A stretch of 48,595 nucleotides of DNA from a virus. The notes under the pieces were generated by a model, which did not search any database, had not been told where the DNA came from, and was given only the letters and a program-made list of their open reading frames with translations. The first letter of the stretch is position 1; the number at the start of each line of letters is the position of its first letter. This document shows positions 1-48,595 of the stretch, piece after piece. The translations under genes were made by a program, and so were the position numbers. The stretch spans positions 1 through 48,595 of IMG/VR virus record IMGVR_UViG_3300044799_000643. One strand, 5' to 3'.

Positions 1-28
1 CATAAAAACAACGTTGGTCCGTGACGTT
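1..28. other. Fold-back inverted copy of 99-126 at the left end
   Basis: Bases 1-28 are the exact reverse complement of 99-126. The right-hand copy of the terminal repeat has unrelated sequence at the equivalent place (48442-48469), which continues an open gene. The 28 bases are therefore most likely a chimeric fold-back made during library preparation or assembly rather than viral sequence. A hairpin telomere is the alternative but conflicts with the circular join. Confidence 0.75.
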
Positions 29-154
29 GCAGTCTTGCTGCTTCACTCATAAATTCTGCGACGCTATGATACCGCTCGCACATTTTAATGAAGTCTTCAA
101 CGTCACGGACCAACGTTGTTTTTATGCTTACGCTTCTGAATCTTTCTTTGTTCA
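29..154. repeat. Terminal direct repeat, left copy (126 bp)
   Basis: This stretch is identical to 48470-48595. It is the overlap expected when a circular or circularly permuted genome is assembled as a linear contig. Collapsing it restores one uninterrupted gene, which supports a real junction. Confidence 0.93.
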
Positions 155-173
155 AGGTCGGATACTCCAGCAT
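29..173 (-). CDS. Ribbon-helix-helix protein, N-terminal part (gene crosses the circular junction)
   Basis: The ATG at 173-171 opens a frame that runs to base 29 and, across the circular join, continues at 48469 down to a TGA at 48387. The joined product is 75 residues. The segment SVSIKTTLVRDVEDFIK followed by an amphipathic helix is typical of a ribbon-helix-helix DNA-binding protein, with a beta strand that contacts DNA and two helices that dimerise. It resembles the N-terminus of the neighbouring gene at 301, so the two are divergent paralogues. A TATA-like element (207-215) and AAAGG sit upstream. Expected role: transcriptional regulation of the early region. Confidence 0.8.
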
Positions 174-300
174 TATTGCGTGACCTTTCACGGATTGTTG
201 CTTTCCGCTTATATAGTTTTCCAGCAATATTCAAGCAATATTACGTGTAGAAAGCAACACATTTATACAGCATTTATGCTTGATTAACCATAGAAAGGCA
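174..300. promoter_or_regulatory. Divergent promoter region between two RHH genes
   Basis: On the minus strand a TATA-like CTATATAAG lies at 215-207, about 35-40 bases before the ATG at 173. On the plus strand a TTTATA element lies near 261-266, ahead of the ATG at 301. Two direct copies of AGCAATATT occur at about 223-239 and could be regulator sites. Two paralogous RHH genes diverging from one region suggests mutual or self regulation; this is inference. Confidence 0.45.
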
Positions 301-666
301 ATGCCTGAATACCGTAACATCAGCATCAAAACAGAATTTGCCAACAACCTCGAAGAATTCATCAAGGCAAACCCCCAGTTTGGATACAGAAGCCTCGCAC
401 AATTCCTCGAAGACAGTTCAAGAAGAAGGCTGGAAGAACTTCAACAACCAAGATTCCGCAAATTGAACAGCGATGAGAATGGCGTCAAAATCTATGATAG
501 TCTACTCCGCAAAACCGCCGACGTCTACTTCAAACCAAATGGAATATGCTGCATCCTCGACGATTCAGCCAGCTGCGAACATGTCTACTACGCGCTTACC
601 CTTCCAGAAGTCCGAAGTCTGATCCAAAGAAAAAGAAAGGAAGGATGGAAACTACCAGACGTGTAA
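301..666 (+). CDS. Ribbon-helix-helix regulator with C-terminal extension
   Basis: The 121-residue product starts MPEYRNISIKTEF. The ATG at 301 is preceded by GAAAGG and is preferred to an upstream start at 280. Residues 1-45 form an RHH pattern (strand NISIKTEF, then two helices ending in RRRLEEL) closely matching the paralogue at the left end. The C-terminal 75 residues have no fold I recognise; they contain two nearby cysteines and a basic tail. The downstream gene at 681 follows with its own ribosome site. Likely a DNA-binding repressor or activator; the target is unknown. Confidence 0.75.
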   Translation: MPEYRNISIKTEFANNLEEFIKANPQFGYRSLAQFLEDSSRRRLEELQQPRFRKLNSDENGVKIYDSLLRKTADVYFKPNGICCILDDSASCEHVYYALTLPEVRSLIQRKRKEGWKLPDV

Positions 667-680
667 GAGGTGAGAAAAAC

Positions 681-848
681 ATGAAGAAAAATGATAAAAA
701 GAAATATGAAGAATTCGGAAATAAGGAACGATGGGACCTGCTAAACACTTTGCATGACATAAGGTTTGAGTTGGGAATTATGACTGTCATAATGGCGGGC
801 GCGGCCATAGTTGGCATCTTTGCTGTGCTACGACTTCTCCATGGATAA
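681..848 (+). CDS. Small membrane protein
   Basis: The 55-residue product begins MKKNDKKKYEEF. The ATG at 681 has GAGGTGA six bases upstream; an ATG at 645 in the same frame overlaps the preceding gene and is less likely. A charged N-terminal half is followed by one hydrophobic helix (about residues 34-53, IMTVIMAGAAIVGIFAVLRL). No family recognised. Its stop lies 10 bases from the convergent integrase stop. Confidence 0.6.
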   Translation: MKKNDKKKYEEFGNKERWDLLNTLHDIRFELGIMTVIMAGAAIVGIFAVLRLLHG

Positions 849-858
849 TAACAGACAA

Positions 859-1872
859 TCAGGAAGTTGATTCTTGCTGTTTCTGCACATTGTAAGGCGA
901 TAGTCTATACTCTCTTACTTCTCGTTCAACGTGTTGAATGTATTCTTTGAGGTCTTGGAGCTGCTTCTGTAATGCTTCAACCTTTTTGACGTCTACGATT
1001 TTGCCGCTAATATCCAAATATTCATCAAAGGCCCGGGGATATCTGTCCTCAACTTCCTGTTGTAACGTCTGCAAATACGTTAAATCCGAAAGCGGAATAG
1101 CCTTACCCAAAACAAACTTAATCTGAAACTCGTTGAACCCAGCCCTACTCAAACCCGACATAACCCACTTTCTAATCAGGTGACTATGCACGCGACCCGT
1201 CACGGTAACGTGGGCGTCCCTGCACAGATGCCGCAGCAACCCGTTAACGCCTTCCTTTGTCCGGTAACTAAACAGATATGGACCTTTCCATCCAGTCCTA
1301 AACCATTCTCCTATGCAGTCTATAGCGAGGGGATTCAGAACACCCAGTCGCACAACACCCGTCTTTTTGCGCTGCCCCAGAAAATAAATGAATCTTTTCT
1401 GTTCTTCCCGGGCTTTCGAAATCAGGTTCTGTATGTACACGCGCTCCAACGCTAGGACACTGCTTACTTCCCACCCTAAACTCGTAAACGCCGTTAGAAT
1501 CGCTTTTCCCTGCACATCTGCAACATTTAGCATCTTCGTCAGGTCTGACGTTGTGAATGTGTGGCTTCCCAAATCAATCATATGTCTGACACGTTTGCCA
1601 CGCAAAAGAAGAGGCCTATCATTATGCGCACACAAACTACCCAATGCCGTCAACACGTTTATGATTGTGTTCGGCTTCATACCTTTCTCCGTCATTTCGT
1701 TCTGAAAAATAAGGGCACTATGACGCATTTCTTTAGGAGTCAACTCAAGAAAATTCGAAAGCGATTTCCCATACCACTTCTTGAAGGCCCTAATGTTAGA
1801 TTCGTAAACTCTGCGAGTTCCTGAAGTACGGCGTTCGTCAAGCCAGTCCTTAAGAAGTTCAGAATCATTCAT
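859..1872 (-). CDS. int: Tyrosine recombinase / integrase (archaeal type)
   Basis: The 337-residue product has an N-terminal SAM-like core-binding domain (about residues 1-90) and a C-terminal catalytic domain. The conserved HxxR is seen as HLIRK (H231, R234). The nucleophile candidate is Y266 in LTYLQ, after a VLGK box. A lysine-rich beta-turn (GQRKKTG, 166-172) is present. The first catalytic arginine, normally in a TGLR-type box, is not visible; the equivalent segment reads TSLGWEVSSVLAL. The C-terminus is a coiled-coil-like tail. The gene implies site-specific integration, so a temperate life style, but I could not identify an attP. ATG start with GGAG upstream. Confidence 0.88.
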   Translation of the reverse strand: MNDSELLKDWLDERRTSGTRRVYESNIRAFKKWYGKSLSNFLELTPKEMRHSALIFQNEMTEKGMKPNTIINVLTALGSLCAHNDRPLLLRGKRVRHMIDLGSHTFTTSDLTKMLNVADVQGKAILTAFTSLGWEVSSVLALERVYIQNLISKAREEQKRFIYFLGQRKKTGVVRLGVLNPLAIDCIGEWFRTGWKGPYLFSYRTKEGVNGLLRHLCRDAHVTVTGRVHSHLIRKWVMSGLSRAGFNEFQIKFVLGKAIPLSDLTYLQTLQQEVEDRYPRAFDEYLDISGKIVDVKKVEALQKQLQDLKEYIQHVEREVREYRLSPYNVQKQQESTS

Positions 1873-1924
1873 AGCTCCAAAATGGTTAGACGAGCTAATA
1901 AGACTTGTGGAAAAGCAAACATTA

Positions 1925-1956
1925 CAGTTTATAATATTGCGATTAGAAATCTAATC
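1925..1956 (-). promoter_or_regulatory. Integrase promoter with 16-bp palindromic operator
   Basis: The plus strand has GATTAGAAATCTAATC at 1941-1956, a palindrome with perfect 7-bp arms around AA. It abuts a TATA-like element (TTATAAAC on the minus strand, about 1926-1936) upstream of the integrase start. This is the expected position for a repressor controlling integrase, and it also lies in the region shared with the divergent ParB gene. Confidence 0.5.
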
Positions 1957-2026
1957 GTTCGTTAATATTTGGTTGTCACCAAAAGCTTTTATTCCTAAAT
2001 ATTCTTTTATGAATCAAGGTGTAATC

Positions 2027-2860
2027 ATGCCAAGACCCATTAAAGTTGACAAGACCGTTCAGCTCCCCCAGTTTGGTGAGAGGGTCCCGACTGAAAGATT
2101 TCACGTCAGTAAACTAAACGTACGTGTAGATGAAGCGTTTGGACAGTCAGAAGAAGACAAGTTGCTTATCGAGAATCTGCGTAGAGAGAAAACGGTTCAG
2201 CCCTTCAAAGCCAAGCCAGAAGGTAAAGGCTTCGGCATCTACGTTGGAAGAAGAAGATTCCTCGCAAAATGTGCGGTAGGAACCAAAGCCTTCGTAGTCG
2301 GCCAGGACGTCCTAATCGACAATGTTAGTGATGATGAAGCTAGGGAGAATAGCCTAGTTGAAAACTTGACTGTTCTCCGGGAAGAAATGAATCCTCTTTT
2401 GCGCGCGCGGAAAGTGCAGGACCTAATCGATTTTAATATGATTGGGCTACGTGCTGTTGCCAGGAAGCTAGGCCTCGCACCCAGTACGCTTAGTGAATGG
2501 ACGAAGATTCTGGAGCTGACGCCGCCGATGCAGAAGACGATTGAGAAAGGCCAAATCTATTATAAGGACGCGTTGAACGTGGCCAAAATGAAGCTAGGCG
2601 AAATTAAAGAGAAGCAACTTGCAGACGCGGCTGAAACTGGGGGAAGACAAGCCTTCATCGACACGCTGGAAAAGGTGCAGACGGGACACGAAAAAAGAGG
2701 CATACCCACAGGAAAGTATTTCGTGATCCGAACAATGTTTGACAGGACCCAAGACACACCCTTGTATGACAAGCTTCTGCAGCTTGCTAAAGCTCGGAAT
2801 ATGGAAGTGGACGAATACAGCAAATGGGTCCTCATAGAACACGTAAAAAACCTAATGTAG
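2027..2860 (+). CDS. ParB/Spo0J-like DNA-binding protein
   Basis: The 277-residue product has an N-terminal ParB-like nucleotide-binding fold with the arginine box YVGRRRFLA, followed by ENLTVLREEMNPLLRARKV and a helix-turn-helix (AVARKLGLAPSTLSEW). These are the hallmarks of ParB-type partition proteins, which bind parS and hydrolyse CTP. Start chosen at ATG 2027 because AAGGTG lies five bases upstream; ATG 2009 and TTG-type upstream starts lack a good site. A perfect 17-bp palindrome lies 48 bp after the stop. No ParA partner is seen in the window, so the role may be partition, regulation or both. Confidence 0.85.
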   Translation: MPRPIKVDKTVQLPQFGERVPTERFHVSKLNVRVDEAFGQSEEDKLLIENLRREKTVQPFKAKPEGKGFGIYVGRRRFLAKCAVGTKAFVVGQDVLIDNVSDDEARENSLVENLTVLREEMNPLLRARKVQDLIDFNMIGLRAVARKLGLAPSTLSEWTKILELTPPMQKTIEKGQIYYKDALNVAKMKLGEIKEKQLADAAETGGRQAFIDTLEKVQTGHEKRGIPTGKYFVIRTMFDRTQDTPLYDKLLQLAKARNMEVDEYSKWVLIEHVKNLM

Positions 2861-2907
2861 GTTCGATATATCGTCAGTATATTACCAATGAGATATTACC
2901 GATATAC

Positions 2908-2924
2908 TGTTCGTCTGACGAACA
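2908..2924. promoter_or_regulatory. 17-bp palindrome, copy 1 (parS-like/operator)
   Basis: TGTTCGTCTGACGAACA has perfect 8-bp arms around a central T. It is one of six related sites. It sits in the 174-bp gap after the ParB-like gene and upstream of the gene at 3035. AT-rich repeats, including two ATATTACC copies and CAGTATAT/ATATACTG arms, lie just before it (2870-2910). Confidence 0.7.
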
Positions 2925-3034
2925 CCCTTCCAACAAATATGCCACAAGGCACAGTAAGTAAATAAATGGTCCTGAGCAGGAACCTAAAAGTTTATTAGTC
3001 GATTCTAGTAACTCTTAACTTTAAATTCTGACGC

Positions 3035-3394
3035 GTGAAAGCCTTGGCACTCCGAACGATAAGCAGAAAGGTGAAGATGGAACTCCTCGCCGAAGACGGA
3101 GACATAACAGAAATGCTGTTCGCACACCACACAGCACAAAAGGCCTGCAGAATGTTTCTGGAAGAACTCAAACTGAAGAATGGGTTTACAAGGAAAGAAA
3201 TGAATGCATTCGCAACCGCGTTGGGTTCAGGCAAACTTGGCCATAAATATAGTAGAGTACGTTTCTACATGCAGATACGCAAAACACTGCTTACCCTTGG
3301 CCTAATCGGAATCCAACAAAGATATGTTGATACACACGTGCTGGAAGAATCGGAGCTGTCACCGGAAAAGAAAACGCTTTCGAAAAGTCGTTGA
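3035..3394 (+). CDS. Putative DNA-binding protein, N-terminal part (frame possibly broken)
   Basis: The 119-residue frame starts at GTG 3035. Its helical composition, with a helix-rich segment around residues 10-90, suggests a winged-helix or similar small fold, but no family is recognised. The frame ends shortly after ELSPEKKTLSKSR. A second frame shifted by one base continues with convincing protein-like sequence to 3530. A one-base error or mutation in the A-rich run near 3363-3385 could join them into one protein of about 165 residues. TATA-like TTTATTAG lies near 2990. Confidence 0.5.
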   Translation: MKALALRTISRKVKMELLAEDGDITEMLFAHHTAQKACRMFLEELKLKNGFTRKEMNAFATALGSGKLGHKYSRVRFYMQIRKTLLTLGLIGIQQRYVDTHVLEESELSPEKKTLSKSR

Positions 3395-3530
3395 CAAATA
3401 CGTTCCAGTCAGACAACCCGTAGCGAAGAAGCCCCCAGACGGACTAAACCTCATCAGACTCACCTGGATCATCGCAACTAAATGGAACAATGAATTCTTC
3501 AAAGAGCCGACACAAGAAAAGCAAGAATAG
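3324..3530 (+). CDS. Downstream frame, likely C-terminal part of the 3035 gene
   Basis: The section from about 3385 reads VVDKYVPVRQPVAKK and continues to EPTQEKQE at 3530. It lacks its own ribosome site and looks like the continuation of the preceding protein in the +1 frame. The part before 3385 overlaps the upstream frame and is probably not translated this way. Interpreted as a frameshifted end, real or from a sequencing error. Confidence 0.35.
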   Translation: MLIHTCWKNRSCHRKRKRFRKVVDKYVPVRQPVAKKPPDGLNLIRLTWIIATKWNNEFFKEPTQEKQE

Positions 3531-3534
3531 AAAA

Positions 3535-3637
3535 TTTTAAATAAAAATCTAATTAATAATAGAGGTTGCTTCTGAGGGTCGCAGCCCCTTCCAGCGGGTT
3601 GTGGCCCAAAGGGCCCTTCAAAAAACAGGAGCATCAG
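3535..3637 (+). promoter_or_regulatory. Promoter and structured leader
   Basis: TTTTAAATAAAAATC at about 3535-3549 is a strong TATA-like element. The following roughly 75-base leader (3563-3637) is GC-rich compared with its surroundings and can form small hairpins, for example GGCCC-AAA-GGGCC at 3603-3615 and GGG/CCC around 3576-3590, before AGGAG at 3627-3631. It may be an untranslated leader with a regulatory fold; no known riboswitch is recognised. Confidence 0.4.
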
Positions 3638-3641
3638 ATGT

Positions 3642-4163
3642 TTGAATCAACCTAAAGAAAACTTAGTAACTAACATTGTTGAGAAAGAAAGAAAGAAAGA
3701 AGAGAAAGAGAGATCAGAGAGAGAGATAAATAGAGACAAAGACTTAGTTACTAAACTTAGTAACGAAGTGGTTCTTAGTCCCGAAGTGTTAAATGGGGAC
3801 GGTTGGATACGGCGAAGCCTAGCTCTTCCATTACGGGATAGGTGGCTTTTTGATTATTTCAGGGATAGAGCGCGACTTGACGGATATAGTTTTAACAATT
3901 TGGTTCGTCGCGCCCTTTCTGAATACTACCAACGTCATCCTTTGCCGAATCCGCAGAGTCAGATTGACCGGATGCTTGAAGTTAAGATGCCTTTGAAACC
4001 TGTAACCGACTGCTGCGTCGGAAATTGTCGTCGTAAGACTCGTTGGGTTTTACGGTTACAGAATAGGGTGGGGAAGGTTCAGGAATTCGTTGTTTGTGAC
4101 AGCCATAAACGGTGGTTGCATCCTGATTTCAAGTTGCTTGTAAGTTACCGCGAGTTAAGGTGA
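3642..4163 (+). CDS. RHH-like protein with zinc-binding C-terminus
   Basis: The 173-residue frame starts with TTG 3642, with AGGAG 10 bases upstream. Residues 5-45 are very charged, encoded by a purine-only GAAA/GAGA tract. The central part (SLALPLRDRW, then helices to RRALSEYYQRH) fits a ribbon-helix-helix pattern. The C-terminal part has CCVGNC and a later VCDSH, a possible zinc site. First gene of a leader-driven cluster; its stop overlaps the GTG of the next gene. Function likely regulatory; not assigned to a family. Confidence 0.6.
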   Translation: MNQPKENLVTNIVEKERKKEEKERSEREINRDKDLVTKLSNEVVLSPEVLNGDGWIRRSLALPLRDRWLFDYFRDRARLDGYSFNNLVRRALSEYYQRHPLPNPQSQIDRMLEVKMPLKPVTDCCVGNCRRKTRWVLRLQNRVGKVQEFVVCDSHKRWLHPDFKLLVSYRELR

Positions 4164-4411
4164 AAAAATTGAGAGGACAAAGAGTAGCGTTAATTCTATT
4201 TACTTTCCAATTATTATGTGGCATTCTCTTGTTTTATACGTGGATGGAAACTGGACGTGGCAATCCCTTAATAGCCATACTGGTCTTTTTCTCGGCGTTA
4301 CCAGTTGCGGTATTGTTTGGAAAACTCTGGGATCGCCTTAATACACCCGATAATGACAAGAATGTGAAAAGGAGGTTTAATTATGAATCTATGCAGAATC
4401 GGCTTGCATAA
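4160..4411 (+). CDS. Two-helix membrane protein
   Basis: The 83-residue product starts at GTG 4160, which overlaps the upstream TGA by four bases, so it is translationally coupled. Two hydrophobic segments (about residues 9-29 and 36-57) are separated by a short turn with METGRGNP, giving a hairpin membrane topology with a charged C-terminal tail. No family recognised. Confidence 0.6.
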   Translation: MKKLRGQRVALILFTFQLLCGILLFYTWMETGRGNPLIAILVFFSALPVAVLFGKLWDRLNTPDNDKNVKRRFNYESMQNRLA

Positions 4412-4562
4412 ATGGATTGGGAATAATAGGGCACAAAAATGTTTGCGCTGCGACAAGAAAGAAATCAATTATTGGGGACACTTTTACAGAATAAACGATA
4501 CCGCAAGAAGTTTAGATTTGTTTGAGTCCTTCATGAAGTTTCCTGAAGAGGCAAAATCATGA
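4383..4562 (+). CDS. Small zinc-ribbon protein (59 aa)
   Basis: ATG 4383 is preceded by AGGAGGT, one of the best Shine-Dalgarno sites in the window. The product begins MNLCRIGLHKW and has CLRCDKK, giving a C/H plus CxxC zinc-binding pattern. It overlaps the 3' end of the preceding gene in another frame. It ends in FMKFPEEAKS; a related ending (KIPEEAKP) is encoded at about 5512-5541, suggesting duplication of a gene end. Confidence 0.65.
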   Translation: MNLCRIGLHKWIGNNRAQKCLRCDKKEINYWGHFYRINDTARSLDLFESFMKFPEEAKS

Positions 4563-4572
4563 GCGGGGAAAA

Positions 4573-5118
4573 GTGAGTTCGTTGGAGCATCAGCGTTACT
4601 TACGGTCGGAAAAGGCGAGGCATGATAAGGAGCAAATGATGTTCAGTTCTTTAGGCGGTTTGAAGCCTAACCCGAACATTGTTGTTATTGCGCATGAAAC
4701 GTTGCTGCCCCTAGAAAAGCAGGTGTCGTGTCCTTTCTGTCTTGGTCTGTCGGAGTTTCGTAAATTCTTGGTGAGCAACAAGCAGGGAATCAGCAGCAGT
4801 TTAGGTAAGTGCCCGCTCTGCGGCAATGGTTTGTATTTGAAGACTTTGTTTATGATGGCGAAGACCGATGCTAAAGGATACGCGAAATGGGTGTTTAATT
4901 ACAAGGGGTTCTTCAAGAAAATTAATTTCAGTCAATGGAAAGGACGGCTCAAACTGATTAGGTGGACTCAGGAATTCTGGGATGTTTATCACGTTTTGAA
5001 GGGGGAACAGCAGGAACAAGGTGACGAAACCGAAACTTTCACACATTACATCAACCGAAAAGGACAGGAACAGGCTGACGAATGGAATCGACAAGAACAG
5101 GGGAGAGAGGCGAGCTAA
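4573..5118 (+). CDS. Zinc-ribbon protein of unknown function
   Basis: The 181-residue product starts at GTG 4573 with GGGGA upstream. It contains CPFC (about residue 54) and CPLC (about residue 80), forming a four-cysteine zinc ribbon interrupted by about 25 residues. The C-terminal third is charged and Q/E-rich. The stop is one base before the TTG of the next gene. Likely a nucleic-acid or protein-binding early protein; no close family recognised. Confidence 0.6.
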   Translation: MSSLEHQRYLRSEKARHDKEQMMFSSLGGLKPNPNIVVIAHETLLPLEKQVSCPFCLGLSEFRKFLVSNKQGISSSLGKCPLCGNGLYLKTLFMMAKTDAKGYAKWVFNYKGFFKKINFSQWKGRLKLIRWTQEFWDVYHVLKGEQQEQGDETETFTHYINRKGQEQADEWNRQEQGREAS

Positions 5119-5119
5119 A

Positions 5120-5458
5120 TTGCATAAATGCCCCAAATGTGGGTTTACGGATCCTCTTTGTTGGCGTCAGAACAGATGGGTTAGTGCCGTCGACTATGCA
5201 AGAGTAGAAGATTTTATCGTTGAATATTCTGAAATGAAGGATATACATCCGGGAGAAGTTGTGTCTGATATATGCAACTATTATTATCGAGGCAAGAAGC
5301 AGAAGCTGTTTGTGTACCGCTGGCCAAAATGTTTAGGTCCTCAATACTATCCTACAACAAGGCATCTTTTCGAACGTCACGTACCGAGGGGGCTACCTCA
5401 AAAAGGCCAAACAATTTTAGGGATAGTCTCCTATTCAGAGAGGGTCAAGTTAAAGTGA
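5120..5458 (+). CDS. Zinc-finger protein
   Basis: A TTG at 5120 directly after the upstream stop, with GAGAGG before it, gives MHKCPKCGFTDPLCW and 112 residues. A GTG at 5021 in the same frame would overlap the previous gene by 98 bases and is less likely. The CPKC...C pattern near the N-terminus suggests metal binding; the rest contains IVEYSEM and RHLFERHV motifs that I do not recognise. Confidence 0.55.
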   Translation: MHKCPKCGFTDPLCWRQNRWVSAVDYARVEDFIVEYSEMKDIHPGEVVSDICNYYYRGKKQKLFVYRWPKCLGPQYYPTTRHLFERHVPRGLPQKGQTILGIVSYSERVKLK

Positions 5459-5526
5459 AAGTGAATGACAAGTTTATTTTGGATGCTACTGCTCGAGTTC
5501 GAGGTGTAAATCTTGAAAATTCCTGA
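5455..5526 (+). CDS. Possible micro-protein (23 aa)
   Basis: GTG 5455 overlaps the upstream TGA and is preceded by GAGAGGG. The product is MKVNDKFILDATARVRGVN plus four residues. It may be real by coupling, but it is so short that chance is possible. Confidence 0.3.
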   Translation: MKVNDKFILDATARVRGVNLENS

Positions 5527-5538
5527 AGAGGCTAAACC

Positions 5539-5694
5539 ATGAGAGGTTTGAAGGGTACTCCAAGTCCGCACTCAACTTGCACGGTTTGCGATGAGGAAAT
5601 CTTGAAAGTGGGAAGAACTTGGATGCACGTTGACTTGACGGAGCATAATCATGAGGCGCGACCACGTGCAAGGGGAGGTGATTTTCATGGTTAA
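5539..5694 (+). CDS. Small Cys/His zinc protein (51 aa)
   Basis: ATG 5539 starts MRGLKGTPSPHSTCTVCDEE, with CxxC at 18-21 and histidines in MHVDLTEHNHE that could complete a zinc site. It overlaps by eight bases the next gene, which has a strong ribosome site inside this gene's 3' end. Typical of the tightly packed small zinc proteins in this arm. Confidence 0.5.
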   Translation: MRGLKGTPSPHSTCTVCDEEILKVGRTWMHVDLTEHNHEARPRARGGDFHG

Positions 5695-5854
5695 GAAAGT
5701 TCATGGTTGCACGATAGAGTGTCCTGAATGCGCGAAAATCATTGATGTTTTTAAAGAGGTTGAAGTGATTGTGCCAGCGCAGAAGGCTGAGAAGAAAGAG
5801 CGGTACTTTGCTGAGAAATCAATTCAGATGACTTTAGACGTGAACCAGACGTAA
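5687..5854 (+). CDS. Small zinc-ribbon protein (55 aa)
   Basis: Start ATG 5687 has GGAGGTGAT at 5674-5682. The product begins MVKKVHGCTIECPECAK, with C8 and a CPEC knuckle, followed by an acidic/basic tail. The upstream in-frame ATG at 5651 has no ribosome site. Last gene before a palindromic site. Confidence 0.6.
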   Translation: MVKKVHGCTIECPECAKIIDVFKEVEVIVPAQKAEKKERYFAEKSIQMTLDVNQT

Positions 5855-5857
5855 AGG

Positions 5858-5874
5858 TGTTCGTCGCGCGAACA
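5858..5874. promoter_or_regulatory. 17-bp palindrome, copy 2 (degenerate)
   Basis: TGTTCGTCGCGCGAACA keeps the outer TGTTCG/CGAACA arms of the six-site family. It lies three bases after the preceding stop and upstream of the promoter of the AbrB-like gene. Confidence 0.55.
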
Positions 5875-5904
5875 ACGTACTCCACAGCGAGAATTATAAA
5901 CCAA

Positions 5905-5945
5905 TAAGTTTAATAACTTAAACGTTCCCTATTATTATTGGAGAA
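5905..5945 (+). promoter_or_regulatory. Promoter of the 5953 operon
   Basis: AGTTTAATAACTTAAACG at about 5907-5924 provides a TATA-like core, followed by GGAG at 5940-5943 ahead of ATG 5953. The palindrome at 5858-5874 lies upstream of this core and could modulate it. Confidence 0.45.
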
Positions 5946-5952
5946 TTAATAA

Positions 5953-6150
5953 ATGAAAAACCCCGATTCAGCCTTAACTACAGGTCCTAAAGAAGTTATT
6001 TTGACGACAGGACGCATAAGTAAGGTAGGACAAATAAAAATCAAGAAAGCCGTCCGCCCCTTCCTCCCCTGGAAGCCCGGCGACGAAGTAACGTTTCTCC
6101 TGAAATATGGAGACGTTGTAATCCGCCTTACACGCAGGAAGGTGAAGTGA
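5953..6150 (+). CDS. AbrB/SpoVT-like DNA-binding protein
   Basis: The 65-residue product has the swapped-hairpin pattern: GRISKVGQIKIKKAVRPFL, then WKPGDEVTFLLKYGDVVIRL. The phrase KPGDEV followed by beta strands is diagnostic of AbrB/MazE-type antitoxin or transition-state regulators. It is the first gene of a rightward cluster reaching 8649, so it may autoregulate it. Start chosen at ATG 5953 with GGAG upstream. Confidence 0.75.
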   Translation: MKNPDSALTTGPKEVILTTGRISKVGQIKIKKAVRPFLPWKPGDEVTFLLKYGDVVIRLTRRKVK

Positions 6151-6518
6151 TGCCGGAAAGAAAAATAGTCATCATCCACGGTGACTTCAACGAACCCCCC
6201 GACAACTTCAACAAACTGTTTAATGAAGGATTTCAGTTGGACCGCACAATTCACGGCAGCGGCATAGTCGCCCTGGAAAACGCGTCAATCTATCACTTCA
6301 TAAAATATTCACCTGAAGAAATTGCGGCGTTGCAGACGGTTGAGGAAGAGAAAGAAAAGAAAATCAGCTTCAAAGCGGTCAGCATGATCAGTGTGCCCCT
6401 CGCAGACGTCGACGCTAAACTGAAGGAAGGATACGAAATTATTCCGGACAAAATCTATGCTAAGGAAGCTGTTTTGATTAAATGGCCATCTGACGTGGGC
6501 AAGAAGGAAGGTGCCTAA
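6150..6518 (+). CDS. Hypothetical early protein
   Basis: The 122-residue product starts MPERKIVIIHGDFNEPPDNF. AGGTG lies upstream, and the start overlaps the previous stop (TGATG). Two beta-rich stretches are linked by a charged helix with EEEKEKK. The two halves (GDFNEPPDNFNKLFNEGFQL and the later LADVDAKLKEGYEII) look like an internal duplication of a small domain, both ending before a strand. Function unknown. Confidence 0.55.
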   Translation: MPERKIVIIHGDFNEPPDNFNKLFNEGFQLDRTIHGSGIVALENASIYHFIKYSPEEIAALQTVEEEKEKKISFKAVSMISVPLADVDAKLKEGYEIIPDKIYAKEAVLIKWPSDVGKKEGA

Positions 6519-6520
6519 CC

Positions 6521-6808
6521 GTGGCAAAAGCAACAGTCCAATGGAAAAGCGGCGATGCTTGGTACGAAGCCAAGGTTAAGTTGAGTTATACGCGTAACGG
6601 TAACTTCAGCTTCAAACACGACGGCAAACGTTATGTTCTTGCGGACTTAAAGAATGGTGCAGAAATTCTGGTGCTTGAGCAGGGCAAGTGGATGAAAGCG
6701 GGAAGAGTGGCCTGGGGCATACTGTTTCTGGGGGAAGGTGAAACCTACCGGGAACATTGCGACAGACAATTTGCACAGGAAAAGGCTTTGCCCACAGTGG
6801 TTTTCTAA
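6521..6808 (+). CDS. Small beta-rich hypothetical protein
   Basis: GTG 6521 follows the previous stop by two bases with AAGGAAGG upstream. The 95-residue product has short alternating strands (KATVQWKSGDAWYEAKVKL, GKRYVLADLKNGAEIL), consistent with a small SH3/OB-like barrel. No family recognised. Confidence 0.5.
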   Translation: MAKATVQWKSGDAWYEAKVKLSYTRNGNFSFKHDGKRYVLADLKNGAEILVLEQGKWMKAGRVAWGILFLGEGETYREHCDRQFAQEKALPTVVF

Positions 6809-6822
6809 GGGGGAGTTTGCCT

Positions 6823-7020
6823 ATGAAAATATGTAAACAAGACTTGGACGAAAACAACTTTTACAAACAGGACGAAATCGAAACAGATGAGTCCATTATA
6901 ATCGAGGAAAATCTCGGCATAGTAAAATTCAGGAAATCCGTAAAAACAAGAAGTTACATTCAAGCAGGAACAGGGTCATCTATCAAAGCAGACTGGTCCA
7001 TCGAAGCAGGCTGGGGATAA
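6823..7020 (+). CDS. Acidic small protein with beta-repeat C-terminus
   Basis: ATG 6823 has AAGGGGGA upstream. The 65-residue product begins MKICKQDLDENNFY, is acidic in the middle, and ends in repeats such as SYIQAGTGSSIKADWSIEAG that resemble turns of a left- or right-handed beta-helix. Function unknown. Confidence 0.5.
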   Translation: MKICKQDLDENNFYKQDEIETDESIIIEENLGIVKFRKSVKTRSYIQAGTGSSIKADWSIEAGWG

Positions 7021-7052
7021 TATCTCTCAGGGAGGGTATACGTGCAAAAACC

Positions 7053-7475
7053 GTGACGTGCCTGCGAATAGCTGCTGGCTTCAATGCTGCCGAGGTGAAA
7101 TCTGTCGAGGCAACCTTGAAAAAGGGCGATTTAGTTTTTGGTAAACTTGCAAAGCCTAATCCTCTTCCGCCCGTCAAGTACTATTGGCATATTCATCATG
7201 AAAGCTTGTTTGAAGTTTTGCGTGAGCCGATTGAAAACCGTGTATGCTACATAAGAGAGAACAAGCCACTTGAGGAAGTTGAAACGCGTTTGAGACTGCT
7301 TCACGAAGTAAAAGATGTGAAAACACTCAAACTTGCCATAATACAAAATGATTACGAAACCCTAGAGCAGCTACATCAAAAAGAATGTCCTGATTGTCCT
7401 TGGTCAAATGAAGAACATACAATATTTCCCAACCCAAAACCAAAAACAGAACCAACAGCAAAGGGGACGATTTGA
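7053..7475 (+). CDS. Hypothetical protein with CPDCPW motif
   Basis: The 140-residue frame starts at GTG 7053, with GGGAGGG about 20 bases upstream; the exact start is uncertain. Central residues contain YYWHIHHESLFEVLREPIE and a helical ETRLRLLHEVKD segment. CPDCPW near residue 118 may bind metal. The stop overlaps the next ATG (TGATG), indicating an operon. HIHHE suggests a possible metal site; no family recognised. Confidence 0.5.
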   Translation: MTCLRIAAGFNAAEVKSVEATLKKGDLVFGKLAKPNPLPPVKYYWHIHHESLFEVLREPIENRVCYIRENKPLEEVETRLRLLHEVKDVKTLKLAIIQNDYETLEQLHQKECPDCPWSNEEHTIFPNPKPKTEPTAKGTI

Positions 7476-7828
7476 TGAGTAAGGAACAGGAAGCATTAGC
7501 AGCTTTCCTCGACGCGGTTGATGCAGGCATAGTTCAGGCACGCAGGATCCTGGGGGCCACTGTTAAGGATGAGAAGGCAGGTAAACAGGGCTTCACGTAT
7601 GACCCTGAAAAAATAGTGTGGGAACCTGCAGAAGGAACAAAAGGACCCTACCAGCTTGCAACAGTTCAAGCAAATCAGGATAACGTTGATTTTGGCCTAC
7701 TCAAAACAGCGCTTGAGCAGAATCAGAAGCCAATCTGGGGCAAAGAATACTTTTACTGGAAACTCGAACCAAATGGCGACGTAGGACGCAAGCCAATCAC
7801 AGAAATCAAAAGGAAGCAGCAGCAATGA
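7475..7828 (+). CDS. Hypothetical protein
   Basis: The 117-residue product begins MSKEQEALAAFLDAVDAG. ATG 7475 overlaps the upstream TGA, with AAGGGGA before it. The first half is helical, the second half contains GFTYDPEKIVWEPAEG and WGKEYFYWKLEPNGDVGRK, possibly a small beta domain. The stop overlaps the next ATG (AATGA). Function unknown. Confidence 0.5.
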   Translation: MSKEQEALAAFLDAVDAGIVQARRILGATVKDEKAGKQGFTYDPEKIVWEPAEGTKGPYQLATVQANQDNVDFGLLKTALEQNQKPIWGKEYFYWKLEPNGDVGRKPITEIKRKQQQ

Positions 7829-8046
7829 TTCTGTGTAAGCGATGCGGAAACTGCATGCTTAAAATCTCAACCTTTTCCTGCAGGAAGCATCACAGCAATT
7901 TCAGAGTCAACAACTGCAAAGACTATGTGGACGGCAAACCGTTAGGCTATGAAGAATATCTTCGAAAAGACAGTAAAAACATGCCTGAAGAGATGGAGTC
8001 GCCTTGGTTGCTTGCTCGATTAAAAACTGCAGCAGTCAAACAATAG
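7825..8046 (+). CDS. Small cysteine-rich protein
   Basis: The 73-residue product begins MILCKRCGNCMLKISTFSC, with four or five cysteines in the first 20 residues plus histidines (KHH), so zinc binding is likely. Coupled to the upstream gene by a four-base overlap. Function unknown. Confidence 0.5.
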   Translation: MILCKRCGNCMLKISTFSCRKHHSNFRVNNCKDYVDGKPLGYEEYLRKDSKNMPEEMESPWLLARLKTAAVKQ

Positions 8047-8084
8047 TTTTCCTTGAAGAAATGCTGAGAAAGGAGAAATAAAAG

Positions 8085-8213
8085 TTGCCTCATGAAACGC
8101 TTAGGCATTGCTTGGACTGTGGAGTAAGGCTTGTTAGAAAACCGAAAAAGCCTGCGGTCCGCTGCAGGCCCTGCGCGGCAAAAGAAAACGGAAAAAAGAA
8201 CAAAAGAACATAG
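8085..8213 (+). CDS. Small zinc-ribbon protein (42 aa)
   Basis: TTG 8085 is preceded by AGGAG at 8071-8075. The product MPHETLRHCLDCGVRLVRKP continues with CRPC, giving a clean CxxC-x14-CxxC zinc ribbon. It precedes and is out of frame with the next zinc protein. Confidence 0.5.
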   Translation: MPHETLRHCLDCGVRLVRKPKKPAVRCRPCAAKENGKKNKRT

Positions 8214-8223
8214 GAACCAAGAA

Positions 8224-8649
8224 ATGAAGTTTCCATGTAGCAACTGCGGGAACCCTGTCGAGAGGAAGCCGTCTCACGTCTGCAAGTATGTTTACTGTTC
8301 TAGAAGGTGCCAGTATGAGCATAAAAGGAAAATTGGGATTTGGAAGGCGAAGAAATGCGAAAACTGCGGCGCACCAATACGGAAGGGAAGAAGGTTCTGT
8401 TCACTCAGCTGCTATTTCAGGTGGATGTGGATGCATACGTGGGCAGAGAAACGAACGAATGATTATGAACCTGCAAAGAAAAGGTTCGTCACAGTGGTGC
8501 TTAGGGTACCACAACCTTGCCTAACAAACTTTGAAGTCGGCTTAAGACGATACATAACTGCATTCAACAAAGACACAGGAGCTCTTACGGGAAAGACGTT
8601 GATCAAAATAATTGGAGAAAGAAGACTCAAATCAGAACCCCAAGACTAA
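8224..8649 (+). CDS. Double zinc-ribbon protein
   Basis: ATG 8224 starts MKFPCSNCGNPVERKPSHV, with AGGAA upstream. A TTG at 8131 in frame would overlap the zinc-ribbon frame at 8085. Two treble-clef-like units follow one another (CSNC/YCSRRC and CENC/FCSLSC), as in FCS/MYM-like or ribosomal-type zinc fingers. The C-terminal half (VTVVLRVPQPCL, then a helix) is RHH-like. Likely nucleic-acid binding. Last gene of the rightward cluster. Confidence 0.6.
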   Translation: MKFPCSNCGNPVERKPSHVCKYVYCSRRCQYEHKRKIGIWKAKKCENCGAPIRKGRRFCSLSCYFRWMWMHTWAEKRTNDYEPAKKRFVTVVLRVPQPCLTNFEVGLRRYITAFNKDTGALTGKTLIKIIGERRLKSEPQD

Positions 8650-8985
8650 CATGCATGCACGCTAGACTAGATTAAGGTACTGCAAAAACTATTTTTTCCC
8701 TCTTTTCGGGAATCAACGGTTATAGAGCCTGTTAAGCAGCCTGTGAACTCTGCAACGTAAGCATTTTTCATATTTTCCTGCGGAACAACGTCTACAGAAC
8801 TGCTTACTCAGCCAGACGACGAAGCGGTCTAACATTCGGCATCAACTTTCAGCCTTGACTTGGAGAAAGGAGAAAGAAGATATGAAAACCTTCCTTCTGA
8901 TCTAAGGGAAATGACTTTCCCATGAATGCTGGTTGACGTCGAACTAAATAAAATATGGAAACTTCACGCATACACATGCACTATT
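8650..8985. other. Convergent intergenic region, no convincing gene
   Basis: This 336-bp gap separates the rightward early cluster from the end of the long leftward late region. A T-rich stretch CTATTTTTTCCCTCTTTT (about 8689-8706) is a plausible archaeal terminator for the rightward cluster. AT-rich ATTTTATTTAG on the minus strand (about 8945-8955) could end the late transcript. Short frames are seen but none has convincing composition. Confidence 0.5.
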
Positions 8986-9738
8986 CTATGTTGGGGGTGG
9001 TGGTTGATTTGTGTAGCCGTGTGCCTGAATGTAGTCGTATTGCTTAACCTTTTCGTCTATCCAAGGCACTGCGAACGTCATGAAGTTTGTGTTTGCAGGA
9101 TAATCCGTGATACTGCCCAAATCCATCCAGACTCCGAACATTTGCTGCATAGCCGGAGGCGTAATCAGGTGCAGACGTCCGCTTTGAATTTCAATTATCC
9201 ATCCCTTATATGTTCCGACAGGTCCATCCTGAACTGTAGTTGGCACAGCAAGTTTAAGCGGTAAAGGCGGGACTGCTGGCGGAACTGCTGGTTCTAGGGG
9301 TGTAGGCGCTTTTCCTGACCACACGTTTTTGAGTTCTGAAACGAAACCAGTACCGACCAGAACGATTACGTTGATTATTTCTTTGTATTGGGGCAAAGCC
9401 GCTGCAACTGGACCAAGAATTCCGATGAACCAAGTGAGGGTCAATAATAGTTTTGTTATGTCGTATTTTTCAGTTACTCCCTTCAATGCTGCGAGACGGT
9501 TTTGACGGAAATACATGAAAATGTTGTATATCCAAATGAAAATCACGATCAGAGGAGCACCATTCAGAACGTTGACGATGAGAGGCGCGTAAGGACCTAG
9601 ACTAGTAAGGTCAATGGCTCCTTTGCTGATTCCAAGTGATAGGGCTCCGAGGGTGCCGCCTATAACTGCAAGAATCAACGTTGCAATGATGAGGCCTTGA
9701 GCAGCGTTAAGCTTCCATTTATCCGGTGAGGTTGCCAA
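8986..9738 (-). CDS. Membrane protein at the end of the late region
   Basis: The 250-residue product starts at TTG 9738 with AGGAG upstream. Four hydrophobic segments (about residues 14-36, 50-75, 93-112 and 118-135) are followed by a proline-rich linker (EPAVPPAVPPLPLKLAVP) and a soluble C-terminal domain of about 90 residues. Placed last in the late region, it could be a holin-like or host-envelope protein; this is inference from position only. Confidence 0.55.
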   Translation of the reverse strand: MATSPDKWKLNAAQGLIIATLILAVIGGTLGALSLGISKGAIDLTSLGPYAPLIVNVLNGAPLIVIFIWIYNIFMYFRQNRLAALKGVTEKYDITKLLLTLTWFIGILGPVAAALPQYKEIINVIVLVGTGFVSELKNVWSGKAPTPLEPAVPPAVPPLPLKLAVPTTVQDGPVGTYKGWIIEIQSGRLHLITPPAMQQMFGVWMDLGSITDYPANTNFMTFAVPWIDEKVKQYDYIQAHGYTNQPPPPT

Positions 9739-9801
9739 AATGTTTTTTCATCTCCTGTAATTTGATACCTATGAATGATTCTGAATTTATAATTTGTGGT
9801 G

Positions 9802-10635
9802 TTAGACTTCTTGAAGTGTAAGCGTGAATTTTCTGATGTTTTGGCCACCGATGTTTTCAATGGTCCACGATACATGCAGAACATACACGTTTGCATTGTC
9901 TACGGGCCTCACTGTTTGGGCGCTGTAGAATATGACTGGGGCGCCTGCGTCGGCTACGGCTTCGAAATAATTTGTTTGACTCAAGGGCCAGAGAATGTTT
10001 TGTTCGATGCAATCTATCGTGTACGTGCGGACGATGCCGTAGACTTTGATTCGTCGTTTGTAGGCACTGTTGGTCCAGCTGTCCCACTGTGAAGCCTGCA
10101 CAGAAGCATCTTCCATCCAACGAGTAATCGTGAGCGGTCTGCCGTCTAAAGTGGCGTTTGAAGGGATAGGCGCGATTTTGGAGATTAGCCAGTTGATCGT
10201 GTGGTCTGTGAAGGGGTCCATCGATGTTATGTTTAGCTGAAAAGTTGTGCTGGTTGGGCTGCTCGCAAATAAAGATTGCCCACCTAAATCATCTTGCGCT
10301 GTGAGTTTGATGCTGTCTACGGTAGGCGTGAATGGTAAACTGTGAATGACGGATGCGGATACGTAGCCTTTAGGAATCTTTACAGAACCAAACATGTAAG
10401 CTATTGTATTCGAAGGTATTATCCAGTTGACTGTGTACGCCGTAAGGTCCATGAAGCTTAGGTTGATGTCGAACGTTGTGGCTGTGGGGTTGCTGGGATA
10501 AAGTGTTCGGCCGCCCAAATCGTCAGACGTTATTAATGTGATTTGGTCAACAGTTGGCGTGGAAGGTAGGCCATGTAACACAGTTACTACTGTTAACCCT
10601 GCAGGTATTGTTGCGGTACCGAATACGTAATCCAT
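9802..10635 (-). CDS. Virion/tail protein with duplicated beta domain
   Basis: The 277-residue product has two tandem copies of an 80-residue domain: YVFGTATIPAGLTVVTVLHG... and YMFGSVKIPKGYVSASVIHS..., each with PTVD, DDLGG and a closing NWLI/NWII strand. The remaining C-terminal part is beta-rich. Position among distal tail genes and beta repeats fit a tail-tip, baseplate or fibre protein. No specific family recognised. Confidence 0.6.
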   Translation of the reverse strand: MDYVFGTATIPAGLTVVTVLHGLPSTPTVDQITLITSDDLGGRTLYPSNPTATTFDINLSFMDLTAYTVNWIIPSNTIAYMFGSVKIPKGYVSASVIHSLPFTPTVDSIKLTAQDDLGGQSLFASSPTSTTFQLNITSMDPFTDHTINWLISKIAPIPSNATLDGRPLTITRWMEDASVQASQWDSWTNSAYKRRIKVYGIVRTYTIDCIEQNILWPLSQTNYFEAVADAGAPVIFYSAQTVRPVDNANVYVLHVSWTIENIGGQNIRKFTLTLQEV

Positions 10636-10727
10636 CTTTATATCCCATGTTTTGAAGTGATTTTTTCCAAAAAAAGGTAAGAGTTTAAGTACCTGTAACT
10701 TTCCGTTGAAGTAATAGATGTCTCTGC

Positions 10728-12476
10728 TTATGGATAATCTGTTCCCCCAATGTTGGCTTGGAATTTTGAGTTAGCTCCAACGCGAAGGTAGGCAGCGCCA
10801 ACAAAATTTTGGAAAGTGTGGGTTGCATAAATATTATAGTTTGCGCCCGTTGTTTCTTCAATGCAGTACTTAGGTCGATAGATTCCTGTGCTGTCTGAAA
10901 ATGTTATGCCTGTGATTATACAGTAGGTTCCACCATTGTAGAAGTATGAGTAAGTTCCATCTCCTGCTTTTGATGCTCGATCTATGGTTCCACCCTCAAC
11001 AGTAATGTGGTGGCAACCACTTCCTATTGTGAACGCGCCATACCATGCGTCTGTGCTGTGAATATTAACGAAATTTGTTCTAACTGCACCGTTTTCCACA
11101 AGAAAAGCTCTACTTCCGCCAGCAAAAATATTTATGAAATGATTTGATGCACCAGCGTTAACATCAACCGCGTATTGTGTGCTTCCGCCTACATCCAAGA
11201 TTAGATTGCTGAAATCACTGTCGTATGCGTTGCCGCAGTAAAGACCGCCGTATGGGCCGTAGGGATTAGCATACATCGATCCACCATGCGCATAAATAGT
11301 GTCAACGCTAAATCTGCCCTGATAAAGAGCCATGCAGTAATTCTCTATGTTCACAAACTCCATGTCAGTAATTTTCCAGCGCCACGTATCATAAGCGTGT
11401 ACATCAATTCCAACTGCTGTACCAGTAGAGCCATCAAGAGTTCCACCATGAATCCAAACGTTCGCGGGATAACCGAAGGGTTGACCAGCCACATTAACAG
11501 CCTGAATCATTATTGAATTTGTGCCGGGGGTTCTTGTTATTGTTCCCTGTATCTCAACTTCAGTGTTGAAACCTACTTGTATTATTGAATCTGTGGTAAA
11601 GTTGCCTTTCAAAACAGTTTTTTCTTGCCACGTCCGCCCATTTGTTAACGCCGTACTTAAAGCATAGTTTATCACGGTAGTCTGGTTTGACCCAGAAGTT
11701 AATATGCTTCCGTTTGCAGCTTCAGCATAACAACTTGTTGAGTTCACAAATACTAGACAGCTTACAGGCAAAATCACGTTATTGCTTCCTGAAGGCCCCG
11801 CCGGTCCCTGTGGTCCAGTTGCACCTTCTGTGCCCAATGATGCCCATGCCGTGCCATTGCACACCCAAGCCGTGTAATTCGTGGTTAGATAAAACGTGTT
11901 GCCCAATGTGGGAGTAGGACTTGTGGGAAACGTTGTGCCTGCGGGGAACGTAAAGTTCCAGTTAGCATTTGCCATGAGACTCGTGATGTTTACGTTGTTG
12001 TACCAGAATGCATTTGACCCGTAATAATTCATTTTGCCATTGACTATTTCGATGACAGTGCAACTTCCATAATTTACGCTTGGATCCAACGTTACACCCT
12101 TCAAGAGCACAGTACCGGGAACTGAAGTCAGATTACCGAAAGCGTCATTTTCAACCTGCACCTTGCTTGTGCTGAAATAGTCAAGCTTACCGTTTGTGCC
12201 ATTCTGCAGACAATAGTACGTGTCAACCATGCTGATGATGTAGTCATACGGTTTTTGGAGTCCACTTAAACTGCTGTTCACTGGAATGTCAATGCGATTC
12301 TGCAGGGTGATAAGTTGTTCTTGAAGGCTTATGTTAACATTAACGTTAGCTCCCATTTTCGCCGCGAATCCTGAAGCCACCAAAATGACAACTGTCATTA
12401 TGGTTACTTCCCACCATTTCAGATTCTTGAAAGTTCCAACAATGTTTAATGCAGATTTACTTACTTCATTTGCCAT
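10728..12476 (-). CDS. Tail fibre / receptor-binding protein with collagen-like and beta-helix parts
   Basis: The 582-residue product has an N-terminal hydrophobic helix (about 22-42), a central collagen-like GPQGPAGPSG, then a long region (about 290-560) rich in short strands with NNxI-type turns, resembling a right-handed pectate-lyase-type beta-helix. Such architecture is typical of viral tail spikes that bind or cleave surface glycans. Many NxS/T sequons suggest glycosylation in an archaeal host. Enzymatic activity is not established. Confidence 0.65.
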   Translation of the reverse strand: MANEVSKSALNIVGTFKNLKWWEVTIMTVVILVASGFAAKMGANVNVNISLQEQLITLQNRIDIPVNSSLSGLQKPYDYIISMVDTYYCLQNGTNGKLDYFSTSKVQVENDAFGNLTSVPGTVLLKGVTLDPSVNYGSCTVIEIVNGKMNYYGSNAFWYNNVNITSLMANANWNFTFPAGTTFPTSPTPTLGNTFYLTTNYTAWVCNGTAWASLGTEGATGPQGPAGPSGSNNVILPVSCLVFVNSTSCYAEAANGSILTSGSNQTTVINYALSTALTNGRTWQEKTVLKGNFTTDSIIQVGFNTEVEIQGTITRTPGTNSIMIQAVNVAGQPFGYPANVWIHGGTLDGSTGTAVGIDVHAYDTWRWKITDMEFVNIENYCMALYQGRFSVDTIYAHGGSMYANPYGPYGGLYCGNAYDSDFSNLILDVGGSTQYAVDVNAGASNHFINIFAGGSRAFLVENGAVRTNFVNIHSTDAWYGAFTIGSGCHHITVEGGTIDRASKAGDGTYSYFYNGGTYCIITGITFSDSTGIYRPKYCIEETTGANYNIYATHTFQNFVGAAYLRVGANSKFQANIGGTDYP

Positions 12477-12697
12477 TTTTCATTTTTTCTTTCTTCGCCT
12501 ACACCCGGCGAACCTGAACAACCAACCACTACGATCCAACCGATGTCACGCTCAAAAAACAAGCGCATGACTCTAATATTGCCGTGAGTTCTATAAATCT
12601 TTTTGCCTTCCACACGCGCAACCGCTAAAACGTCGCCAACATCACGAAACTTGCCCTTATCGTCCCGAATGACTAGAGCCTTCAACTGCATGTTCAC
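12461..12697 (-). CDS. Small hypothetical protein
   Basis: The 78-residue frame overlaps both neighbours slightly. The N-terminal part (MQLKALVIRDDKGKFRDVGD) is beta-rich; the C-terminal tail is charged. It may start at ATG 12697 or 12691. Probably a small virion or chaperone protein; function unknown. Confidence 0.5.
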   Translation of the reverse strand: MNMQLKALVIRDDKGKFRDVGDVLAVARVEGKKIYRTHGNIRVMRLFFERDIGWIVVVGCSGSPGVGEERKNEKWQMK

Positions 12698-13827
12698 CTT
12701 GCGTCAACTCCAACGTAGCTGATGCAAATCATTTCTCCGCTAGTCACAATCCAAGAACATGTAACCACGTCTAAAATGTCGAAGGTGTAGTTGTGTTGAA
12801 GAATAAGGCCCGTTCCTGCTGAGGCAACACTGTAGAAGTCCGTTGCGTCTCCGAAACTGACAAGCCTAGTTTTTCCCAGTTTAGAAGTTTTGACGGCGTC
12901 TGTTAAGAGGGGTTCAAGCCAAGCGTAAAACGTGCTGAACTGCGCAAAGTCCAGAGTTATAGGCTGGTGGTCTTGTTTTGGAATGAACCAGGGACACAGG
13001 AACGCAACAGCATAACATTCCGAGGAAAGACCTGCTTGATCCGTGTATCCCACAATGTTTACTGTTATTGTCCTTCCGACAGGAGCAGACCCTATGATTA
13101 TGGTGGAACTTCCAAGGCCGTAAGTGGGGTTGCTTGTGTTTCCGTCTGCATCGTCATTGTGACTAATAAAAATGGAGCCAGAGTTTAAACCTGTGATGTT
13201 GCCTACTTGAATGTTGATTTTTCCAGCGTCATTCGTGCCCGTCTTCATATGAGTTCTGCGTTGCGGACTTGCTGTTGCGTCTTTGGCAAAGATGAAAAGG
13301 GTGACCGTGTGATTTGCAATGTTTCCGATTGGCGTTGCCCGTGCCGCTGGAATCGTGAATGTTTCGTTCAGCAGCGTAGTATTCGCATTTTGTGTTAGCG
13401 CTACAACTCCACTATCAAAGGGTCCTGCACCCGCCATATCGTTGAAAGCTACTTGTCCAGCGTAAATGCCGGACCATCCGACCCAGCCGCCGCCGCTCAC
13501 CTGCCAAACAGCAACCCAAAAAATGACTTCATGACTGCCTGTGCCAACATACAGGAACAGATCAGGCGACGCCACAGAATTTGGATTATTCACACCGCCA
13601 GAAGACCAAACAGGCACTCCGTCAAGCGTTATTTTCCCAGCGCCATTCCAAGTCCCGCCGCCGCTTCCACCAAGTGTACCCTTTACGCCAATGATGGTGG
13701 GACCGTTGACTGAGAAGCTTTTAACGTTTACCCAGTCTGTAACAGCATTTTGGCTTGCTGAAGCTGCATTGTTGAACCAATTCTGTTCTGTATCATGCTT
13801 TCTTTCCTGTTCAGCCAATATAACCAT
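12694..13827 (-). CDS. Distal tail protein
   Basis: The 377-residue, glycine- and aromatic-rich beta protein directly follows the tape-measure gene (one-base spacing). In tailed phages this is the place of distal tail or hub proteins. Contains GGSGGGTWNGAGKITLDGVP and many NxT/S sequons. No enzymatic motif seen. Confidence 0.6.
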   Translation of the reverse strand: MVILAEQERKHDTEQNWFNNAASASQNAVTDWVNVKSFSVNGPTIIGVKGTLGGSGGGTWNGAGKITLDGVPVWSSGGVNNPNSVASPDLFLYVGTGSHEVIFWVAVWQVSGGGWVGWSGIYAGQVAFNDMAGAGPFDSGVVALTQNANTTLLNETFTIPAARATPIGNIANHTVTLFIFAKDATASPQRRTHMKTGTNDAGKINIQVGNITGLNSGSIFISHNDDADGNTSNPTYGLGSSTIIIGSAPVGRTITVNIVGYTDQAGLSSECYAVAFLCPWFIPKQDHQPITLDFAQFSTFYAWLEPLLTDAVKTSKLGKTRLVSFGDATDFYSVASAGTGLILQHNYTFDILDVVTCSWIVTSGEMICISYVGVDAR

Positions 13828-16029
13828 TTAGAATGTCGCTCCTTTTCTGATTCGTTTCTGCGTAGCTGAAGCCCCATAGCTTGAAGGCTCAACGATAATT
13901 GTTTTGAGTTGAGCTAACACTTCCTGTGCAGCCAACTTCACCGTCTCCCTATCTGCATTGCCCTGCACAAATATTAAAGGAGAATTTATCTGCACAGTAG
14001 TTCCTTCTCCTTGAACGCTTCTCATTTTGGAAAGTGGAATCACAACTTCCGACCCGCTTTCCCCCAGTAAAGCAAAAGTTGGACCCATTACAACTCCACC
14101 TTCCTGCATCATTCTTAACCCTGGACCACCGCCCCCAGGTTTAAGAAGACTCGCTAGATATGCTGCATAAGCTTCCTGCGTTTGAATTCCTTGCCTATAC
14201 AACTCAACTGGAATGCTGACGGGTGCCCCTGTGGACATTGCTTTGGTTGCTGCTGCTACGCTGACTGCGGCTCCGACGGCCTGCGCCATCAACTTGTTAT
14301 ACCAGTCTTCCAACGTCGCATATTTCGCCATGTCCGCAGCTGACGTGATTCCCGCCGAAACCATCGCGTCCATCGAAGCCTTAATACTCTTCGCCATATC
14401 AGCGGCTTTGTTTGTGCTGCAATCCTGAAACGCTTTAATGTTAGCTTGAGCCTGCCCCACCAGTCCTCTGCTCAGTAAGTCGTTGGTGTCTGCGACAAGA
14501 TTACTCATTTCTTTTGTTCCAAACGCCGAGATACCCGCAAACTTGCCTGAAGAACAGTCCTTGAAGGCTTGAAGGTCTGCCTGCGCTTTACCAACAAGCT
14601 GCTCATCAATAGACTTGACGATTGCAGTTGTGGAACTTGCTAGGTCTTTCTCCGCTTCATCCCATGTAAGGTGCCATTGCGTTCGAAACTTCTCAACATT
14701 CGCTAAACTCAGGGCAAGTTTTAGACCCATACTCATATTCTGGTTGTCCATGATAGCGTTAATGTTTTCGGCAGAAGTGGCGAGAGAATCCTGATATTGC
14801 TGGGTTGACTTCACAAATTTGTCTGTATAATACGTGTTGAGTGTGTCTGCGTGGTCTTGAAGGAGTTTTTGTTGTTCAGCATTAGCCTCAGCAAGGTCTG
14901 CCTGCTGCTGGGCCAACTCCTGAGCTTGTTTGTCCGTGTAGTTTGTAATGTCCTTTTTAGCTTCATCCAGAGAAATAGTCCATTTGTCATGAAAATCCCA
15001 AACAAGTGCCGCCATCGCGTCAAAGTCATGCTTGTTAAGTGCTGCTTCATACGCTTTTTTGATGTCGCCCAGCGACGTGTCTGCCGCTGCATCTAAAAGT
15101 CTAAAACTTTGCGATAATTCATAGGAGTAGTTGGTAATATCATTCATTCTGTAGCCGAGCTTCGCCATATTTTCAGCTACTTGCGGATCAATGTCCCGCT
15201 GTGCTGCCGCTGCTTTTACCTGATCCTCCGCTGCTTTGACCGCCTTGTTTGTGGCGTAGGTAAGTTCCTGAGTGTGCCTTGCAAGGTCCTGTACGTCTTG
15301 ACTTGTCTGTTTAGCCGCGTTTCCCGCGCCCGTAACCCAGTTGGCGAAGCCTTGAAGTGCGCCGCCTATAAGGTTCAGCTGTGGCATGAAAAAGTCGCTG
15401 ATTGCCTCTCCAATCCCGTTTATTGCATCCCTGAAAGGCTTGCACGTGTTGTAAGCGTTGACCAGCACAACTGCGAGAGTAATTAAGGATCCTATGAGGC
15501 CTATGCTTAACGCGGCGTTTGTAGCACTAATTGAAACACCCATTTGATCAAGCGCTTTACTTGCGCCTGAAGTCATCGTTATCATTGTTGGCACAACAGA
15601 AAGCGCCATCATCATCATACTTTGGTTAACGTTGCCCTGTGCAAGACTTGCGCGTTCCTGCGAGACTGTCAACGCTTCCTGCGCGATTGCAAGTTTGTCC
15701 GCTGCATCCTTGGCTTCCACGCTTGACACCCCATATTTAGCCACAGTTTCATTATAGTTTTTGGTGGCTTGATCAACTGCTTCTGTACTGCGTTTCATGT
15801 TAAGGTTAGCGCGGTCTAAGGCAACCTGACTTTTTTCTATGCGGTCGAAACTCATGTAGAGGCTGAAGCCTGCGGTTGCTATGCCACTGAAAGCAACGGT
15901 TAACTCACGCATGCTGGTACCGACGCTTTCGGTGTCCTTGGCGAGGTTGGTGCTGGCTAAGGCGACTCCATTGTAGCTACTGGTTATCTTGCTTGCTGCA
16001 CCCGCCACTTCACCGTATGACTGCCCCAA
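13828..16029 (-). CDS. Tail tape-measure protein
   Basis: The 733-residue, alanine-rich, largely helical product lies directly after the frameshifted tail chaperones. It contains a coiled-coil stretch (about 60-130) and two hydrophobic segments (about 137-190), as in tape-measure proteins that set tail length. The listed start is TTG 16029, but the open frame and tape-measure-like sequence (EATGVITNAASKISSSF) continue upstream to about 16146 without an ATG, GTG or TTG. AGGAG at 16161-16157 sits 10 bases before an ATA at 16146, so initiation there is possible. Confidence 0.85.
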   Translation of the reverse strand: MGQSYGEVAGAASKITSSYNGVALASTNLAKDTESVGTSMRELTVAFSGIATAGFSLYMSFDRIEKSQVALDRANLNMKRSTEAVDQATKNYNETVAKYGVSSVEAKDAADKLAIAQEALTVSQERASLAQGNVNQSMMMMALSVVPTMITMTSGASKALDQMGVSISATNAALSIGLIGSLITLAVVLVNAYNTCKPFRDAINGIGEAISDFFMPQLNLIGGALQGFANWVTGAGNAAKQTSQDVQDLARHTQELTYATNKAVKAAEDQVKAAAAQRDIDPQVAENMAKLGYRMNDITNYSYELSQSFRLLDAAADTSLGDIKKAYEAALNKHDFDAMAALVWDFHDKWTISLDEAKKDITNYTDKQAQELAQQQADLAEANAEQQKLLQDHADTLNTYYTDKFVKSTQQYQDSLATSAENINAIMDNQNMSMGLKLALSLANVEKFRTQWHLTWDEAEKDLASSTTAIVKSIDEQLVGKAQADLQAFKDCSSGKFAGISAFGTKEMSNLVADTNDLLSRGLVGQAQANIKAFQDCSTNKAADMAKSIKASMDAMVSAGITSAADMAKYATLEDWYNKLMAQAVGAAVSVAAATKAMSTGAPVSIPVELYRQGIQTQEAYAAYLASLLKPGGGGPGLRMMQEGGVVMGPTFALLGESGSEVVIPLSKMRSVQGEGTTVQINSPLIFVQGNADRETVKLAAQEVLAQLKTIIVEPSSYGASATQKRIRKGATF

Positions 16030-16151
16030 CTTTTTCTCTGAATCTGCAACAACATTGAAGCTTGAACTTATCTTGCTTGCAGCATTAGTGATGACGCCTG
16101 TAGCTTCGTCTAAAGCTGTTAACGTTATTGTTATGTTGTCGCTTATGGTTC

Positions 16152-16319
16152 TTATTCTCCTAACTGTTTGGTTTTGTTATTCCACCATATGAGCCAGTTT
16201 GTGAGGAAACTGATTTGAGTCGGTGTGAGGCTTGCTATGTATGTGAGGGTGTAACCGTATTCGTGGGCGATTAACCCCAACTCCTGCAGGTCTACTCGGT
16301 ATTTTATGGTTGTTTCGGT
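16152..16319 (-). CDS. Tail chaperone -1 frameshift extension (gpT-like)
   Basis: After the slippery site at 16325-16319 the -1 frame is open for 55 residues, from TETTIKYRVDLQELGLIAHE to NNKTKQLGE, ending at TAA 16154-16152. It has no start codon of its own and ends just before the tape-measure gene. This is the classical lambda G/GT arrangement: a small share of ribosomes shifts to make a longer chaperone that loads tape measure and tail tube. Confidence 0.8.
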   Translation of the reverse strand, partial: TETTIKYRVDLQELGLIAHEYGYTLTYIASLTPTQISFLTNWLIWWNNKTKQLGE

Positions 16320-16699
16320 AAAAAACGTGTAACTTCAGCGCTGAGAAGGGTGCTTAGGCGGGCAACCTTGTCGAAGGGCATCAACTCTATCTGTTCATAC
16401 GTGAGTTTGGGATAAGCTTTTTTGAGCATAGCGTGGAGGATGCGGTAGGCTCTTTCTTCAACATTGACGACGGATTCGAATGACTTGAATTCTTTGAGGC
16501 TGAGTCTGCCGAAGCGGACTGTGCCTAATACTTCATCTTTGAAGCTGAAGATTTCACTGGTTTCTTTGATGAGAAGCATTGGGTCAAACTGTGCTGCTGA
16601 GGCTTTCTGGGCTGCCTCCTTCTTTTCGTCTTCCGCCATTCTAGCTTCGAACTGCGCTATTTTTTCTGTGTTGACTTTTTCTTTGTCTTGTTCAGGCAT
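16304..16699 (-). CDS. Tail assembly chaperone (gpG-like)
   Basis: The 131-residue mostly helical protein with an acidic N-terminus (MPEQDKEKVNTEKIAQFEAR) lies between tail-tube genes and tape measure, the fixed place of tail assembly chaperones. It ends shortly after the slippery heptamer, giving the short form; frameshifting adds 55 residues. ATG 16699. Confidence 0.78.
   Translation of the reverse strand: MPEQDKEKVNTEKIAQFEARMAEDEKKEAAQKASAAQFDPMLLIKETSEIFSFKDEVLGTVRFGRLSLKEFKSFESVVNVEERAYRILHAMLKKAYPKLTYEQIELMPFDKVARLSTLLSAEVTRFLPKQP
16319..16325 (-). promoter_or_regulatory. -1 ribosomal frameshift slippery heptamer T TTT TTA
   Basis: In the zero frame the codons are CGT TTT TTA CCG, so T TTT TTA fits X XXY YYZ. 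The zero frame stops 15 bases later (TAA at 16304-16306), while the -1 frame is open for 55 codons. Confidence 0.82.
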
Positions 16700-16700
16700 T

Positions 16701-17090
16701 TTAGGTCGCCACGCATGTTAGGGCTTCGCCGCTCAACTTTTCTAGGACTCCGCCTGATTCTCCCGCCGAATGTTCCGAGCTTGTGATGATGCAGCCTGTT
16801 AGGGTGACATAGTGGCTGCCTAGGGGCGTTCCGATTGGGCTGAATATGATTTGAAATGTGGTTCCTGATAGAAGAAGGTTAGCGTATGTTTCATCGACGT
16901 ATAGTCGGTCGATGCTCCAAGTGTAAGTTTGGTTGCCTGACGCTAGAATTGCGGGGGATGCTGAATCTACACTGTACTCCTTGATTGCTTCAGCCGACAT
17001 TTTCACAGTGATATTCTTGCCGTAAGCGATAGCTACCGGGGTGGGCGTACCATAGAGTATTCGAGCGTTTCTTCCAACAACTACAGCCAT
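16701..17090 (-). CDS. Major tail tube protein, paralogue B
   Basis: The 129-residue beta-rich protein is clearly a duplicate of the next gene upstream (17106-17492): both share AYGKN(I)xVKM, IDRLYVDE, TLTGC(I/V)ITS and EHSAGESG. Position immediately before the tail chaperones fits a tail-tube protein. Ends GEALTCVAT. The two proteins could form mixed tubes or alternate positions, which is not known. Confidence 0.68.
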   Translation of the reverse strand: MAVVVGRNARILYGTPTPVAIAYGKNITVKMSAEAIKEYSVDSASPAILASGNQTYTWSIDRLYVDETYANLLLSGTTFQIIFSPIGTPLGSHYVTLTGCIITSSEHSAGESGGVLEKLSGEALTCVAT

Positions 17091-17105
17091 GTTCCTTCTA
17101 GCCTC

Positions 17106-17492
17106 CTAAGATGAGATGGCCACGCAGGTTAAGGCTTCTCCAGCCACTTTTTCGAGGACTGCGCCTGACTCGCCTGCAGAATGCTCGCATGAAGTGATTA
17201 CGCATCCGGTTAAAGTGACTTTAGGCGCGGCGTTTACGCCTGAAGGAGCAAAAATAATCGTGAATGTTGTGCCTCCAGTGATTATGATGCCATAGGCTTC
17301 GTCAACGTAGAGTCTGTCGATGCTGAAGGTGAACCCCTGGTTTCCTGAAGCCAAAAGTTCAGGTGCAGCGTGATCCATTGAACTGTCTTTAACTGCTTCC
17401 GCAGTCATTTTGACACTGATGTTTTTGCCGTAAGCAATTAACACCGCGTCCTTGTAGAGTCTGGCTACTCGGCCAGCATAGGGTCCTGCCAT
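17106..17492 (-). CDS. Major tail tube protein, paralogue A
   Basis: The 128-residue paralogue of the 16701 gene starts MAGPYAGRVARLYKDAVLIA. Immediately upstream lies the shared late promoter element (17531-17552), so it begins a tail transcription unit. ATG 17492 follows AAGGAAGAA. Shared EHSAGESG motif and beta content support a tail-tube role. Confidence 0.68.
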   Translation of the reverse strand: MAGPYAGRVARLYKDAVLIAYGKNISVKMTAEAVKDSSMDHAAPELLASGNQGFTFSIDRLYVDEAYGIIITGGTTFTIIFAPSGVNAAPKVTLTGCVITSCEHSAGESGAVLEKVAGEALTCVAISS

Positions 17493-17525
17493 TAATTATT
17501 CTTCCTTGTGTAGAAATATTCAGTT

Positions 17526-17577
17526 AGAATGCTTAAAAGAGTTGTTGCTTATCCCGAAGAAAAGGGGAAGAGAGAGG
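17526..17577. repeat. 52-bp exact direct repeat, copy A (contains late promoter)
   Basis: Identical to 28584-28635. Both copies lie just downstream of an encapsulin-like capsid gene and just upstream of the next leftward gene. On the minus strand it reads through a pyrimidine tract into GATAAGCAACAACTCTTTTA, including a TATA-like CTTTTAAG. Confidence 0.9.
17531..17552 (-). promoter_or_regulatory. Late promoter element 1
   Basis: Minus-strand ATAAGCAACAACTCTTTTAA, then GC; the TATA-like core lies about 40 bases before ATG 17492. Member of the eight-site family. Confidence 0.65.
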
Positions 17578-17590
17578 CGCACATTGTGTT

Positions 17591-18358
17591 TTAACGGATG
17601 TGAACTGTGCCTAGATTTACAGGATTTTCAAAGGCTTCTGGTCTGATATCTTGGATTTCACAGATAGCTTTAGGATTATGAATGAGAGGCGCTAAGGCTT
17701 CTGTAAAGTGGTATTGGTTATGGCTACTAAAAAGTTGTAAGTCCCAACCCATGAGAATTTCAAAGTTCTTTGAATCCCCAATCACCAACATGTTATTTTG
17801 CTCTCCGTTGCCATTATATAGGAATTTTGAAATATAGAATCCCTCTACTTCAAATGGTGCATGCATTGTATGTTTCGAACTTGATATGATGCTATAGGGT
17901 GGTTCGCACCCATTCCTGTGTAATTGTTTTGCCGCATTCCGAAAATCTTTTTCATAGTTCCCGCAAGACTTGATGACATTTCGTTTTTCAGCAGTCGCTA
18001 ATCCGTGTATTCCTAGGGCGGGCCAATCTTTATGTTCTCCTGTTAGAAGCAATGTGTCTTCTGCCTCAAAAATCTTAGTAACCGCCTTTTCAATCGTCTC
18101 GGAGTTAACAGGTGAATCAATACTTGCACTGATTATAGGTATCGTTAAAATTCCGCAAATTTCACCGCATGTCTGCAGAGCATCATCACCGACCTGTCCT
18201 ACATAAAATAGTTGTCTTCCGATAATGTGTTGTCGCATAAATTGGATTGCTTGGCTCTCAACGTTTTTTATCTCTTCACACTTCCTGAATTCTTCGCCTT
18301 TTCGACTTTGATACTTTCGCATGTACAAGAGTTGTTTTATTCTATTTTTATACGGCAT
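17591..18358 (-). CDS. Second encapsulin/HK97-like shell protein (capsid paralogue)
   Basis: This 255-residue product is homologous to the major capsid protein at 28670: EDTLLLTGEHKDWPALGIHG aligns with EDKLCFSGEYTGWRALGIQG, PPYSIISSSKH with GPYDLICRSAY, and NPKAICEI with RPTSICEI. These are hallmarks of the encapsulin-type HK97 fold. The N-terminal 70 residues differ from the main protein and are basic. It sits between tail genes, not with the head genes, and has its own TATA-like element (about 18391-18403) and GAGG before ATG 18358. It may be a minor capsid, a cargo shell, or a relic; role unknown. Confidence 0.72.
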   Translation of the reverse strand: MPYKNRIKQLLYMRKYQSRKGEEFRKCEEIKNVESQAIQFMRQHIIGRQLFYVGQVGDDALQTCGEICGILTIPIISASIDSPVNSETIEKAVTKIFEAEDTLLLTGEHKDWPALGIHGLATAEKRNVIKSCGNYEKDFRNAAKQLHRNGCEPPYSIISSSKHTMHAPFEVEGFYISKFLYNGNGEQNNMLVIGDSKNFEILMGWDLQLFSSHNQYHFTEALAPLIHNPKAICEIQDIRPEAFENPVNLGTVHIR

Positions 18359-18463
18359 GTTTTATTCCTCAAGGTTTAGTAAACCTTTTCAAGCATAAAA
18401 AAGTATCGTTTCGCCTGCTTGTCAATCCGTCTTGAAGCTAGAACGCTGTTAGTGCGTGCTAAG

Positions 18464-18931
18464 TTAGGTTTTTTTGAGTAGATTGCTGAAACTGTTCGTT
18501 AGTGCCATGGCTTTGAAATCATCCATGTATTTCTTTAGGACACTGTCAGAGAGAAAATCAATGTTATCACCCCATTGACTCTTAATAAGCCTTTTCAGTT
18601 CCAAGGGTGAAGGGTGGTAACTCTCACATTCTCTCTGGGCCATTATGAAGGCAAAGCCTAGCCACGCCCTGTAATAACGGTCTTCCTCTGCTATGAGGCT
18701 TAGCACCTTGACGCTCACACTGAGAAATTGTGGAAAGTTTCCGTCTGGGCTGGAACCGAAGACCCCTTCACTCACGTGTTGAGCATATACTTCGAGAGCG
18801 TCTTTGTACATTGCTTGGAGCATTTGGGTTTGAGGGTAACGGGCAGGTGGGAACTTCAGGATCCTGTCAATTAGAGAGAAAGGAAGGTTCACCAACAATT
18901 TCAGAATTCGCAATTTAAATTCGCAGTTCAT
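18464..18931 (-). CDS. Hypothetical late protein
   Basis: The 155-residue, mainly helical protein starts MNCEFKLRILKLLVNLPFSL. It lies between the second shell protein and tail-completion genes. Hydrophobic and aromatic patterning (YYRAWLGFAFIMAQRECESY) suggests a compact helical fold rather than a membrane protein. Family not recognised. Confidence 0.55.
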   Translation of the reverse strand: MNCEFKLRILKLLVNLPFSLIDRILKFPPARYPQTQMLQAMYKDALEVYAQHVSEGVFGSSPDGNFPQFLSVSVKVLSLIAEEDRYYRAWLGFAFIMAQRECESYHPSPLELKRLIKSQWGDNIDFLSDSVLKKYMDDFKAMALTNSFSNLLKKT

Positions 18932-18951
18932 ACAGGATTCTCTAGCTCAAA

Positions 18952-19380
18952 CTAGGCTTTGAATCTCCAAGTTGTAAGGGTGATTCTGACTGCTGCAATC
19001 TCCCAATCCACAGGTTGAGTGATAGGATACTTCTGAATTTCCCTGTTGCTGACCCAACTGTCAAAGGTGGTTCCCCCCAAGGTGGGGTCTGCGTCAAGCA
19101 AGTCTTCAGCCGCCTTAACCAGTTCAAGTACCTTATCTTCGTTTTCTTCGCTGTAAGCGCTTTTGCGAGCTAAGACAATGTAGAAATTGTCGAACACCCG
19201 TTTCTGAGCAGCTTCCGGATTAATTTGGCCTCCAGCCCACTCCACAAAACCGAATAACCCAGTGTATTTGACTGGGGGAGGCTCAGATCTGAACCAAGTC
19301 TTAACGTCAGTGAGGCCTACTCCACCGTCCAAAACTGTAAGAATAGCAGCTTTGATTGAAGCTGTGGTTTGTTCTGTCAT
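18952..19380 (-). CDS. Tail terminator-like protein
   Basis: The 142-residue product starts at ATG 19380 (MTEQTTASIKAAILTVLDG), overlapping the upstream stop as TGATG. Length, alpha/beta pattern (helix, strand YTGLFGFVEWAG, long helix, paired strands ending RITLTTWRF) and position after an HK97 gp10-like gene fit a tail terminator or tail-completion protein. Assignment rests on pattern and synteny. Confidence 0.6.
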   Translation of the reverse strand: MTEQTTASIKAAILTVLDGGVGLTDVKTWFRSEPPPVKYTGLFGFVEWAGGQINPEAAQKRVFDNFYIVLARKSAYSEENEDKVLELVKAAEDLLDADPTLGGTTFDSWVSNREIQKYPITQPVDWEIAAVRITLTTWRFKA

Positions 19381-19823
19381 CACTGCTCCATCCAAAGGTC
19401 AACATACAAACTGCGAAGCAGAGGTCTCGCAGCATCGCGAGCATCATTCATAAAGAATTTACCTCGCGAACCCGGATGCATCACCCACTTCGCAAAGATG
19501 GGATCACCTAAGACACTGTACCAGCGTAAGACGCTTGCATTGCGGGCTCGAATGACGTGGGGGTTTGTGCCCTTGTCCACATATTTTGCGTAGGGTGCTG
19601 TGGGGTAAACGCTGAATCCCTTGGGAGTTTCAACGCTTGTGACGCTGTTCTGGAGAACCCCTGTTTTGACAGGTACAAGCTGGCGAAGAATCGTTTCGAC
19701 GAGGCTTCTGCCCTGCTCACGCCACATCTGAGCCACCCTCAGAATAGGTCCTGTGTTTCCTGAAACGAAGCTTTGAACCCGGCTAGAACCTGCCCTAACA
19801 GTGACTTTAATTTTCTGAGCCAT
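19380..19823 (-). CDS. HK97 gp10-like head-tail/tail component
   Basis: The 147-residue product shows the family pattern PVKTGVLQNSVTSVETPKGF followed by YAKYVDKGTNPHVI and a C-terminal helix with FFMNDARDAARPLL. These motifs (P-x-x-T-G-x-L, Y-A-x-Y-V-E/D-x-G-T) are typical of HK97 gp10-like minor tail or tail-completion proteins. Lies between the connector and terminator genes as in many siphoviruses. Confidence 0.75.
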   Translation of the reverse strand: MAQKIKVTVRAGSSRVQSFVSGNTGPILRVAQMWREQGRSLVETILRQLVPVKTGVLQNSVTSVETPKGFSVYPTAPYAKYVDKGTNPHVIRARNASVLRWYSVLGDPIFAKWVMHPGSRGKFFMNDARDAARPLLRSLYVDLWMEQ

Positions 19824-20507
19824 CTAGGTCGCCGTACCCACATTGTAGGCTAGGGTGAGGTTGGTTGAGCTGGTTTCGGTTTCAGGCGGGCTAATTGCTG
19901 GGACAAGGTGTGCGGCCGGATAATTATCTGCGATGTACTCGTTCAAAAGATTGATGCCAATCGTGTAGAATGAATGGACTTTCTCATCTGGAACATCCCT
20001 CTGTTTGTAGAAGCCTGCAGCAAGGTAATTGCTGATGTCTCTGATGACGTCTCCAGGCGAGGTTAAGGGAACTGTGGCTCCGCAGCGTTCTAGGGCAATG
20101 TTGATGAAGTTGTCGGCTGTCGCAATAACCGTGTCAAGTTGGTCGTCGAAGCTGGTTTCTGTGAGGCTGATGAGTAAAAGGTTTTTTACGGTGTCCAATT
20201 CTCCGTACGGTCGGTCTGTGACTGCGTTCACGTAGAAACTAAATATTTCGGTGTTGTCAACTCCAGCCAGGACTGCTGTGACACTGTAGGTCCATTCACC
20301 CTTGACGGCTGGATCAGGCACATCATAGAGCATCGTATAAATGCCCCGGTCGACTCGGTCAAGGTCAAGTATAGTCTGGCTGCCTTGGGAGGCCCCCGCA
20401 GAGTCGTAGAAGAATATGTTTATGACGGTTGGGTCGATGGTGGTTCCTGTTTCATCTTTGAACGTGAGTGTCTTGGTGATTGTGTCTCCAGGATAAATTT
20501 TACCCAT
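19824..20507 (-). CDS. Connector/adaptor protein with N-terminal Ig-like domain
   Basis: The 227-residue product has an N-terminal beta sandwich (about 1-95; GDTITKTLTFKDETGTTIDP through EWTYSVTAV) followed by a helical domain starting YGELDTVKNLLLISLTETSF, which resembles the gp6-type head-tail connector fold. The last 30 residues are T/S-rich. A fusion of a surface domain to an adaptor is unusual. Directly precedes the gp10-like gene. Confidence 0.62.
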   Translation of the reverse strand: MGKIYPGDTITKTLTFKDETGTTIDPTVINIFFYDSAGASQGSQTILDLDRVDRGIYTMLYDVPDPAVKGEWTYSVTAVLAGVDNTEIFSFYVNAVTDRPYGELDTVKNLLLISLTETSFDDQLDTVIATADNFINIALERCGATVPLTSPGDVIRDISNYLAAGFYKQRDVPDEKVHSFYTIGINLLNEYIADNYPAAHLVPAISPPETETSSTNLTLAYNVGTAT

Positions 20508-20521
20508 GCTAACTGCTTCCT

Positions 20522-22168
20522 TTAACCGCTTCCTATTTGTATCGTCTTCTTTAAATCAGTTATTGCTAGCGGCTCAGCGTGTTTGGCTTGGTGAATGTTG
20601 ATTTCAGTTGAGTCGGCTGATTGAATGTTGATTTTTGTGATTATGAAGCCTGAACGGATTTTCGCATCACTGCAGAGAGTGATTGTCTGTGTGGCGTGGA
20701 CACTGGCGTTGCTGGTCTTCGTGATTGTTGACTGGATGACGATGCATGCGTCACTGGTTTTTGAGATTAGGTTTCCCGTTGTCTTAACTGCCGTATTCGA
20801 TGTTTTGGTGATTGTGACGCCTGAAACTTTGATGGCTGAGTCACTGTTCTTTGTGAGTGTTGCGGTGAAGAAGATTTTAGCGTCGCTTGTTTTCGTGATG
20901 AGGTTGCCTGTGACCTTGACTGCTGCATCGCTGTATTTTGTGACTGTGCCTGCGAGCCAGATGGTTGCGTCGCTTGTTTTCGTTTGGGTTTGAGTGGCTT
21001 TGACCGTTGTGTCTGAGGTTTTTGTGGTGAGTATGGTTGCTGTTACTCGCGCATCGCTTGTCTCGGTGAGGAGCTGGGTAACTTTGACTGCTGCGTTGGA
21101 AGTCTTGGTGATTAATCCTGTGCCTGCAGTTGTGACTTTAGCATCGCTCGTCAATGTGAGAAGCTGAGTCGCCTTTACTGCTGTATCACTGGATTTCGTG
21201 AGGAGTTGAATGATTCTTATTTGGGCATCGCTTGTTTTAGTCAGCAGAATGCCCAGAACCTTCACTGTTGCGTCGCTGGTTTTGGTGATGAGTTGAGTTG
21301 CCTTGACAGCGGCATTCGACGTTTTGTCGAGGATTCTTGTTCCAGTTGTTGAAACCATGGCATCGCTGGTTTTCGTGAAGGTCTGAGTTGCTTTGATTGC
21401 GCCATCACTGGTTTTCGTGAGTGCCTGCGTAACGTTGACGCGAGCGTCACTCAACTTGTCGATGAGTTGGGTTGCCTTAACCGCCGTATCACTGAGCTTC
21501 GTGAATGTTTGGGTGACCTTCACTCTTGCATCGCTTGATTTTGTTATGAGGTTGCCTAGAACTTTGATTGCTGAGTCAGAGGGTTGGGTGATGAGCTGGG
21601 TTGCCTTAACCGCCGTATCACTGAGCTTCGAGAGTGTCTGAGTTGCTTTAACAGATGCGTCGCTGGTTTCGGTTAAGAGATGGGTGACTAGGACTCTGGC
21701 ATCGCTGAGTTTACTTGTGGTTTGAGTGGCTTTGACTGCTGCGTCGCTGGTTTTGGTTAAGAGCTGAGTGACAACGATTCGTGCATCGCTGAGTTTGCTT
21801 GTGGTCTGAGTAGCCTTGACGGCGGAATCGCTGTTTTTGGTTAGGGTTACGGTGACTAGGACACGCGCGTCACTAGACTTGGTGAGAGTGTTGAATCCGA
21901 AAAAAAGACCGTACGGATGGGCTGTGTCATTTACTGTTGCGGTTTGGACATTTCCTGAAATTGTGACTTTAATAGAGTCTCCATTGTCGCAACTGCTAGA
22001 ATACCAGTCTGTCCTCGTGATTAAAACACTAAAGAATCCTGTATTGTCGGTTGTTACTGTATGTTCTTGCCCTTTGGTGTCGTTGCGGACTGTAACTGAA
22101 ATCCCGGGTTGGCCGACACCATTTTGCTGAACAGTACCATACACGAAATATGGGTGCAGCAGCGCCAT
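20522..22168 (-). CDS. Repetitive fibre protein with about two dozen short repeats
   Basis: The 548-residue product starts with a carboxypeptidase-regulatory-like domain (FVYGTVQQNGVGQPGISVTV to about residue 90). Residues 95-520 consist of about two dozen near-identical units of 14-19 residues of the type LTKTSDAAVKATQ. Such regular T/S-D-A-x-V/I repeats should fold as a beta-solenoid or fibrous stalk. Position beside connector genes and the N-terminal Ig-like domain suggest a virion surface fibre. DNA repeats make this a likely site of expansion/contraction. Confidence 0.68.
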   Translation of the reverse strand: MALLHPYFVYGTVQQNGVGQPGISVTVRNDTKGQEHTVTTDNTGFFSVLITRTDWYSSSCDNGDSIKVTISGNVQTATVNDTAHPYGLFFGFNTLTKSSDARVLVTVTLTKNSDSAVKATQTTSKLSDARIVVTQLLTKTSDAAVKATQTTSKLSDARVLVTHLLTETSDASVKATQTLSKLSDTAVKATQLITQPSDSAIKVLGNLITKSSDARVKVTQTFTKLSDTAVKATQLIDKLSDARVNVTQALTKTSDGAIKATQTFTKTSDAMVSTTGTRILDKTSNAAVKATQLITKTSDATVKVLGILLTKTSDAQIRIIQLLTKSSDTAVKATQLLTLTSDAKVTTAGTGLITKTSNAAVKVTQLLTETSDARVTATILTTKTSDTTVKATQTQTKTSDATIWLAGTVTKYSDAAVKVTGNLITKTSDAKIFFTATLTKNSDSAIKVSGVTITKTSNTAVKTTGNLISKTSDACIVIQSTITKTSNASVHATQTITLCSDAKIRSGFIITKINIQSADSTEINIHQAKHAEPLAITDLKKTIQIGSG

Positions 22169-22180
22169 CTTTTCTTCCTT

Positions 22181-23932
22181 CTAATAGTGATGTTCCCATT
22201 GTCCAGCGGCAATACACCAAATCCAGATTTTGCAGCCTGAAATTACGTTATATGTCAGGTCACCGGTATGACCGTAAATCATGCCGACCTGCGTTCCATT
22301 TGTGTACGCTATAGCAAGAGCACTCCACTGTATACCGTTATAGTTAAGGCTTGCATTGACTTCGCCGAGGCTGTGTCCAATATCTGTAGTATAGGGGTCT
22401 AGTCCATTCCAGTCTGAAGTTAGGTCGGTGTAATTGTAGAGCCATCCTCTTATTGTCCAATCGGAACTGTACACTGCAACTGCCATACTTCTATTGAACC
22501 ATTGGGAAGGAGAGAGAGTTGAAGGAAACGAATCGCCGAAAGTAGCATTAAAGCATTGATTAACTGTAGAACTGTCAGCATACACGATGTTTGGCACACT
22601 AACAGCCCCGCTTCCTTCAAAATGAACGCAGACATAATAGTTTACGCCAGCATAAACCTGATATTCTGATGGAAAACTGATTGGAAGACCCCAGGTAAAT
22701 TCCGTTGGGTACGCACCGCTCGCAAAACTTGCGTTTGCCCACGACGTAGTCAAAAGCGTCCAGTTCAGACTCGAATAAGTCCCTGTATTGTTAGCATAGT
22801 AAACTGCTACTTGATATCTTAACCCTGTCCACGTGGAATTAGAAAATACGTCTGCCGCCGCTAATGTGCCAGTGTGGCTTGCAGTGTAGAGAGTTCCCCA
22901 CATTTCAGAGTTGGTAGAGTAATCAAAAAGTGAATGTACAGTCTCGTTGAAAGCGTTGGATTCATAAACGTAACATGTTGGACTCCCAGAACCATAGAAT
23001 CTAAAGCGTACAGCGGTGTATTGAATTGCGGTAAACGTTGCATTAACATAATGTGCTTTTGTTGGAACAGCGCTGGGAAACACGTTCACCCAACTTCCTG
23101 TTTCCCCATAAACTACGTCGATAGTCATAGTTCCTGAAGCGTCACCACAATTCACCCAGAAGGCAATATTCCTTCCATAGGCTGCAGTAGTCAAATTAAG
23201 GACCAAATATGGAGTGTAGTCAGTTCCAGAAATTGCGTAACTTGTATATGTTGCGGTGTTTCCGTCATAAGCATTTGCTTCAGTAACCCAATCACTAGCC
23301 TGATAATCATTGAATGTGACATTACCCACAACGGAATTTAAATAGGAATTTGCTGTTCCGTTTCCACAAAGAAGCGCGTATTGATTCACAATATACGCGT
23401 ATGTTCTGGAAGGAAGAACTGTTGACATTTTCATGATTGTTGAAACGCAATATTCGAAATCATAGGAAGTATCTTTTATGACTGGATAGAATGAGGTAGT
23501 GCTGTTAGGTACCCGAATGTAGTAATTTTCGGAACCATTATAGGCTGCCCAAAATGCTGGACGGCCATAATATCCGTCTAGAATTACACGTGAAGTTAAT
23601 CCGCCGTGCCATCCGACTATTTGATTGCCTGTAGTAGCATCTGTACAGTTGTAATCTGTCCAGCCGCCATTAGCATAGCCTAAAGTGCCGTTATATACTA
23701 ACAATCCCATTTTGTACTTGTCGCCAAACATTCCCGTATAGATGTCTGTGTATCGGTCATAGGGCACTATGATTGAACCGTTTTCATCCCACGATGGAGA
23801 CTGCACGAAAACGTTGGCTGAGAGGTTGGCGATTTTTGTGGTTGAACCGTCGAATGGAACAGTCAGGGCGGTACCATTGTAGCAACGCCATGTAGTGCCC
23901 GTGTCATTGCTGAAGATGAAGAAAGCATTCAT
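22181..23932 (-). CDS. Large glycan-binding-type surface protein, C-terminal partner
   Basis: The 583-residue beta-rich protein starts MNAFFIFSNDTGTTWRC; SNDTGTTW is an Asp-box typical of sialidase-like beta-propellers (BNR repeats). It overlaps the upstream gene by the four bases ATGA. The upstream protein ends inside what looks like the same propeller, so the two may be one protein in related viruses. A middle segment (about 215-330) resembles a discoidin-like beta sandwich. Many NxS/T sequons. Probable adhesin or tail-fibre component. Confidence 0.58.
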   Translation of the reverse strand: MNAFFIFSNDTGTTWRCYNGTALTVPFDGSTTKIANLSANVFVQSPSWDENGSIIVPYDRYTDIYTGMFGDKYKMGLLVYNGTLGYANGGWTDYNCTDATTGNQIVGWHGGLTSRVILDGYYGRPAFWAAYNGSENYYIRVPNSTTSFYPVIKDTSYDFEYCVSTIMKMSTVLPSRTYAYIVNQYALLCGNGTANSYLNSVVGNVTFNDYQASDWVTEANAYDGNTATYTSYAISGTDYTPYLVLNLTTAAYGRNIAFWVNCGDASGTMTIDVVYGETGSWVNVFPSAVPTKAHYVNATFTAIQYTAVRFRFYGSGSPTCYVYESNAFNETVHSLFDYSTNSEMWGTLYTASHTGTLAAADVFSNSTWTGLRYQVAVYYANNTGTYSSLNWTLLTTSWANASFASGAYPTEFTWGLPISFPSEYQVYAGVNYYVCVHFEGSGAVSVPNIVYADSSTVNQCFNATFGDSFPSTLSPSQWFNRSMAVAVYSSDWTIRGWLYNYTDLTSDWNGLDPYTTDIGHSLGEVNASLNYNGIQWSALAIAYTNGTQVGMIYGHTGDLTYNVISGCKIWIWCIAAGQWEHHY

Positions 23933-25815
23933 GTTTCCATAAAGTTAGCAGACATAGTAGTAAAGTTGTATCCTCTTGCAGCACCAACAATCAATCCAGC
24001 AGCATTATATGCAAATGACCAGTACAAGTCTGAATAATCCTTTCCAGCATAAGAAACGGTTGTGAGAGATGACCATGCATCATTTTGCATGATTGCCATT
24101 GATTCATTACCATAGTCGCTTTCTCCATTTCTGAAGAATATTACTACTTTATCGGAATACCATATTGGTGTTGGGTAACTCAATAGCACACTAGCACTAA
24201 AGTTGACATATTGTATCGCTCCCCAGTTTGAGATGATTTGCAAAGTATTTATGGTCTCATTCGTGCGGTAGGTCGAGATGACGTACTGGAAAGTGTTCGC
24301 TAAGTATGCCCACATCATCACTAATGTTCTGTTTGGAAAGGCAACAACTTCTGGAGCAAAGTGTCCATCGCCTGCGTTGATTGGGCTGGCGGCTATAGTT
24401 GTGTCATAAGTGTACCATGTTGAGTAGTTGATATCGTATGCACTGATGCTATAATGCCAAGGATTTGTTGATGTATTTTGGTAAGCGAAATAGACTACTG
24501 CATGACTTCCGTTGTAATAGAACCCGTTGCCACCGCCAGTGCTATGTCCAACGGCATGACTTGCCGCTATCGGAAAGGAGGGCCAGACTGAAACTATTTG
24601 AACAGTCATTGTTGTGATGCCATAGTTGCTGGCATTCGCAACATAGTACCACCCAACACTATTTCCGTCCGAGTTAACGATGACAGAATCATTGCTCCAC
24701 GTATTGCTGATGAAGGTGCCAACTGTTCCGCCAACCCACGAACCAGTATTGTTCGTGAAAAGCTGGTATCTATCCAAAGAATAGCTCGTTGGGGCAGTCC
24801 AGTTGACTTTGAAATAGAGTTGTGACCCGGCAAACCCAAAGGTCGGATCAGTCAGGACGATGTTTGTTGTTGGTCCATTAGGAATTGACAGGGTATAGTT
24901 AGTCGCAGCGTACTGTACAGCGGTAGAATTGCTTACTCCAACATTCCAAAGGTACTCAGCGTTGGACGAAAAAGTAAATGCAATGCCGTTGGCAGTGTTA
25001 TTTATGATTGTAGTAGTGTTCTGAATCGTGCAGTAGAGGCTTTGATTGCTGAACCAAATCGTTAGTAATGAATTGTTGATGTCCTGAAACATTTGAGGGG
25101 TATAGGTGAAGTTGATTTGAGTGCCTGTGTAATTGTAGGCGCCTGATTCTGGAGTGTTTAATGTAACCGTGTTTGCTGAGGTATCTGCGGTCGTGTAATT
25201 GCAGAAAATGCTGAATTTATGGGTGTTATACGCGTCTGCCGTAAACGTGGAAGGCAAAGTGGAACTATAAGTCCACGCAAATGTTTCGCCTTGACTCGCA
25301 GAGCCAGCACCATATTTCAGGTACACGTAATATATTGGCGTTCCTGTCGAACGACGATCCGCTGAAGCCACAAGCCAGTAGGCAGTTGAAACATTCATCG
25401 TGTTGACCGTGCTAAAGTTTTCTGTAAGCCACGCCGTTGTGCTGCCGGCAATCGTAGTCGCGGTTGTCTGATTAATTAACGTGCCTACGGCCCCTGCATT
25501 ATCAGTGTACCATCCATAAACCACGTTTCGAGCAGCCGTATCCGTGTTATGAATGTAACCAGTAATATTCCAAATCGAAGCAGCGGAAGCTGGACTCGTA
25601 AATTTGCTACCGCAAATAAAGCTTGAACCACCAGTGCCACGAATGCTTAAATAATCTTCACTTGCCCCCGCCACGTCATAGCCGAAAACTCCTGCCGCTC
25701 CCGTCTTGCGGGTCGGCGGAAAAAGAGTTGGAACCGTGACAGCGCCGACCAGAAGCGCAGCTATCATAAGAAGTGTTGCAACAATTTTTTTCCAGCTACG
25801 CTTTAACGTTTCCAT
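23929..25815 (-). CDS. Large surface/adhesin protein with N-terminal hydrophobic helix
   Basis: The 628-residue product has a basic N-terminus and a hydrophobic segment (about 10-30), a signal anchor or virion membrane helix. It continues with beta-sandwich domains and a C-terminal half resembling BNR-type propeller blades (LLSYPTPIWYSDKVVIFFRN; YSDLYWSFAYNAAGLIVGAA). It ends NFMET with the stop overlapping the next ATG, in the -1 frame relative to it. Many N-glycosylation sequons. Likely host-recognition protein working with the 22181 product. Confidence 0.58.
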   Translation of the reverse strand: METLKRSWKKIVATLLMIAALLVGAVTVPTLFPPTRKTGAAGVFGYDVAGASEDYLSIRGTGGSSFICGSKFTSPASAASIWNITGYIHNTDTAARNVVYGWYTDNAGAVGTLINQTTATTIAGSTTAWLTENFSTVNTMNVSTAYWLVASADRRSTGTPIYYVYLKYGAGSASQGETFAWTYSSTLPSTFTADAYNTHKFSIFCNYTTADTSANTVTLNTPESGAYNYTGTQINFTYTPQMFQDINNSLLTIWFSNQSLYCTIQNTTTIINNTANGIAFTFSSNAEYLWNVGVSNSTAVQYAATNYTLSIPNGPTTNIVLTDPTFGFAGSQLYFKVNWTAPTSYSLDRYQLFTNNTGSWVGGTVGTFISNTWSNDSVIVNSDGNSVGWYYVANASNYGITTMTVQIVSVWPSFPIAASHAVGHSTGGGNGFYYNGSHAVVYFAYQNTSTNPWHYSISAYDINYSTWYTYDTTIAASPINAGDGHFAPEVVAFPNRTLVMMWAYLANTFQYVISTYRTNETINTLQIISNWGAIQYVNFSASVLLSYPTPIWYSDKVVIFFRNGESDYGNESMAIMQNDAWSSLTTVSYAGKDYSDLYWSFAYNAAGLIVGAARGYNFTTMSANFMET

Positions 25816-26318
25816 TTATCAACATTCTCCTGAAATGTGTAGGCGCGTTTCGCGTTGAAACAATACCATAAAACTCCGTTTGGAACAACTGTATGTTCAG
25901 GATTTGTCCAGTCCAACAGTTTCCCCTTATACGTGACGACCACATGATGCACGTTGTCGTACACGCATATCAGAACCTTCCAAAAAGGAACCCCAGAATA
26001 AACGAGAAGATTAGCAAGCAAAATCGCACCATCCTCACAGACACCTGAGCAAGTATCCAACGTTTCGTCTGGCATATTCCAAAACGCGTTAGACTTCTCC
26101 CGGTACGTAATGTGCCTTAAGACCCAGTTAAAAGCAGCCTCAACCTTCTTCTCTTCAAACAGATTTGCCCAGCCTTTAACAATGTCGAGCAAACGAGAGT
26201 CGTTTCTTGTGAAAAATTCTGTAACGTTGATTGGCCTTGGCCTCTTGTCCTCTTCAACGATGATTGCACGCGTGAATCCAAGCATTGTGTAGGCTTCAAG
26301 AAGTCTGTTCAAACACAT
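25803..26318 (-). CDS. Transglutaminase-like cysteine protease/peptidase
   Basis: The 171-residue product has a papain-like transglutaminase core: GVCEDGAILLANLLVYSG with catalytic C94, VHHVVVTYKGK with H124/H125, and LLDWTNPE with D136. The Cys-His-Asp order and spacing fit the transglutaminase-like superfamily. Placed among tail/adhesin genes, it could cut peptides in the host envelope or process and crosslink virion proteins. ATG 26318; 13-base overlap with the next gene. Confidence 0.72.
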   Translation of the reverse strand: MCLNRLLEAYTMLGFTRAIIVEEDKRPRPINVTEFFTRNDSRLLDIVKGWANLFEEKKVEAAFNWVLRHITYREKSNAFWNMPDETLDTCSGVCEDGAILLANLLVYSGVPFWKVLICVYDNVHHVVVTYKGKLLDWTNPEHTVVPNGVLWYCFNAKRAYTFQENVDKWKR

Positions 26319-26319
26319 T

Positions 26320-26709
26320 TTAGGCGCTGACGCTCCTATTATCGTAGTTTCTTAACGTGAATTCTCCATTGTCGAAGAGGAAGAGAAGGCACTTCACGTT
26401 TTGGCCTTCAATGGTTGACTGCCAACCAACAAGGATTGTGGTTTGGCCTCCGACCTGTTTTCTGTCTTCACCAAAATCAATGCGTGTCCGCTTGACGAGG
26501 ATGAGCCGTTGCTCAGAGTTGGACAGGTCGACTCTGCCTTTTAGTTCATTCTTAAAGTAGAGTTCGAGACAGGATACCTGTTCTCTGCGGCGGTTTATCT
26601 CACCCACAAAGTCAAGTTGAATTATGACTGAACCATCGCGGAGGCGAGCGACTATGTGCCAGTCAGAAAAACTTTGTGTTTGCATTGGATTGCCGTTGGG
26701 CTGAGACAT
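26320..26709 (-). CDS. Hypothetical late protein
   Basis: The 129-residue beta-rich product begins MSQPNGNPMQTQSFSDWHIV. It ends one base before the transglutaminase-like gene, so it is likely cotranscribed and may be its partner. Alternating strands with DGSVIIQLDFVGE and KRTRIDFGED. No family recognised. Confidence 0.5.
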   Translation of the reverse strand: MSQPNGNPMQTQSFSDWHIVARLRDGSVIIQLDFVGEINRRREQVSCLELYFKNELKGRVDLSNSEQRLILVKRTRIDFGEDRKQVGGQTTILVGWQSTIEGQNVKCLLFLFDNGEFTLRNYDNRSVSA

Positions 26710-26729
26710 TGAATTGCCTCTTTAAGAAG

Positions 26730-27236
26730 TTAGGATTCGTCGTATTGGATGCTGATTGTCTTCTGGTTCACGTTGCCTGCCGGAGTTGATCCTGTCGTTT
26801 GAAGTTGCATCTTGAAGTAGTCACTGTATCCAGCGGCTACGAGGCTACCAGACAATGAGCCTCCGATGCCCAGGTTGGCCGCGGCCGGGTCGGCTACGGG
26901 CATGACGTTATGAGTGTAGGTTGTGGTGACTGGCGTAGCATAGTCTTCAGCTGTGTATGCAGATGTTTCAAGGTTAGTTTGGATGCCTTCTCCCGTGACA
27001 TAGGCGCCTGCACTCTTCCAGATTTGAATGTTATCAATCTTGTTTGAACCACCCATAGCTGTGACGTGGACTCGGAAATATTTTACGTAACTGTTTGCGG
27101 CCTGGGGAATAGGGTAAGTTGCTGGAACAAGGTTAGGCGCATCAACGTTTCCAAAATTCATGTTGCTGATGTTAGTGGTTTCTGAACCTGTTGGTCCTGC
27201 CCCGTTAGTCTCGTCTATTTGTACGGTTGCAACCAT
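26730..27236 (-). CDS. Virion structural protein
   Basis: The 168-residue beta-rich, aromatic-poor protein begins MVATVQIDETNGAGPTGSET and ends NVNQKTISIQYDES. A strong copy of the late promoter lies about 35 bases upstream, which suggests high expression. Probable capsid-decoration or tail surface protein; no family recognised. Confidence 0.55.
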   Translation of the reverse strand: MVATVQIDETNGAGPTGSETTNISNMNFGNVDAPNLVPATYPIPQAANSYVKYFRVHVTAMGGSNKIDNIQIWKSAGAYVTGEGIQTNLETSAYTAEDYATPVTTTYTHNVMPVADPAAANLGIGGSLSGSLVAAGYSDYFKMQLQTTGSTPAGNVNQKTISIQYDES

Positions 27237-27270
27237 AATCGATTCCTTTCCTATTTGTATAGGGTGGAGC

Positions 27271-27290
27271 GTTTAAAAGACTTATTGCAC
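27271..27290 (-). promoter_or_regulatory. Late promoter element 4
   Basis: Minus-strand GTGCAATAAGTCTTTTAAAC, with the TATA-like core about 36 bases before ATG 27236. It overlaps the 3' end of the small gene at 27282. Confidence 0.65.
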
Positions 27291-27458
27291 GTGTTTGACT
27301 CTGATAAGTCCTTTCTTCAAAAGTTCTTCCAGAGTCTCGCTGTAGCAAGGCTCCTTTTTTCCTTCCTGTAATGCCAAAAGAATGCGGGCTGCGTGTTCAA
27401 GGTCGATTTGTAATGCTAATGCTTTGTCTACGGTTCCACTCACACGGATTCGGGTCAA
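27282..27458 (-). CDS. Small helical protein (58 aa)
   Basis: TTG 27458 starts MTRIRVSGTVDKALALQIDL; the frame ends at TAA 27284-27282. An N-terminal strand followed by two helices with ETLEELLKKGLIRV fits a ribbon-helix-helix-like or small helical fold. It sits 20 bases after the upstream gene and its stop lies inside the late promoter of the next gene. Start uncertain. Confidence 0.5.
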   Translation of the reverse strand: MTRIRVSGTVDKALALQIDLEHAARILLALQEGKKEPCYSETLEELLKKGLIRVKHVQ

Positions 27459-27478
27459 GACTGTTCTCTTGAGAGAAG

Positions 27479-27721
27479 TTATCCTTTGACTTTCTTTTCT
27501 TTCAGTTCTGTTGTTTTGGTTTGAACGGGAGTTTGAGGTTGATTAATCTCTGGAGGAGCCTTTGATGGAACTGGTTGAGCGACGGGAACCGTGATGACTG
27601 GTTCGAGAATGTGGGGTATTTTGTCTGCTAATTCTTTTGGCAACTCAAGTTCTTCGCCTGAAAGGTAATGGCCTTTATATCCGAATCTGTGTATGCCAGA
27701 TTTTACTTTGTATTTAGGCAT
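27479..27721 (-). CDS. Small head-completion-like protein
   Basis: The 80-residue product begins MPKYKVKSGIHRFGYKGHYL and continues SGEELELPKELADKIPHILE, followed by a proline-rich low-complexity tail. The N-terminal beta hairpin with an AGExVELP-like box is common in small phage proteins encoded beside head-completion genes. Role inferred from pattern and position. Confidence 0.5.
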   Translation of the reverse strand: MPKYKVKSGIHRFGYKGHYLSGEELELPKELADKIPHILEPVITVPVAQPVPSKAPPEINQPQTPVQTKTTELKEKKVKG

Positions 27722-27788
27722 TTTAGGTCTCTCAACATATTTTAGGTGGCTTTAATATTTAAGGTATACGCCTGAAATGTTCTGTCTT

Positions 27789-28220
27789 TCACCATTTAGC
27801 ATATTTGACTCGGCAGTTGAGGGGTGTAGGCTGAGTGGTTGCCCAAGTAACTCGGATTTCAACTTTTACGCTTCGGCCTTCAAGAAGATATGTACGTGCT
27901 GGTCGGTCAATTGTTTCAAGTATTTGAGAGTCAGCAGCAACCGTTGAGAGTGAAGCGAAGTATTTGGTGGTGGAAACTGGGTCTGCGACCTTGAAAATGA
28001 AGGGTATGTCTGAGACGGTTACAATGACTTCGAGGAGGCTAGGCTGCGTTACTCCCCACGTGACGTCTGCTTCAATGCCCATCAACCTAACATTTTTGGC
28101 CTCTGCAAGAACAGTGTATTTGGTAAGGCTGACTGGAGCCGTATTTCCTGTTCCACTGAGAAGGGCGTCGGCCATCTGTTTCGGGGGCAAATACCAATTT
28201 CTCGCTTGGTCTGCACTCAT
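27789..28220 (-). CDS. Virion structural protein
   Basis: The 143-residue beta-rich protein begins MSADQARNWYLPPKQMADAL and contains two related TWxxTQP segments (ADVTWGVTQPS, VTWATTQPTPL), suggesting an internal repeat. Lies in the head module just after the capsid genes. Family not recognised. Confidence 0.52.
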   Translation of the reverse strand: MSADQARNWYLPPKQMADALLSGTGNTAPVSLTKYTVLAEAKNVRLMGIEADVTWGVTQPSLLEVIVTVSDIPFIFKVADPVSTTKYFASLSTVAADSQILETIDRPARTYLLEGRSVKVEIRVTWATTQPTPLNCRVKYAKW

Positions 28221-28235
28221 TGTTTCAGCTCCTTT

Positions 28236-28535
28236 TTAGCTCCCAGAAATCACGCATTTGACTGAAGCATGTCCTGCACCATCGACAATTTGGACGTCAA
28301 CATAATTCCAAGGGTCAGTCAACGTGATTGGCGTTGCTGAACTATTCTGAGCCAAAGCGGTGGCTTCAACGATTGTCTGGTAAGTTACATCATCGTTGCT
28401 GGCTAAAACCTTGAAGATTGCCGAGTTCACATCCATCTCTGTCAACTGAATTAGGATAATGTCTATTTGGGTTGGAACCTGAATCTTCGCTATTGAAACA
28501 TAGCCGGCTGTAGTTGTTTGAGTGTTATTTGCCAT
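28236..28535 (-). CDS. Virion structural protein
   Basis: The 99-residue product starts MANNTQTTTAGYVSIAKIQV at ATG 28535; ATG 28547 in frame is possible. It is a small beta sandwich (FKVLASNDDVTYQTIVEATA resembles discoidin-like surface domains). A late promoter element and the 52-bp repeat lie directly upstream, so it heads a transcription unit. Confidence 0.52.
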   Translation of the reverse strand: MANNTQTTTAGYVSIAKIQVPTQIDIILIQLTEMDVNSAIFKVLASNDDVTYQTIVEATALAQNSSATPITLTDPWNYVDVQIVDGAGHASVKCVISGS

Positions 28536-28583
28536 TATGGAACCCATATTCTCAATCTCACAGGGTTAATTTAAATGAAGATG

Positions 28584-28635
28584 AGAATGCTTAAAAGAGT
28601 TGTTGCTTATCCCGAAGAAAAGGGGAAGAGAGAGG
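28584..28635. repeat. 52-bp exact direct repeat, copy B (contains late promoter)
   Basis: Identical to 17526-17577. Here it follows the major capsid gene stop by 34 bases. The adjoining purine tract on the plus strand (28621-28668) is longer than at copy A. Confidence 0.9.
28589..28610 (-). promoter_or_regulatory. Late promoter element 2
   Basis: Same sequence as element 1, about 45-60 bases before the start of the 28236 gene. Confidence 0.65.
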
Positions 28636-28669
28636 GAGAGGGTTTGAGGAGGGAAGAGAGAGGGGGCTT

Positions 28670-29566
28670 CTATGGTGTCACGGGAGTGATTTCACATATG
28701 GATGTGGGGCGTTTAATGAATGGGACAGCGATTTCCCAGACTTTGCCTTTGGTGTTCATGTTTTCGTCTTGAATGTTGTAGACGCTGATGTCCTGTCCAA
28801 CGCCTAGGACGAAGTTCATGGGGCCTGGTTCGACGACGAGGACGCTGGTTGTTATTGCGGCTGCACCATACAGGTTGTCGCTGACGAAAATGTCTCTGAT
28901 GAAACCTGAGGTTTGCAGGACCTGTCTGGCTGTAGTGGCCGTGTTGGCTATGAGAAGTCTGAGGTCGGCTGCGTATGCGCTTCTGCAGATTAGGTCGTAG
29001 GGGCCGTTGTGTCCGTCTGCTTCAAGCATGCCTATTGCGTTTGAAACGTCAGTGATGATGTTGGCGGCGGTGCTCCATGCTCCTGCGCTGCCTTGAGTGT
29101 TGCGGTCAGTCGCTGAGCATAAGCCTTGTATTCCGAGGGCTCTCCATCCAGTGTATTCGCCTGAGAAACAAAGTTTATCTTCTTCCTCAGCAACTTGGAT
29201 GGCTGCGTTTTGGGGTTCACTCACGTCTATGGGCATTCCGCTTCTGCGTGAAGCAACGATGTCTCTGAACAGCAATTCATATTCTTTGTGTATCATTGGC
29301 ACGACGACGGATTTGGCTGTTTTCTTGGTTCTGTCGAAACTGACGTTGAGGCCGTCCATGTCAATGCGTGCTTGGCTCATGTCAGTCAGCGAGTAGGCTA
29401 TCCATTCTTTGATTCCGATGTCAGCAAGCTTTACGATTGGGAAGAGGTTGCGTGCTTGAAGTTTCTGTCTGACTGCCTCAATTACTTGCGATTCAATATA
29501 CTGCATGTCGGTGCTAAGCAGTTGTGCAGTGTCTGCTCCAACTCTACTCATACTAAAGTTCGTCAT
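28670..29566 (-). CDS. Major capsid protein, encapsulin-like HK97 fold
   Basis: The 298-residue product aligns by eye with encapsulins: an N-terminal arm and long helix (about 15-50), an E-loop region, AEEEDKLCFSGEYTG followed by GIQGL, GPYDLICRSAY, a VLVVEPGPMNFVLGVGQDIS segment and closing RPTSICEIT. Encapsulins and viral HK97 capsids share one fold. Its place after protease, scaffold and cement-like genes identifies it as the major capsid protein. A shorter homologue occurs at 17591. Confidence 0.85.
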   Translation of the reverse strand: MTNFSMSRVGADTAQLLSTDMQYIESQVIEAVRQKLQARNLFPIVKLADIGIKEWIAYSLTDMSQARIDMDGLNVSFDRTKKTAKSVVVPMIHKEYELLFRDIVASRRSGMPIDVSEPQNAAIQVAEEEDKLCFSGEYTGWRALGIQGLCSATDRNTQGSAGAWSTAANIITDVSNAIGMLEADGHNGPYDLICRSAYAADLRLLIANTATTARQVLQTSGFIRDIFVSDNLYGAAAITTSVLVVEPGPMNFVLGVGQDISVYNIQDENMNTKGKVWEIAVPFIKRPTSICEITPVTP

Positions 29567-29609
29567 TTTTCAAATTCTCCATTTTCATTATTTTTTTGTT
29601 CAAAGGATC

Positions 29610-30101
29610 CTAAGCGGTTGCTTTATCCAACGGGTTCAACTGAATGTTTGCAACCACATTTACGACGGCTGTTGAGTCGCCGACGGATTCTGCGCCGATG
29701 GCAACCACGTCACCTTCAGCTCCCAACGTGCCTGCCGTCAGTTTTCCAGTTAACCCGTCTGCAGCAGTGACAAGCGGAGTGCCGGGAACGATTGCGCCTG
29801 CACTGATTTTTCTGCGCACCATCACTTTACCATAGCCTCCAGTGATTACGCGGACAGTGTCGCCTTTAGCAGCCGGGTATTGTGTCAAAGTTTTGTCAGG
29901 CATCTCCATCAGAATTCCCAGTACGCCTACGGCTAAAGCTCCTGCTTCCTTAACATTTCCTGCTGCAACATCAAATATAACCCATGTGCCAGGCAACATC
30001 TTTGCCAAGGTACAGTTTGCTCCGGCTTCGAATTCTTCGATGATGAGGCCTCTGTCTTCCACAATTATTGAGTTTGTTGGTTGAACTATTGTTTCGGGCA
30101 T
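29610..30101 (-). CDS. Cement/decoration-like protein, paralogue 1 of 3
   Basis: The 163-residue member of a tandem triplet. All three share a start like MPxxxVxxxNSIIVxD, IIEEFExGAN, PGTWVIFD, GVLGILME, RVITGGxGxV and INPGTPLV. The pattern resembles capsid-stabilising DUF2190-type proteins that sit on the capsid surface. This copy lies closest to the major capsid gene and ends LNPLDKATA. Confidence 0.68.
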   Translation of the reverse strand: MPETIVQPTNSIIVEDRGLIIEEFEAGANCTLAKMLPGTWVIFDVAAGNVKEAGALAVGVLGILMEMPDKTLTQYPAAKGDTVRVITGGYGKVMVRRKISAGAIVPGTPLVTAADGLTGKLTAGTLGAEGDVVAIGAESVGDSTAVVNVVANIQLNPLDKATA

Positions 30102-30114
30102 TCTTTCATGGCTC

Positions 30115-30597
30115 CTAGTAGGATAGTACTCCGTGTTTTATGCGGACTACCGCATTGGTTTCTTTTGCTCCATCGTTAGCATGGATGGTTTCTCCGATGG
30201 CCACTATTTCGCCCTGCGCGCCTTTAGCGCCGGTTGCCTGAATTTTCGTGAGCCCACTTGTTGCGGCTACGAGTGGAGTGCCCGGATTAATGTTTCCTCC
30301 TGACGTGATGATTCGGGCCAAGACTAAACCGTCGCCTCCCGTGATGACTCTTGCCCTATCGCCTACCGCGTAAGCGTCGGTTATGGCTCCAGCCGCCTTT
30401 TCCATAAGGATTCCAAGTACGCCTGCAGCTTCATCGCTGCCTTCTTTAATGTCCATGTCGAGAGTGTCGGCAATTACCCATGTGCCAGGAAGCATTTTAG
30501 CTGGAGTAGCGCCTGCTCCAACCCTGAACTCTTCGATAACCAAGTGTTCGTCGGCTACGATAATCGAGTTGACTGATTCAACAATGTCTTGAGGCAT
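30115..30597 (-). CDS. Cement/decoration-like protein, paralogue 2 of 3
   Basis: The 160-residue middle copy of the triplet; begins MPQDIVESVNSIIVADEHLV and ends AVVRIKHGVLSY. Closer to copy 3 than copy 1 in the stretch AVGDRARVITGGDGLVLARI. Spacing of 13 bases to the next copy suggests one transcript. Confidence 0.67.
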   Translation of the reverse strand: MPQDIVESVNSIIVADEHLVIEEFRVGAGATPAKMLPGTWVIADTLDMDIKEGSDEAAGVLGILMEKAAGAITDAYAVGDRARVITGGDGLVLARIITSGGNINPGTPLVAATSGLTKIQATGAKGAQGEIVAIGETIHANDGAKETNAVVRIKHGVLSY

Positions 30598-30628
30598 ATT
30601 TCATCAATTCTCCTGTTCATCAATTCTC

Positions 30629-31111
30629 CTAAGTTCCTAAACTCATCGGCTGCTTATGGATCCTGACTACAGCGTTTGTTTCTTTGGCTGTATCACTGGC
30701 TGCGACGGTTGCTCCTATGGCGATGACTTCGCCTTGAGCTCCCTGCGCATCAACGGTCTGCACTCTTGCAGCGCCTAAAGTGCTGCACACTATTGGTGTG
30801 CCCGGGTTTATTGCTCCACCATTAATCACGATTCTGGACAGGACAAGTCCTCGTCCACCAGTTATGACTCTGCAGACGTCGCCTACAGCGTAAGCATCGC
30901 TTAAGAGGCCGTTTGGCTTTTCCATAAGAATTCCGACGACCCCGTGAACTTCATCTGAACCATGCTTCACGTTGCCTGCAACCGTGTCGAAAACTACCCA
31001 GATACCCGGGTACATGGTAAGTGCGTTGGCGCCTACTTCAAATTCTTCGATGATTAAGCCCTGATCTGCAACTATGACCGAGTTTGTGGGGGCTACTAAG
31101 TCTTGGGGCAT
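30629..31111 (-). CDS. Cement/decoration-like protein, paralogue 3 of 3
   Basis: The 160-residue first-transcribed copy of the triplet, beginning MPQDLVAPTNSVIVADQGLI. The start ATG overlaps the stop of the scaffold gene by one base. Three diverged copies in one operon suggest separate surface positions or heteromers. Confidence 0.67.
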   Translation of the reverse strand: MPQDLVAPTNSVIVADQGLIIEEFEVGANALTMYPGIWVVFDTVAGNVKHGSDEVHGVVGILMEKPNGLLSDAYAVGDVCRVITGGRGLVLSRIVINGGAINPGTPIVCSTLGAARVQTVDAQGAQGEVIAIGATVAASDTAKETNAVVRIHKQPMSLGT

Positions 31112-31542
31112 TATTCTCCACGCTTCCTCTTCATTCTTTCACTGTACAGGTCAATGACGCCTTCGTTTTGGTTGGCATCGTCGGTGGCGAACATGATTGA
31201 TTTGGGGTTGCTGTGCTTCAGCATTTCGCTTGAGTTGATTAGGTTCTCGAGGTCTTTGTTTCCCATTTTCTGAAGAGTCGTTTCAGGGATGCTGCTTATG
31301 CCCCTGATTTTTTTGAGGTATTCAGCTCGGACCTGGCCGTCTAGGACGCTGTTTGCTTGGTCACGTTCAGCTTTAACGCTGGTAAGTTCTTTGCTGATAG
31401 CATCGCGTTCTTCCCTCACGATGTTGAGGGCGTCAAGTGCTTCTGCAATGCTCATTCTGACTGGATCAGTCTGTGGAGAGGCTGGTTGTGGCGAAGCTGG
31501 GGGTGGTGAGGTTTCTGGTTTTGGTTTTTCTGGTGTTGACAT
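31111..31542 (-). CDS. Scaffold-like protein
   Basis: The 143-residue product has a proline-rich N-terminus (about 1-28) and a coiled-coil segment (about 33-75; ALNIVREERDAISKELTSVK), then a helical, charged C-terminus. Coiled-coil proteins between the protease and capsid genes are typically scaffolds. Preceded by a late promoter element. Confidence 0.66.
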   Translation of the reverse strand: MSTPEKPKPETSPPPASPQPASPQTDPVRMSIAEALDALNIVREERDAISKELTSVKAERDQANSVLDGQVRAEYLKKIRGISSIPETTLQKMGNKDLENLINSSEMLKHSNPKSIMFATDDANQNEGVIDLYSERMKRKRGE

Positions 31543-31593
31543 TTATTCATTCCTTCTGTTTGAGTATGTTGAGTATGAGGTATCTTTGGGAAT

Positions 31594-31615
31594 GCTTAAA
31601 AGGGTTATTGCTTAT
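31594..31615 (-). promoter_or_regulatory. Late promoter element 3
   Basis: Minus-strand ATAAGCAATAACCCTTTTAA, then GC; a diverged version of the 52-bp repeat's core, about 50 bases before ATG 31542 and overlapping the end of the protease gene by four bases. Confidence 0.62.
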
Positions 31616-32736
31616 TCTGGGGGTCTCCGACGTTTTCTTTGGAGTTGTTCACTGTTAAGGCGGTTAAGTTTGTCTATCAGAGTCTTTGTTGACTGGTCGG
31701 TTGGAGGTAAAGTGACTACAACGGTAGTCGTTGACTCTGAAGCTTTCACGGCGAAGGGACTTGGTTCTGGTTGAGGCTGCTGTTCAGGAATTGTGGGTGT
31801 CTCTTGACAGTCGGCTGAGTCAGCTCCATGAGTCTTGAACCATGCTTTCGCTTTCTCCATGTCATAGTTTGCTTTGTCGAAAATGAAGGTTTGCACCTGA
31901 GTGCCCACATCACATTTGGAGCCGTTCCAATGTCCTTTTGGACATCCTATCACGGCCTGAATTTCTTTTGTGATAGTTATCGTTCGGAAACTGTCCTTAT
32001 CGAAGTCTGAAGGATTCTTGTGGCCTGATCGGATTGAATTGGCTGTTTCATCCCACGGATCAGCACCCATCTGGGTGTCAGCTAATGCCTTGGCACGTTT
32101 GGCTGTTTCTTCCAAGTCATGAAGCGGCTTCGGTTCTTCCTGCAGGGGAAGCAGGTTTTCGGCCAGTTGAAAGTCAGCAACGTCACATCCGAGGCCGATG
32201 AAAGGCGCTCTCATCCTTCCCATTGGCACTCCGACTGCAACGTGATTGATGAGAATGTTTTCTTGAACAAGATCGTAGGGTTCACCCTGCCAATTTCCTT
32301 TCTTCTCCACAGCGTCAAACAAGAAGCCTACACTAACGTCGCGTCTGCGTCCTGTTTTCACATCATCAATGAAGTTGGCTGAAAGAAGTTTCTTGATGAG
32401 GTGGACATTCGCTTTGACGGCGGCAGACTTCTTACCATTAGGCATAACCGCGTCAGCGTCCAGCCGAACTTCAGTTAAGTCTCCCTTAATCTGCTTCTTC
32501 CTATCAGTGATAATGCTGATTAGAGGCTCAGGATGCTTTTCAGCCGTAACCCACGCTTTATTAAACGTGAAAAGCGCGTCTTGAAGCTCTTCTTTACTTC
32601 TGAGCGTATTTCCCTTCGCATACGAGAGAACACCTTCACGAGCGAGGATTGCGGGGATTATCAACTCTGTTTCCGTTTCTTTGATTGGGATGGCACTGTC
32701 AACTTCGCCGTTGATGATTCCGATTGTTTGTGGCAT
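31612..32736 (-). CDS. Prohead protease / DUF2213-like protein
   Basis: The 374-residue product begins [20 protein letters not shown]. It shows [42 protein letters not shown] and [12 protein letters not shown], matching the pattern of DUF2213-type phage proteins thought to be prohead proteases. The C-terminal half is linker-rich and may be a scaffold-like extension. It lies upstream of scaffold and capsid genes. Its own promoter element sits inside the preceding acetyltransferase gene. Confidence 0.72.
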
Positions 32737-33320
32737 TCTGCTTCATCTAGTGGATTGTAAGCGACTTTCTCCTTAAATGACTTATTGCTTAACAGGGCTA
32801 AAGCTGGTATGTCAGGACGTTTCATAAGGAGAGGAATCAGTTCTCGAAGTTCTTTCCAAGGCAGATCCCACCATTTCAACTTCATAAGCTGTTTCACTAT
32901 AAGTGCGTCGAACCTGAACTTAAGGTGCCGCGCCGGGGTGCCAGCCACAATCTCGTATGGAAGAACATTATGCGTGACTACCGCACCTGCAGCTATGACT
33001 GCTCCATCTCCAACTGTGACTCCTGAAAGAATCAGGGCATTTCTACCTATCCAAACATCATTGCCAATCGTGACGTCGCCCTTACTGTGGACTATGTGAA
33101 TGTTTCTGAAACGGATGAGAAGCTGATCAAACGGATAAGTGCTAACGTTGTGGTAGTTGTGTTCGCCTCCCAACAGGATGATAACTCCATCGCTGATGCT
33201 GCAGAATTTGCCTATTTTGAGTTTACCATTATCGATGAAGCTGGCTATTGTTGGAGCACCGAAAGTCCATTCTCCAATGTCAAACTGCTTGTATTCAGGC
33301 TGCCTATTTGTCAGCAACAT
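32661..33320 (-). CDS. Hexapeptide-repeat acetyltransferase (Vat/CatB-like)
   Basis: The 219-residue product carries left-handed beta-helix repeats and the xenobiotic acetyltransferase signature: [56 protein letters not shown] and a closing [13 protein letters not shown]. Such enzymes transfer acetyl from acetyl-CoA to antibiotics or sugars; in a virus, modification of surface glycans or small metabolites is plausible. ATG 33320 follows AAGGGTGA; GTG 33341 is an alternative. Its 3' end overlaps the protease gene by 76 bases, so it looks like a moron inserted into the head module. Confidence 0.8.
32771..32791 (-). promoter_or_regulatory. Late promoter element 5 (inside the acetyltransferase gene)
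   Basis: Minus-strand TTAAGCAATAAGTCATTTAA, then GG, about 37 bases before ATG 32736. It is coding sequence for the acetyltransferase C-terminus as well. Confidence 0.58.
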
Positions 33321-33353
33321 TAAAGGTATTTCACCCTTCAAAAAAATAAGGAG

Positions 33354-33485
33354 TCAGCGTATTAACCCTGCTTCCTTAAGTTTCTCATCACGTATATACA
33401 GGGCTGATTGCCGGTAGTCTCCTCCTTTAATCTGTTTCTTGCGATCCGTGATAATGCTGATGAGAGGTTCAGGATGTTGTTGCAT
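33354..33485 (-). pseudogene. Fragment related to the prohead protease gene
   Basis: The 43-residue frame [20 protein letters not shown] and following residues repeats an internal segment of the protease ([18 protein letters not shown]) almost exactly, then continues with unrelated GDYRQSALYIRDEKLKEAG. At DNA level 33421-33480 matches 32479-32534 with few differences. It is bordered by the right end of the IS element. Best read as a remnant left by duplication, recombination and insertion. Confidence 0.65.
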
Positions 33486-33518
33486 GACGCTCTCCCCGAC
33501 TGAAAGTTGGGAGTTTCT

Positions 33519-33929
33519 CTATTCACGGGTCTTCTGCTCCTCAATATACTTTTTAATCGTTTCCGTGCTCACATTTCCAGCAGTGCTAACAAAATAGCTG
33601 TGCGTCCAAAGACTTGGAAGCTTGCGTAGTTCGGGAAATTCAACTCGCAAATCATGACTGCTACGTCCCTTTATCGCTTTTACCAAGTGTGGCAAGCAAA
33701 GTTCTGGCCGGCTGCTAACGAAAAGATGCAGATGGTCGGGCATGACTTCCAACGCCAAAACCTCAACGCCCAGTTTCCAGGCTACCTCTGCAATAATCTG
33801 TTTCAATCTTTCCGCAACATCACCGACAAGCACTTTCTTACGCCGTTTCGGACACCACACAAGATGGTAGTTCAGCAAAAAAACATGGTGCTTACTGCGA
33901 TTATACTCCAATTTCCTCACCAAATTCAT
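33519..33929 (-). CDS. tnpA: IS200/IS605 Y1 transposase TnpA
   Basis: The 136-residue product has the HUH motif in PDHLHLFVS, the conserved N-terminal YHLVWCPKRRKKVL and the C-terminal nucleophile tyrosine in KKYIEEQ. It matches the usual length (130-150) of single-domain Y1 transposases that move single-stranded DNA. Start ATG 33929 or GTG 33935. It overlaps the small zinc-ribbon gene. All key residues are present, so it may be active. Confidence 0.9.
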   Translation of the reverse strand: MNLVRKLEYNRSKHHVFLLNYHLVWCPKRRKKVLVGDVAERLKQIIAEVAWKLGVEVLALEVMPDHLHLFVSSRPELCLPHLVKAIKGRSSHDLRVEFPELRKLPSLWTHSYFVSTAGNVSTETIKKYIEEQKTRE

Positions 33930-34038
33930 GTCCACATTTTTTGCATTTCCAAAATTGGCGTGGCGCGTTCAGCGGAAAGCTCTGCACCATAAGTTGCGCT
34001 TTACCGTCGCATTTTGGACATCTAGTAGCCTTGCACAA
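33901..34038 (-). CDS. Small zinc-ribbon protein (45 aa)
   Basis: TTG 34038 has GAGGAGGAT upstream. The product begins MCKATRCPKCDGKAQLMVQS and ends with KCKKCGHEFGEEIGV, giving CPKC and CKKC knuckles. It overlaps the upstream stop and the downstream tnpA start, so the three genes are read together. Could be a host of the insertion or an accessory of the element. Confidence 0.5.
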   Translation of the reverse strand: MCKATRCPKCDGKAQLMVQSFPLNAPRQFWKCKKCGHEFGEEIGV

Positions 34039-34237
34039 TACGCTTATCCTCCTCATCTGCTTCTCTTTCTTGTTCCCTTAATTCTTTACTAGTTTTCAGT
34101 TTGGGTTGCGTTGCCAATTCAGCATAGCGTTCTGCGTATCTTCTTTTATATTCAGCGCTAGCTTTGCCATAGTAGCGCCGAAGGTGGTCAAGCAAACTAT
34201 CAGTTTCAAGTATTTTTTCAATTTCTTTTGCGTCCAT
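34022..34237 (-). CDS. Charged helical protein (71 aa)
   Basis: ATG 34237 (MDAKEIEKILETDSLLDHLR) is preceded by GGTGA and by a TATA-like CTTAAATAG at 34271-34279. The product is helical and highly charged with many KR/E pairs. An in-frame upstream start at 34270 has no support. Function unknown; lies between the two IS-end copies. Confidence 0.5.
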   Translation of the reverse strand: MDAKEIEKILETDSLLDHLRRYYGKASAEYKRRYAERYAELATQPKLKTSKELREQEREADEEDKRIVQGY

Positions 34238-34340
34238 GTGTTTTTCACCAATAGCTATATACACAAACAACTATTTAAGTGTTGTGGAGTGCTATTCATC
34301 TACACGCCTAAACGCGGTAGCTTTCTCGCACCGAACCATA

Positions 34341-34373
34341 TGACGCTCTCCCCGACTGAAAGTTGGGAGTTTC
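34341..34373 (-). mobile_element. Solo IS200/IS605 end (scar) at the 3' end of cysH
   Basis: GACGCTCTCCCCGACTGAAA and following bases repeat the right end at 33486-33518. The last codons of cysH (VEKQKTHK, stop) match the last codons of tnpA (IEEQKTRE, stop). The cysH 3' terminus therefore appears to be derived from a second, mostly lost copy of the element. Confidence 0.75.
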
Positions 34374-35078
34374 CTATTTATGTGTTTTCTGCTTCTCAAC
34401 ATGGTTTGAACGGTGTTGAGGTAGAAGAAAACCGTCCAAGTAGGGAGACCCGAACTTTTCGAATTCCGTGTCAAAGAAAGTAACTAACCGTGCTTTATCG
34501 TAGCCAATAAGTGCAGCGTACTTATCGTAGATTTTCGGGTAGCCCAAATTCTGAGAAACAATATAGGCCCATACATCTGACCATGCCCAGTCGGCAATTG
34601 GGTAAACTTCGCCTTTTGGCCGCGCCTTGATTTTGGCTGTACGTCTACATCCTTCTTCCTTTCTTAAACCAACAAACTGATAATCCCAGCTTTCATCCTT
34701 TCTTGTTCGGTGAAGAGTATTCCAAAAAACCAAATACCATACTTTATAGTTACTACGAACATCTGGTTTCTCAAGCAAGGATGATGATTTAACCATAAGA
34801 TTGTTAGCTCCTAATTGTCTTGCATTAGCAATGACTTCATCCTCAATAGACTGAGGCATAAGGTAACTTCCATGGTTCCAATGAAACACATCAATTTTTG
34901 GCTCAACTTGCAACGCCAGATGTAGCATTACCGTACTATCTTTGCCTCCACTAAAAGCCACCATACACTTTCCTTTTTCAGTATAACGTTTGATTACTTT
35001 GAGGCTCTCTTGAACTTTTGCCCTATGCTCTTCAGTCTTTGCCCACATTAGGAAGCCTTTCCGCGTCATTTCTTCCAT
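34374..35078 (-). CDS. cysH: CysH-like PAPS-reductase-family PP-loop protein (type IV-B associated)
   Basis: The 234-residue product has the PP-loop SGGKDST at residues 43-49 and later GLRKEEGCRRTAKIKARPKG and YPIADWAWSDVWAYI, typical of phosphoadenosine phosphosulfate reductase-like ATP pyrophosphatases. It overlaps the csf3 stop by 13 bases; ATG 35069 is an alternative start. A CysH-like gene is the defining neighbour of type IV-B CRISPR loci, where its role is unknown. The C-terminal ten residues come from an IS200/IS605 end. Known PAPS-reductase biochemistry should not be assumed. Confidence 0.88.
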   Translation of the reverse strand: MEEMTRKGFLMWAKTEEHRAKVQESLKVIKRYTEKGKCMVAFSGGKDSTVMLHLALQVEPKIDVFHWNHGSYLMPQSIEDEVIANARQLGANNLMVKSSSLLEKPDVRSNYKVWYLVFWNTLHRTRKDESWDYQFVGLRKEEGCRRTAKIKARPKGEVYPIADWAWSDVWAYIVSQNLGYPKIYDKYAALIGYDKARLVTFFDTEFEKFGSPYLDGFLLPQHRSNHVEKQKTHK

Positions 35079-35752
35079 GTCACTTCAGCTCCTGGTGGCG
35101 CACAAGGCGAAACATTGCGTTTATCCCAATATGGAGGTTTGTAGGCAAGCATCATCTGTTCATCAGAGTCCACAATGAAAGATGGAAGAGGACGCATAGC
35201 TATGCCATCCTTGACTAAACTGTAGTCTGCATCTGTTTCTTCTATGCTGACGCTTCTGTAGATGCCGTAGCCATAAGCTACTTTCTTTCCAAGTCCAGGC
35301 AAATAGCTGAGAAGGCGCAGCGTTTCTTTGATGTTACCGCGTACATAGAAGGTTGCTGTTCGCGCTGGAATGTAAGGGAGTCGCATGGCGTAAGCTTTGA
35401 AGTGTCCTCTGGCTATGTCAATTGCTTTCTTTTTAGTCTTTATTGTGTTGCACTGTTGTTCTGCGAATCGTTTGTAGATGACGGCTGTGCTCGCTTCATT
35501 GCAATCTAACCATGCGACACTGGCATGAAAAATGTCTTTGGTTTGAGCCAAAGGCATAGTGGCTCCGTGATAAAGAAACCTTTGTGGAATCACTTCCTTG
35601 CTAGGCAATGTATAGTAATCTTGTCCTCGAAGTTCACGGTTAATAAGGTGGGCGAGTATTCCATCAAGTGCGAGCCAAGGGTGCCCTAACATTATTGGTG
35701 TCTGCATGTTAAATATTATGGCGAAATTGCTATAGTTTTTCGATTCGTTCAA
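35066..35752 (-). CDS. csf3: Type IV-B Csf3 (Cas5-like)
   Basis: The 228-residue product carries LALDGILAHL near the N-terminus, preceded by a strand FAIIFNMQTPIML, and a glycine-rich loop GLGKKVAYGYGIYRS in the C-terminal half, the features of RAMP/Cas5-type proteins. It lies between csf2 and cysH with short overlaps. TTG 35752 is preferred over ATG 35707 because the N-terminal strand of the fold begins before the ATG. Expected role: caps the 5' end of the guide in a type IV ribonucleoprotein. Confidence 0.85.
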   Translation of the reverse strand: MNESKNYSNFAIIFNMQTPIMLGHPWLALDGILAHLINRELRGQDYYTLPSKEVIPQRFLYHGATMPLAQTKDIFHASVAWLDCNEASTAVIYKRFAEQQCNTIKTKKKAIDIARGHFKAYAMRLPYIPARTATFYVRGNIKETLRLLSYLPGLGKKVAYGYGIYRSVSIEETDADYSLVKDGIAMRPLPSFIVDSDEQMMLAYKPPYWDKRNVSPCAPPGAEVTWKK

Positions 35753-36566
35753 GAGTTTGCCTCACGGATTCCTTATTCTCAATGAGATAGTCGATGTAGG
35801 CTTTGCTGGTCCACTGCATTTTTGGATAGTCGATTTTGATTTCGCCGTAGCCCACAGCGCTTTTGCCTCCGATGAAGGGTCTTTGTTTCCATAGTTCAAT
35901 CATTCTTGCGAAGCAACTTTTCTCTATTTGCAGTAAGTCCATGAGAACGAATTTATGGTAGAACCGTGTTCCAGGCGCAAAGCATTCTAAGTTTATTTTC
36001 ATCTGTATGGTTGGTTCTTCTTTCTTCTGATTCTGCTGAACCGTTTCAGGTGGCTCACGTTCAGCATGCCGAGTGGCGAATGTTTCTGTCAAATATTCGT
36101 GATAACTAAGCTTTGATTGCACTGGCAGAAAATCATTAAGCTCTTTGCAGATTGGTAGAGCCTTAGCGACTACAAGTTTTCCAGCGAAGGCTTGATTTCC
36201 CATCGAGCCACCAAGCAAGCTGAGTGGCGGTAGGTTAGCGCGGATTTCTCTTCGCAATTGCAGATTCAGTTTTCCGCTTTCTTGCAATTCTACCTCTTCA
36301 AGTGCCCCCCCAGAGAGTAGGTAGAAAAGTTTGGGCGTTTTGATTTCATAGCCAATCTGATTGAAAAAGTCTGTCAGCAACAAACGCCTAAGATAACCCC
36401 GAACGCTGTTTCCGTCAATGATTGGCACATCTGTTTTCTCGCCATCAATAATATAGTCGATTCTTCGCAAAGAAGATTCTACTCCTGTTTTTTCATCTCC
36501 TCCACTGAAGATTGTTGTTAAAGCAGTTAAAGTTCCTTCGATTGTCAAAGTCTCCGTATCATTCAC
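35730..36566 (-). CDS. csf2: Type IV-B Csf2 (Cas7-like backbone)
   Basis: The 278-residue product shows the Cas7/Csf2 pattern: TTIFSGGDEKTG, VPIIDGNSVRGYLRRLL, SLLGGSMGNQAFAGKL and FIGGKSAVGYGEIKID. The protein would form the helical backbone holding RNA in a type IV complex. Somewhat shorter than typical Csf2 (over 300 residues in my memory). It overlaps its neighbours on both sides by 8 and 23 bases. Confidence 0.88.
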   Translation of the reverse strand: MNDTETLTIEGTLTALTTIFSGGDEKTGVESSLRRIDYIIDGEKTDVPIIDGNSVRGYLRRLLLTDFFNQIGYEIKTPKLFYLLSGGALEEVELQESGKLNLQLRREIRANLPPLSLLGGSMGNQAFAGKLVVAKALPICKELNDFLPVQSKLSYHEYLTETFATRHAEREPPETVQQNQKKEEPTIQMKINLECFAPGTRFYHKFVLMDLLQIEKSCFARMIELWKQRPFIGGKSAVGYGEIKIDYPKMQWTSKAYIDYLIENKESVRQTLERIEKL

Positions 36567-36870
36567 CTCCTTCTAAGGCAAGAAGCATGAAGTAGATAGT
36601 TTCCTTCCTTACTGCTTTTAGTACCGCATCTCGGTCAGCTTCCAACTGTTTAATTGTTGCAGTTTCGATTTGGATGCTCTGTATACCGAGACTATGACAG
36701 AGTTTTTCCATGAAGGTACTGATAGTTTGTTGATGAGATGCAGCTTTGATTTTATGTGCGTAAATATCATATTTGCTTGTCTTTCTAGCTATTTTCTTCC
36801 AATTCGCATTATCATGTATCAGTCGCAATAATCTTTTCAAGTTGGTTTCAGTCTGCTCTTTTAAACTCAA
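36559..36870 (-). CDS. cas11: Type IV-B small subunit (Cas11-like)
   Basis: The 103-residue all-helical protein sits between csf1 and csf2, the standard place of the type IV-B small subunit. TTG 36870 has GGAGG six bases upstream. Helical content and length (about 100-130 in the family) fit, but no diagnostic motif exists, so identification rests on synteny. Confidence 0.72.
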   Translation of the reverse strand: MSLKEQTETNLKRLLRLIHDNANWKKIARKTSKYDIYAHKIKAASHQQTISTFMEKLCHSLGIQSIQIETATIKQLEADRDAVLKAVRKETIYFMLLALEGGE

Positions 36871-37462
36871 CGATAACCCTCCATAATGGATTGTGTTGTA
36901 GTTTTCGTAGGCGAAAGCTTTCCTGCCATGTCAAACCATATTTTCGATGTGCACTTGGTTGAGGCATCCCAGAGAGCATTACAGTTTTTGGGATTCTCCG
37001 AGCATATAGGTTCTTTGCGAAGGCATGAAGGTCAGCGTAAGTTTTATCGTCAAACATGATTTTGTCTTCATCAACAATGAGAATAAACCGTTTCGTCCCT
37101 AAAACTGGATTCTGTACTGCTCTTATCCACCCATGCTTACGCTTAGTCTTTGTCAAATACAAAAGGAAGGGGGGCGAAGGAAGATTAAGCAGAAAGTCCG
37201 TCACATTCTCGATAGCTTCAAATTTTCTGTTGTGAATAATCCACGAGTTTCTACGGTATTTGGGGTCTGTGAACATTTCTGCACAACGAGAGCAAGCCTT
37301 GTTTCCAGCTTGTAAGAACTGATACGCAGTGAACGTTTCGGGGAAAGTTATTTTTTCCAATTTCTCAGTCAACAAAACTCCGCAGAATACGCAGTTTTGC
37401 GCGCGCGCGCATGAAACTATTTTAGGTTGCTGCACCGTAGCCAAATAGCAGGGTTCAGTCAT
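36848..37462 (-). CDS. csf1: Type IV-B Csf1 (Cas8-like, zinc-finger)
   Basis: The 204-residue product has two cysteine pairs, C24/C27 (NCVFCG) and C57/C60 (ACSRCA), as in Csf1 proteins, followed by a mixed alpha/beta domain with NPVLGTKRFILIVDEDKIMF. Position as the first gene of the five-gene cas operon and the zinc finger support the call. The usual length is about 200-230 residues. Starts at ATG 37462, four bases inside the upstream gene. Confidence 0.85.
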   Translation of the reverse strand: MTEPCYLATVQQPKIVSCARAQNCVFCGVLLTEKLEKITFPETFTAYQFLQAGNKACSRCAEMFTDPKYRRNSWIIHNRKFEAIENVTDFLLNLPSPPFLLYLTKTKRKHGWIRAVQNPVLGTKRFILIVDEDKIMFDDKTYADLHAFAKNLYARRIPKTVMLSGMPQPSAHRKYGLTWQESFRLRKLQHNPLWRVIVEFKRAD

Positions 37463-37755
37463 TCAGGCAGACTTCCTATCCGCTCAATATCATAGAAATG
37501 AATGCAATTTATATGCTTGGGAAGGTCAGGCATAAACTGGCCTCTGTGGTAGCTTTGGCCTATGTGGTCTATGCACCAAAGGCAACTGTTCGGGCCGACA
37601 TCTCCTGAAATCACGAAGTCTGTTACGCCTAGGGCTGTCCCATAAATTTTGACTGCGTTATTGAAGGTGCCAAGCTGAACATCTTCACTGAGCATTCCCA
37701 ACCTAGCAAGAATACCGTCTTCAGTCAACCAGTAATTGCCTGATTCAGCACTCAC
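37459..37755 (-). CDS. Head-morphogenesis-like (SPP1 gp7/Mu gpF C-terminal) fragment
   Basis: The 98-residue product from GTG 37755 (GGAG upstream) has NSCLWCIDHIGQSYHRGQFM followed by LPKHINCIHFYD. This is the CxxC...P.LPxHxNCxH pattern at the C-terminus of phage head-morphogenesis proteins. Full-length family members exceed 200 residues, so this is a stand-alone C-terminal domain or a truncation. The place near the portal gene fits. A TTG at 37800 would extend it by 15 residues into the small Cys-rich gene. Overlaps csf1 by four bases. Confidence 0.6.
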   Translation of the reverse strand: MSAESGNYWLTEDGILARLGMLSEDVQLGTFNNAVKIYGTALGVTDFVISGDVGPNSCLWCIDHIGQSYHRGQFMPDLPKHINCIHFYDIERIGSLPE

Positions 37756-37880
37756 GGTTTTATCTCCTTTGCGTATCCATATTTCAGTAGCCAAAGACAA
37801 GGTTTTTCTTTATTTTTACAATGTTCCGCGACAAGTTCAGGACTCTTCTGAATTAAACATGATACCCTTGAGGTTTTCAC
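37752..37880 (-). CDS. Small cysteine-rich protein (42 aa or longer)
   Basis: From GTG 37880 the frame reads MKTSRVSCLIQKSPELVAEH and continues with CKNKEKPCLWLLKYGYAKE, ending as GTGA overlap with the next start. The open frame continues upstream with a further cysteine (GNYCPYFSRNP) up to about 37930 but has no standard start codon there. Likely metal-binding; start unresolved. Confidence 0.45.
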   Translation of the reverse strand: MKTSRVSCLIQKSPELVAEHCKNKEKPCLWLLKYGYAKEIKP

Positions 37881-37923
37881 AGGATTTCTACTAAAATATG
37901 GACAATAGTTGCCCTGTTGAACT

Positions 37924-38523
37924 TCAGCTGGAGGCTGGGACAGATGCTTTCACCTCTTCTAACGCTTCTTTGCAAGCCCTTGCGAAAGTTTGACTGCAAG
38001 CCAAAGGAATCTTAGCACGTTCCCAACTTCGGGTTTTGTGGTTGTTATAGTTCCTCCAGATAGAAGGCTTATTGCTCATTGGAAACAGAAAGTCTGGACA
38101 GTTGCCCCAGAAAGCCCTTCTCATTCCTTTGCTGAGTTTTCCAACAAATTGCGGTCTTGTGTGAATATGCTTTGCCAGGTTTGGGTGATTTTCCATTATC
38201 CAGAATCTCGGTTTAGCTCTCTGGATGAATGTAAGAAAACAATCTACGAGTTTCAATCCTTCCTGGAGATTTGGAGCTTTTTTCCAGTTCTTCGCAAAAC
38301 AGGTTATCATAGGGGTAAATTCTCTGCAAGGAGGACTTCCCCAAATCACATCGTAACCCTGAAAGGCTTTACCATCAAGCGAGAGCATATTGGCCAAGAT
38401 GAATCGGTAGGGATAGCCTACGTTCACAATGTCAATGCCCGTAACGTCAAAACCTTCCCTGTGAAAGCCTTCTGAAGCCCCTCCGAGCCCGCAGAAGCAG
38501 TCTAACATTTTAAGTTTTCGCAT
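37924..38523 (-). CDS. dcm: DNA (cytosine-5) methyltransferase, short form
   Basis: The 199-residue product has motif I LDCFCGLGGASEGFHREGFD, motif IV GSPPCREF with the catalytic cysteine, a motif VI-like WIMENHP and RRAFWGN as a motif VIII candidate. Length is well below the 300-400 usual for full C5 methyltransferases, so the target-recognition region is reduced. Probably modifies viral DNA to evade host restriction. ATG 38523 lies 15 bases after the portal stop. Confidence 0.82.
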   Translation of the reverse strand: MRKLKMLDCFCGLGGASEGFHREGFDVTGIDIVNVGYPYRFILANMLSLDGKAFQGYDVIWGSPPCREFTPMITCFAKNWKKAPNLQEGLKLVDCFLTFIQRAKPRFWIMENHPNLAKHIHTRPQFVGKLSKGMRRAFWGNCPDFLFPMSNKPSIWRNYNNHKTRSWERAKIPLACSQTFARACKEALEEVKASVPASS

Positions 38524-38538
38524 TCAGATTTCTCTTCT

Positions 38539-40374
38539 TCACAGTTTCGTTGAACCTGCTTTATACACTTTTTCAGCGTCAGAGAGAACAGTGTCCAAGT
38601 CTTTGAGAAACCGCTTGTGCTGACTGTCCAATTTGCGCTGCATTTCAGGCGGAATAATCACAACACCTGGAAACCCGCTTCTATGTTTAATCCAGAGCAG
38701 CGCGTGTTCCTGTTCGAGGCGAGTGTATTCGACAATGAGGTTTTTTCCACGTTGCATCGCCTCTTCCTTGCCGAGTTTGCCATTCATCACTGCCACGCCA
38801 ATGTCCTGGATGAGGTGGGGAAGAGTGCGACTGATACTCTTGTCCACTGGAACTGCGTCTAGAGGTGACTGGTCAGCGCTAGAACCTTTCTTAGATTCTT
38901 TCGCTGGATTGCCATCCCCCAGAGCAGGTGAAGGTGACTGCAGGTTTTCTTTAGATGCAACTGTTGAAGTTGAAGCCTCAATTTTTAGGGGTGGAGCTAC
39001 GACAGGTTCACTTGGCTTAGAAAGACTTAAACTTGCGCCCATCTCTTTCAGGCTGCTTGTAAGGCCTAAACACACTTCACCTGCATTGTTAGGTAATGGT
39101 TTAAGTTTGAAGCGGCCCTTGCGTACTTCATCAACTGTTTTGCAGAGCAACTCTTTTTCTGCAGTTTGAGCATTAATATAGTCAAGTTCAGCCTTCTCCT
39201 TTTGAGTTGGTTCATAGGAAGGTTTCCAGACAATCTTATAGTTAAGATGCTGGTCTTCCGTTGCTTTTCCAAGGTAACTCAGGATTTTGTCGATAAGTAG
39301 ACGCAGGACTTGCTCGAAGGCTGTCTGTTCATCACTAATCACTTTGAAATAGCTGCGTTCATTAATTTCTGAACCTGTGATGGCGCCTGCCTGAGCACCC
39401 TTCAAAACAGGCTCTGGAATTCCTGAGCCCAGCGAGAGGGTTTCTAGGGCTATCTGATAGTAGTTCAGTGGGTTAAGTGAGCTGGAAGCGAAGCCTTTGA
39501 ACTCAAGTGCTTGCTGCTCATTATGAACGAAATACTTCATACAGTTCAAATTGTCGAATTGGCCTGAAGCAATGAAAGCGTCGATAGCCGCTTGATCTGC
39601 TTCGGGTCCCTTCAAGGTTACATCGGGAAACCCGCTTCCATATCGTATCATTGCCATATAAATTCCCCAGCGCATATACCGGTAGCCTGTAATGTCATCG
39701 TAGAGGCACTGCAGCACGGACCAGCCCTTATAACGGTGGTGCGGCAGAAGAGTCGAACAAAGAATAGCTCTGCTATAGTGGACTTGGATATTGGTGTCTG
39801 TGAAGCCGGCTGACTTTCTCATGTAATAAAACTGGGGGTAGCCGTCTCTGTCGTCATCTGGGTCTGCGACGTCTTCTATTCTGTTTATTTCCAGTTTCGA
39901 GTAGGGTTCAATGTAGCGGATTTGAGCGTCAGGCTGCTCCATAGGGTTCTTGAGGTCTGGCAACTTATCATCATACCCTAAAAGTAGAAGACTGTAACCA
40001 AAGAGCCTGGAGAGGCTGAGGAGCTTAATCAATTTGGTTTTCGCTTGAAGCCTGTCCAATTCTGCTTGAACCTCTTCATTAAGCGAACCATCATCGTCTC
40101 CTTCCGTAGGAACTATGGTGAACCAGTTGTCAAGGGTGTCTTTTGCTACTCCGAATACAATGCGGAAAGCTGCAGGTTCCCTCTGCACAGCGAACAGAAG
40201 CTCCCTGTCATCTATTTTGCTGCCGAAAAGGCCTCTACTTGTTGGTGCTCGCATTGTGCCATAGGGAATGCTGTCATAGGTAGTGCTTTCGCCTGTGTCT
40301 GCAGCAAACCGTTTCCTAAGCTCACTATTACTAAGTTTAGATAGGTCGCTGCCTGACTTGAAACCTGTACTCAC
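38539..40374 (-). CDS. Portal protein
   Basis: The 611-residue product begins at GTG 40374 (MSTGFKSGSDLSKLSNSELR), coupled to the upstream stop. Residues 70-390 follow the portal pattern: LDRLQAKTKLIKLLSLSRLF, a GYSLLLLGYDD strand, YRYMRWGIYMAMIRYGSGFP, then LETLSLGSGIPEPVLKGAQA and GSEINERSYFKVISDEQ. This matches DUF1073-type portals. It follows terminase genes and precedes head genes. The C-terminal 170 residues are linker-rich and charged. Confidence 0.82.
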   Translation of the reverse strand: MSTGFKSGSDLSKLSNSELRKRFAADTGESTTYDSIPYGTMRAPTSRGLFGSKIDDRELLFAVQREPAAFRIVFGVAKDTLDNWFTIVPTEGDDDGSLNEEVQAELDRLQAKTKLIKLLSLSRLFGYSLLLLGYDDKLPDLKNPMEQPDAQIRYIEPYSKLEINRIEDVADPDDDRDGYPQFYYMRKSAGFTDTNIQVHYSRAILCSTLLPHHRYKGWSVLQCLYDDITGYRYMRWGIYMAMIRYGSGFPDVTLKGPEADQAAIDAFIASGQFDNLNCMKYFVHNEQQALEFKGFASSSLNPLNYYQIALETLSLGSGIPEPVLKGAQAGAITGSEINERSYFKVISDEQTAFEQVLRLLIDKILSYLGKATEDQHLNYKIVWKPSYEPTQKEKAELDYINAQTAEKELLCKTVDEVRKGRFKLKPLPNNAGEVCLGLTSSLKEMGASLSLSKPSEPVVAPPLKIEASTSTVASKENLQSPSPALGDGNPAKESKKGSSADQSPLDAVPVDKSISRTLPHLIQDIGVAVMNGKLGKEEAMQRGKNLIVEYTRLEQEHALLWIKHRSGFPGVVIIPPEMQRKLDSQHKRFLKDLDTVLSDAEKVYKAGSTKL

Positions 40375-40511
40375 GGCTTTATTCTCCTACTTGTTTCTGT
40401 CCCCCAGGTTGGGCATTGATGGACTAAACCAATGTGATATTCTGCTCCGCACTTTTGGCATTTAACAAGGTGCTCAGGATCTTGGCAGCCTGTGCCACAG
40501 TTAAAGTTCAT
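40371..40511 (-). CDS. Small zinc-binding protein (46 aa)
   Basis: ATG 40511 after GGAGAAG. The product begins MNFNCGTGCQDPEHLVKCQK and has C5, C9, C18, C21 and C33, so it is strongly metal-binding. Its stop overlaps the GTG of the portal gene (GTGA), so the two are coupled. Confidence 0.55.
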   Translation of the reverse strand: MNFNCGTGCQDPEHLVKCQKCGAEYHIGLVHQCPTWGTETSRRIKP

Positions 40512-40678
40512 TTCTTCTTCTCCTTGCCTTGGGTTTTTTCTTTCCTCTGTTGAAAAGCGAGACTTTCATATCCCGCTACAAATCTGTGGTTCTTGTCTAG
40601 AGAACAAACTAGGTTTGTGCCTCGGCCTGAATGTTTGCGGAGGAGTATACCTTCACATTTCGGACAGGGTGTAGTCAT
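40508..40678 (-). CDS. Small zinc-binding protein (56 aa)
   Basis: ATG 40678 follows AAGGAG. The product begins MTTPCPKCEGILLRKHSGRG with CPKC and a later VCSLDKNH, a four-ligand ribbon. The last residues KEKKK and the DNA AAGGAGAAGAAGAAATGA are shared with the end of the upstream gene, suggesting a duplication of the gene border. Confidence 0.55.
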   Translation of the reverse strand: MTTPCPKCEGILLRKHSGRGTNLVCSLDKNHRFVAGYESLAFQQRKEKTQGKEKKK

Positions 40679-40962
40679 TTCTTCTTCTCCTTGGATGCAG
40701 TTTTTTCTTTGGTTTGCTCGCTTAGTTCAACTGTGAAGCCTGAATCGTTAACTTCCCCCTTCGAATTACATTCGAGACAGATGAAAATGCAGTTCCAGCC
40801 CTTAGCTCCTTGAGTATAGCTAACTAGTTTCAGTCCTTTCACATCACAACTTGGACACGTAGACTCAAGCAAAACCTGTCTGAACCTTTCAATTTCAGCC
40901 AAGAAAAGGTCTATTCGAGCCTGTTTAAGGTGGAAACCAGTCAATTTCAAAGCGAAGCCCAT
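40675..40962 (-). CDS. Zinc-ribbon protein (95 aa)
   Basis: The product begins MGFALKLTGFHLKQARIDLF, has a helical first half, then STCPSC and FICLEC as a zinc ribbon, and ends TASKEKKK. First gene of a chain of three overlapping small zinc genes leading into the portal. A late promoter element lies 20-40 bases upstream. Confidence 0.58.
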   Translation of the reverse strand: MGFALKLTGFHLKQARIDLFLAEIERFRQVLLESTCPSCDVKGLKLVSYTQGAKGWNCIFICLECNSKGEVNDSGFTVELSEQTKEKTASKEKKK

Positions 40963-40980
40963 TCAACATTACATTAGCTG

Positions 40981-41000
40981 AGTTAAAAAACTTGTTGTTT
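40981..41000 (-). promoter_or_regulatory. Late promoter element 6
   Basis: Minus-strand AAACAACAAGTTTTTTAACT, a variant of the late element, just before the zinc-protein/portal chain at ATG 40962. Confidence 0.52.
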
Positions 41001-41034
41001 AATTGACCTTGCGAGATTGATTCTGTGAAAATGT

Positions 41035-41463
41035 TTAGAGTTTGCTGAGGAAGAAGGCGAGAGCGAGGCCTGCGAGACTGCCAACTAATCCGATGATGGC
41101 CACCTTGTAGCGGGCATGCACATCGTAACGCGCTGCCTCAGTGTCTGCCTCTCGTTTGTTAGAGGTTTCCTTTTCTTTGTTGCGTGTTTCATCAGTCAAA
41201 TGTTGAGTGGATATAATGTCATTCAATTTAACGCTCAGATTATTTACCTGGTTGACGAGGCCTCCGCGCATGTCTGTTCCAACTAGAGCGCTTTTGATGA
41301 GGCGAATGTCTGACGTTATCTCTTCCAGACGTTTGTCACATGAGGTTCTGAGACGGTCGCATTCGCTTTGTGTGACTCCCAGTTTTTGGTCAATCCCTGT
41401 TCTTCGACCTATCAAGACACCGCCAGAAAAGTTTTTCCCGTTTCCCCGTTTTGTCAGTTTCAC
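41035..41463 (-). CDS. Coiled-coil protein with C-terminal membrane helix
   Basis: The 142-residue product has a predicted coiled coil (about 30-110; many heptad-like L/I positions in DRLRTSCDKRLEEITSDIRL) and a hydrophobic C-terminal helix (about 121-140, VAIIGLVGSLAGLALAFFLS). The organisation recalls small membrane-anchored phage proteins of the XhlA or holin-accessory type. GTG 41463 is used as start, but the TATA-like element at 41474-41482 is so close that the real start may be further in. Confidence 0.5.
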   Translation of the reverse strand: MKLTKRGNGKNFSGGVLIGRRTGIDQKLGVTQSECDRLRTSCDKRLEEITSDIRLIKSALVGTDMRGGLVNQVNNLSVKLNDIISTQHLTDETRNKEKETSNKREADTEAARYDVHARYKVAIIGLVGSLAGLALAFFLSKL

Positions 41464-41475
41464 TATTCACGCTTT

Positions 41476-41495
41476 ACATAAAAGACTTGTTGCGC
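41476..41495 (-). promoter_or_regulatory. Late promoter element 7
   Basis: Minus-strand GCGCAACAAGTCTTTTATGT, close to GTG 41463; the palindrome copy 3 lies 20 bases further upstream. Confidence 0.52.
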
Positions 41496-41515
41496 ACACG
41501 CACACGCTATAAACG

Positions 41516-41532
41516 TGTTCGTCGGACGAACA
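41516..41532. promoter_or_regulatory. 17-bp palindrome, copy 3
   Basis: TGTTCGTCGGACGAACA, perfect 8-bp arms. It lies upstream of late promoter element 7 and downstream of a terminator-like hairpin. Confidence 0.72.
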
Positions 41533-41537
41533 GTATG

Positions 41538-41569
41538 AAAAAAAGGGGAAGATAACACGCATTCGTGTT
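41538..41569 (-). terminator. Terminator-like hairpin plus T run
   Basis: On the minus strand AACACG-AATG-CGTGTT (41569-41554) is followed by a seven-T run at 41544-41538. It lies directly after the stop of the small membrane protein gene and would end the terminase transcript. Confidence 0.5.
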
Positions 41570-41570
41570 T

Positions 41571-41726
41571 CTACGTTAGGTGGATGCCTATTCCACTGTG
41601 GATTCCTATTCCACTGCAAACGACCACAGAAGCCAGCAGAACAGCAGACACAACTATCTTGTCTCTAGGCAAACCCTGTTTGATTGCCAGTTCAATAGTG
41701 TCCTTAGCAATACACCAAGGAATCAA
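41571..41726 (-). CDS. Small single-helix membrane protein (51 aa)
   Basis: TTG 41726 has AAGGTGA upstream. The product begins MIPWCIAKDTIELAIKQGLP and then has a hydrophobic helix (KIVVSAVLLASVVVCSGIGI), ending with a duplicated SGIGIH unit. It lies between terminase and a terminator-like hairpin. May be a holin-like peptide; only size and hydrophobicity support that. Confidence 0.5.
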   Translation of the reverse strand: MIPWCIAKDTIELAIKQGLPRDKIVVSAVLLASVVVCSGIGIHSGIGIHLT

Positions 41727-41818
41727 GCTCAGTCACCTTTCATTGTTTTCCTGCATATTTTATTATCAAAGGAACCATTAATAAAACTTTAGCTTCCAAA
41801 TTCCATTAGCACGCGGAC

Positions 41819-42304
41819 CTAACCGAATCTGAATGCTCGCAATGGAGCGGCACTCCCCAATTTCAAGGAATACCTAAGAGCGTCACACGCGTGGTCTCGC
41901 TCTTTAACATCAACCCTGTATTCTAGTAGTTCGCTGATGAGGTTTACGCAGCGACTTGAAATGTAAATGCGTGGACGCCCATCGCCTGCCTTCTGAAACC
42001 GTGCGCCCAACTCACGCAAGCCTTCCTCCCGCTTATGACCATATGGAGAGGCGTTGAGTCCTCCAGCCTTCATTTTAGAAATGGTTTCAGGTTCTGACGG
42101 GTCGCAGAGAAACGGGCCACTACCATACTGCGCCACAAGGTTCTGCGCTTCCAAGACTATGCGTTCCGCGCCTGCCTGAGCCTGGTAAAACTCGTCGAGA
42201 ACCCAAACTCTACCATCACCATCATACCCGACGACAACAATGGCTGAAGGATTGCTCCAGCCAAAAATCCACGCCATATCTAACTTGGCGTATTTCAATT
42301 TCAA
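41819..42304 (-). CDS. terL: Terminase large subunit, nuclease domain (separate ORF)
   Basis: The 161-residue product begins at TTG 42304 and has the RNase-H-like terminase nuclease pattern: FGWSNPSAIVVVGYDGDGRV, WVLDEFYQ, FLCDPSEPETI and ERDHACDALRYSL. Three of the four usual acidic positions are seen; the first aspartate (normally D in GxDxGW) is isoleucine here (WIFGW). The ATPase half is a separate frame starting 95 bases upstream. Fission, an intron or a damaged gene are all possible. Confidence 0.82.
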   Translation of the reverse strand: MKLKYAKLDMAWIFGWSNPSAIVVVGYDGDGRVWVLDEFYQAQAGAERIVLEAQNLVAQYGSGPFLCDPSEPETISKMKAGGLNASPYGHKREEGLRELGARFQKAGDGRPRIYISSRCVNLISELLEYRVDVKERDHACDALRYSLKLGSAAPLRAFRFG

Positions 42305-42387
42305 ACGGCATCCCGTTCTGTTCTACTAACAGCCTCATCTCTCTTTTCACAGTCCAAAATACGACTAAGGTAAATGAATGACATCAT
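42301..42387 (-). CDS. Short ORF in the terL gap (28 aa)
   Basis: ATG 42387 opens MMSFIYLSRILDCEKRDEAV, ending with TGA that overlaps the TTG of the nuclease-domain ORF. It begins 12 bases after the ATPase-domain stop. It could serve as a coupling peptide that carries ribosomes to the second half, or the whole gap could be an intron. No homology recognised. Confidence 0.3.
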   Translation of the reverse strand: MMSFIYLSRILDCEKRDEAVSRTERDAV

Positions 42388-42398
42388 GAAATCTAATC

Positions 42399-43163
42399 TC
42401 AATCTATCCTTTTAAGTATTGTGAAAGTATGAACGGTACTGTCGAATGGAAAGCTTCCCTGCGCTATTTCTGCAAACCTACCGTATAAGAAGCGTTCAGC
42501 GTATCCTCCCGAATGCGTACGCTTCATCTCCTCCAAAAACTGCCTTGGAAGATTTGGGTTTTCGAAGATGCTCCAACGATAGATTTTGCCGAGCGGATTC
42601 TTAGTCAAGGGATTCTCGAAAAAATTGAATAAGCAACTTCCTGGAGTGTCGGGAGTTGTTGTCACCCAAGCTCCGCGTGGATAAGGAATGTTCTGGTTAC
42701 TTCCTCTGAGACGCCTGCGGATAACGTTCCAGCAAACGTCGAAGTGCCTCATCAATCTCGGTTCGTCAAGGTGTGCAAAGTCAATATTCACACCTTCACT
42801 CTTCTCTGGATCGTCTAAGCTGCCAAACCAAAGCCTACTGCCATTCTTGAATTCTAGGCACATGTCGGCACGGTTAAATTTGCTGACAAACTCGTTAGAT
42901 TCAACTGGACAACCGAGCAGAAGGTCACGTTCAAGCGTGGGCAACAAGATTCTTTTAACCATCGGGTACGTGGGCTCAAAAACGTAGCCAACGATACCTG
43001 TGTTTTCCCTGCACCAACGAATATCTTCAGCTAATCCACAGAGCGTTTTGCCTGCACCTGTACCCGCAAACACTCCACGATAAAACACGCTGTAAGCATC
43101 ATCATGAAACGCTAGTTGCTTCTGGTGGGGTTGATACTGAAACGTCTTTCGCTCTTCCGTCAT
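42399..43163 (-). CDS. terL: Terminase large subunit, ATPase domain (separate ORF)
   Basis: The 254-residue product has Walker A GVFAGTGAGKT, an adenine-binding-type QKQLAF motif upstream, Walker B VNIDFAHLDEPRL with catalytic glutamate, and a coupling segment WVTTTPD. It ends at ...FDSTVHTFTILKRID, where full-length large terminases go on into the nuclease domain. ATG 43163 overlaps the small terminase frame by 62 bases. Confidence 0.88.
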   Translation of the reverse strand: MTEERKTFQYQPHQKQLAFHDDAYSVFYRGVFAGTGAGKTLCGLAEDIRWCRENTGIVGYVFEPTYPMVKRILLPTLERDLLLGCPVESNEFVSKFNRADMCLEFKNGSRLWFGSLDDPEKSEGVNIDFAHLDEPRLMRHFDVCWNVIRRRLRGSNQNIPYPRGAWVTTTPDTPGSCLFNFFENPLTKNPLGKIYRWSIFENPNLPRQFLEEMKRTHSGGYAERFLYGRFAEIAQGSFPFDSTVHTFTILKRID

Positions 43164-43497
43164 TTAGTTTCCACCATTCACCCTTCAACATGATATCTCC
43201 CTTCAACTGTATATTCGTGTTCAAGGGCATAGTGCGCGCGAGTAAACGGGAAATGTTTGTGAAGGCACATCGCCTATCCTGCGGATTCTTCAAATCTAAT
43301 TCATTCAAGAGGCGATCAAACAAATTGCTGATTCTTTCACTAAACCATTTTGGATCCGTGCGTAACGCTCTCATATCAATCCAAACGGTGGGTTCGCTGA
43401 CGTCTAAGAGACGAGCAGCTTCCCTTTCAGTATAGCCTTGCGAGAGAAGTTCTATGAGTTTCTCTCTGCGTCTTTCAATTTCCTCTTTGGTTGCCAC
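43102..43497 (-). CDS. terS: Terminase small subunit-like HTH protein
   Basis: The 131-residue product starts at GTG 43497 with GAGGAG upstream. An N-terminal helix-turn-helix (GYTEREAARLLDVSEPTVWI) is followed by helices, as in small terminases that recognise packaging sites. Location directly upstream of the terL halves supports the call. It is preceded by a clear TATA box and the palindrome copy 4. Confidence 0.75.
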   Translation of the reverse strand: MATKEEIERRREKLIELLSQGYTEREAARLLDVSEPTVWIDMRALRTDPKWFSERISNLFDRLLNELDLKNPQDRRCAFTNISRLLARTMPLNTNIQLKGDIMLKGEWWKLNDGRAKDVSVSTPPEATSVS

Positions 43498-43518
43498 TTC
43501 TATAACTCCTCACGAACT

Positions 43519-43528
43519 TTATATAGCC
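43519..43528 (-). promoter_or_regulatory. TATA box of the terminase operon
   Basis: Minus-strand CTATATAAAG, 22-31 bases before GTG 43497, directly downstream of palindrome copy 4 (43533-43549). A protein bound to the palindrome would touch the BRE/TATA region. Confidence 0.65.
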
Positions 43529-43707
43529 TTACTGTTCGTCCGACGAACAGGGTATACTTGGGTTGGGTGGGATTGTTCCTGTTTGGATGGACGTTTAAAA
43601 CATTGTCCCTTGAAGGGGCACCTGTACACGCCGATATGCATTGTTAAGACTGCATGGCTGCAGTAGGCGCCGACAAAACAGGTATCGGAAGTTGGATGAA
43701 CACTCAA
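43519..43707 (-). CDS. Possible small cysteine-rich protein (62 aa)
   Basis: TTG 43707 opens MSVHPTSDTCFVGAYCSHAV and later RCPFKGQCFKRP, a C-x5-C twice pattern suited to metal binding. It lies 12 bases after the previous gene. Its 3' end covers the palindrome and TATA box of the terminase operon, which makes the coding assignment uncertain. Confidence 0.38.
   Translation of the reverse strand: MSVHPTSDTCFVGAYCSHAVLTMHIGVYRCPFKGQCFKRPSKQEQSHPTQVYPVRRTNSKAI
43533..43549. promoter_or_regulatory. 17-bp palindrome, copy 4
   Basis: TGTTCGTCCGACGAACA, perfect 8-bp arms, immediately upstream of the terminase-operon TATA box. Confidence 0.75.
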
Positions 43708-43719
43708 TTTGATCTCTTC

Positions 43720-44370
43720 TTAACTTGGCTTGTTGGGTGTTGTGTTTATTTGGATGGAAATGTTGAACTCAACGTTTTCAGGACCTACAGCTTCAACTAG
43801 GGCGGCGAGTGCTTCAGCAAAATCCATTCTGATTAGACGGGGCTCAACTTCAGGTTCTTCAGCAACTTCCTGTTCACTCTTGGAAACTTTGCGTTTCTGC
43901 TCAACTATGTCACGCGGCATTTTTTGGTCCTTCTTTTTCTGCAGATAACCCGTTATTAGACTCCAATGCTTCTGATAGACTGCTTCAGGCTTTCGACCAT
44001 TAAATTCAGGTGCAAGCTGTTTAGCACGTTCCATTGCTGCCCCTTCTACTTCGTTCCAGCGTTTCAGAAGTCGTTCTTCATCCTTCAGAGTCCAGGTGCC
44101 TTCTTTACGTTTACGTGTTTTATTTGGGACCTTAGAAGAACTTTCAGGCTGCTTTGGTATTGCTGGAATTCCTGTAGGCTTCTCGCCCTTCTTCAGGGGA
44201 ATAAGGGTAAAAGGTTCTGCGGGGTCCCCGAAGTCTGTTTGAATGACGTCAACGTCAAGTTCTGCTTCCCAGTCAGGGTCAAACTCGTCTCCAGGCACGA
44301 CGATTACGAGGCCGTAGGGTGGAATGCTGTCAACCTTAAACTGCCGCCTCAACTCGTCTATTGTTACCAT
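43720..44370 (-). CDS. Myb/SANT-like DNA-binding protein
   Basis: The 216-residue product has a central TWTLKDEERLLKRWNEVEGA followed by RKPEAVYQKHWSLITGYLQK, with tryptophans spaced as in Myb/SANT-type helix-turn-helix domains (about residues 91-145). The N-terminal 60 residues are a separate beta-rich part (IVVPGDEFDPDWEAELDVD). A late promoter element lies upstream. As the first leftward late gene, it may be a late regulator or packaging factor; inference. Confidence 0.6.
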   Translation of the reverse strand: MVTIDELRRQFKVDSIPPYGLVIVVPGDEFDPDWEAELDVDVIQTDFGDPAEPFTLIPLKKGEKPTGIPAIPKQPESSSKVPNKTRKRKEGTWTLKDEERLLKRWNEVEGAAMERAKQLAPEFNGRKPEAVYQKHWSLITGYLQKKKDQKMPRDIVEQKRKVSKSEQEVAEEPEVEPRLIRMDFAEALAALVEAVGPENVEFNISIQINTTPNKPS

Positions 44371-44395
44371 AAATTATTGATTATGAGTGAATTCT

Positions 44396-44413
44396 GCTTA
44401 AAAGGTTTTACGC
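44396..44413 (-). promoter_or_regulatory. Late promoter element 8
   Basis: Minus-strand GCGTAAAACCTTTTAAGC, about 30 bases before ATG 44370. Confidence 0.5.
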
Positions 44414-44491
44414 GAAGATGTAAGCTTCTTAGGGTAGAAAAGTCTTATTAACCCTGTTAGTCTAAATGGTTAGGTGAGGAATTAATAATTT

Positions 44492-44644
44492 ATGCCAAAA
44501 GTACGAGGGTACATTAGCTCAGAACTGCTGATGGAAGCAGCGAAGCGCTGGCCAGAACTTAATCTTCTTGACAGCACAAGCATCCAAATAGATTACATCA
44601 TCAAGAAAGCCCTAGAACTGGCTGATAAGAACACGAAGAGGTGA
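44492..44644 (+). CDS. Small RHH-like protein (50 aa)
   Basis: ATG 44492 has GGTGAGG upstream and starts MPKVRGYISSELLMEAAKRW. A short strand then two helices (SIQIDYIIKKALELADK) fit a ribbon-helix-helix-like protein. First gene of the right rightward block; a TATA-like TCTTATTAAC lies near 44443. Followed by two genes with very short spacing. Confidence 0.55.
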   Translation: MPKVRGYISSELLMEAAKRWPELNLLDSTSIQIDYIIKKALELADKNTKR

Positions 44645-44650
44645 AGTAAG

Positions 44651-44839
44651 ATGAGTGAAAGACTTCGACAAATAACCATCATTATCGTTGGTTTTCGTGT
44701 ACAAGAAGAAAACAGCGTACTGTATAAAAAGCTAACCTTGCCAAACGATCAGCATCTTGGAGCAGCTATTAACAAGGCTTTTCATGACCTCAAATGTGAC
44801 TTCATCAGCTTAAGAGCTGTAGAAAAGAAGGCGAAGTAA
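44651..44839 (+). CDS. Small hypothetical protein (62 aa)
   Basis: The product begins MSERLRQITIIIVGFRVQEE and has a strand-helix pattern ending DFISLRAVEKKAK. It lies between the RHH-like and ParB-like genes with spacing of six and two bases, so the three form an operon. Function unknown. Confidence 0.55.
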   Translation: MSERLRQITIIIVGFRVQEENSVLYKKLTLPNDQHLGAAINKAFHDLKCDFISLRAVEKKAK

Positions 44840-44841
44840 GA

Positions 44842-45612
44842 ATGAAGATTTCTGATGTTGTTGTCGGTGAAAGATTCAGGAAGGACGTGGGCGAACTGAG
44901 TTCTCTCGTAGCCAGCATCAAAGAAGTGGGGTTACTGCATCCAATCGTTGTTTCGGAGAAAGACGAATTAATCGCTGGTTATCGGCGTCTGCGAGCTTTT
45001 CAGGTTATGGGTTTACTGGAGATTCCCGCTACCATTGTCAACTTGAAGGATTTGCGGAAGGGCCAGATTCACGAGAATTTAATACGGAAAAACTTTACTG
45101 CAAGCGAAATGGTTGCTGTCCAGCGAGCATTGGAAACAGAAATCAAAGCAGAGCATCCTGTTGGAAGACCTGAAAAAGGTGGAAAATTTCCACAATTAAC
45201 TGGCGAAAAAACCCGTGATGTCATCGGCTCTTTTGTTGGTGTTAGTGGAAGAACGCTTGAGAAGGCTGAGGATATTGTTGAAGCTGCTGAGCAGGAACCC
45301 GAAAAATATGGACCTCTCCTGGTGAAGGTGGATAACGAGAAAATAAGCGTAGATGCAGCATATACCCAAATTCGCAGGGGAGAAAAACACAAAAATATGC
45401 GTAAACATCCTAAATGTGTATTCGAGGAAATTCCAAGTCGTTGTCTCGAAGAATATGCTAGACTGAAAAAAACGTCCAAAGAAGCATCTGGAAGTATAGA
45501 GAATGAAGACGTCTTAGAAGCTGAGAAACTGAAGACGACTGAAGACCCGAAAGACAGCCTAGCAAACGAAGAACTCACGCAAGTGCAAGAATCCACAGTA
45601 GAGGAAGAATAG
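44842..45612 (+). CDS. ParB-like DNA-binding protein
   Basis: The 256-residue product has VVGERFRKDVGELSSLVASI, GLLHPIVVSEKDELIAGYRR with the arginine box, a QIHENLIRKNFTASE segment and an HTH (KTRDVIGSFVGVSGRTLEKA). The first 100 residues are nearly identical to the ParB domain of the fusion at 46457, so they duplicated recently. The C-terminal 60 residues are acidic and may dimerise or bind partners. No ParA is seen. Roles: binding parS-like palindromes for partition or regulation. Confidence 0.85.
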   Translation: MKISDVVVGERFRKDVGELSSLVASIKEVGLLHPIVVSEKDELIAGYRRLRAFQVMGLLEIPATIVNLKDLRKGQIHENLIRKNFTASEMVAVQRALETEIKAEHPVGRPEKGGKFPQLTGEKTRDVIGSFVGVSGRTLEKAEDIVEAAEQEPEKYGPLLVKVDNEKISVDAAYTQIRRGEKHKNMRKHPKCVFEEIPSRCLEEYARLKKTSKEASGSIENEDVLEAEKLKTTEDPKDSLANEELTQVQESTVEEE

Positions 45613-45615
45613 AGT

Positions 45616-45690
45616 ATGCCAGCCTGCAGAGATGACGCAGCGGCCAGATGCACTAAGTGGACTAGGCGAGCTGGAAGAAAGAAGAAATGA
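45616..45690 (+). CDS. Basic micro-protein (24 aa)
   Basis: ATG 45616 has GAGGAAG upstream and the frame MPACRDDAAARCTKWTRRAG plus RKKK ends in ATGA overlap with the next gene. It may be a short basic peptide or only a coupling leader. Confidence 0.35.
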   Translation: MPACRDDAAARCTKWTRRAGRKKK

Positions 45691-46097
45691 GCTTTCACGG
45701 AATTCCTTCACCAACAGTTTCTGCGGCGGAGTGGGAGATTCGTAAGCAACTAGAACTTAAAGGTTTGAAAATGCAGTATCAAGAAATGGTCATTTTGGAC
45801 GCGCACAACGTTGACATTTCAGGCATAAACAGAAAACAGGAATTCCACGGATTCGAAATCGACGGACCAGTACACAGGATAAGGGAGAAGGTTAAGTTGC
45901 GGGACGAGTTTCTTGATGAAGTCTTTGCGAGGAGGCATCTGCACGTGTGGCATTTGCCTTATGACCCGCCGCTGAGCCTCAAGCGTAGGGACGAAATCGT
46001 AGACTTCATTTTTGAGAAGATGGGTGTGAGTAGAATGAAACCCACTTATTTTAGCAGTTCTCCCAGACTTTGTATTGGTTTAGGTAGCTTGTTGTAA
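45687..46097 (+). CDS. Vsr/DUF559-like nuclease
   Basis: The 136-residue product has the order TVSAAEWEIRKQLELKGLKM, GFEIDGPVHRIREKVKLRDE and a helix KRRDEIVDFIFEKM. This resembles small PD-(D/E)xK enzymes of the Vsr/DUF559 type, with E/D and H residues in FEIDGPVHR near the active site. It may nick or cut DNA in recombination or defence. Coupled to the upstream ORF. Its 3' end overlaps the convergent 46046 gene by 52 bases. Confidence 0.55.
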   Translation: MSFHGIPSPTVSAAEWEIRKQLELKGLKMQYQEMVILDAHNVDISGINRKQEFHGFEIDGPVHRIREKVKLRDEFLDEVFARRHLHVWHLPYDPPLSLKRRDEIVDFIFEKMGVSRMKPTYFSSSPRLCIGLGSLL

Positions 46098-46348
46098 TCC
46101 AAGTTATCATCAATCCATTTTATGAAGTGGTCTTCAGTAAGAGTTACAGTCAGATTCAACGTGGGTCTTATAATTTGGAAAAATGGCTTCTCAAATCGAG
46201 GGTCAACAACAATCAAATATGCTGGAATACCATGCTGTTCAAAAAAATCCATGATGATTTTCTCTGTATAGGTTTGTTTGTCTAGTCCAGATTCAAAATT
46301 CCATTGCCATTTCAGGTCAAAAACTGCGACGATTTTCCCATAACGCAA
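46046..46348 (-). CDS. Possible PD-(D/E)xK nuclease-like protein, start unresolved
   Basis: From TTG 46348 the frame gives 100 residues starting MRYGKIVAVFDLKWQWNFES. The reading frame is open and protein-like for about 27 further codons upstream (ASIIHEWFSDWHIKKCSPHS), up to a stop near 46456, but has no ATG, GTG or TTG there. VAVFDLKW could be the D-xK strand of a restriction-type fold. Either a non-standard start (ATA near 46447), a frameshift or a truncated gene. Confidence 0.4.
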   Translation of the reverse strand: MRYGKIVAVFDLKWQWNFESGLDKQTYTEKIIMDFFEQHGIPAYLIVVDPRFEKPFFQIIRPTLNLTVTLTEDHFIKWIDDNLDYNKLPKPIQSLGELLK

Positions 46349-46456
46349 TTCAACCCAGACTCTATCTTGGTCAGACAGATAAGAGTGGGGACTGCATTTT
46401 TTGATGTGCCAATCTGAAAACCATTCATGGATTATAGAAGCCCGTATTTTCCCATT

Positions 46457-47713
46457 CTAACATTTCCTAAAAATATAGAGGTCTCGCGAAATATTCAGGG
46501 TCTTCTTTTCTTCTAAGGCTCTTGTCACATCATGATTTGCATACTGTTGCGTTGTCAACGGAACTTGAATTCTGTTTATCGCACGGAATCCAGCAGCAAC
46601 GAATATGTTGAAGTATTCGCAGGTCAGAAGGGAACTTTCCTCATCTACATAATCGCTGATAAGTAGAGCAACAATCCCGCTAGGTTTTACAGTTTCGAAG
46701 CAGTCTTTGGCAAGTTTGCCCATGAACTGAAGCCACAAATTCCGGTCAGTAATATAGTCCTTAGCATATCTTTCGTGGTTTGCAAGTTTCTTGAAGTATG
46801 GAGGATCTAAGAAAATCAGGTCACAGTTCTTAGCCGAAGTTGGAAAACCGTTTCGAATGTCGTTTTCAACTATCTCTTTTCGTATGGGCGATATGTCAAG
46901 TGACAATGATTTTCGCTCCATAACTCGACAGACATCTTCAGTTGTTCCACTCCCCGCCATAGGGTCAACAACAAAATCACCCTTCTCCGAGTAGTAATGC
47001 AACACGTTTTGAACAATCTGAGCCGGCACTCTACCCGGGAAATCTGGAACACCGAAATGTTCATTGCATTTGCTGAAATTCCATACAGTGAAAACTTTAG
47101 GCGTAAATTCAAGTTCGGTTTTAGTTTCTTTAGCATGCTTGATTTCGTTGTAGGCCTTATCGATGCTTTTTCTTCCATTATCTACCTGCGCGAGGATAAC
47201 CCCAAACCGTTCAGGCTCCGCCTTAACAGCCTTACCAATAGCCCTCAGCTTATCCAAAGACCCGTGACTCTTCCCAACAAAAGAAGCAACAACATCACGC
47301 GTTTTTGAAGGTGGTGCCAAATTGGCACCACCTTGAGGCATTACTCGACCTTCCTTAATTTGCGTTGCTTCTTGGCGTTCTTTTGCCGCTTCTGAAACCT
47401 CAGGCCTATACGCCTCGTCAATAGCGATAATCTCGCTGCAAATGAAGTCTTCGCGAACCATATTCTCGTGAACCTCACCTTTCCGCAAATCAGCCAAGTT
47501 AACAGTTGTCGCTGGAATTTCAGAGAGACCCATCAACTGAAACGCTCGCAATCGCCGCTTTCCCGCGATTAACTCATTCTTCTCAGAAACTACGATAGGA
47601 TGCAGCAAACCAACATCCTTGATGCTGCGAACAAGCCCAGACAAATCACCGATGTTCTTGCGGAACCTGTCTCCTACCTTAACGTCTGCAACTTTAACGG
47701 TTCTACTACTCAA
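46457..47713 (-). CDS. ParB-DNA methyltransferase fusion
   Basis: The 418-residue product starts at TTG 47713, with AAGGTGA five bases upstream; an upstream frame to 47758 runs through an operator and is rejected. N-terminal ParB domain (about 1-200) with ELIAGKRRLRAF, then an amino-methyltransferase with SAM motif DPMAGSGTT (about 250-258) and catalytic DPPY (about 303-306), giving N6-adenine or N4-cytosine methylation. ParB-methyltransferase fusions are known in phages and mobile elements. It may methylate viral DNA or couple partition to methylation. Confidence 0.85.
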   Translation of the reverse strand: MSSRTVKVADVKVGDRFRKNIGDLSGLVRSIKDVGLLHPIVVSEKNELIAGKRRLRAFQLMGLSEIPATTVNLADLRKGEVHENMVREDFICSEIIAIDEAYRPEVSEAAKERQEATQIKEGRVMPQGGANLAPPSKTRDVVASFVGKSHGSLDKLRAIGKAVKAEPERFGVILAQVDNGRKSIDKAYNEIKHAKETKTELEFTPKVFTVWNFSKCNEHFGVPDFPGRVPAQIVQNVLHYYSEKGDFVVDPMAGSGTTEDVCRVMERKSLSLDISPIRKEIVENDIRNGFPTSAKNCDLIFLDPPYFKKLANHERYAKDYITDRNLWLQFMGKLAKDCFETVKPSGIVALLISDYVDEESSLLTCEYFNIFVAAGFRAINRIQVPLTTQQYANHDVTRALEEKKTLNISRDLYIFRKC

Positions 47714-47737
47714 TGAATCACCTTTCCATTTTATTGA

Positions 47738-47777
47738 TGTTCGTCCGACGAACAGCACGCAGCGGAATTATTAAACC
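47738..47777 (-). promoter_or_regulatory. Promoter with palindrome copy 5
   Basis: TGTTCGTCCGACGAACA at 47738-47754 (perfect) lies 20-37 bases downstream of a TATA-like GTTTAATAA (minus strand, 47777-47769). It overlaps the predicted transcription start of the ParB-methyltransferase gene. This geometry suits autorepression. Confidence 0.72.
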
Positions 47778-47826
47778 TCGTTCACCACTTAAGCTTTTCC
47801 AACGCAGCAAACTTTTATGTTAGCGC

Positions 47827-47975
47827 GTGCGGGAGAGCTTGTAGGCGCCCCCCTGCGTATTTAATACGCAGTGCCTTTCGGCTCTGCGCCTCGTTATTCG
47901 GACATCCGCTCTCTCGGAGCCTACACCCATCAGTAAGAGGAAGATGCTTGGGTCTGGGTCTCTACTCTCCCGCGA
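47827..47975. ncRNA. GC-rich structured non-coding region (ncRNA or origin candidate)
   Basis: No gene is seen. Nested complementarities can be paired by eye: GCGGGAGAG (47829-47837) with CTCTCCCGC (47965-47973), TGTAGGC (47840-47846) with GCCTACA (47919-47925), and a hairpin CTGCGTAT-TTA-ATACGCAG (47853-47871), plus GCC-TTTC-GGC at 47873-47882. The stretch is much more GC-rich than its surroundings. It could be a structured viral RNA or a replication origin; the strand is undecided (CTTTTATG at 47813-47820 is a plus-strand TATA candidate). No known RNA family recognised. Confidence 0.5.
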
Positions 47976-47978
47976 GAG

Positions 47979-47995
47979 TGTTCGTCGCATGAACA
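47979..47995. promoter_or_regulatory. 17-bp palindrome, copy 6 (degenerate)
   Basis: TGTTCGTCGCATGAACA keeps the TGTTC/GAACA ends. It lies between the structured non-coding region and the stop of the 47999 gene. Confidence 0.48.
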
Positions 47996-47998
47996 GTT

Positions 47999-48139
47999 CT
48001 AGATTGAAACGCTTAGAATCTCTTGAATCGCACGTCGTGCCTCAGGAATACTTAGGCCAACCTTCTTGACTAAACGGTCCGCGATTAGTATCAGTTCGCT
48101 GCGGATAACTTGTCTTTCTTTTTCAGGAATATTCTTCAT
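47999..48139 (-). CDS. Small helical protein (46 aa)
   Basis: ATG 48139 starts MKNIPEKERQVIRSELILIA and continues DRLVKKVGLSIPEARRAIQE. Two or three amphipathic helices. The start overlaps the previous stop as ATGA, so it is the last gene of the short junction operon. Function unknown. Confidence 0.5.
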   Translation of the reverse strand: MKNIPEKERQVIRSELILIADRLVKKVGLSIPEARRAIQEILSVSI

Positions 48140-48225
48140 ACTATCGCCTTCACAGTTTCAAATTTGCAGTGTTCCCTTTCACGGTCAAAGTCAGGACAAT
48201 TAACGCAGCCACTCCACACTATCAT
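48136..48225 (-). CDS. Micro zinc-type protein (29 aa)
   Basis: ATG 48225 begins MIVWSGCVNCPDFDREREHC, with three cysteines suited to metal binding. It links the zinc-ribbon gene upstream and the 47999 gene by tight spacing. Very short, but composition and coupling support it. Confidence 0.42.
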   Translation of the reverse strand: MIVWSGCVNCPDFDREREHCKFETVKAIV

Positions 48226-48241
48226 ACAGTCTTTCACGCTA

Positions 48242-48397
48242 TCACCAACCTTTCCAACTGCATTTTTTGTCGATGCAACGCAAGTAGAATCCGCCCAGAT
48301 TGTCTGCTTCCAACGTTTCCTGACCGCACTTCGGACACGGCAGCTCTACAGGATGATACTCAAGCGTGTCACGGTAGCCTTTCTCTTCAGGACTCAC
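48242..48397 (-). CDS. Zinc-ribbon protein (51 aa)
   Basis: GTG 48397, with GGGGG upstream, overlaps the stop of the RHH gene by 11 bases; an ATG at 48427 in frame lacks a ribosome site. The product begins MSPEEKGYRDTLEYHPVELP and has CPKC and CIDKKC, a topoisomerase-type or transcription-factor-type zinc ribbon. Part of the RHH-led operon across the circular junction. Confidence 0.6.
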   Translation of the reverse strand: MSPEEKGYRDTLEYHPVELPCPKCGQETLEADNLGGFYLRCIDKKCSWKGW

Positions 48398-48595
48398 GTT
48401 TTTTGCCCCCAGATTTTTCAGTTTCATTGAACAGTTGCTGAGGAGTCAGTTTCTCCAGTTCTTCAAGGCGCAGTCTTGCTGCTTCACTCATAAATTCTGC
48501 GACGCTATGATACCGCTCGCACATTTTAATGAAGTCTTCAACGTCACGGACCAACGTTGTTTTTATGCTTACGCTTCTGAATCTTTCTTTGTTCA
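48387..48595 (-). CDS. Ribbon-helix-helix protein, C-terminal part (gene crosses the circular junction)
   Basis: This is the right-hand portion of the 75-residue RHH gene that starts at 173. Within the repeat it reads SVSIKTTLVRDVEDFIK and past the repeat it continues EELEKLTPQQLFNE to the TGA at 48389-48387. It leads a leftward operon of four small genes. Confidence 0.8.
   Translation of the reverse strand, partial: NKERFRSVSIKTTLVRDVEDFIKMCERYHSVAEFMSEAARLRLEELEKLTPQQLFNETEKSGGKKRES
48470..48595. repeat. Terminal direct repeat, right copy (126 bp)
   Basis: Identical to 29-154; see the left copy. Confidence 0.93.

Follow-up and report, generated by a model that had tools for sequence, protein, structure and literature searches.

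Type IV-B CRISPR-Cas systems have a poorly understood role and are, according to the literature, carried mostly by plasmids. What, then, might such an operon do among the head genes of a tailed virus, and how did it come to be there? The DNA analyzed here, the whole of which we call the window, comes from IMG/VR, where it forms a virus record of 48.6 kb. It carries a 126-nt terminal direct repeat (29–154 = 48470–48595), so the virus genome is probably near complete. Nucleotides 1–28 are an inverted copy of 99–126, which looks like an assembly artefact. The terminase large subunit (TerL), apparently split, the portal protein, a protease and a major capsid protein (MCP) of the HK97 type were recognized, as expected for a tailed virus (Caudoviricetes). 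Named homologues of the portal and MCP are found in haloarchaeal tailed viruses and also in Listeria and Brevundimonas phages. An archaeal host appears likely, based on TATA-like promoters, the haloarchaeal portal and MCP homologues and a related system on a Thermococcus plasmid (see below).

A type IV-B operon with a CysH-like gene

The IV-B block consists of five overlapping minus-strand ORFs (34374–37462) in the order csf1, cas11, csf2, csf3, cysH, with overlaps between neighbors, from csf1 to cysH, of 23, 8, 23, and 13 nt. The operon and the virion genes used as landmarks are as follows.

38539–40374, minus strand: portal protein (Pfam Phage_portal_3 2.6e-33)
36848–37462, minus strand: csf1, type IV large subunit, zinc-finger-like CxxC...CxxC (204 aa; PADLOC Csf1_0_IV 6.3e-29; NCBIfam cas8u_csf1 2.3e-6)
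36559–36870, minus strand: cas11, small subunit (103 aa; PADLOC Cas11_0_IV 8.8e-25)
35730–36566, minus strand: csf2, Cas7 backbone subunit (278 aa; PADLOC Csf2_0_IV 6.5e-65; NCBIfam Csf2 5e-10)
35066–35752, minus strand: csf3, Cas5 (228 aa; PADLOC Csf3_0_IV 3e-57; NCBIfam cas5_csf3 4.9e-18)
34374–35078, minus strand: cysH-like PP-loop enzyme (234 aa; Pfam PAPS_reduct 1.2e-17)
31612–32736, minus strand: protease gene, downstream of the IV-B block
28670–29566: MCP gene, downstream of the IV-B block

The first-pass annotation had read these five genes, their place and their order from the letters alone, and this holds: the products of the ORFs at 36848, 35730, and 35066 match Csf1, Csf2, and Csf3 far beyond chance (PADLOC, 6.5e-65 to 6e-29 for the three), and Cas11 is recognized as well. 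The NCBIfam matches of Csf1, Csf2, and Csf3 all lie under the curated equivalog cut-offs, and the operon is thus a divergent member rather than an equivalog of the reference systems. The best solved relatives of its Csf2 are 11fs (deposited as Cas7c) and the mycobacterial IV-B complex (PDB 7jhy, 6e-10). Both the CxxC...CxxC pattern of Csf1 and the SGGKDST PP-motif of CysH are present. A moderately confident AlphaFold2 (AF2) model of Csf1 (pLDDT 76) found no match among PDB folds.

A search of the window for a CRISPR array or mini-array found none, in line with the array-less operon described in the first pass, and an Rfam search gave no match. The operon contains no adaptation gene, cas6 or effector nuclease, and a helicase is likewise missing. 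Two identical 34-nt repeats in the window were considered as a mini-array and rejected, as they lie 856 nt apart with a transposase gene between them and can form hairpins. A csf1/csf2/csf3 core with cas11 and a cysH-like gene, at a locus that has no array, cas6, adaptation gene or nuclease, is what characterizes type IV-B, and the sequence confirms that this tailed virus carries a type IV-B CRISPR/CysH operon that is both complete and array-less.

Insertion site and transcription context

The surroundings of the block were compared with a 27-kb sister contig (L002), which is colinear with the window (TerL-portal-head-acetyltransferase-protease-MCP) and has no IV-B genes within its 27 kb; as L002 is only a fragment, this empty state holds for the insertion site. 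Identities between the two are 50–66% for TerL, 64% for the portal, 66% for the head protein (over 92 residues), 67% for the acetyltransferase, 70% for the protease, and 76% for the MCP. The following features flank the block.

37459–37800, minus strand: truncated minor-head-like gene upstream of csf1 (113 aa; 66% identical to residues 33–124 of the 207-aa L002 protein)
34340–34373, minus strand: 34-nt hairpin-forming repeat, like an IS200-type right end, abutting the cysH stop and identical to 33484–33517
33519–33935, minus strand: IS200-type transposase TnpA, HLH motif intact (Pfam Y1_Tnp 1.6e-40; tblastn matches to IS200/IS605 TnpA)
33484–33517, minus strand: second, identical 34-nt repeat, abutting the tnpA stop
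33422–33481, minus strand: scar left by recombination at the right junction; it matches protease-gene positions 32481–32540 with 85% identity

In L002 the head protein has 207 aa, and its gene continues into the acetyltransferase gene. In the window, about 4.1 kb comprising the IV-B genes, the IS200-type element and the scar stands in place of the 3′ part of the head gene. Similarity to the L002 head gene reaches only as far as the csf1 start codon, where the stop of the truncated gene (TGA) overlaps the csf1 ATG (ATGA). The csf genes have a G+C content of 0.37–0.44 vs 0.45–0.51 for the surrounding virus-backbone genes. Judged by sequence, the IV-B block is horizontally acquired cargo, inserted precisely and truncating the minor-head gene. 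The first-pass annotation had the operon dividing the head gene from the protease and capsid genes; the head-region site stands, and the description is refined in that the insertion cuts the minor-head gene itself and that the IS200-type element and the acetyltransferase gene also lie between cysH and the protease and MCP genes. Elsewhere in the region, a cytosine methylase fragment (37924–38523) is likewise missing from L002.

Could the IS200-type element have brought the block in? The window tnpA encodes a Y1 HUH transposase, as in the IS200/IS605 group, and its relatives span both domains, which makes them uninformative on the host. The right-end-like repeat is present twice, and its identical hairpins abut the stops of both cysH and tnpA, which would fit IS200-type right ends that mobilized csf1 to cysH as passenger DNA. 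However, no left-end copy was found near csf1, and the virus with the nearest IV-B module (L064, below) does not have the 34-nt repeat. We regard this route, which concerns the arrival of the module and not its function, as unlikely.

Nine minus-strand genes have, 33–72 nt 5′ of their starts, a promoter-like motif (TAAGCAAYAASYCTTTTAAGC) that resembles the BRE/TATA element of archaea. With a position weight matrix (PWM) there are 11 sites above 12.5 bits, 4 of which built the matrix, vs 1.7 expected from shuffled sequences.

44370, 41463, 40962, 32736, 31542, 28547, 27236, 20507, and 17492, minus strand: starts of genes led by the TAAGCAAYAASYCTTTTAAGC motif (PWM scan)
40978–41001, minus strand: motif leading the unit g40962-portal-MTase-head-csf1... 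(PWM score 11.2–11.5); the L002 counterpart unit is led by a site at 4110
32768–32791, minus strand: motif 5′ of the protease gene, the next unit downstream (one of the 4 matrix-building sites); the L002 protease gene is also preceded by one

Sites in L002 precede the homologues of genes 41463, 32736, 31542, and 17492, and none was found there between the portal and acetyltransferase genes. None of the IV-B genes of the window has such a motif 5′ of it, which places them within a unit starting at about 41.0–41.5 kb. Co-transcription with the late morphogenesis genes, as proposed in the first pass, is likely, given the ATGA overlap with the head gene and the conserved motif that is present at the neighboring units and missing at csf1. 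A TATA-like CATATAAAT about 40 nt 5′ of csf1 is counter-evidence, as it could be a promoter of its own.

Related modules in viruses and on plasmids

Scanning viral contigs with the window Csf2 as a single sequence gave no match, and a portal profile found nothing beyond L002. Using profiles of archaeal-type Csf2 and Csf3 on IMG/VR viral contigs, we identified IV-B genes in 55 distinct records besides the window (not dereplicated), 47 of which also have CysH; several of those without it end within or near the locus. TerL was detected with phrog_2 in 23 of the 50 IV-B records searched, so many of them are genuine tailed viruses. In a Csf2 tree, the window falls into a virus-dominated clade of 38 rows (support 90) that takes in most of the viral records; its other members are 36 viral contigs and a single Thermococcus plasmid. 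Gene orders vary among the viral loci, with csf2-cysH-csf3 in several. Unlike in Fuxivirus (PMC10848311, below), no mini-array adjoins the IV-B genes in the fetched viral loci; the sole intergenic candidate lies 5.7 kb off (in L021/L023).

Placement within these genomes was examined as well. The IV-B genes are on the strand of TerL or portal in 27 of 31 genomes (15 of 19 after dereplication, p = 0.02 vs 50%, a naive null since tailed viruses have a strand bias). A general pull of IV-B toward the packaging genes was rejected: the distance to TerL or portal is not shorter than chance (31 viral genomes, combined p = 0.17). In L021/L023, very distant from the window in Csf2 (23–25% identical), the module also sits inside the head module, between the portal gene (PF06381, 3e-82) and a Phage_Mu_F gene (2e-14). 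IV-B has thus entered the head module more than once, but this is not the general pattern.

The nearest IV-B module to that of the window is in L064 (IMGVR_UViG_3300031746_004826, 37.5 kb), and the two Csf2 proteins pair with 100% support. Identities are 54% for Csf1, 70% for Cas11, 71% for Csf2, 64% for Csf3, and 52% for CysH, whereas the homologous virion proteins are less alike (portal 41%, MCP 41%, protease 33%, decoration-like proteins 35–42%). As the modules are more similar than the virion proteins, this implies horizontal exchange of IV-B between viruses, provided that Cas and virion genes evolve at comparable rates. The comparison of gene order suggested in the first pass therefore shows three related viruses with three states of the locus: inside the head genes (window), upstream of the portal gene, between TerL and portal (L064), and missing from the site in a colinear contig (L002).

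A IV-B system in an archaeal tailed virus has been published before, in Fuxivirus (Fuxiviridae; sequence PP467601) of Bathyarchaeia (PMC10848311; ICTV 2025, PMC12451623), as the first-pass annotation correctly noted (PMC10848311). This tailed virus has the operon cysH-csf3-csf2-cas11-csf1 (PMC10848311), but its published description gives it a 32-kb genome, a Cas4-like gene and a mini-array. The window, with 48.6 kb and no mini-array, lacks the 32-kb genome and IV-B mini-array that mark Fuxiviridae. The Fuxivirus IV-B genes are genes 1–5, apart from the TerL, portal and MCP genes (27–34), whereas those of the window lie in the head region. The Thermococcus nautili IV-B system (NZ_OX281346) shares the order csf1-cas11-csf2-csf3-cysH and the Csf2 clade with the window (Csf2 47% identical), but it belongs to a plasmid, and the part of that plasmid examined showed no virion genes. 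Skermania phage SPI1 (KR011061) is, like the virus of the window, tailed and has csf1, csf2, csf3, and cysH; where cas11 would lie, it has a small gene that is unrecognized by HMM. In contrast to the window it is a bacterial phage, its Csf2 is 30% identical, and its IV-B genes lie outside the head module, downstream of the tail genes on the same strand. Viral IV-B is therefore a known kind of system, described for Fuxivirus and present in SPI1 and further bacterial viruses; what is new is the window genome with its insertion history and late-unit setting, and how widely IV-B/CysH occurs in viruses.

Possible roles of the complex and of CysH

The sequence shows horizontally acquired, array-less IV-B/CysH cargo in a tailed, probably archaeal, virus, and strongly suggests that it is expressed late. 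Our preferred overall reading, to which we assign a probability of roughly 0.4, adds that the complex binds small RNAs. The Csf complex of Mycobacterium sp. JS623 (PDB 7jhy, PMC7937560) has the same subunits and a homologous Csf2 (6e-10), although it comes from an actinobacterial megaplasmid and is distant in sequence. It assembles as a ribonucleoprotein (RNP) on non-CRISPR RNAs (PMC7937560), and an RNP filament on RNA is known for 7jhy only.

Previous work proposed both that the IV-B CysH is an adenylating enzyme and that the complex is a guide sponge (PMC8175902), and a recent review calls the IV-B CysH an inactivated reductase (PMC11656645). The window CysH groups with those of other IV-B loci. 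In an alignment of CysH from 13–15 IV-B loci, SxGKDS, the R and E of GLRxxExxxR, the next R and one D are invariant. None of the cysteines is invariant in these loci, and the window protein has no cysteine near the C-terminus, where sulfonucleotide (PAPS) reductases have their catalytic cysteine. The AF2 model (pLDDT 86.6) has a PP-loop fold, and its fold matches, with E values of about 1e-6, include LarE, FAD synthase and PAPS reductase; with its SGGxDS motif, the protein belongs to the PP-loop ATP pyrophosphatase superfamily. Motif conservation and modeled fold support an adenylating enzyme over a sulfonucleotide reductase. Because the PP-motif is intact, ATP chemistry may have been retained, unlike in the inactivated-reductase view of the review.

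Tentatively, we infer the following mechanism. Late in the infection, Csf2, Cas11, Csf3, and Csf1 would come together on short RNAs with no dedicated guide, and the RNP could soak up small RNAs, those of the host's crRNA pool for example. As a PP-loop ATP pyrophosphatase that lacks the reductase cysteine, CysH would adenylate or otherwise modify the bound RNA or the complex, and the virus might benefit through counter-defence or in competition with other elements. The strong conservation of CysH is a counter-point, as a sponge alone does not explain it.

A second possibility, to which we give less weight, is an RNA-guided system with no array of its own: the complex would take crRNAs made by the host, or those of a trans array, and with them bind viruses or plasmids that compete, while CysH would aid the silencing. 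The RNP subunits are complete in the window, Fuxivirus IV-B has a mini-array (PMC10848311), and type IV-A silences without a nuclease (PMC11519345). However, the window has no Cas6, array, nuclease or helicase, no mini-array adjoins any other fetched viral IV-B locus, and the solved IV-B complex bound heterogeneous RNAs despite co-expressed crRNAs (PMC7937560, reviewed in PMC8175902).

It is improbable that the late RNP and CysH act on the virion side, binding RNA or DNA of the virus while heads assemble, or being packaged for delivery in the next infection. In the window, as in the L021/L023 virus, a distant relative, the module lies between head genes, and the promoter context in the window is late; against this, most other viral genomes have their IV-B genes elsewhere than among the head genes, at no shorter distance from TerL or portal than chance, and the same module occurs on cellular plasmids. 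Equally improbable is a broader version, in which IV-B/CysH would be a widespread, late viral accessory system without guides from its own array, tied to head assembly in the window and L021/L023 lineages and acting on packaged or virion-associated nucleic acid rather than in adaptive immunity. Least probable of all is passive or decaying cargo kept only briefly after insertion, which the recent-looking insertion beside an IS element and a recombination scar would fit, but all five ORFs are intact with catalytic and zinc motifs kept, and the unit is conserved across the 55 other viral records, mostly with CysH.

Viral IV-B/CysH looks like a common accessory module rather than a rarity. With sister viruses that have or lack the module, a precise insertion into a morphogenesis unit and exchange between viruses, the window is a clean evolutionary experiment. 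That no mini-array stands beside the viral IV-B genes argues for a virus-borne system working without its own guides, and the function of IV-B can be tested directly in Skermania SPI1, a phage in culture that has the module.

Head-region and terminase genes compared with a sister virus, and a repeat-containing ORF

The following genes of the window were compared with L002, a 27-kb sister-virus contig with colinear head genes:
37924-38523 (-), incomplete gene for a C5 cytosine methylase, flanked by the portal and head genes
32661-33341 (-), hexapeptide-repeat acetyltransferase of the head region (Vat/CatB-like, phrog_16087)
29610-31111 (-), three tandem paralogues (160, 160 and 163 aa) upstream of the major capsid protein gene

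The acetyltransferase is common to both. Relative to L002, the partial methylase gene is an insertion. L002 has a single copy of the paralogue, and the three tandem copies probably represent expansion of a decoration protein.

The large terminase gene (41819-43163, -) lies in two ORFs (42399-43163 and 41819-42304), in contrast to the single 428-aa ORF of L002, with approximately 100 additional nt separating the two L002-matching parts. An intron, a split gene or an assembly error could each explain this arrangement.

Coding repeats with a 42-nt period (20800-21900, -) lie inside a 548-aa ORF (20522-22168) for a tail- or fibre-like repeat protein.

ParB-like genes, type IV-B neighbors and the window terminus

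Three ParB-like genes are present, one fused to a methyltransferase-like region:
1973-2860 (+)
44842-45612 (+)
46457-47758 (-)

ParB and PAPS-reductase-type genes likewise lie near the type IV-B operons of haloarchaeal plasmids L004 and L006. In the operon of a distantly related virus (L021/L023), two additional genes separate csf3 and cysH (L021 11511-12457), one of them SpoU-type RNA methylase-like (3e-8).

Positions 1-28 of the window duplicate 99-126 in inverted orientation; they adjoin a terminal repeat of 126 nt and are probably an assembly artefact.

A promoter-like element ahead of late genes

The promoter-like element TAAGCAAYAASYCTTTTAAGC is repeated ahead of late genes:
17524-17558
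28582-28616
31587-31621
32764-32798

It is kept at orthologous positions in L002, and provides a handle for late-promoter mapping in this virus group.
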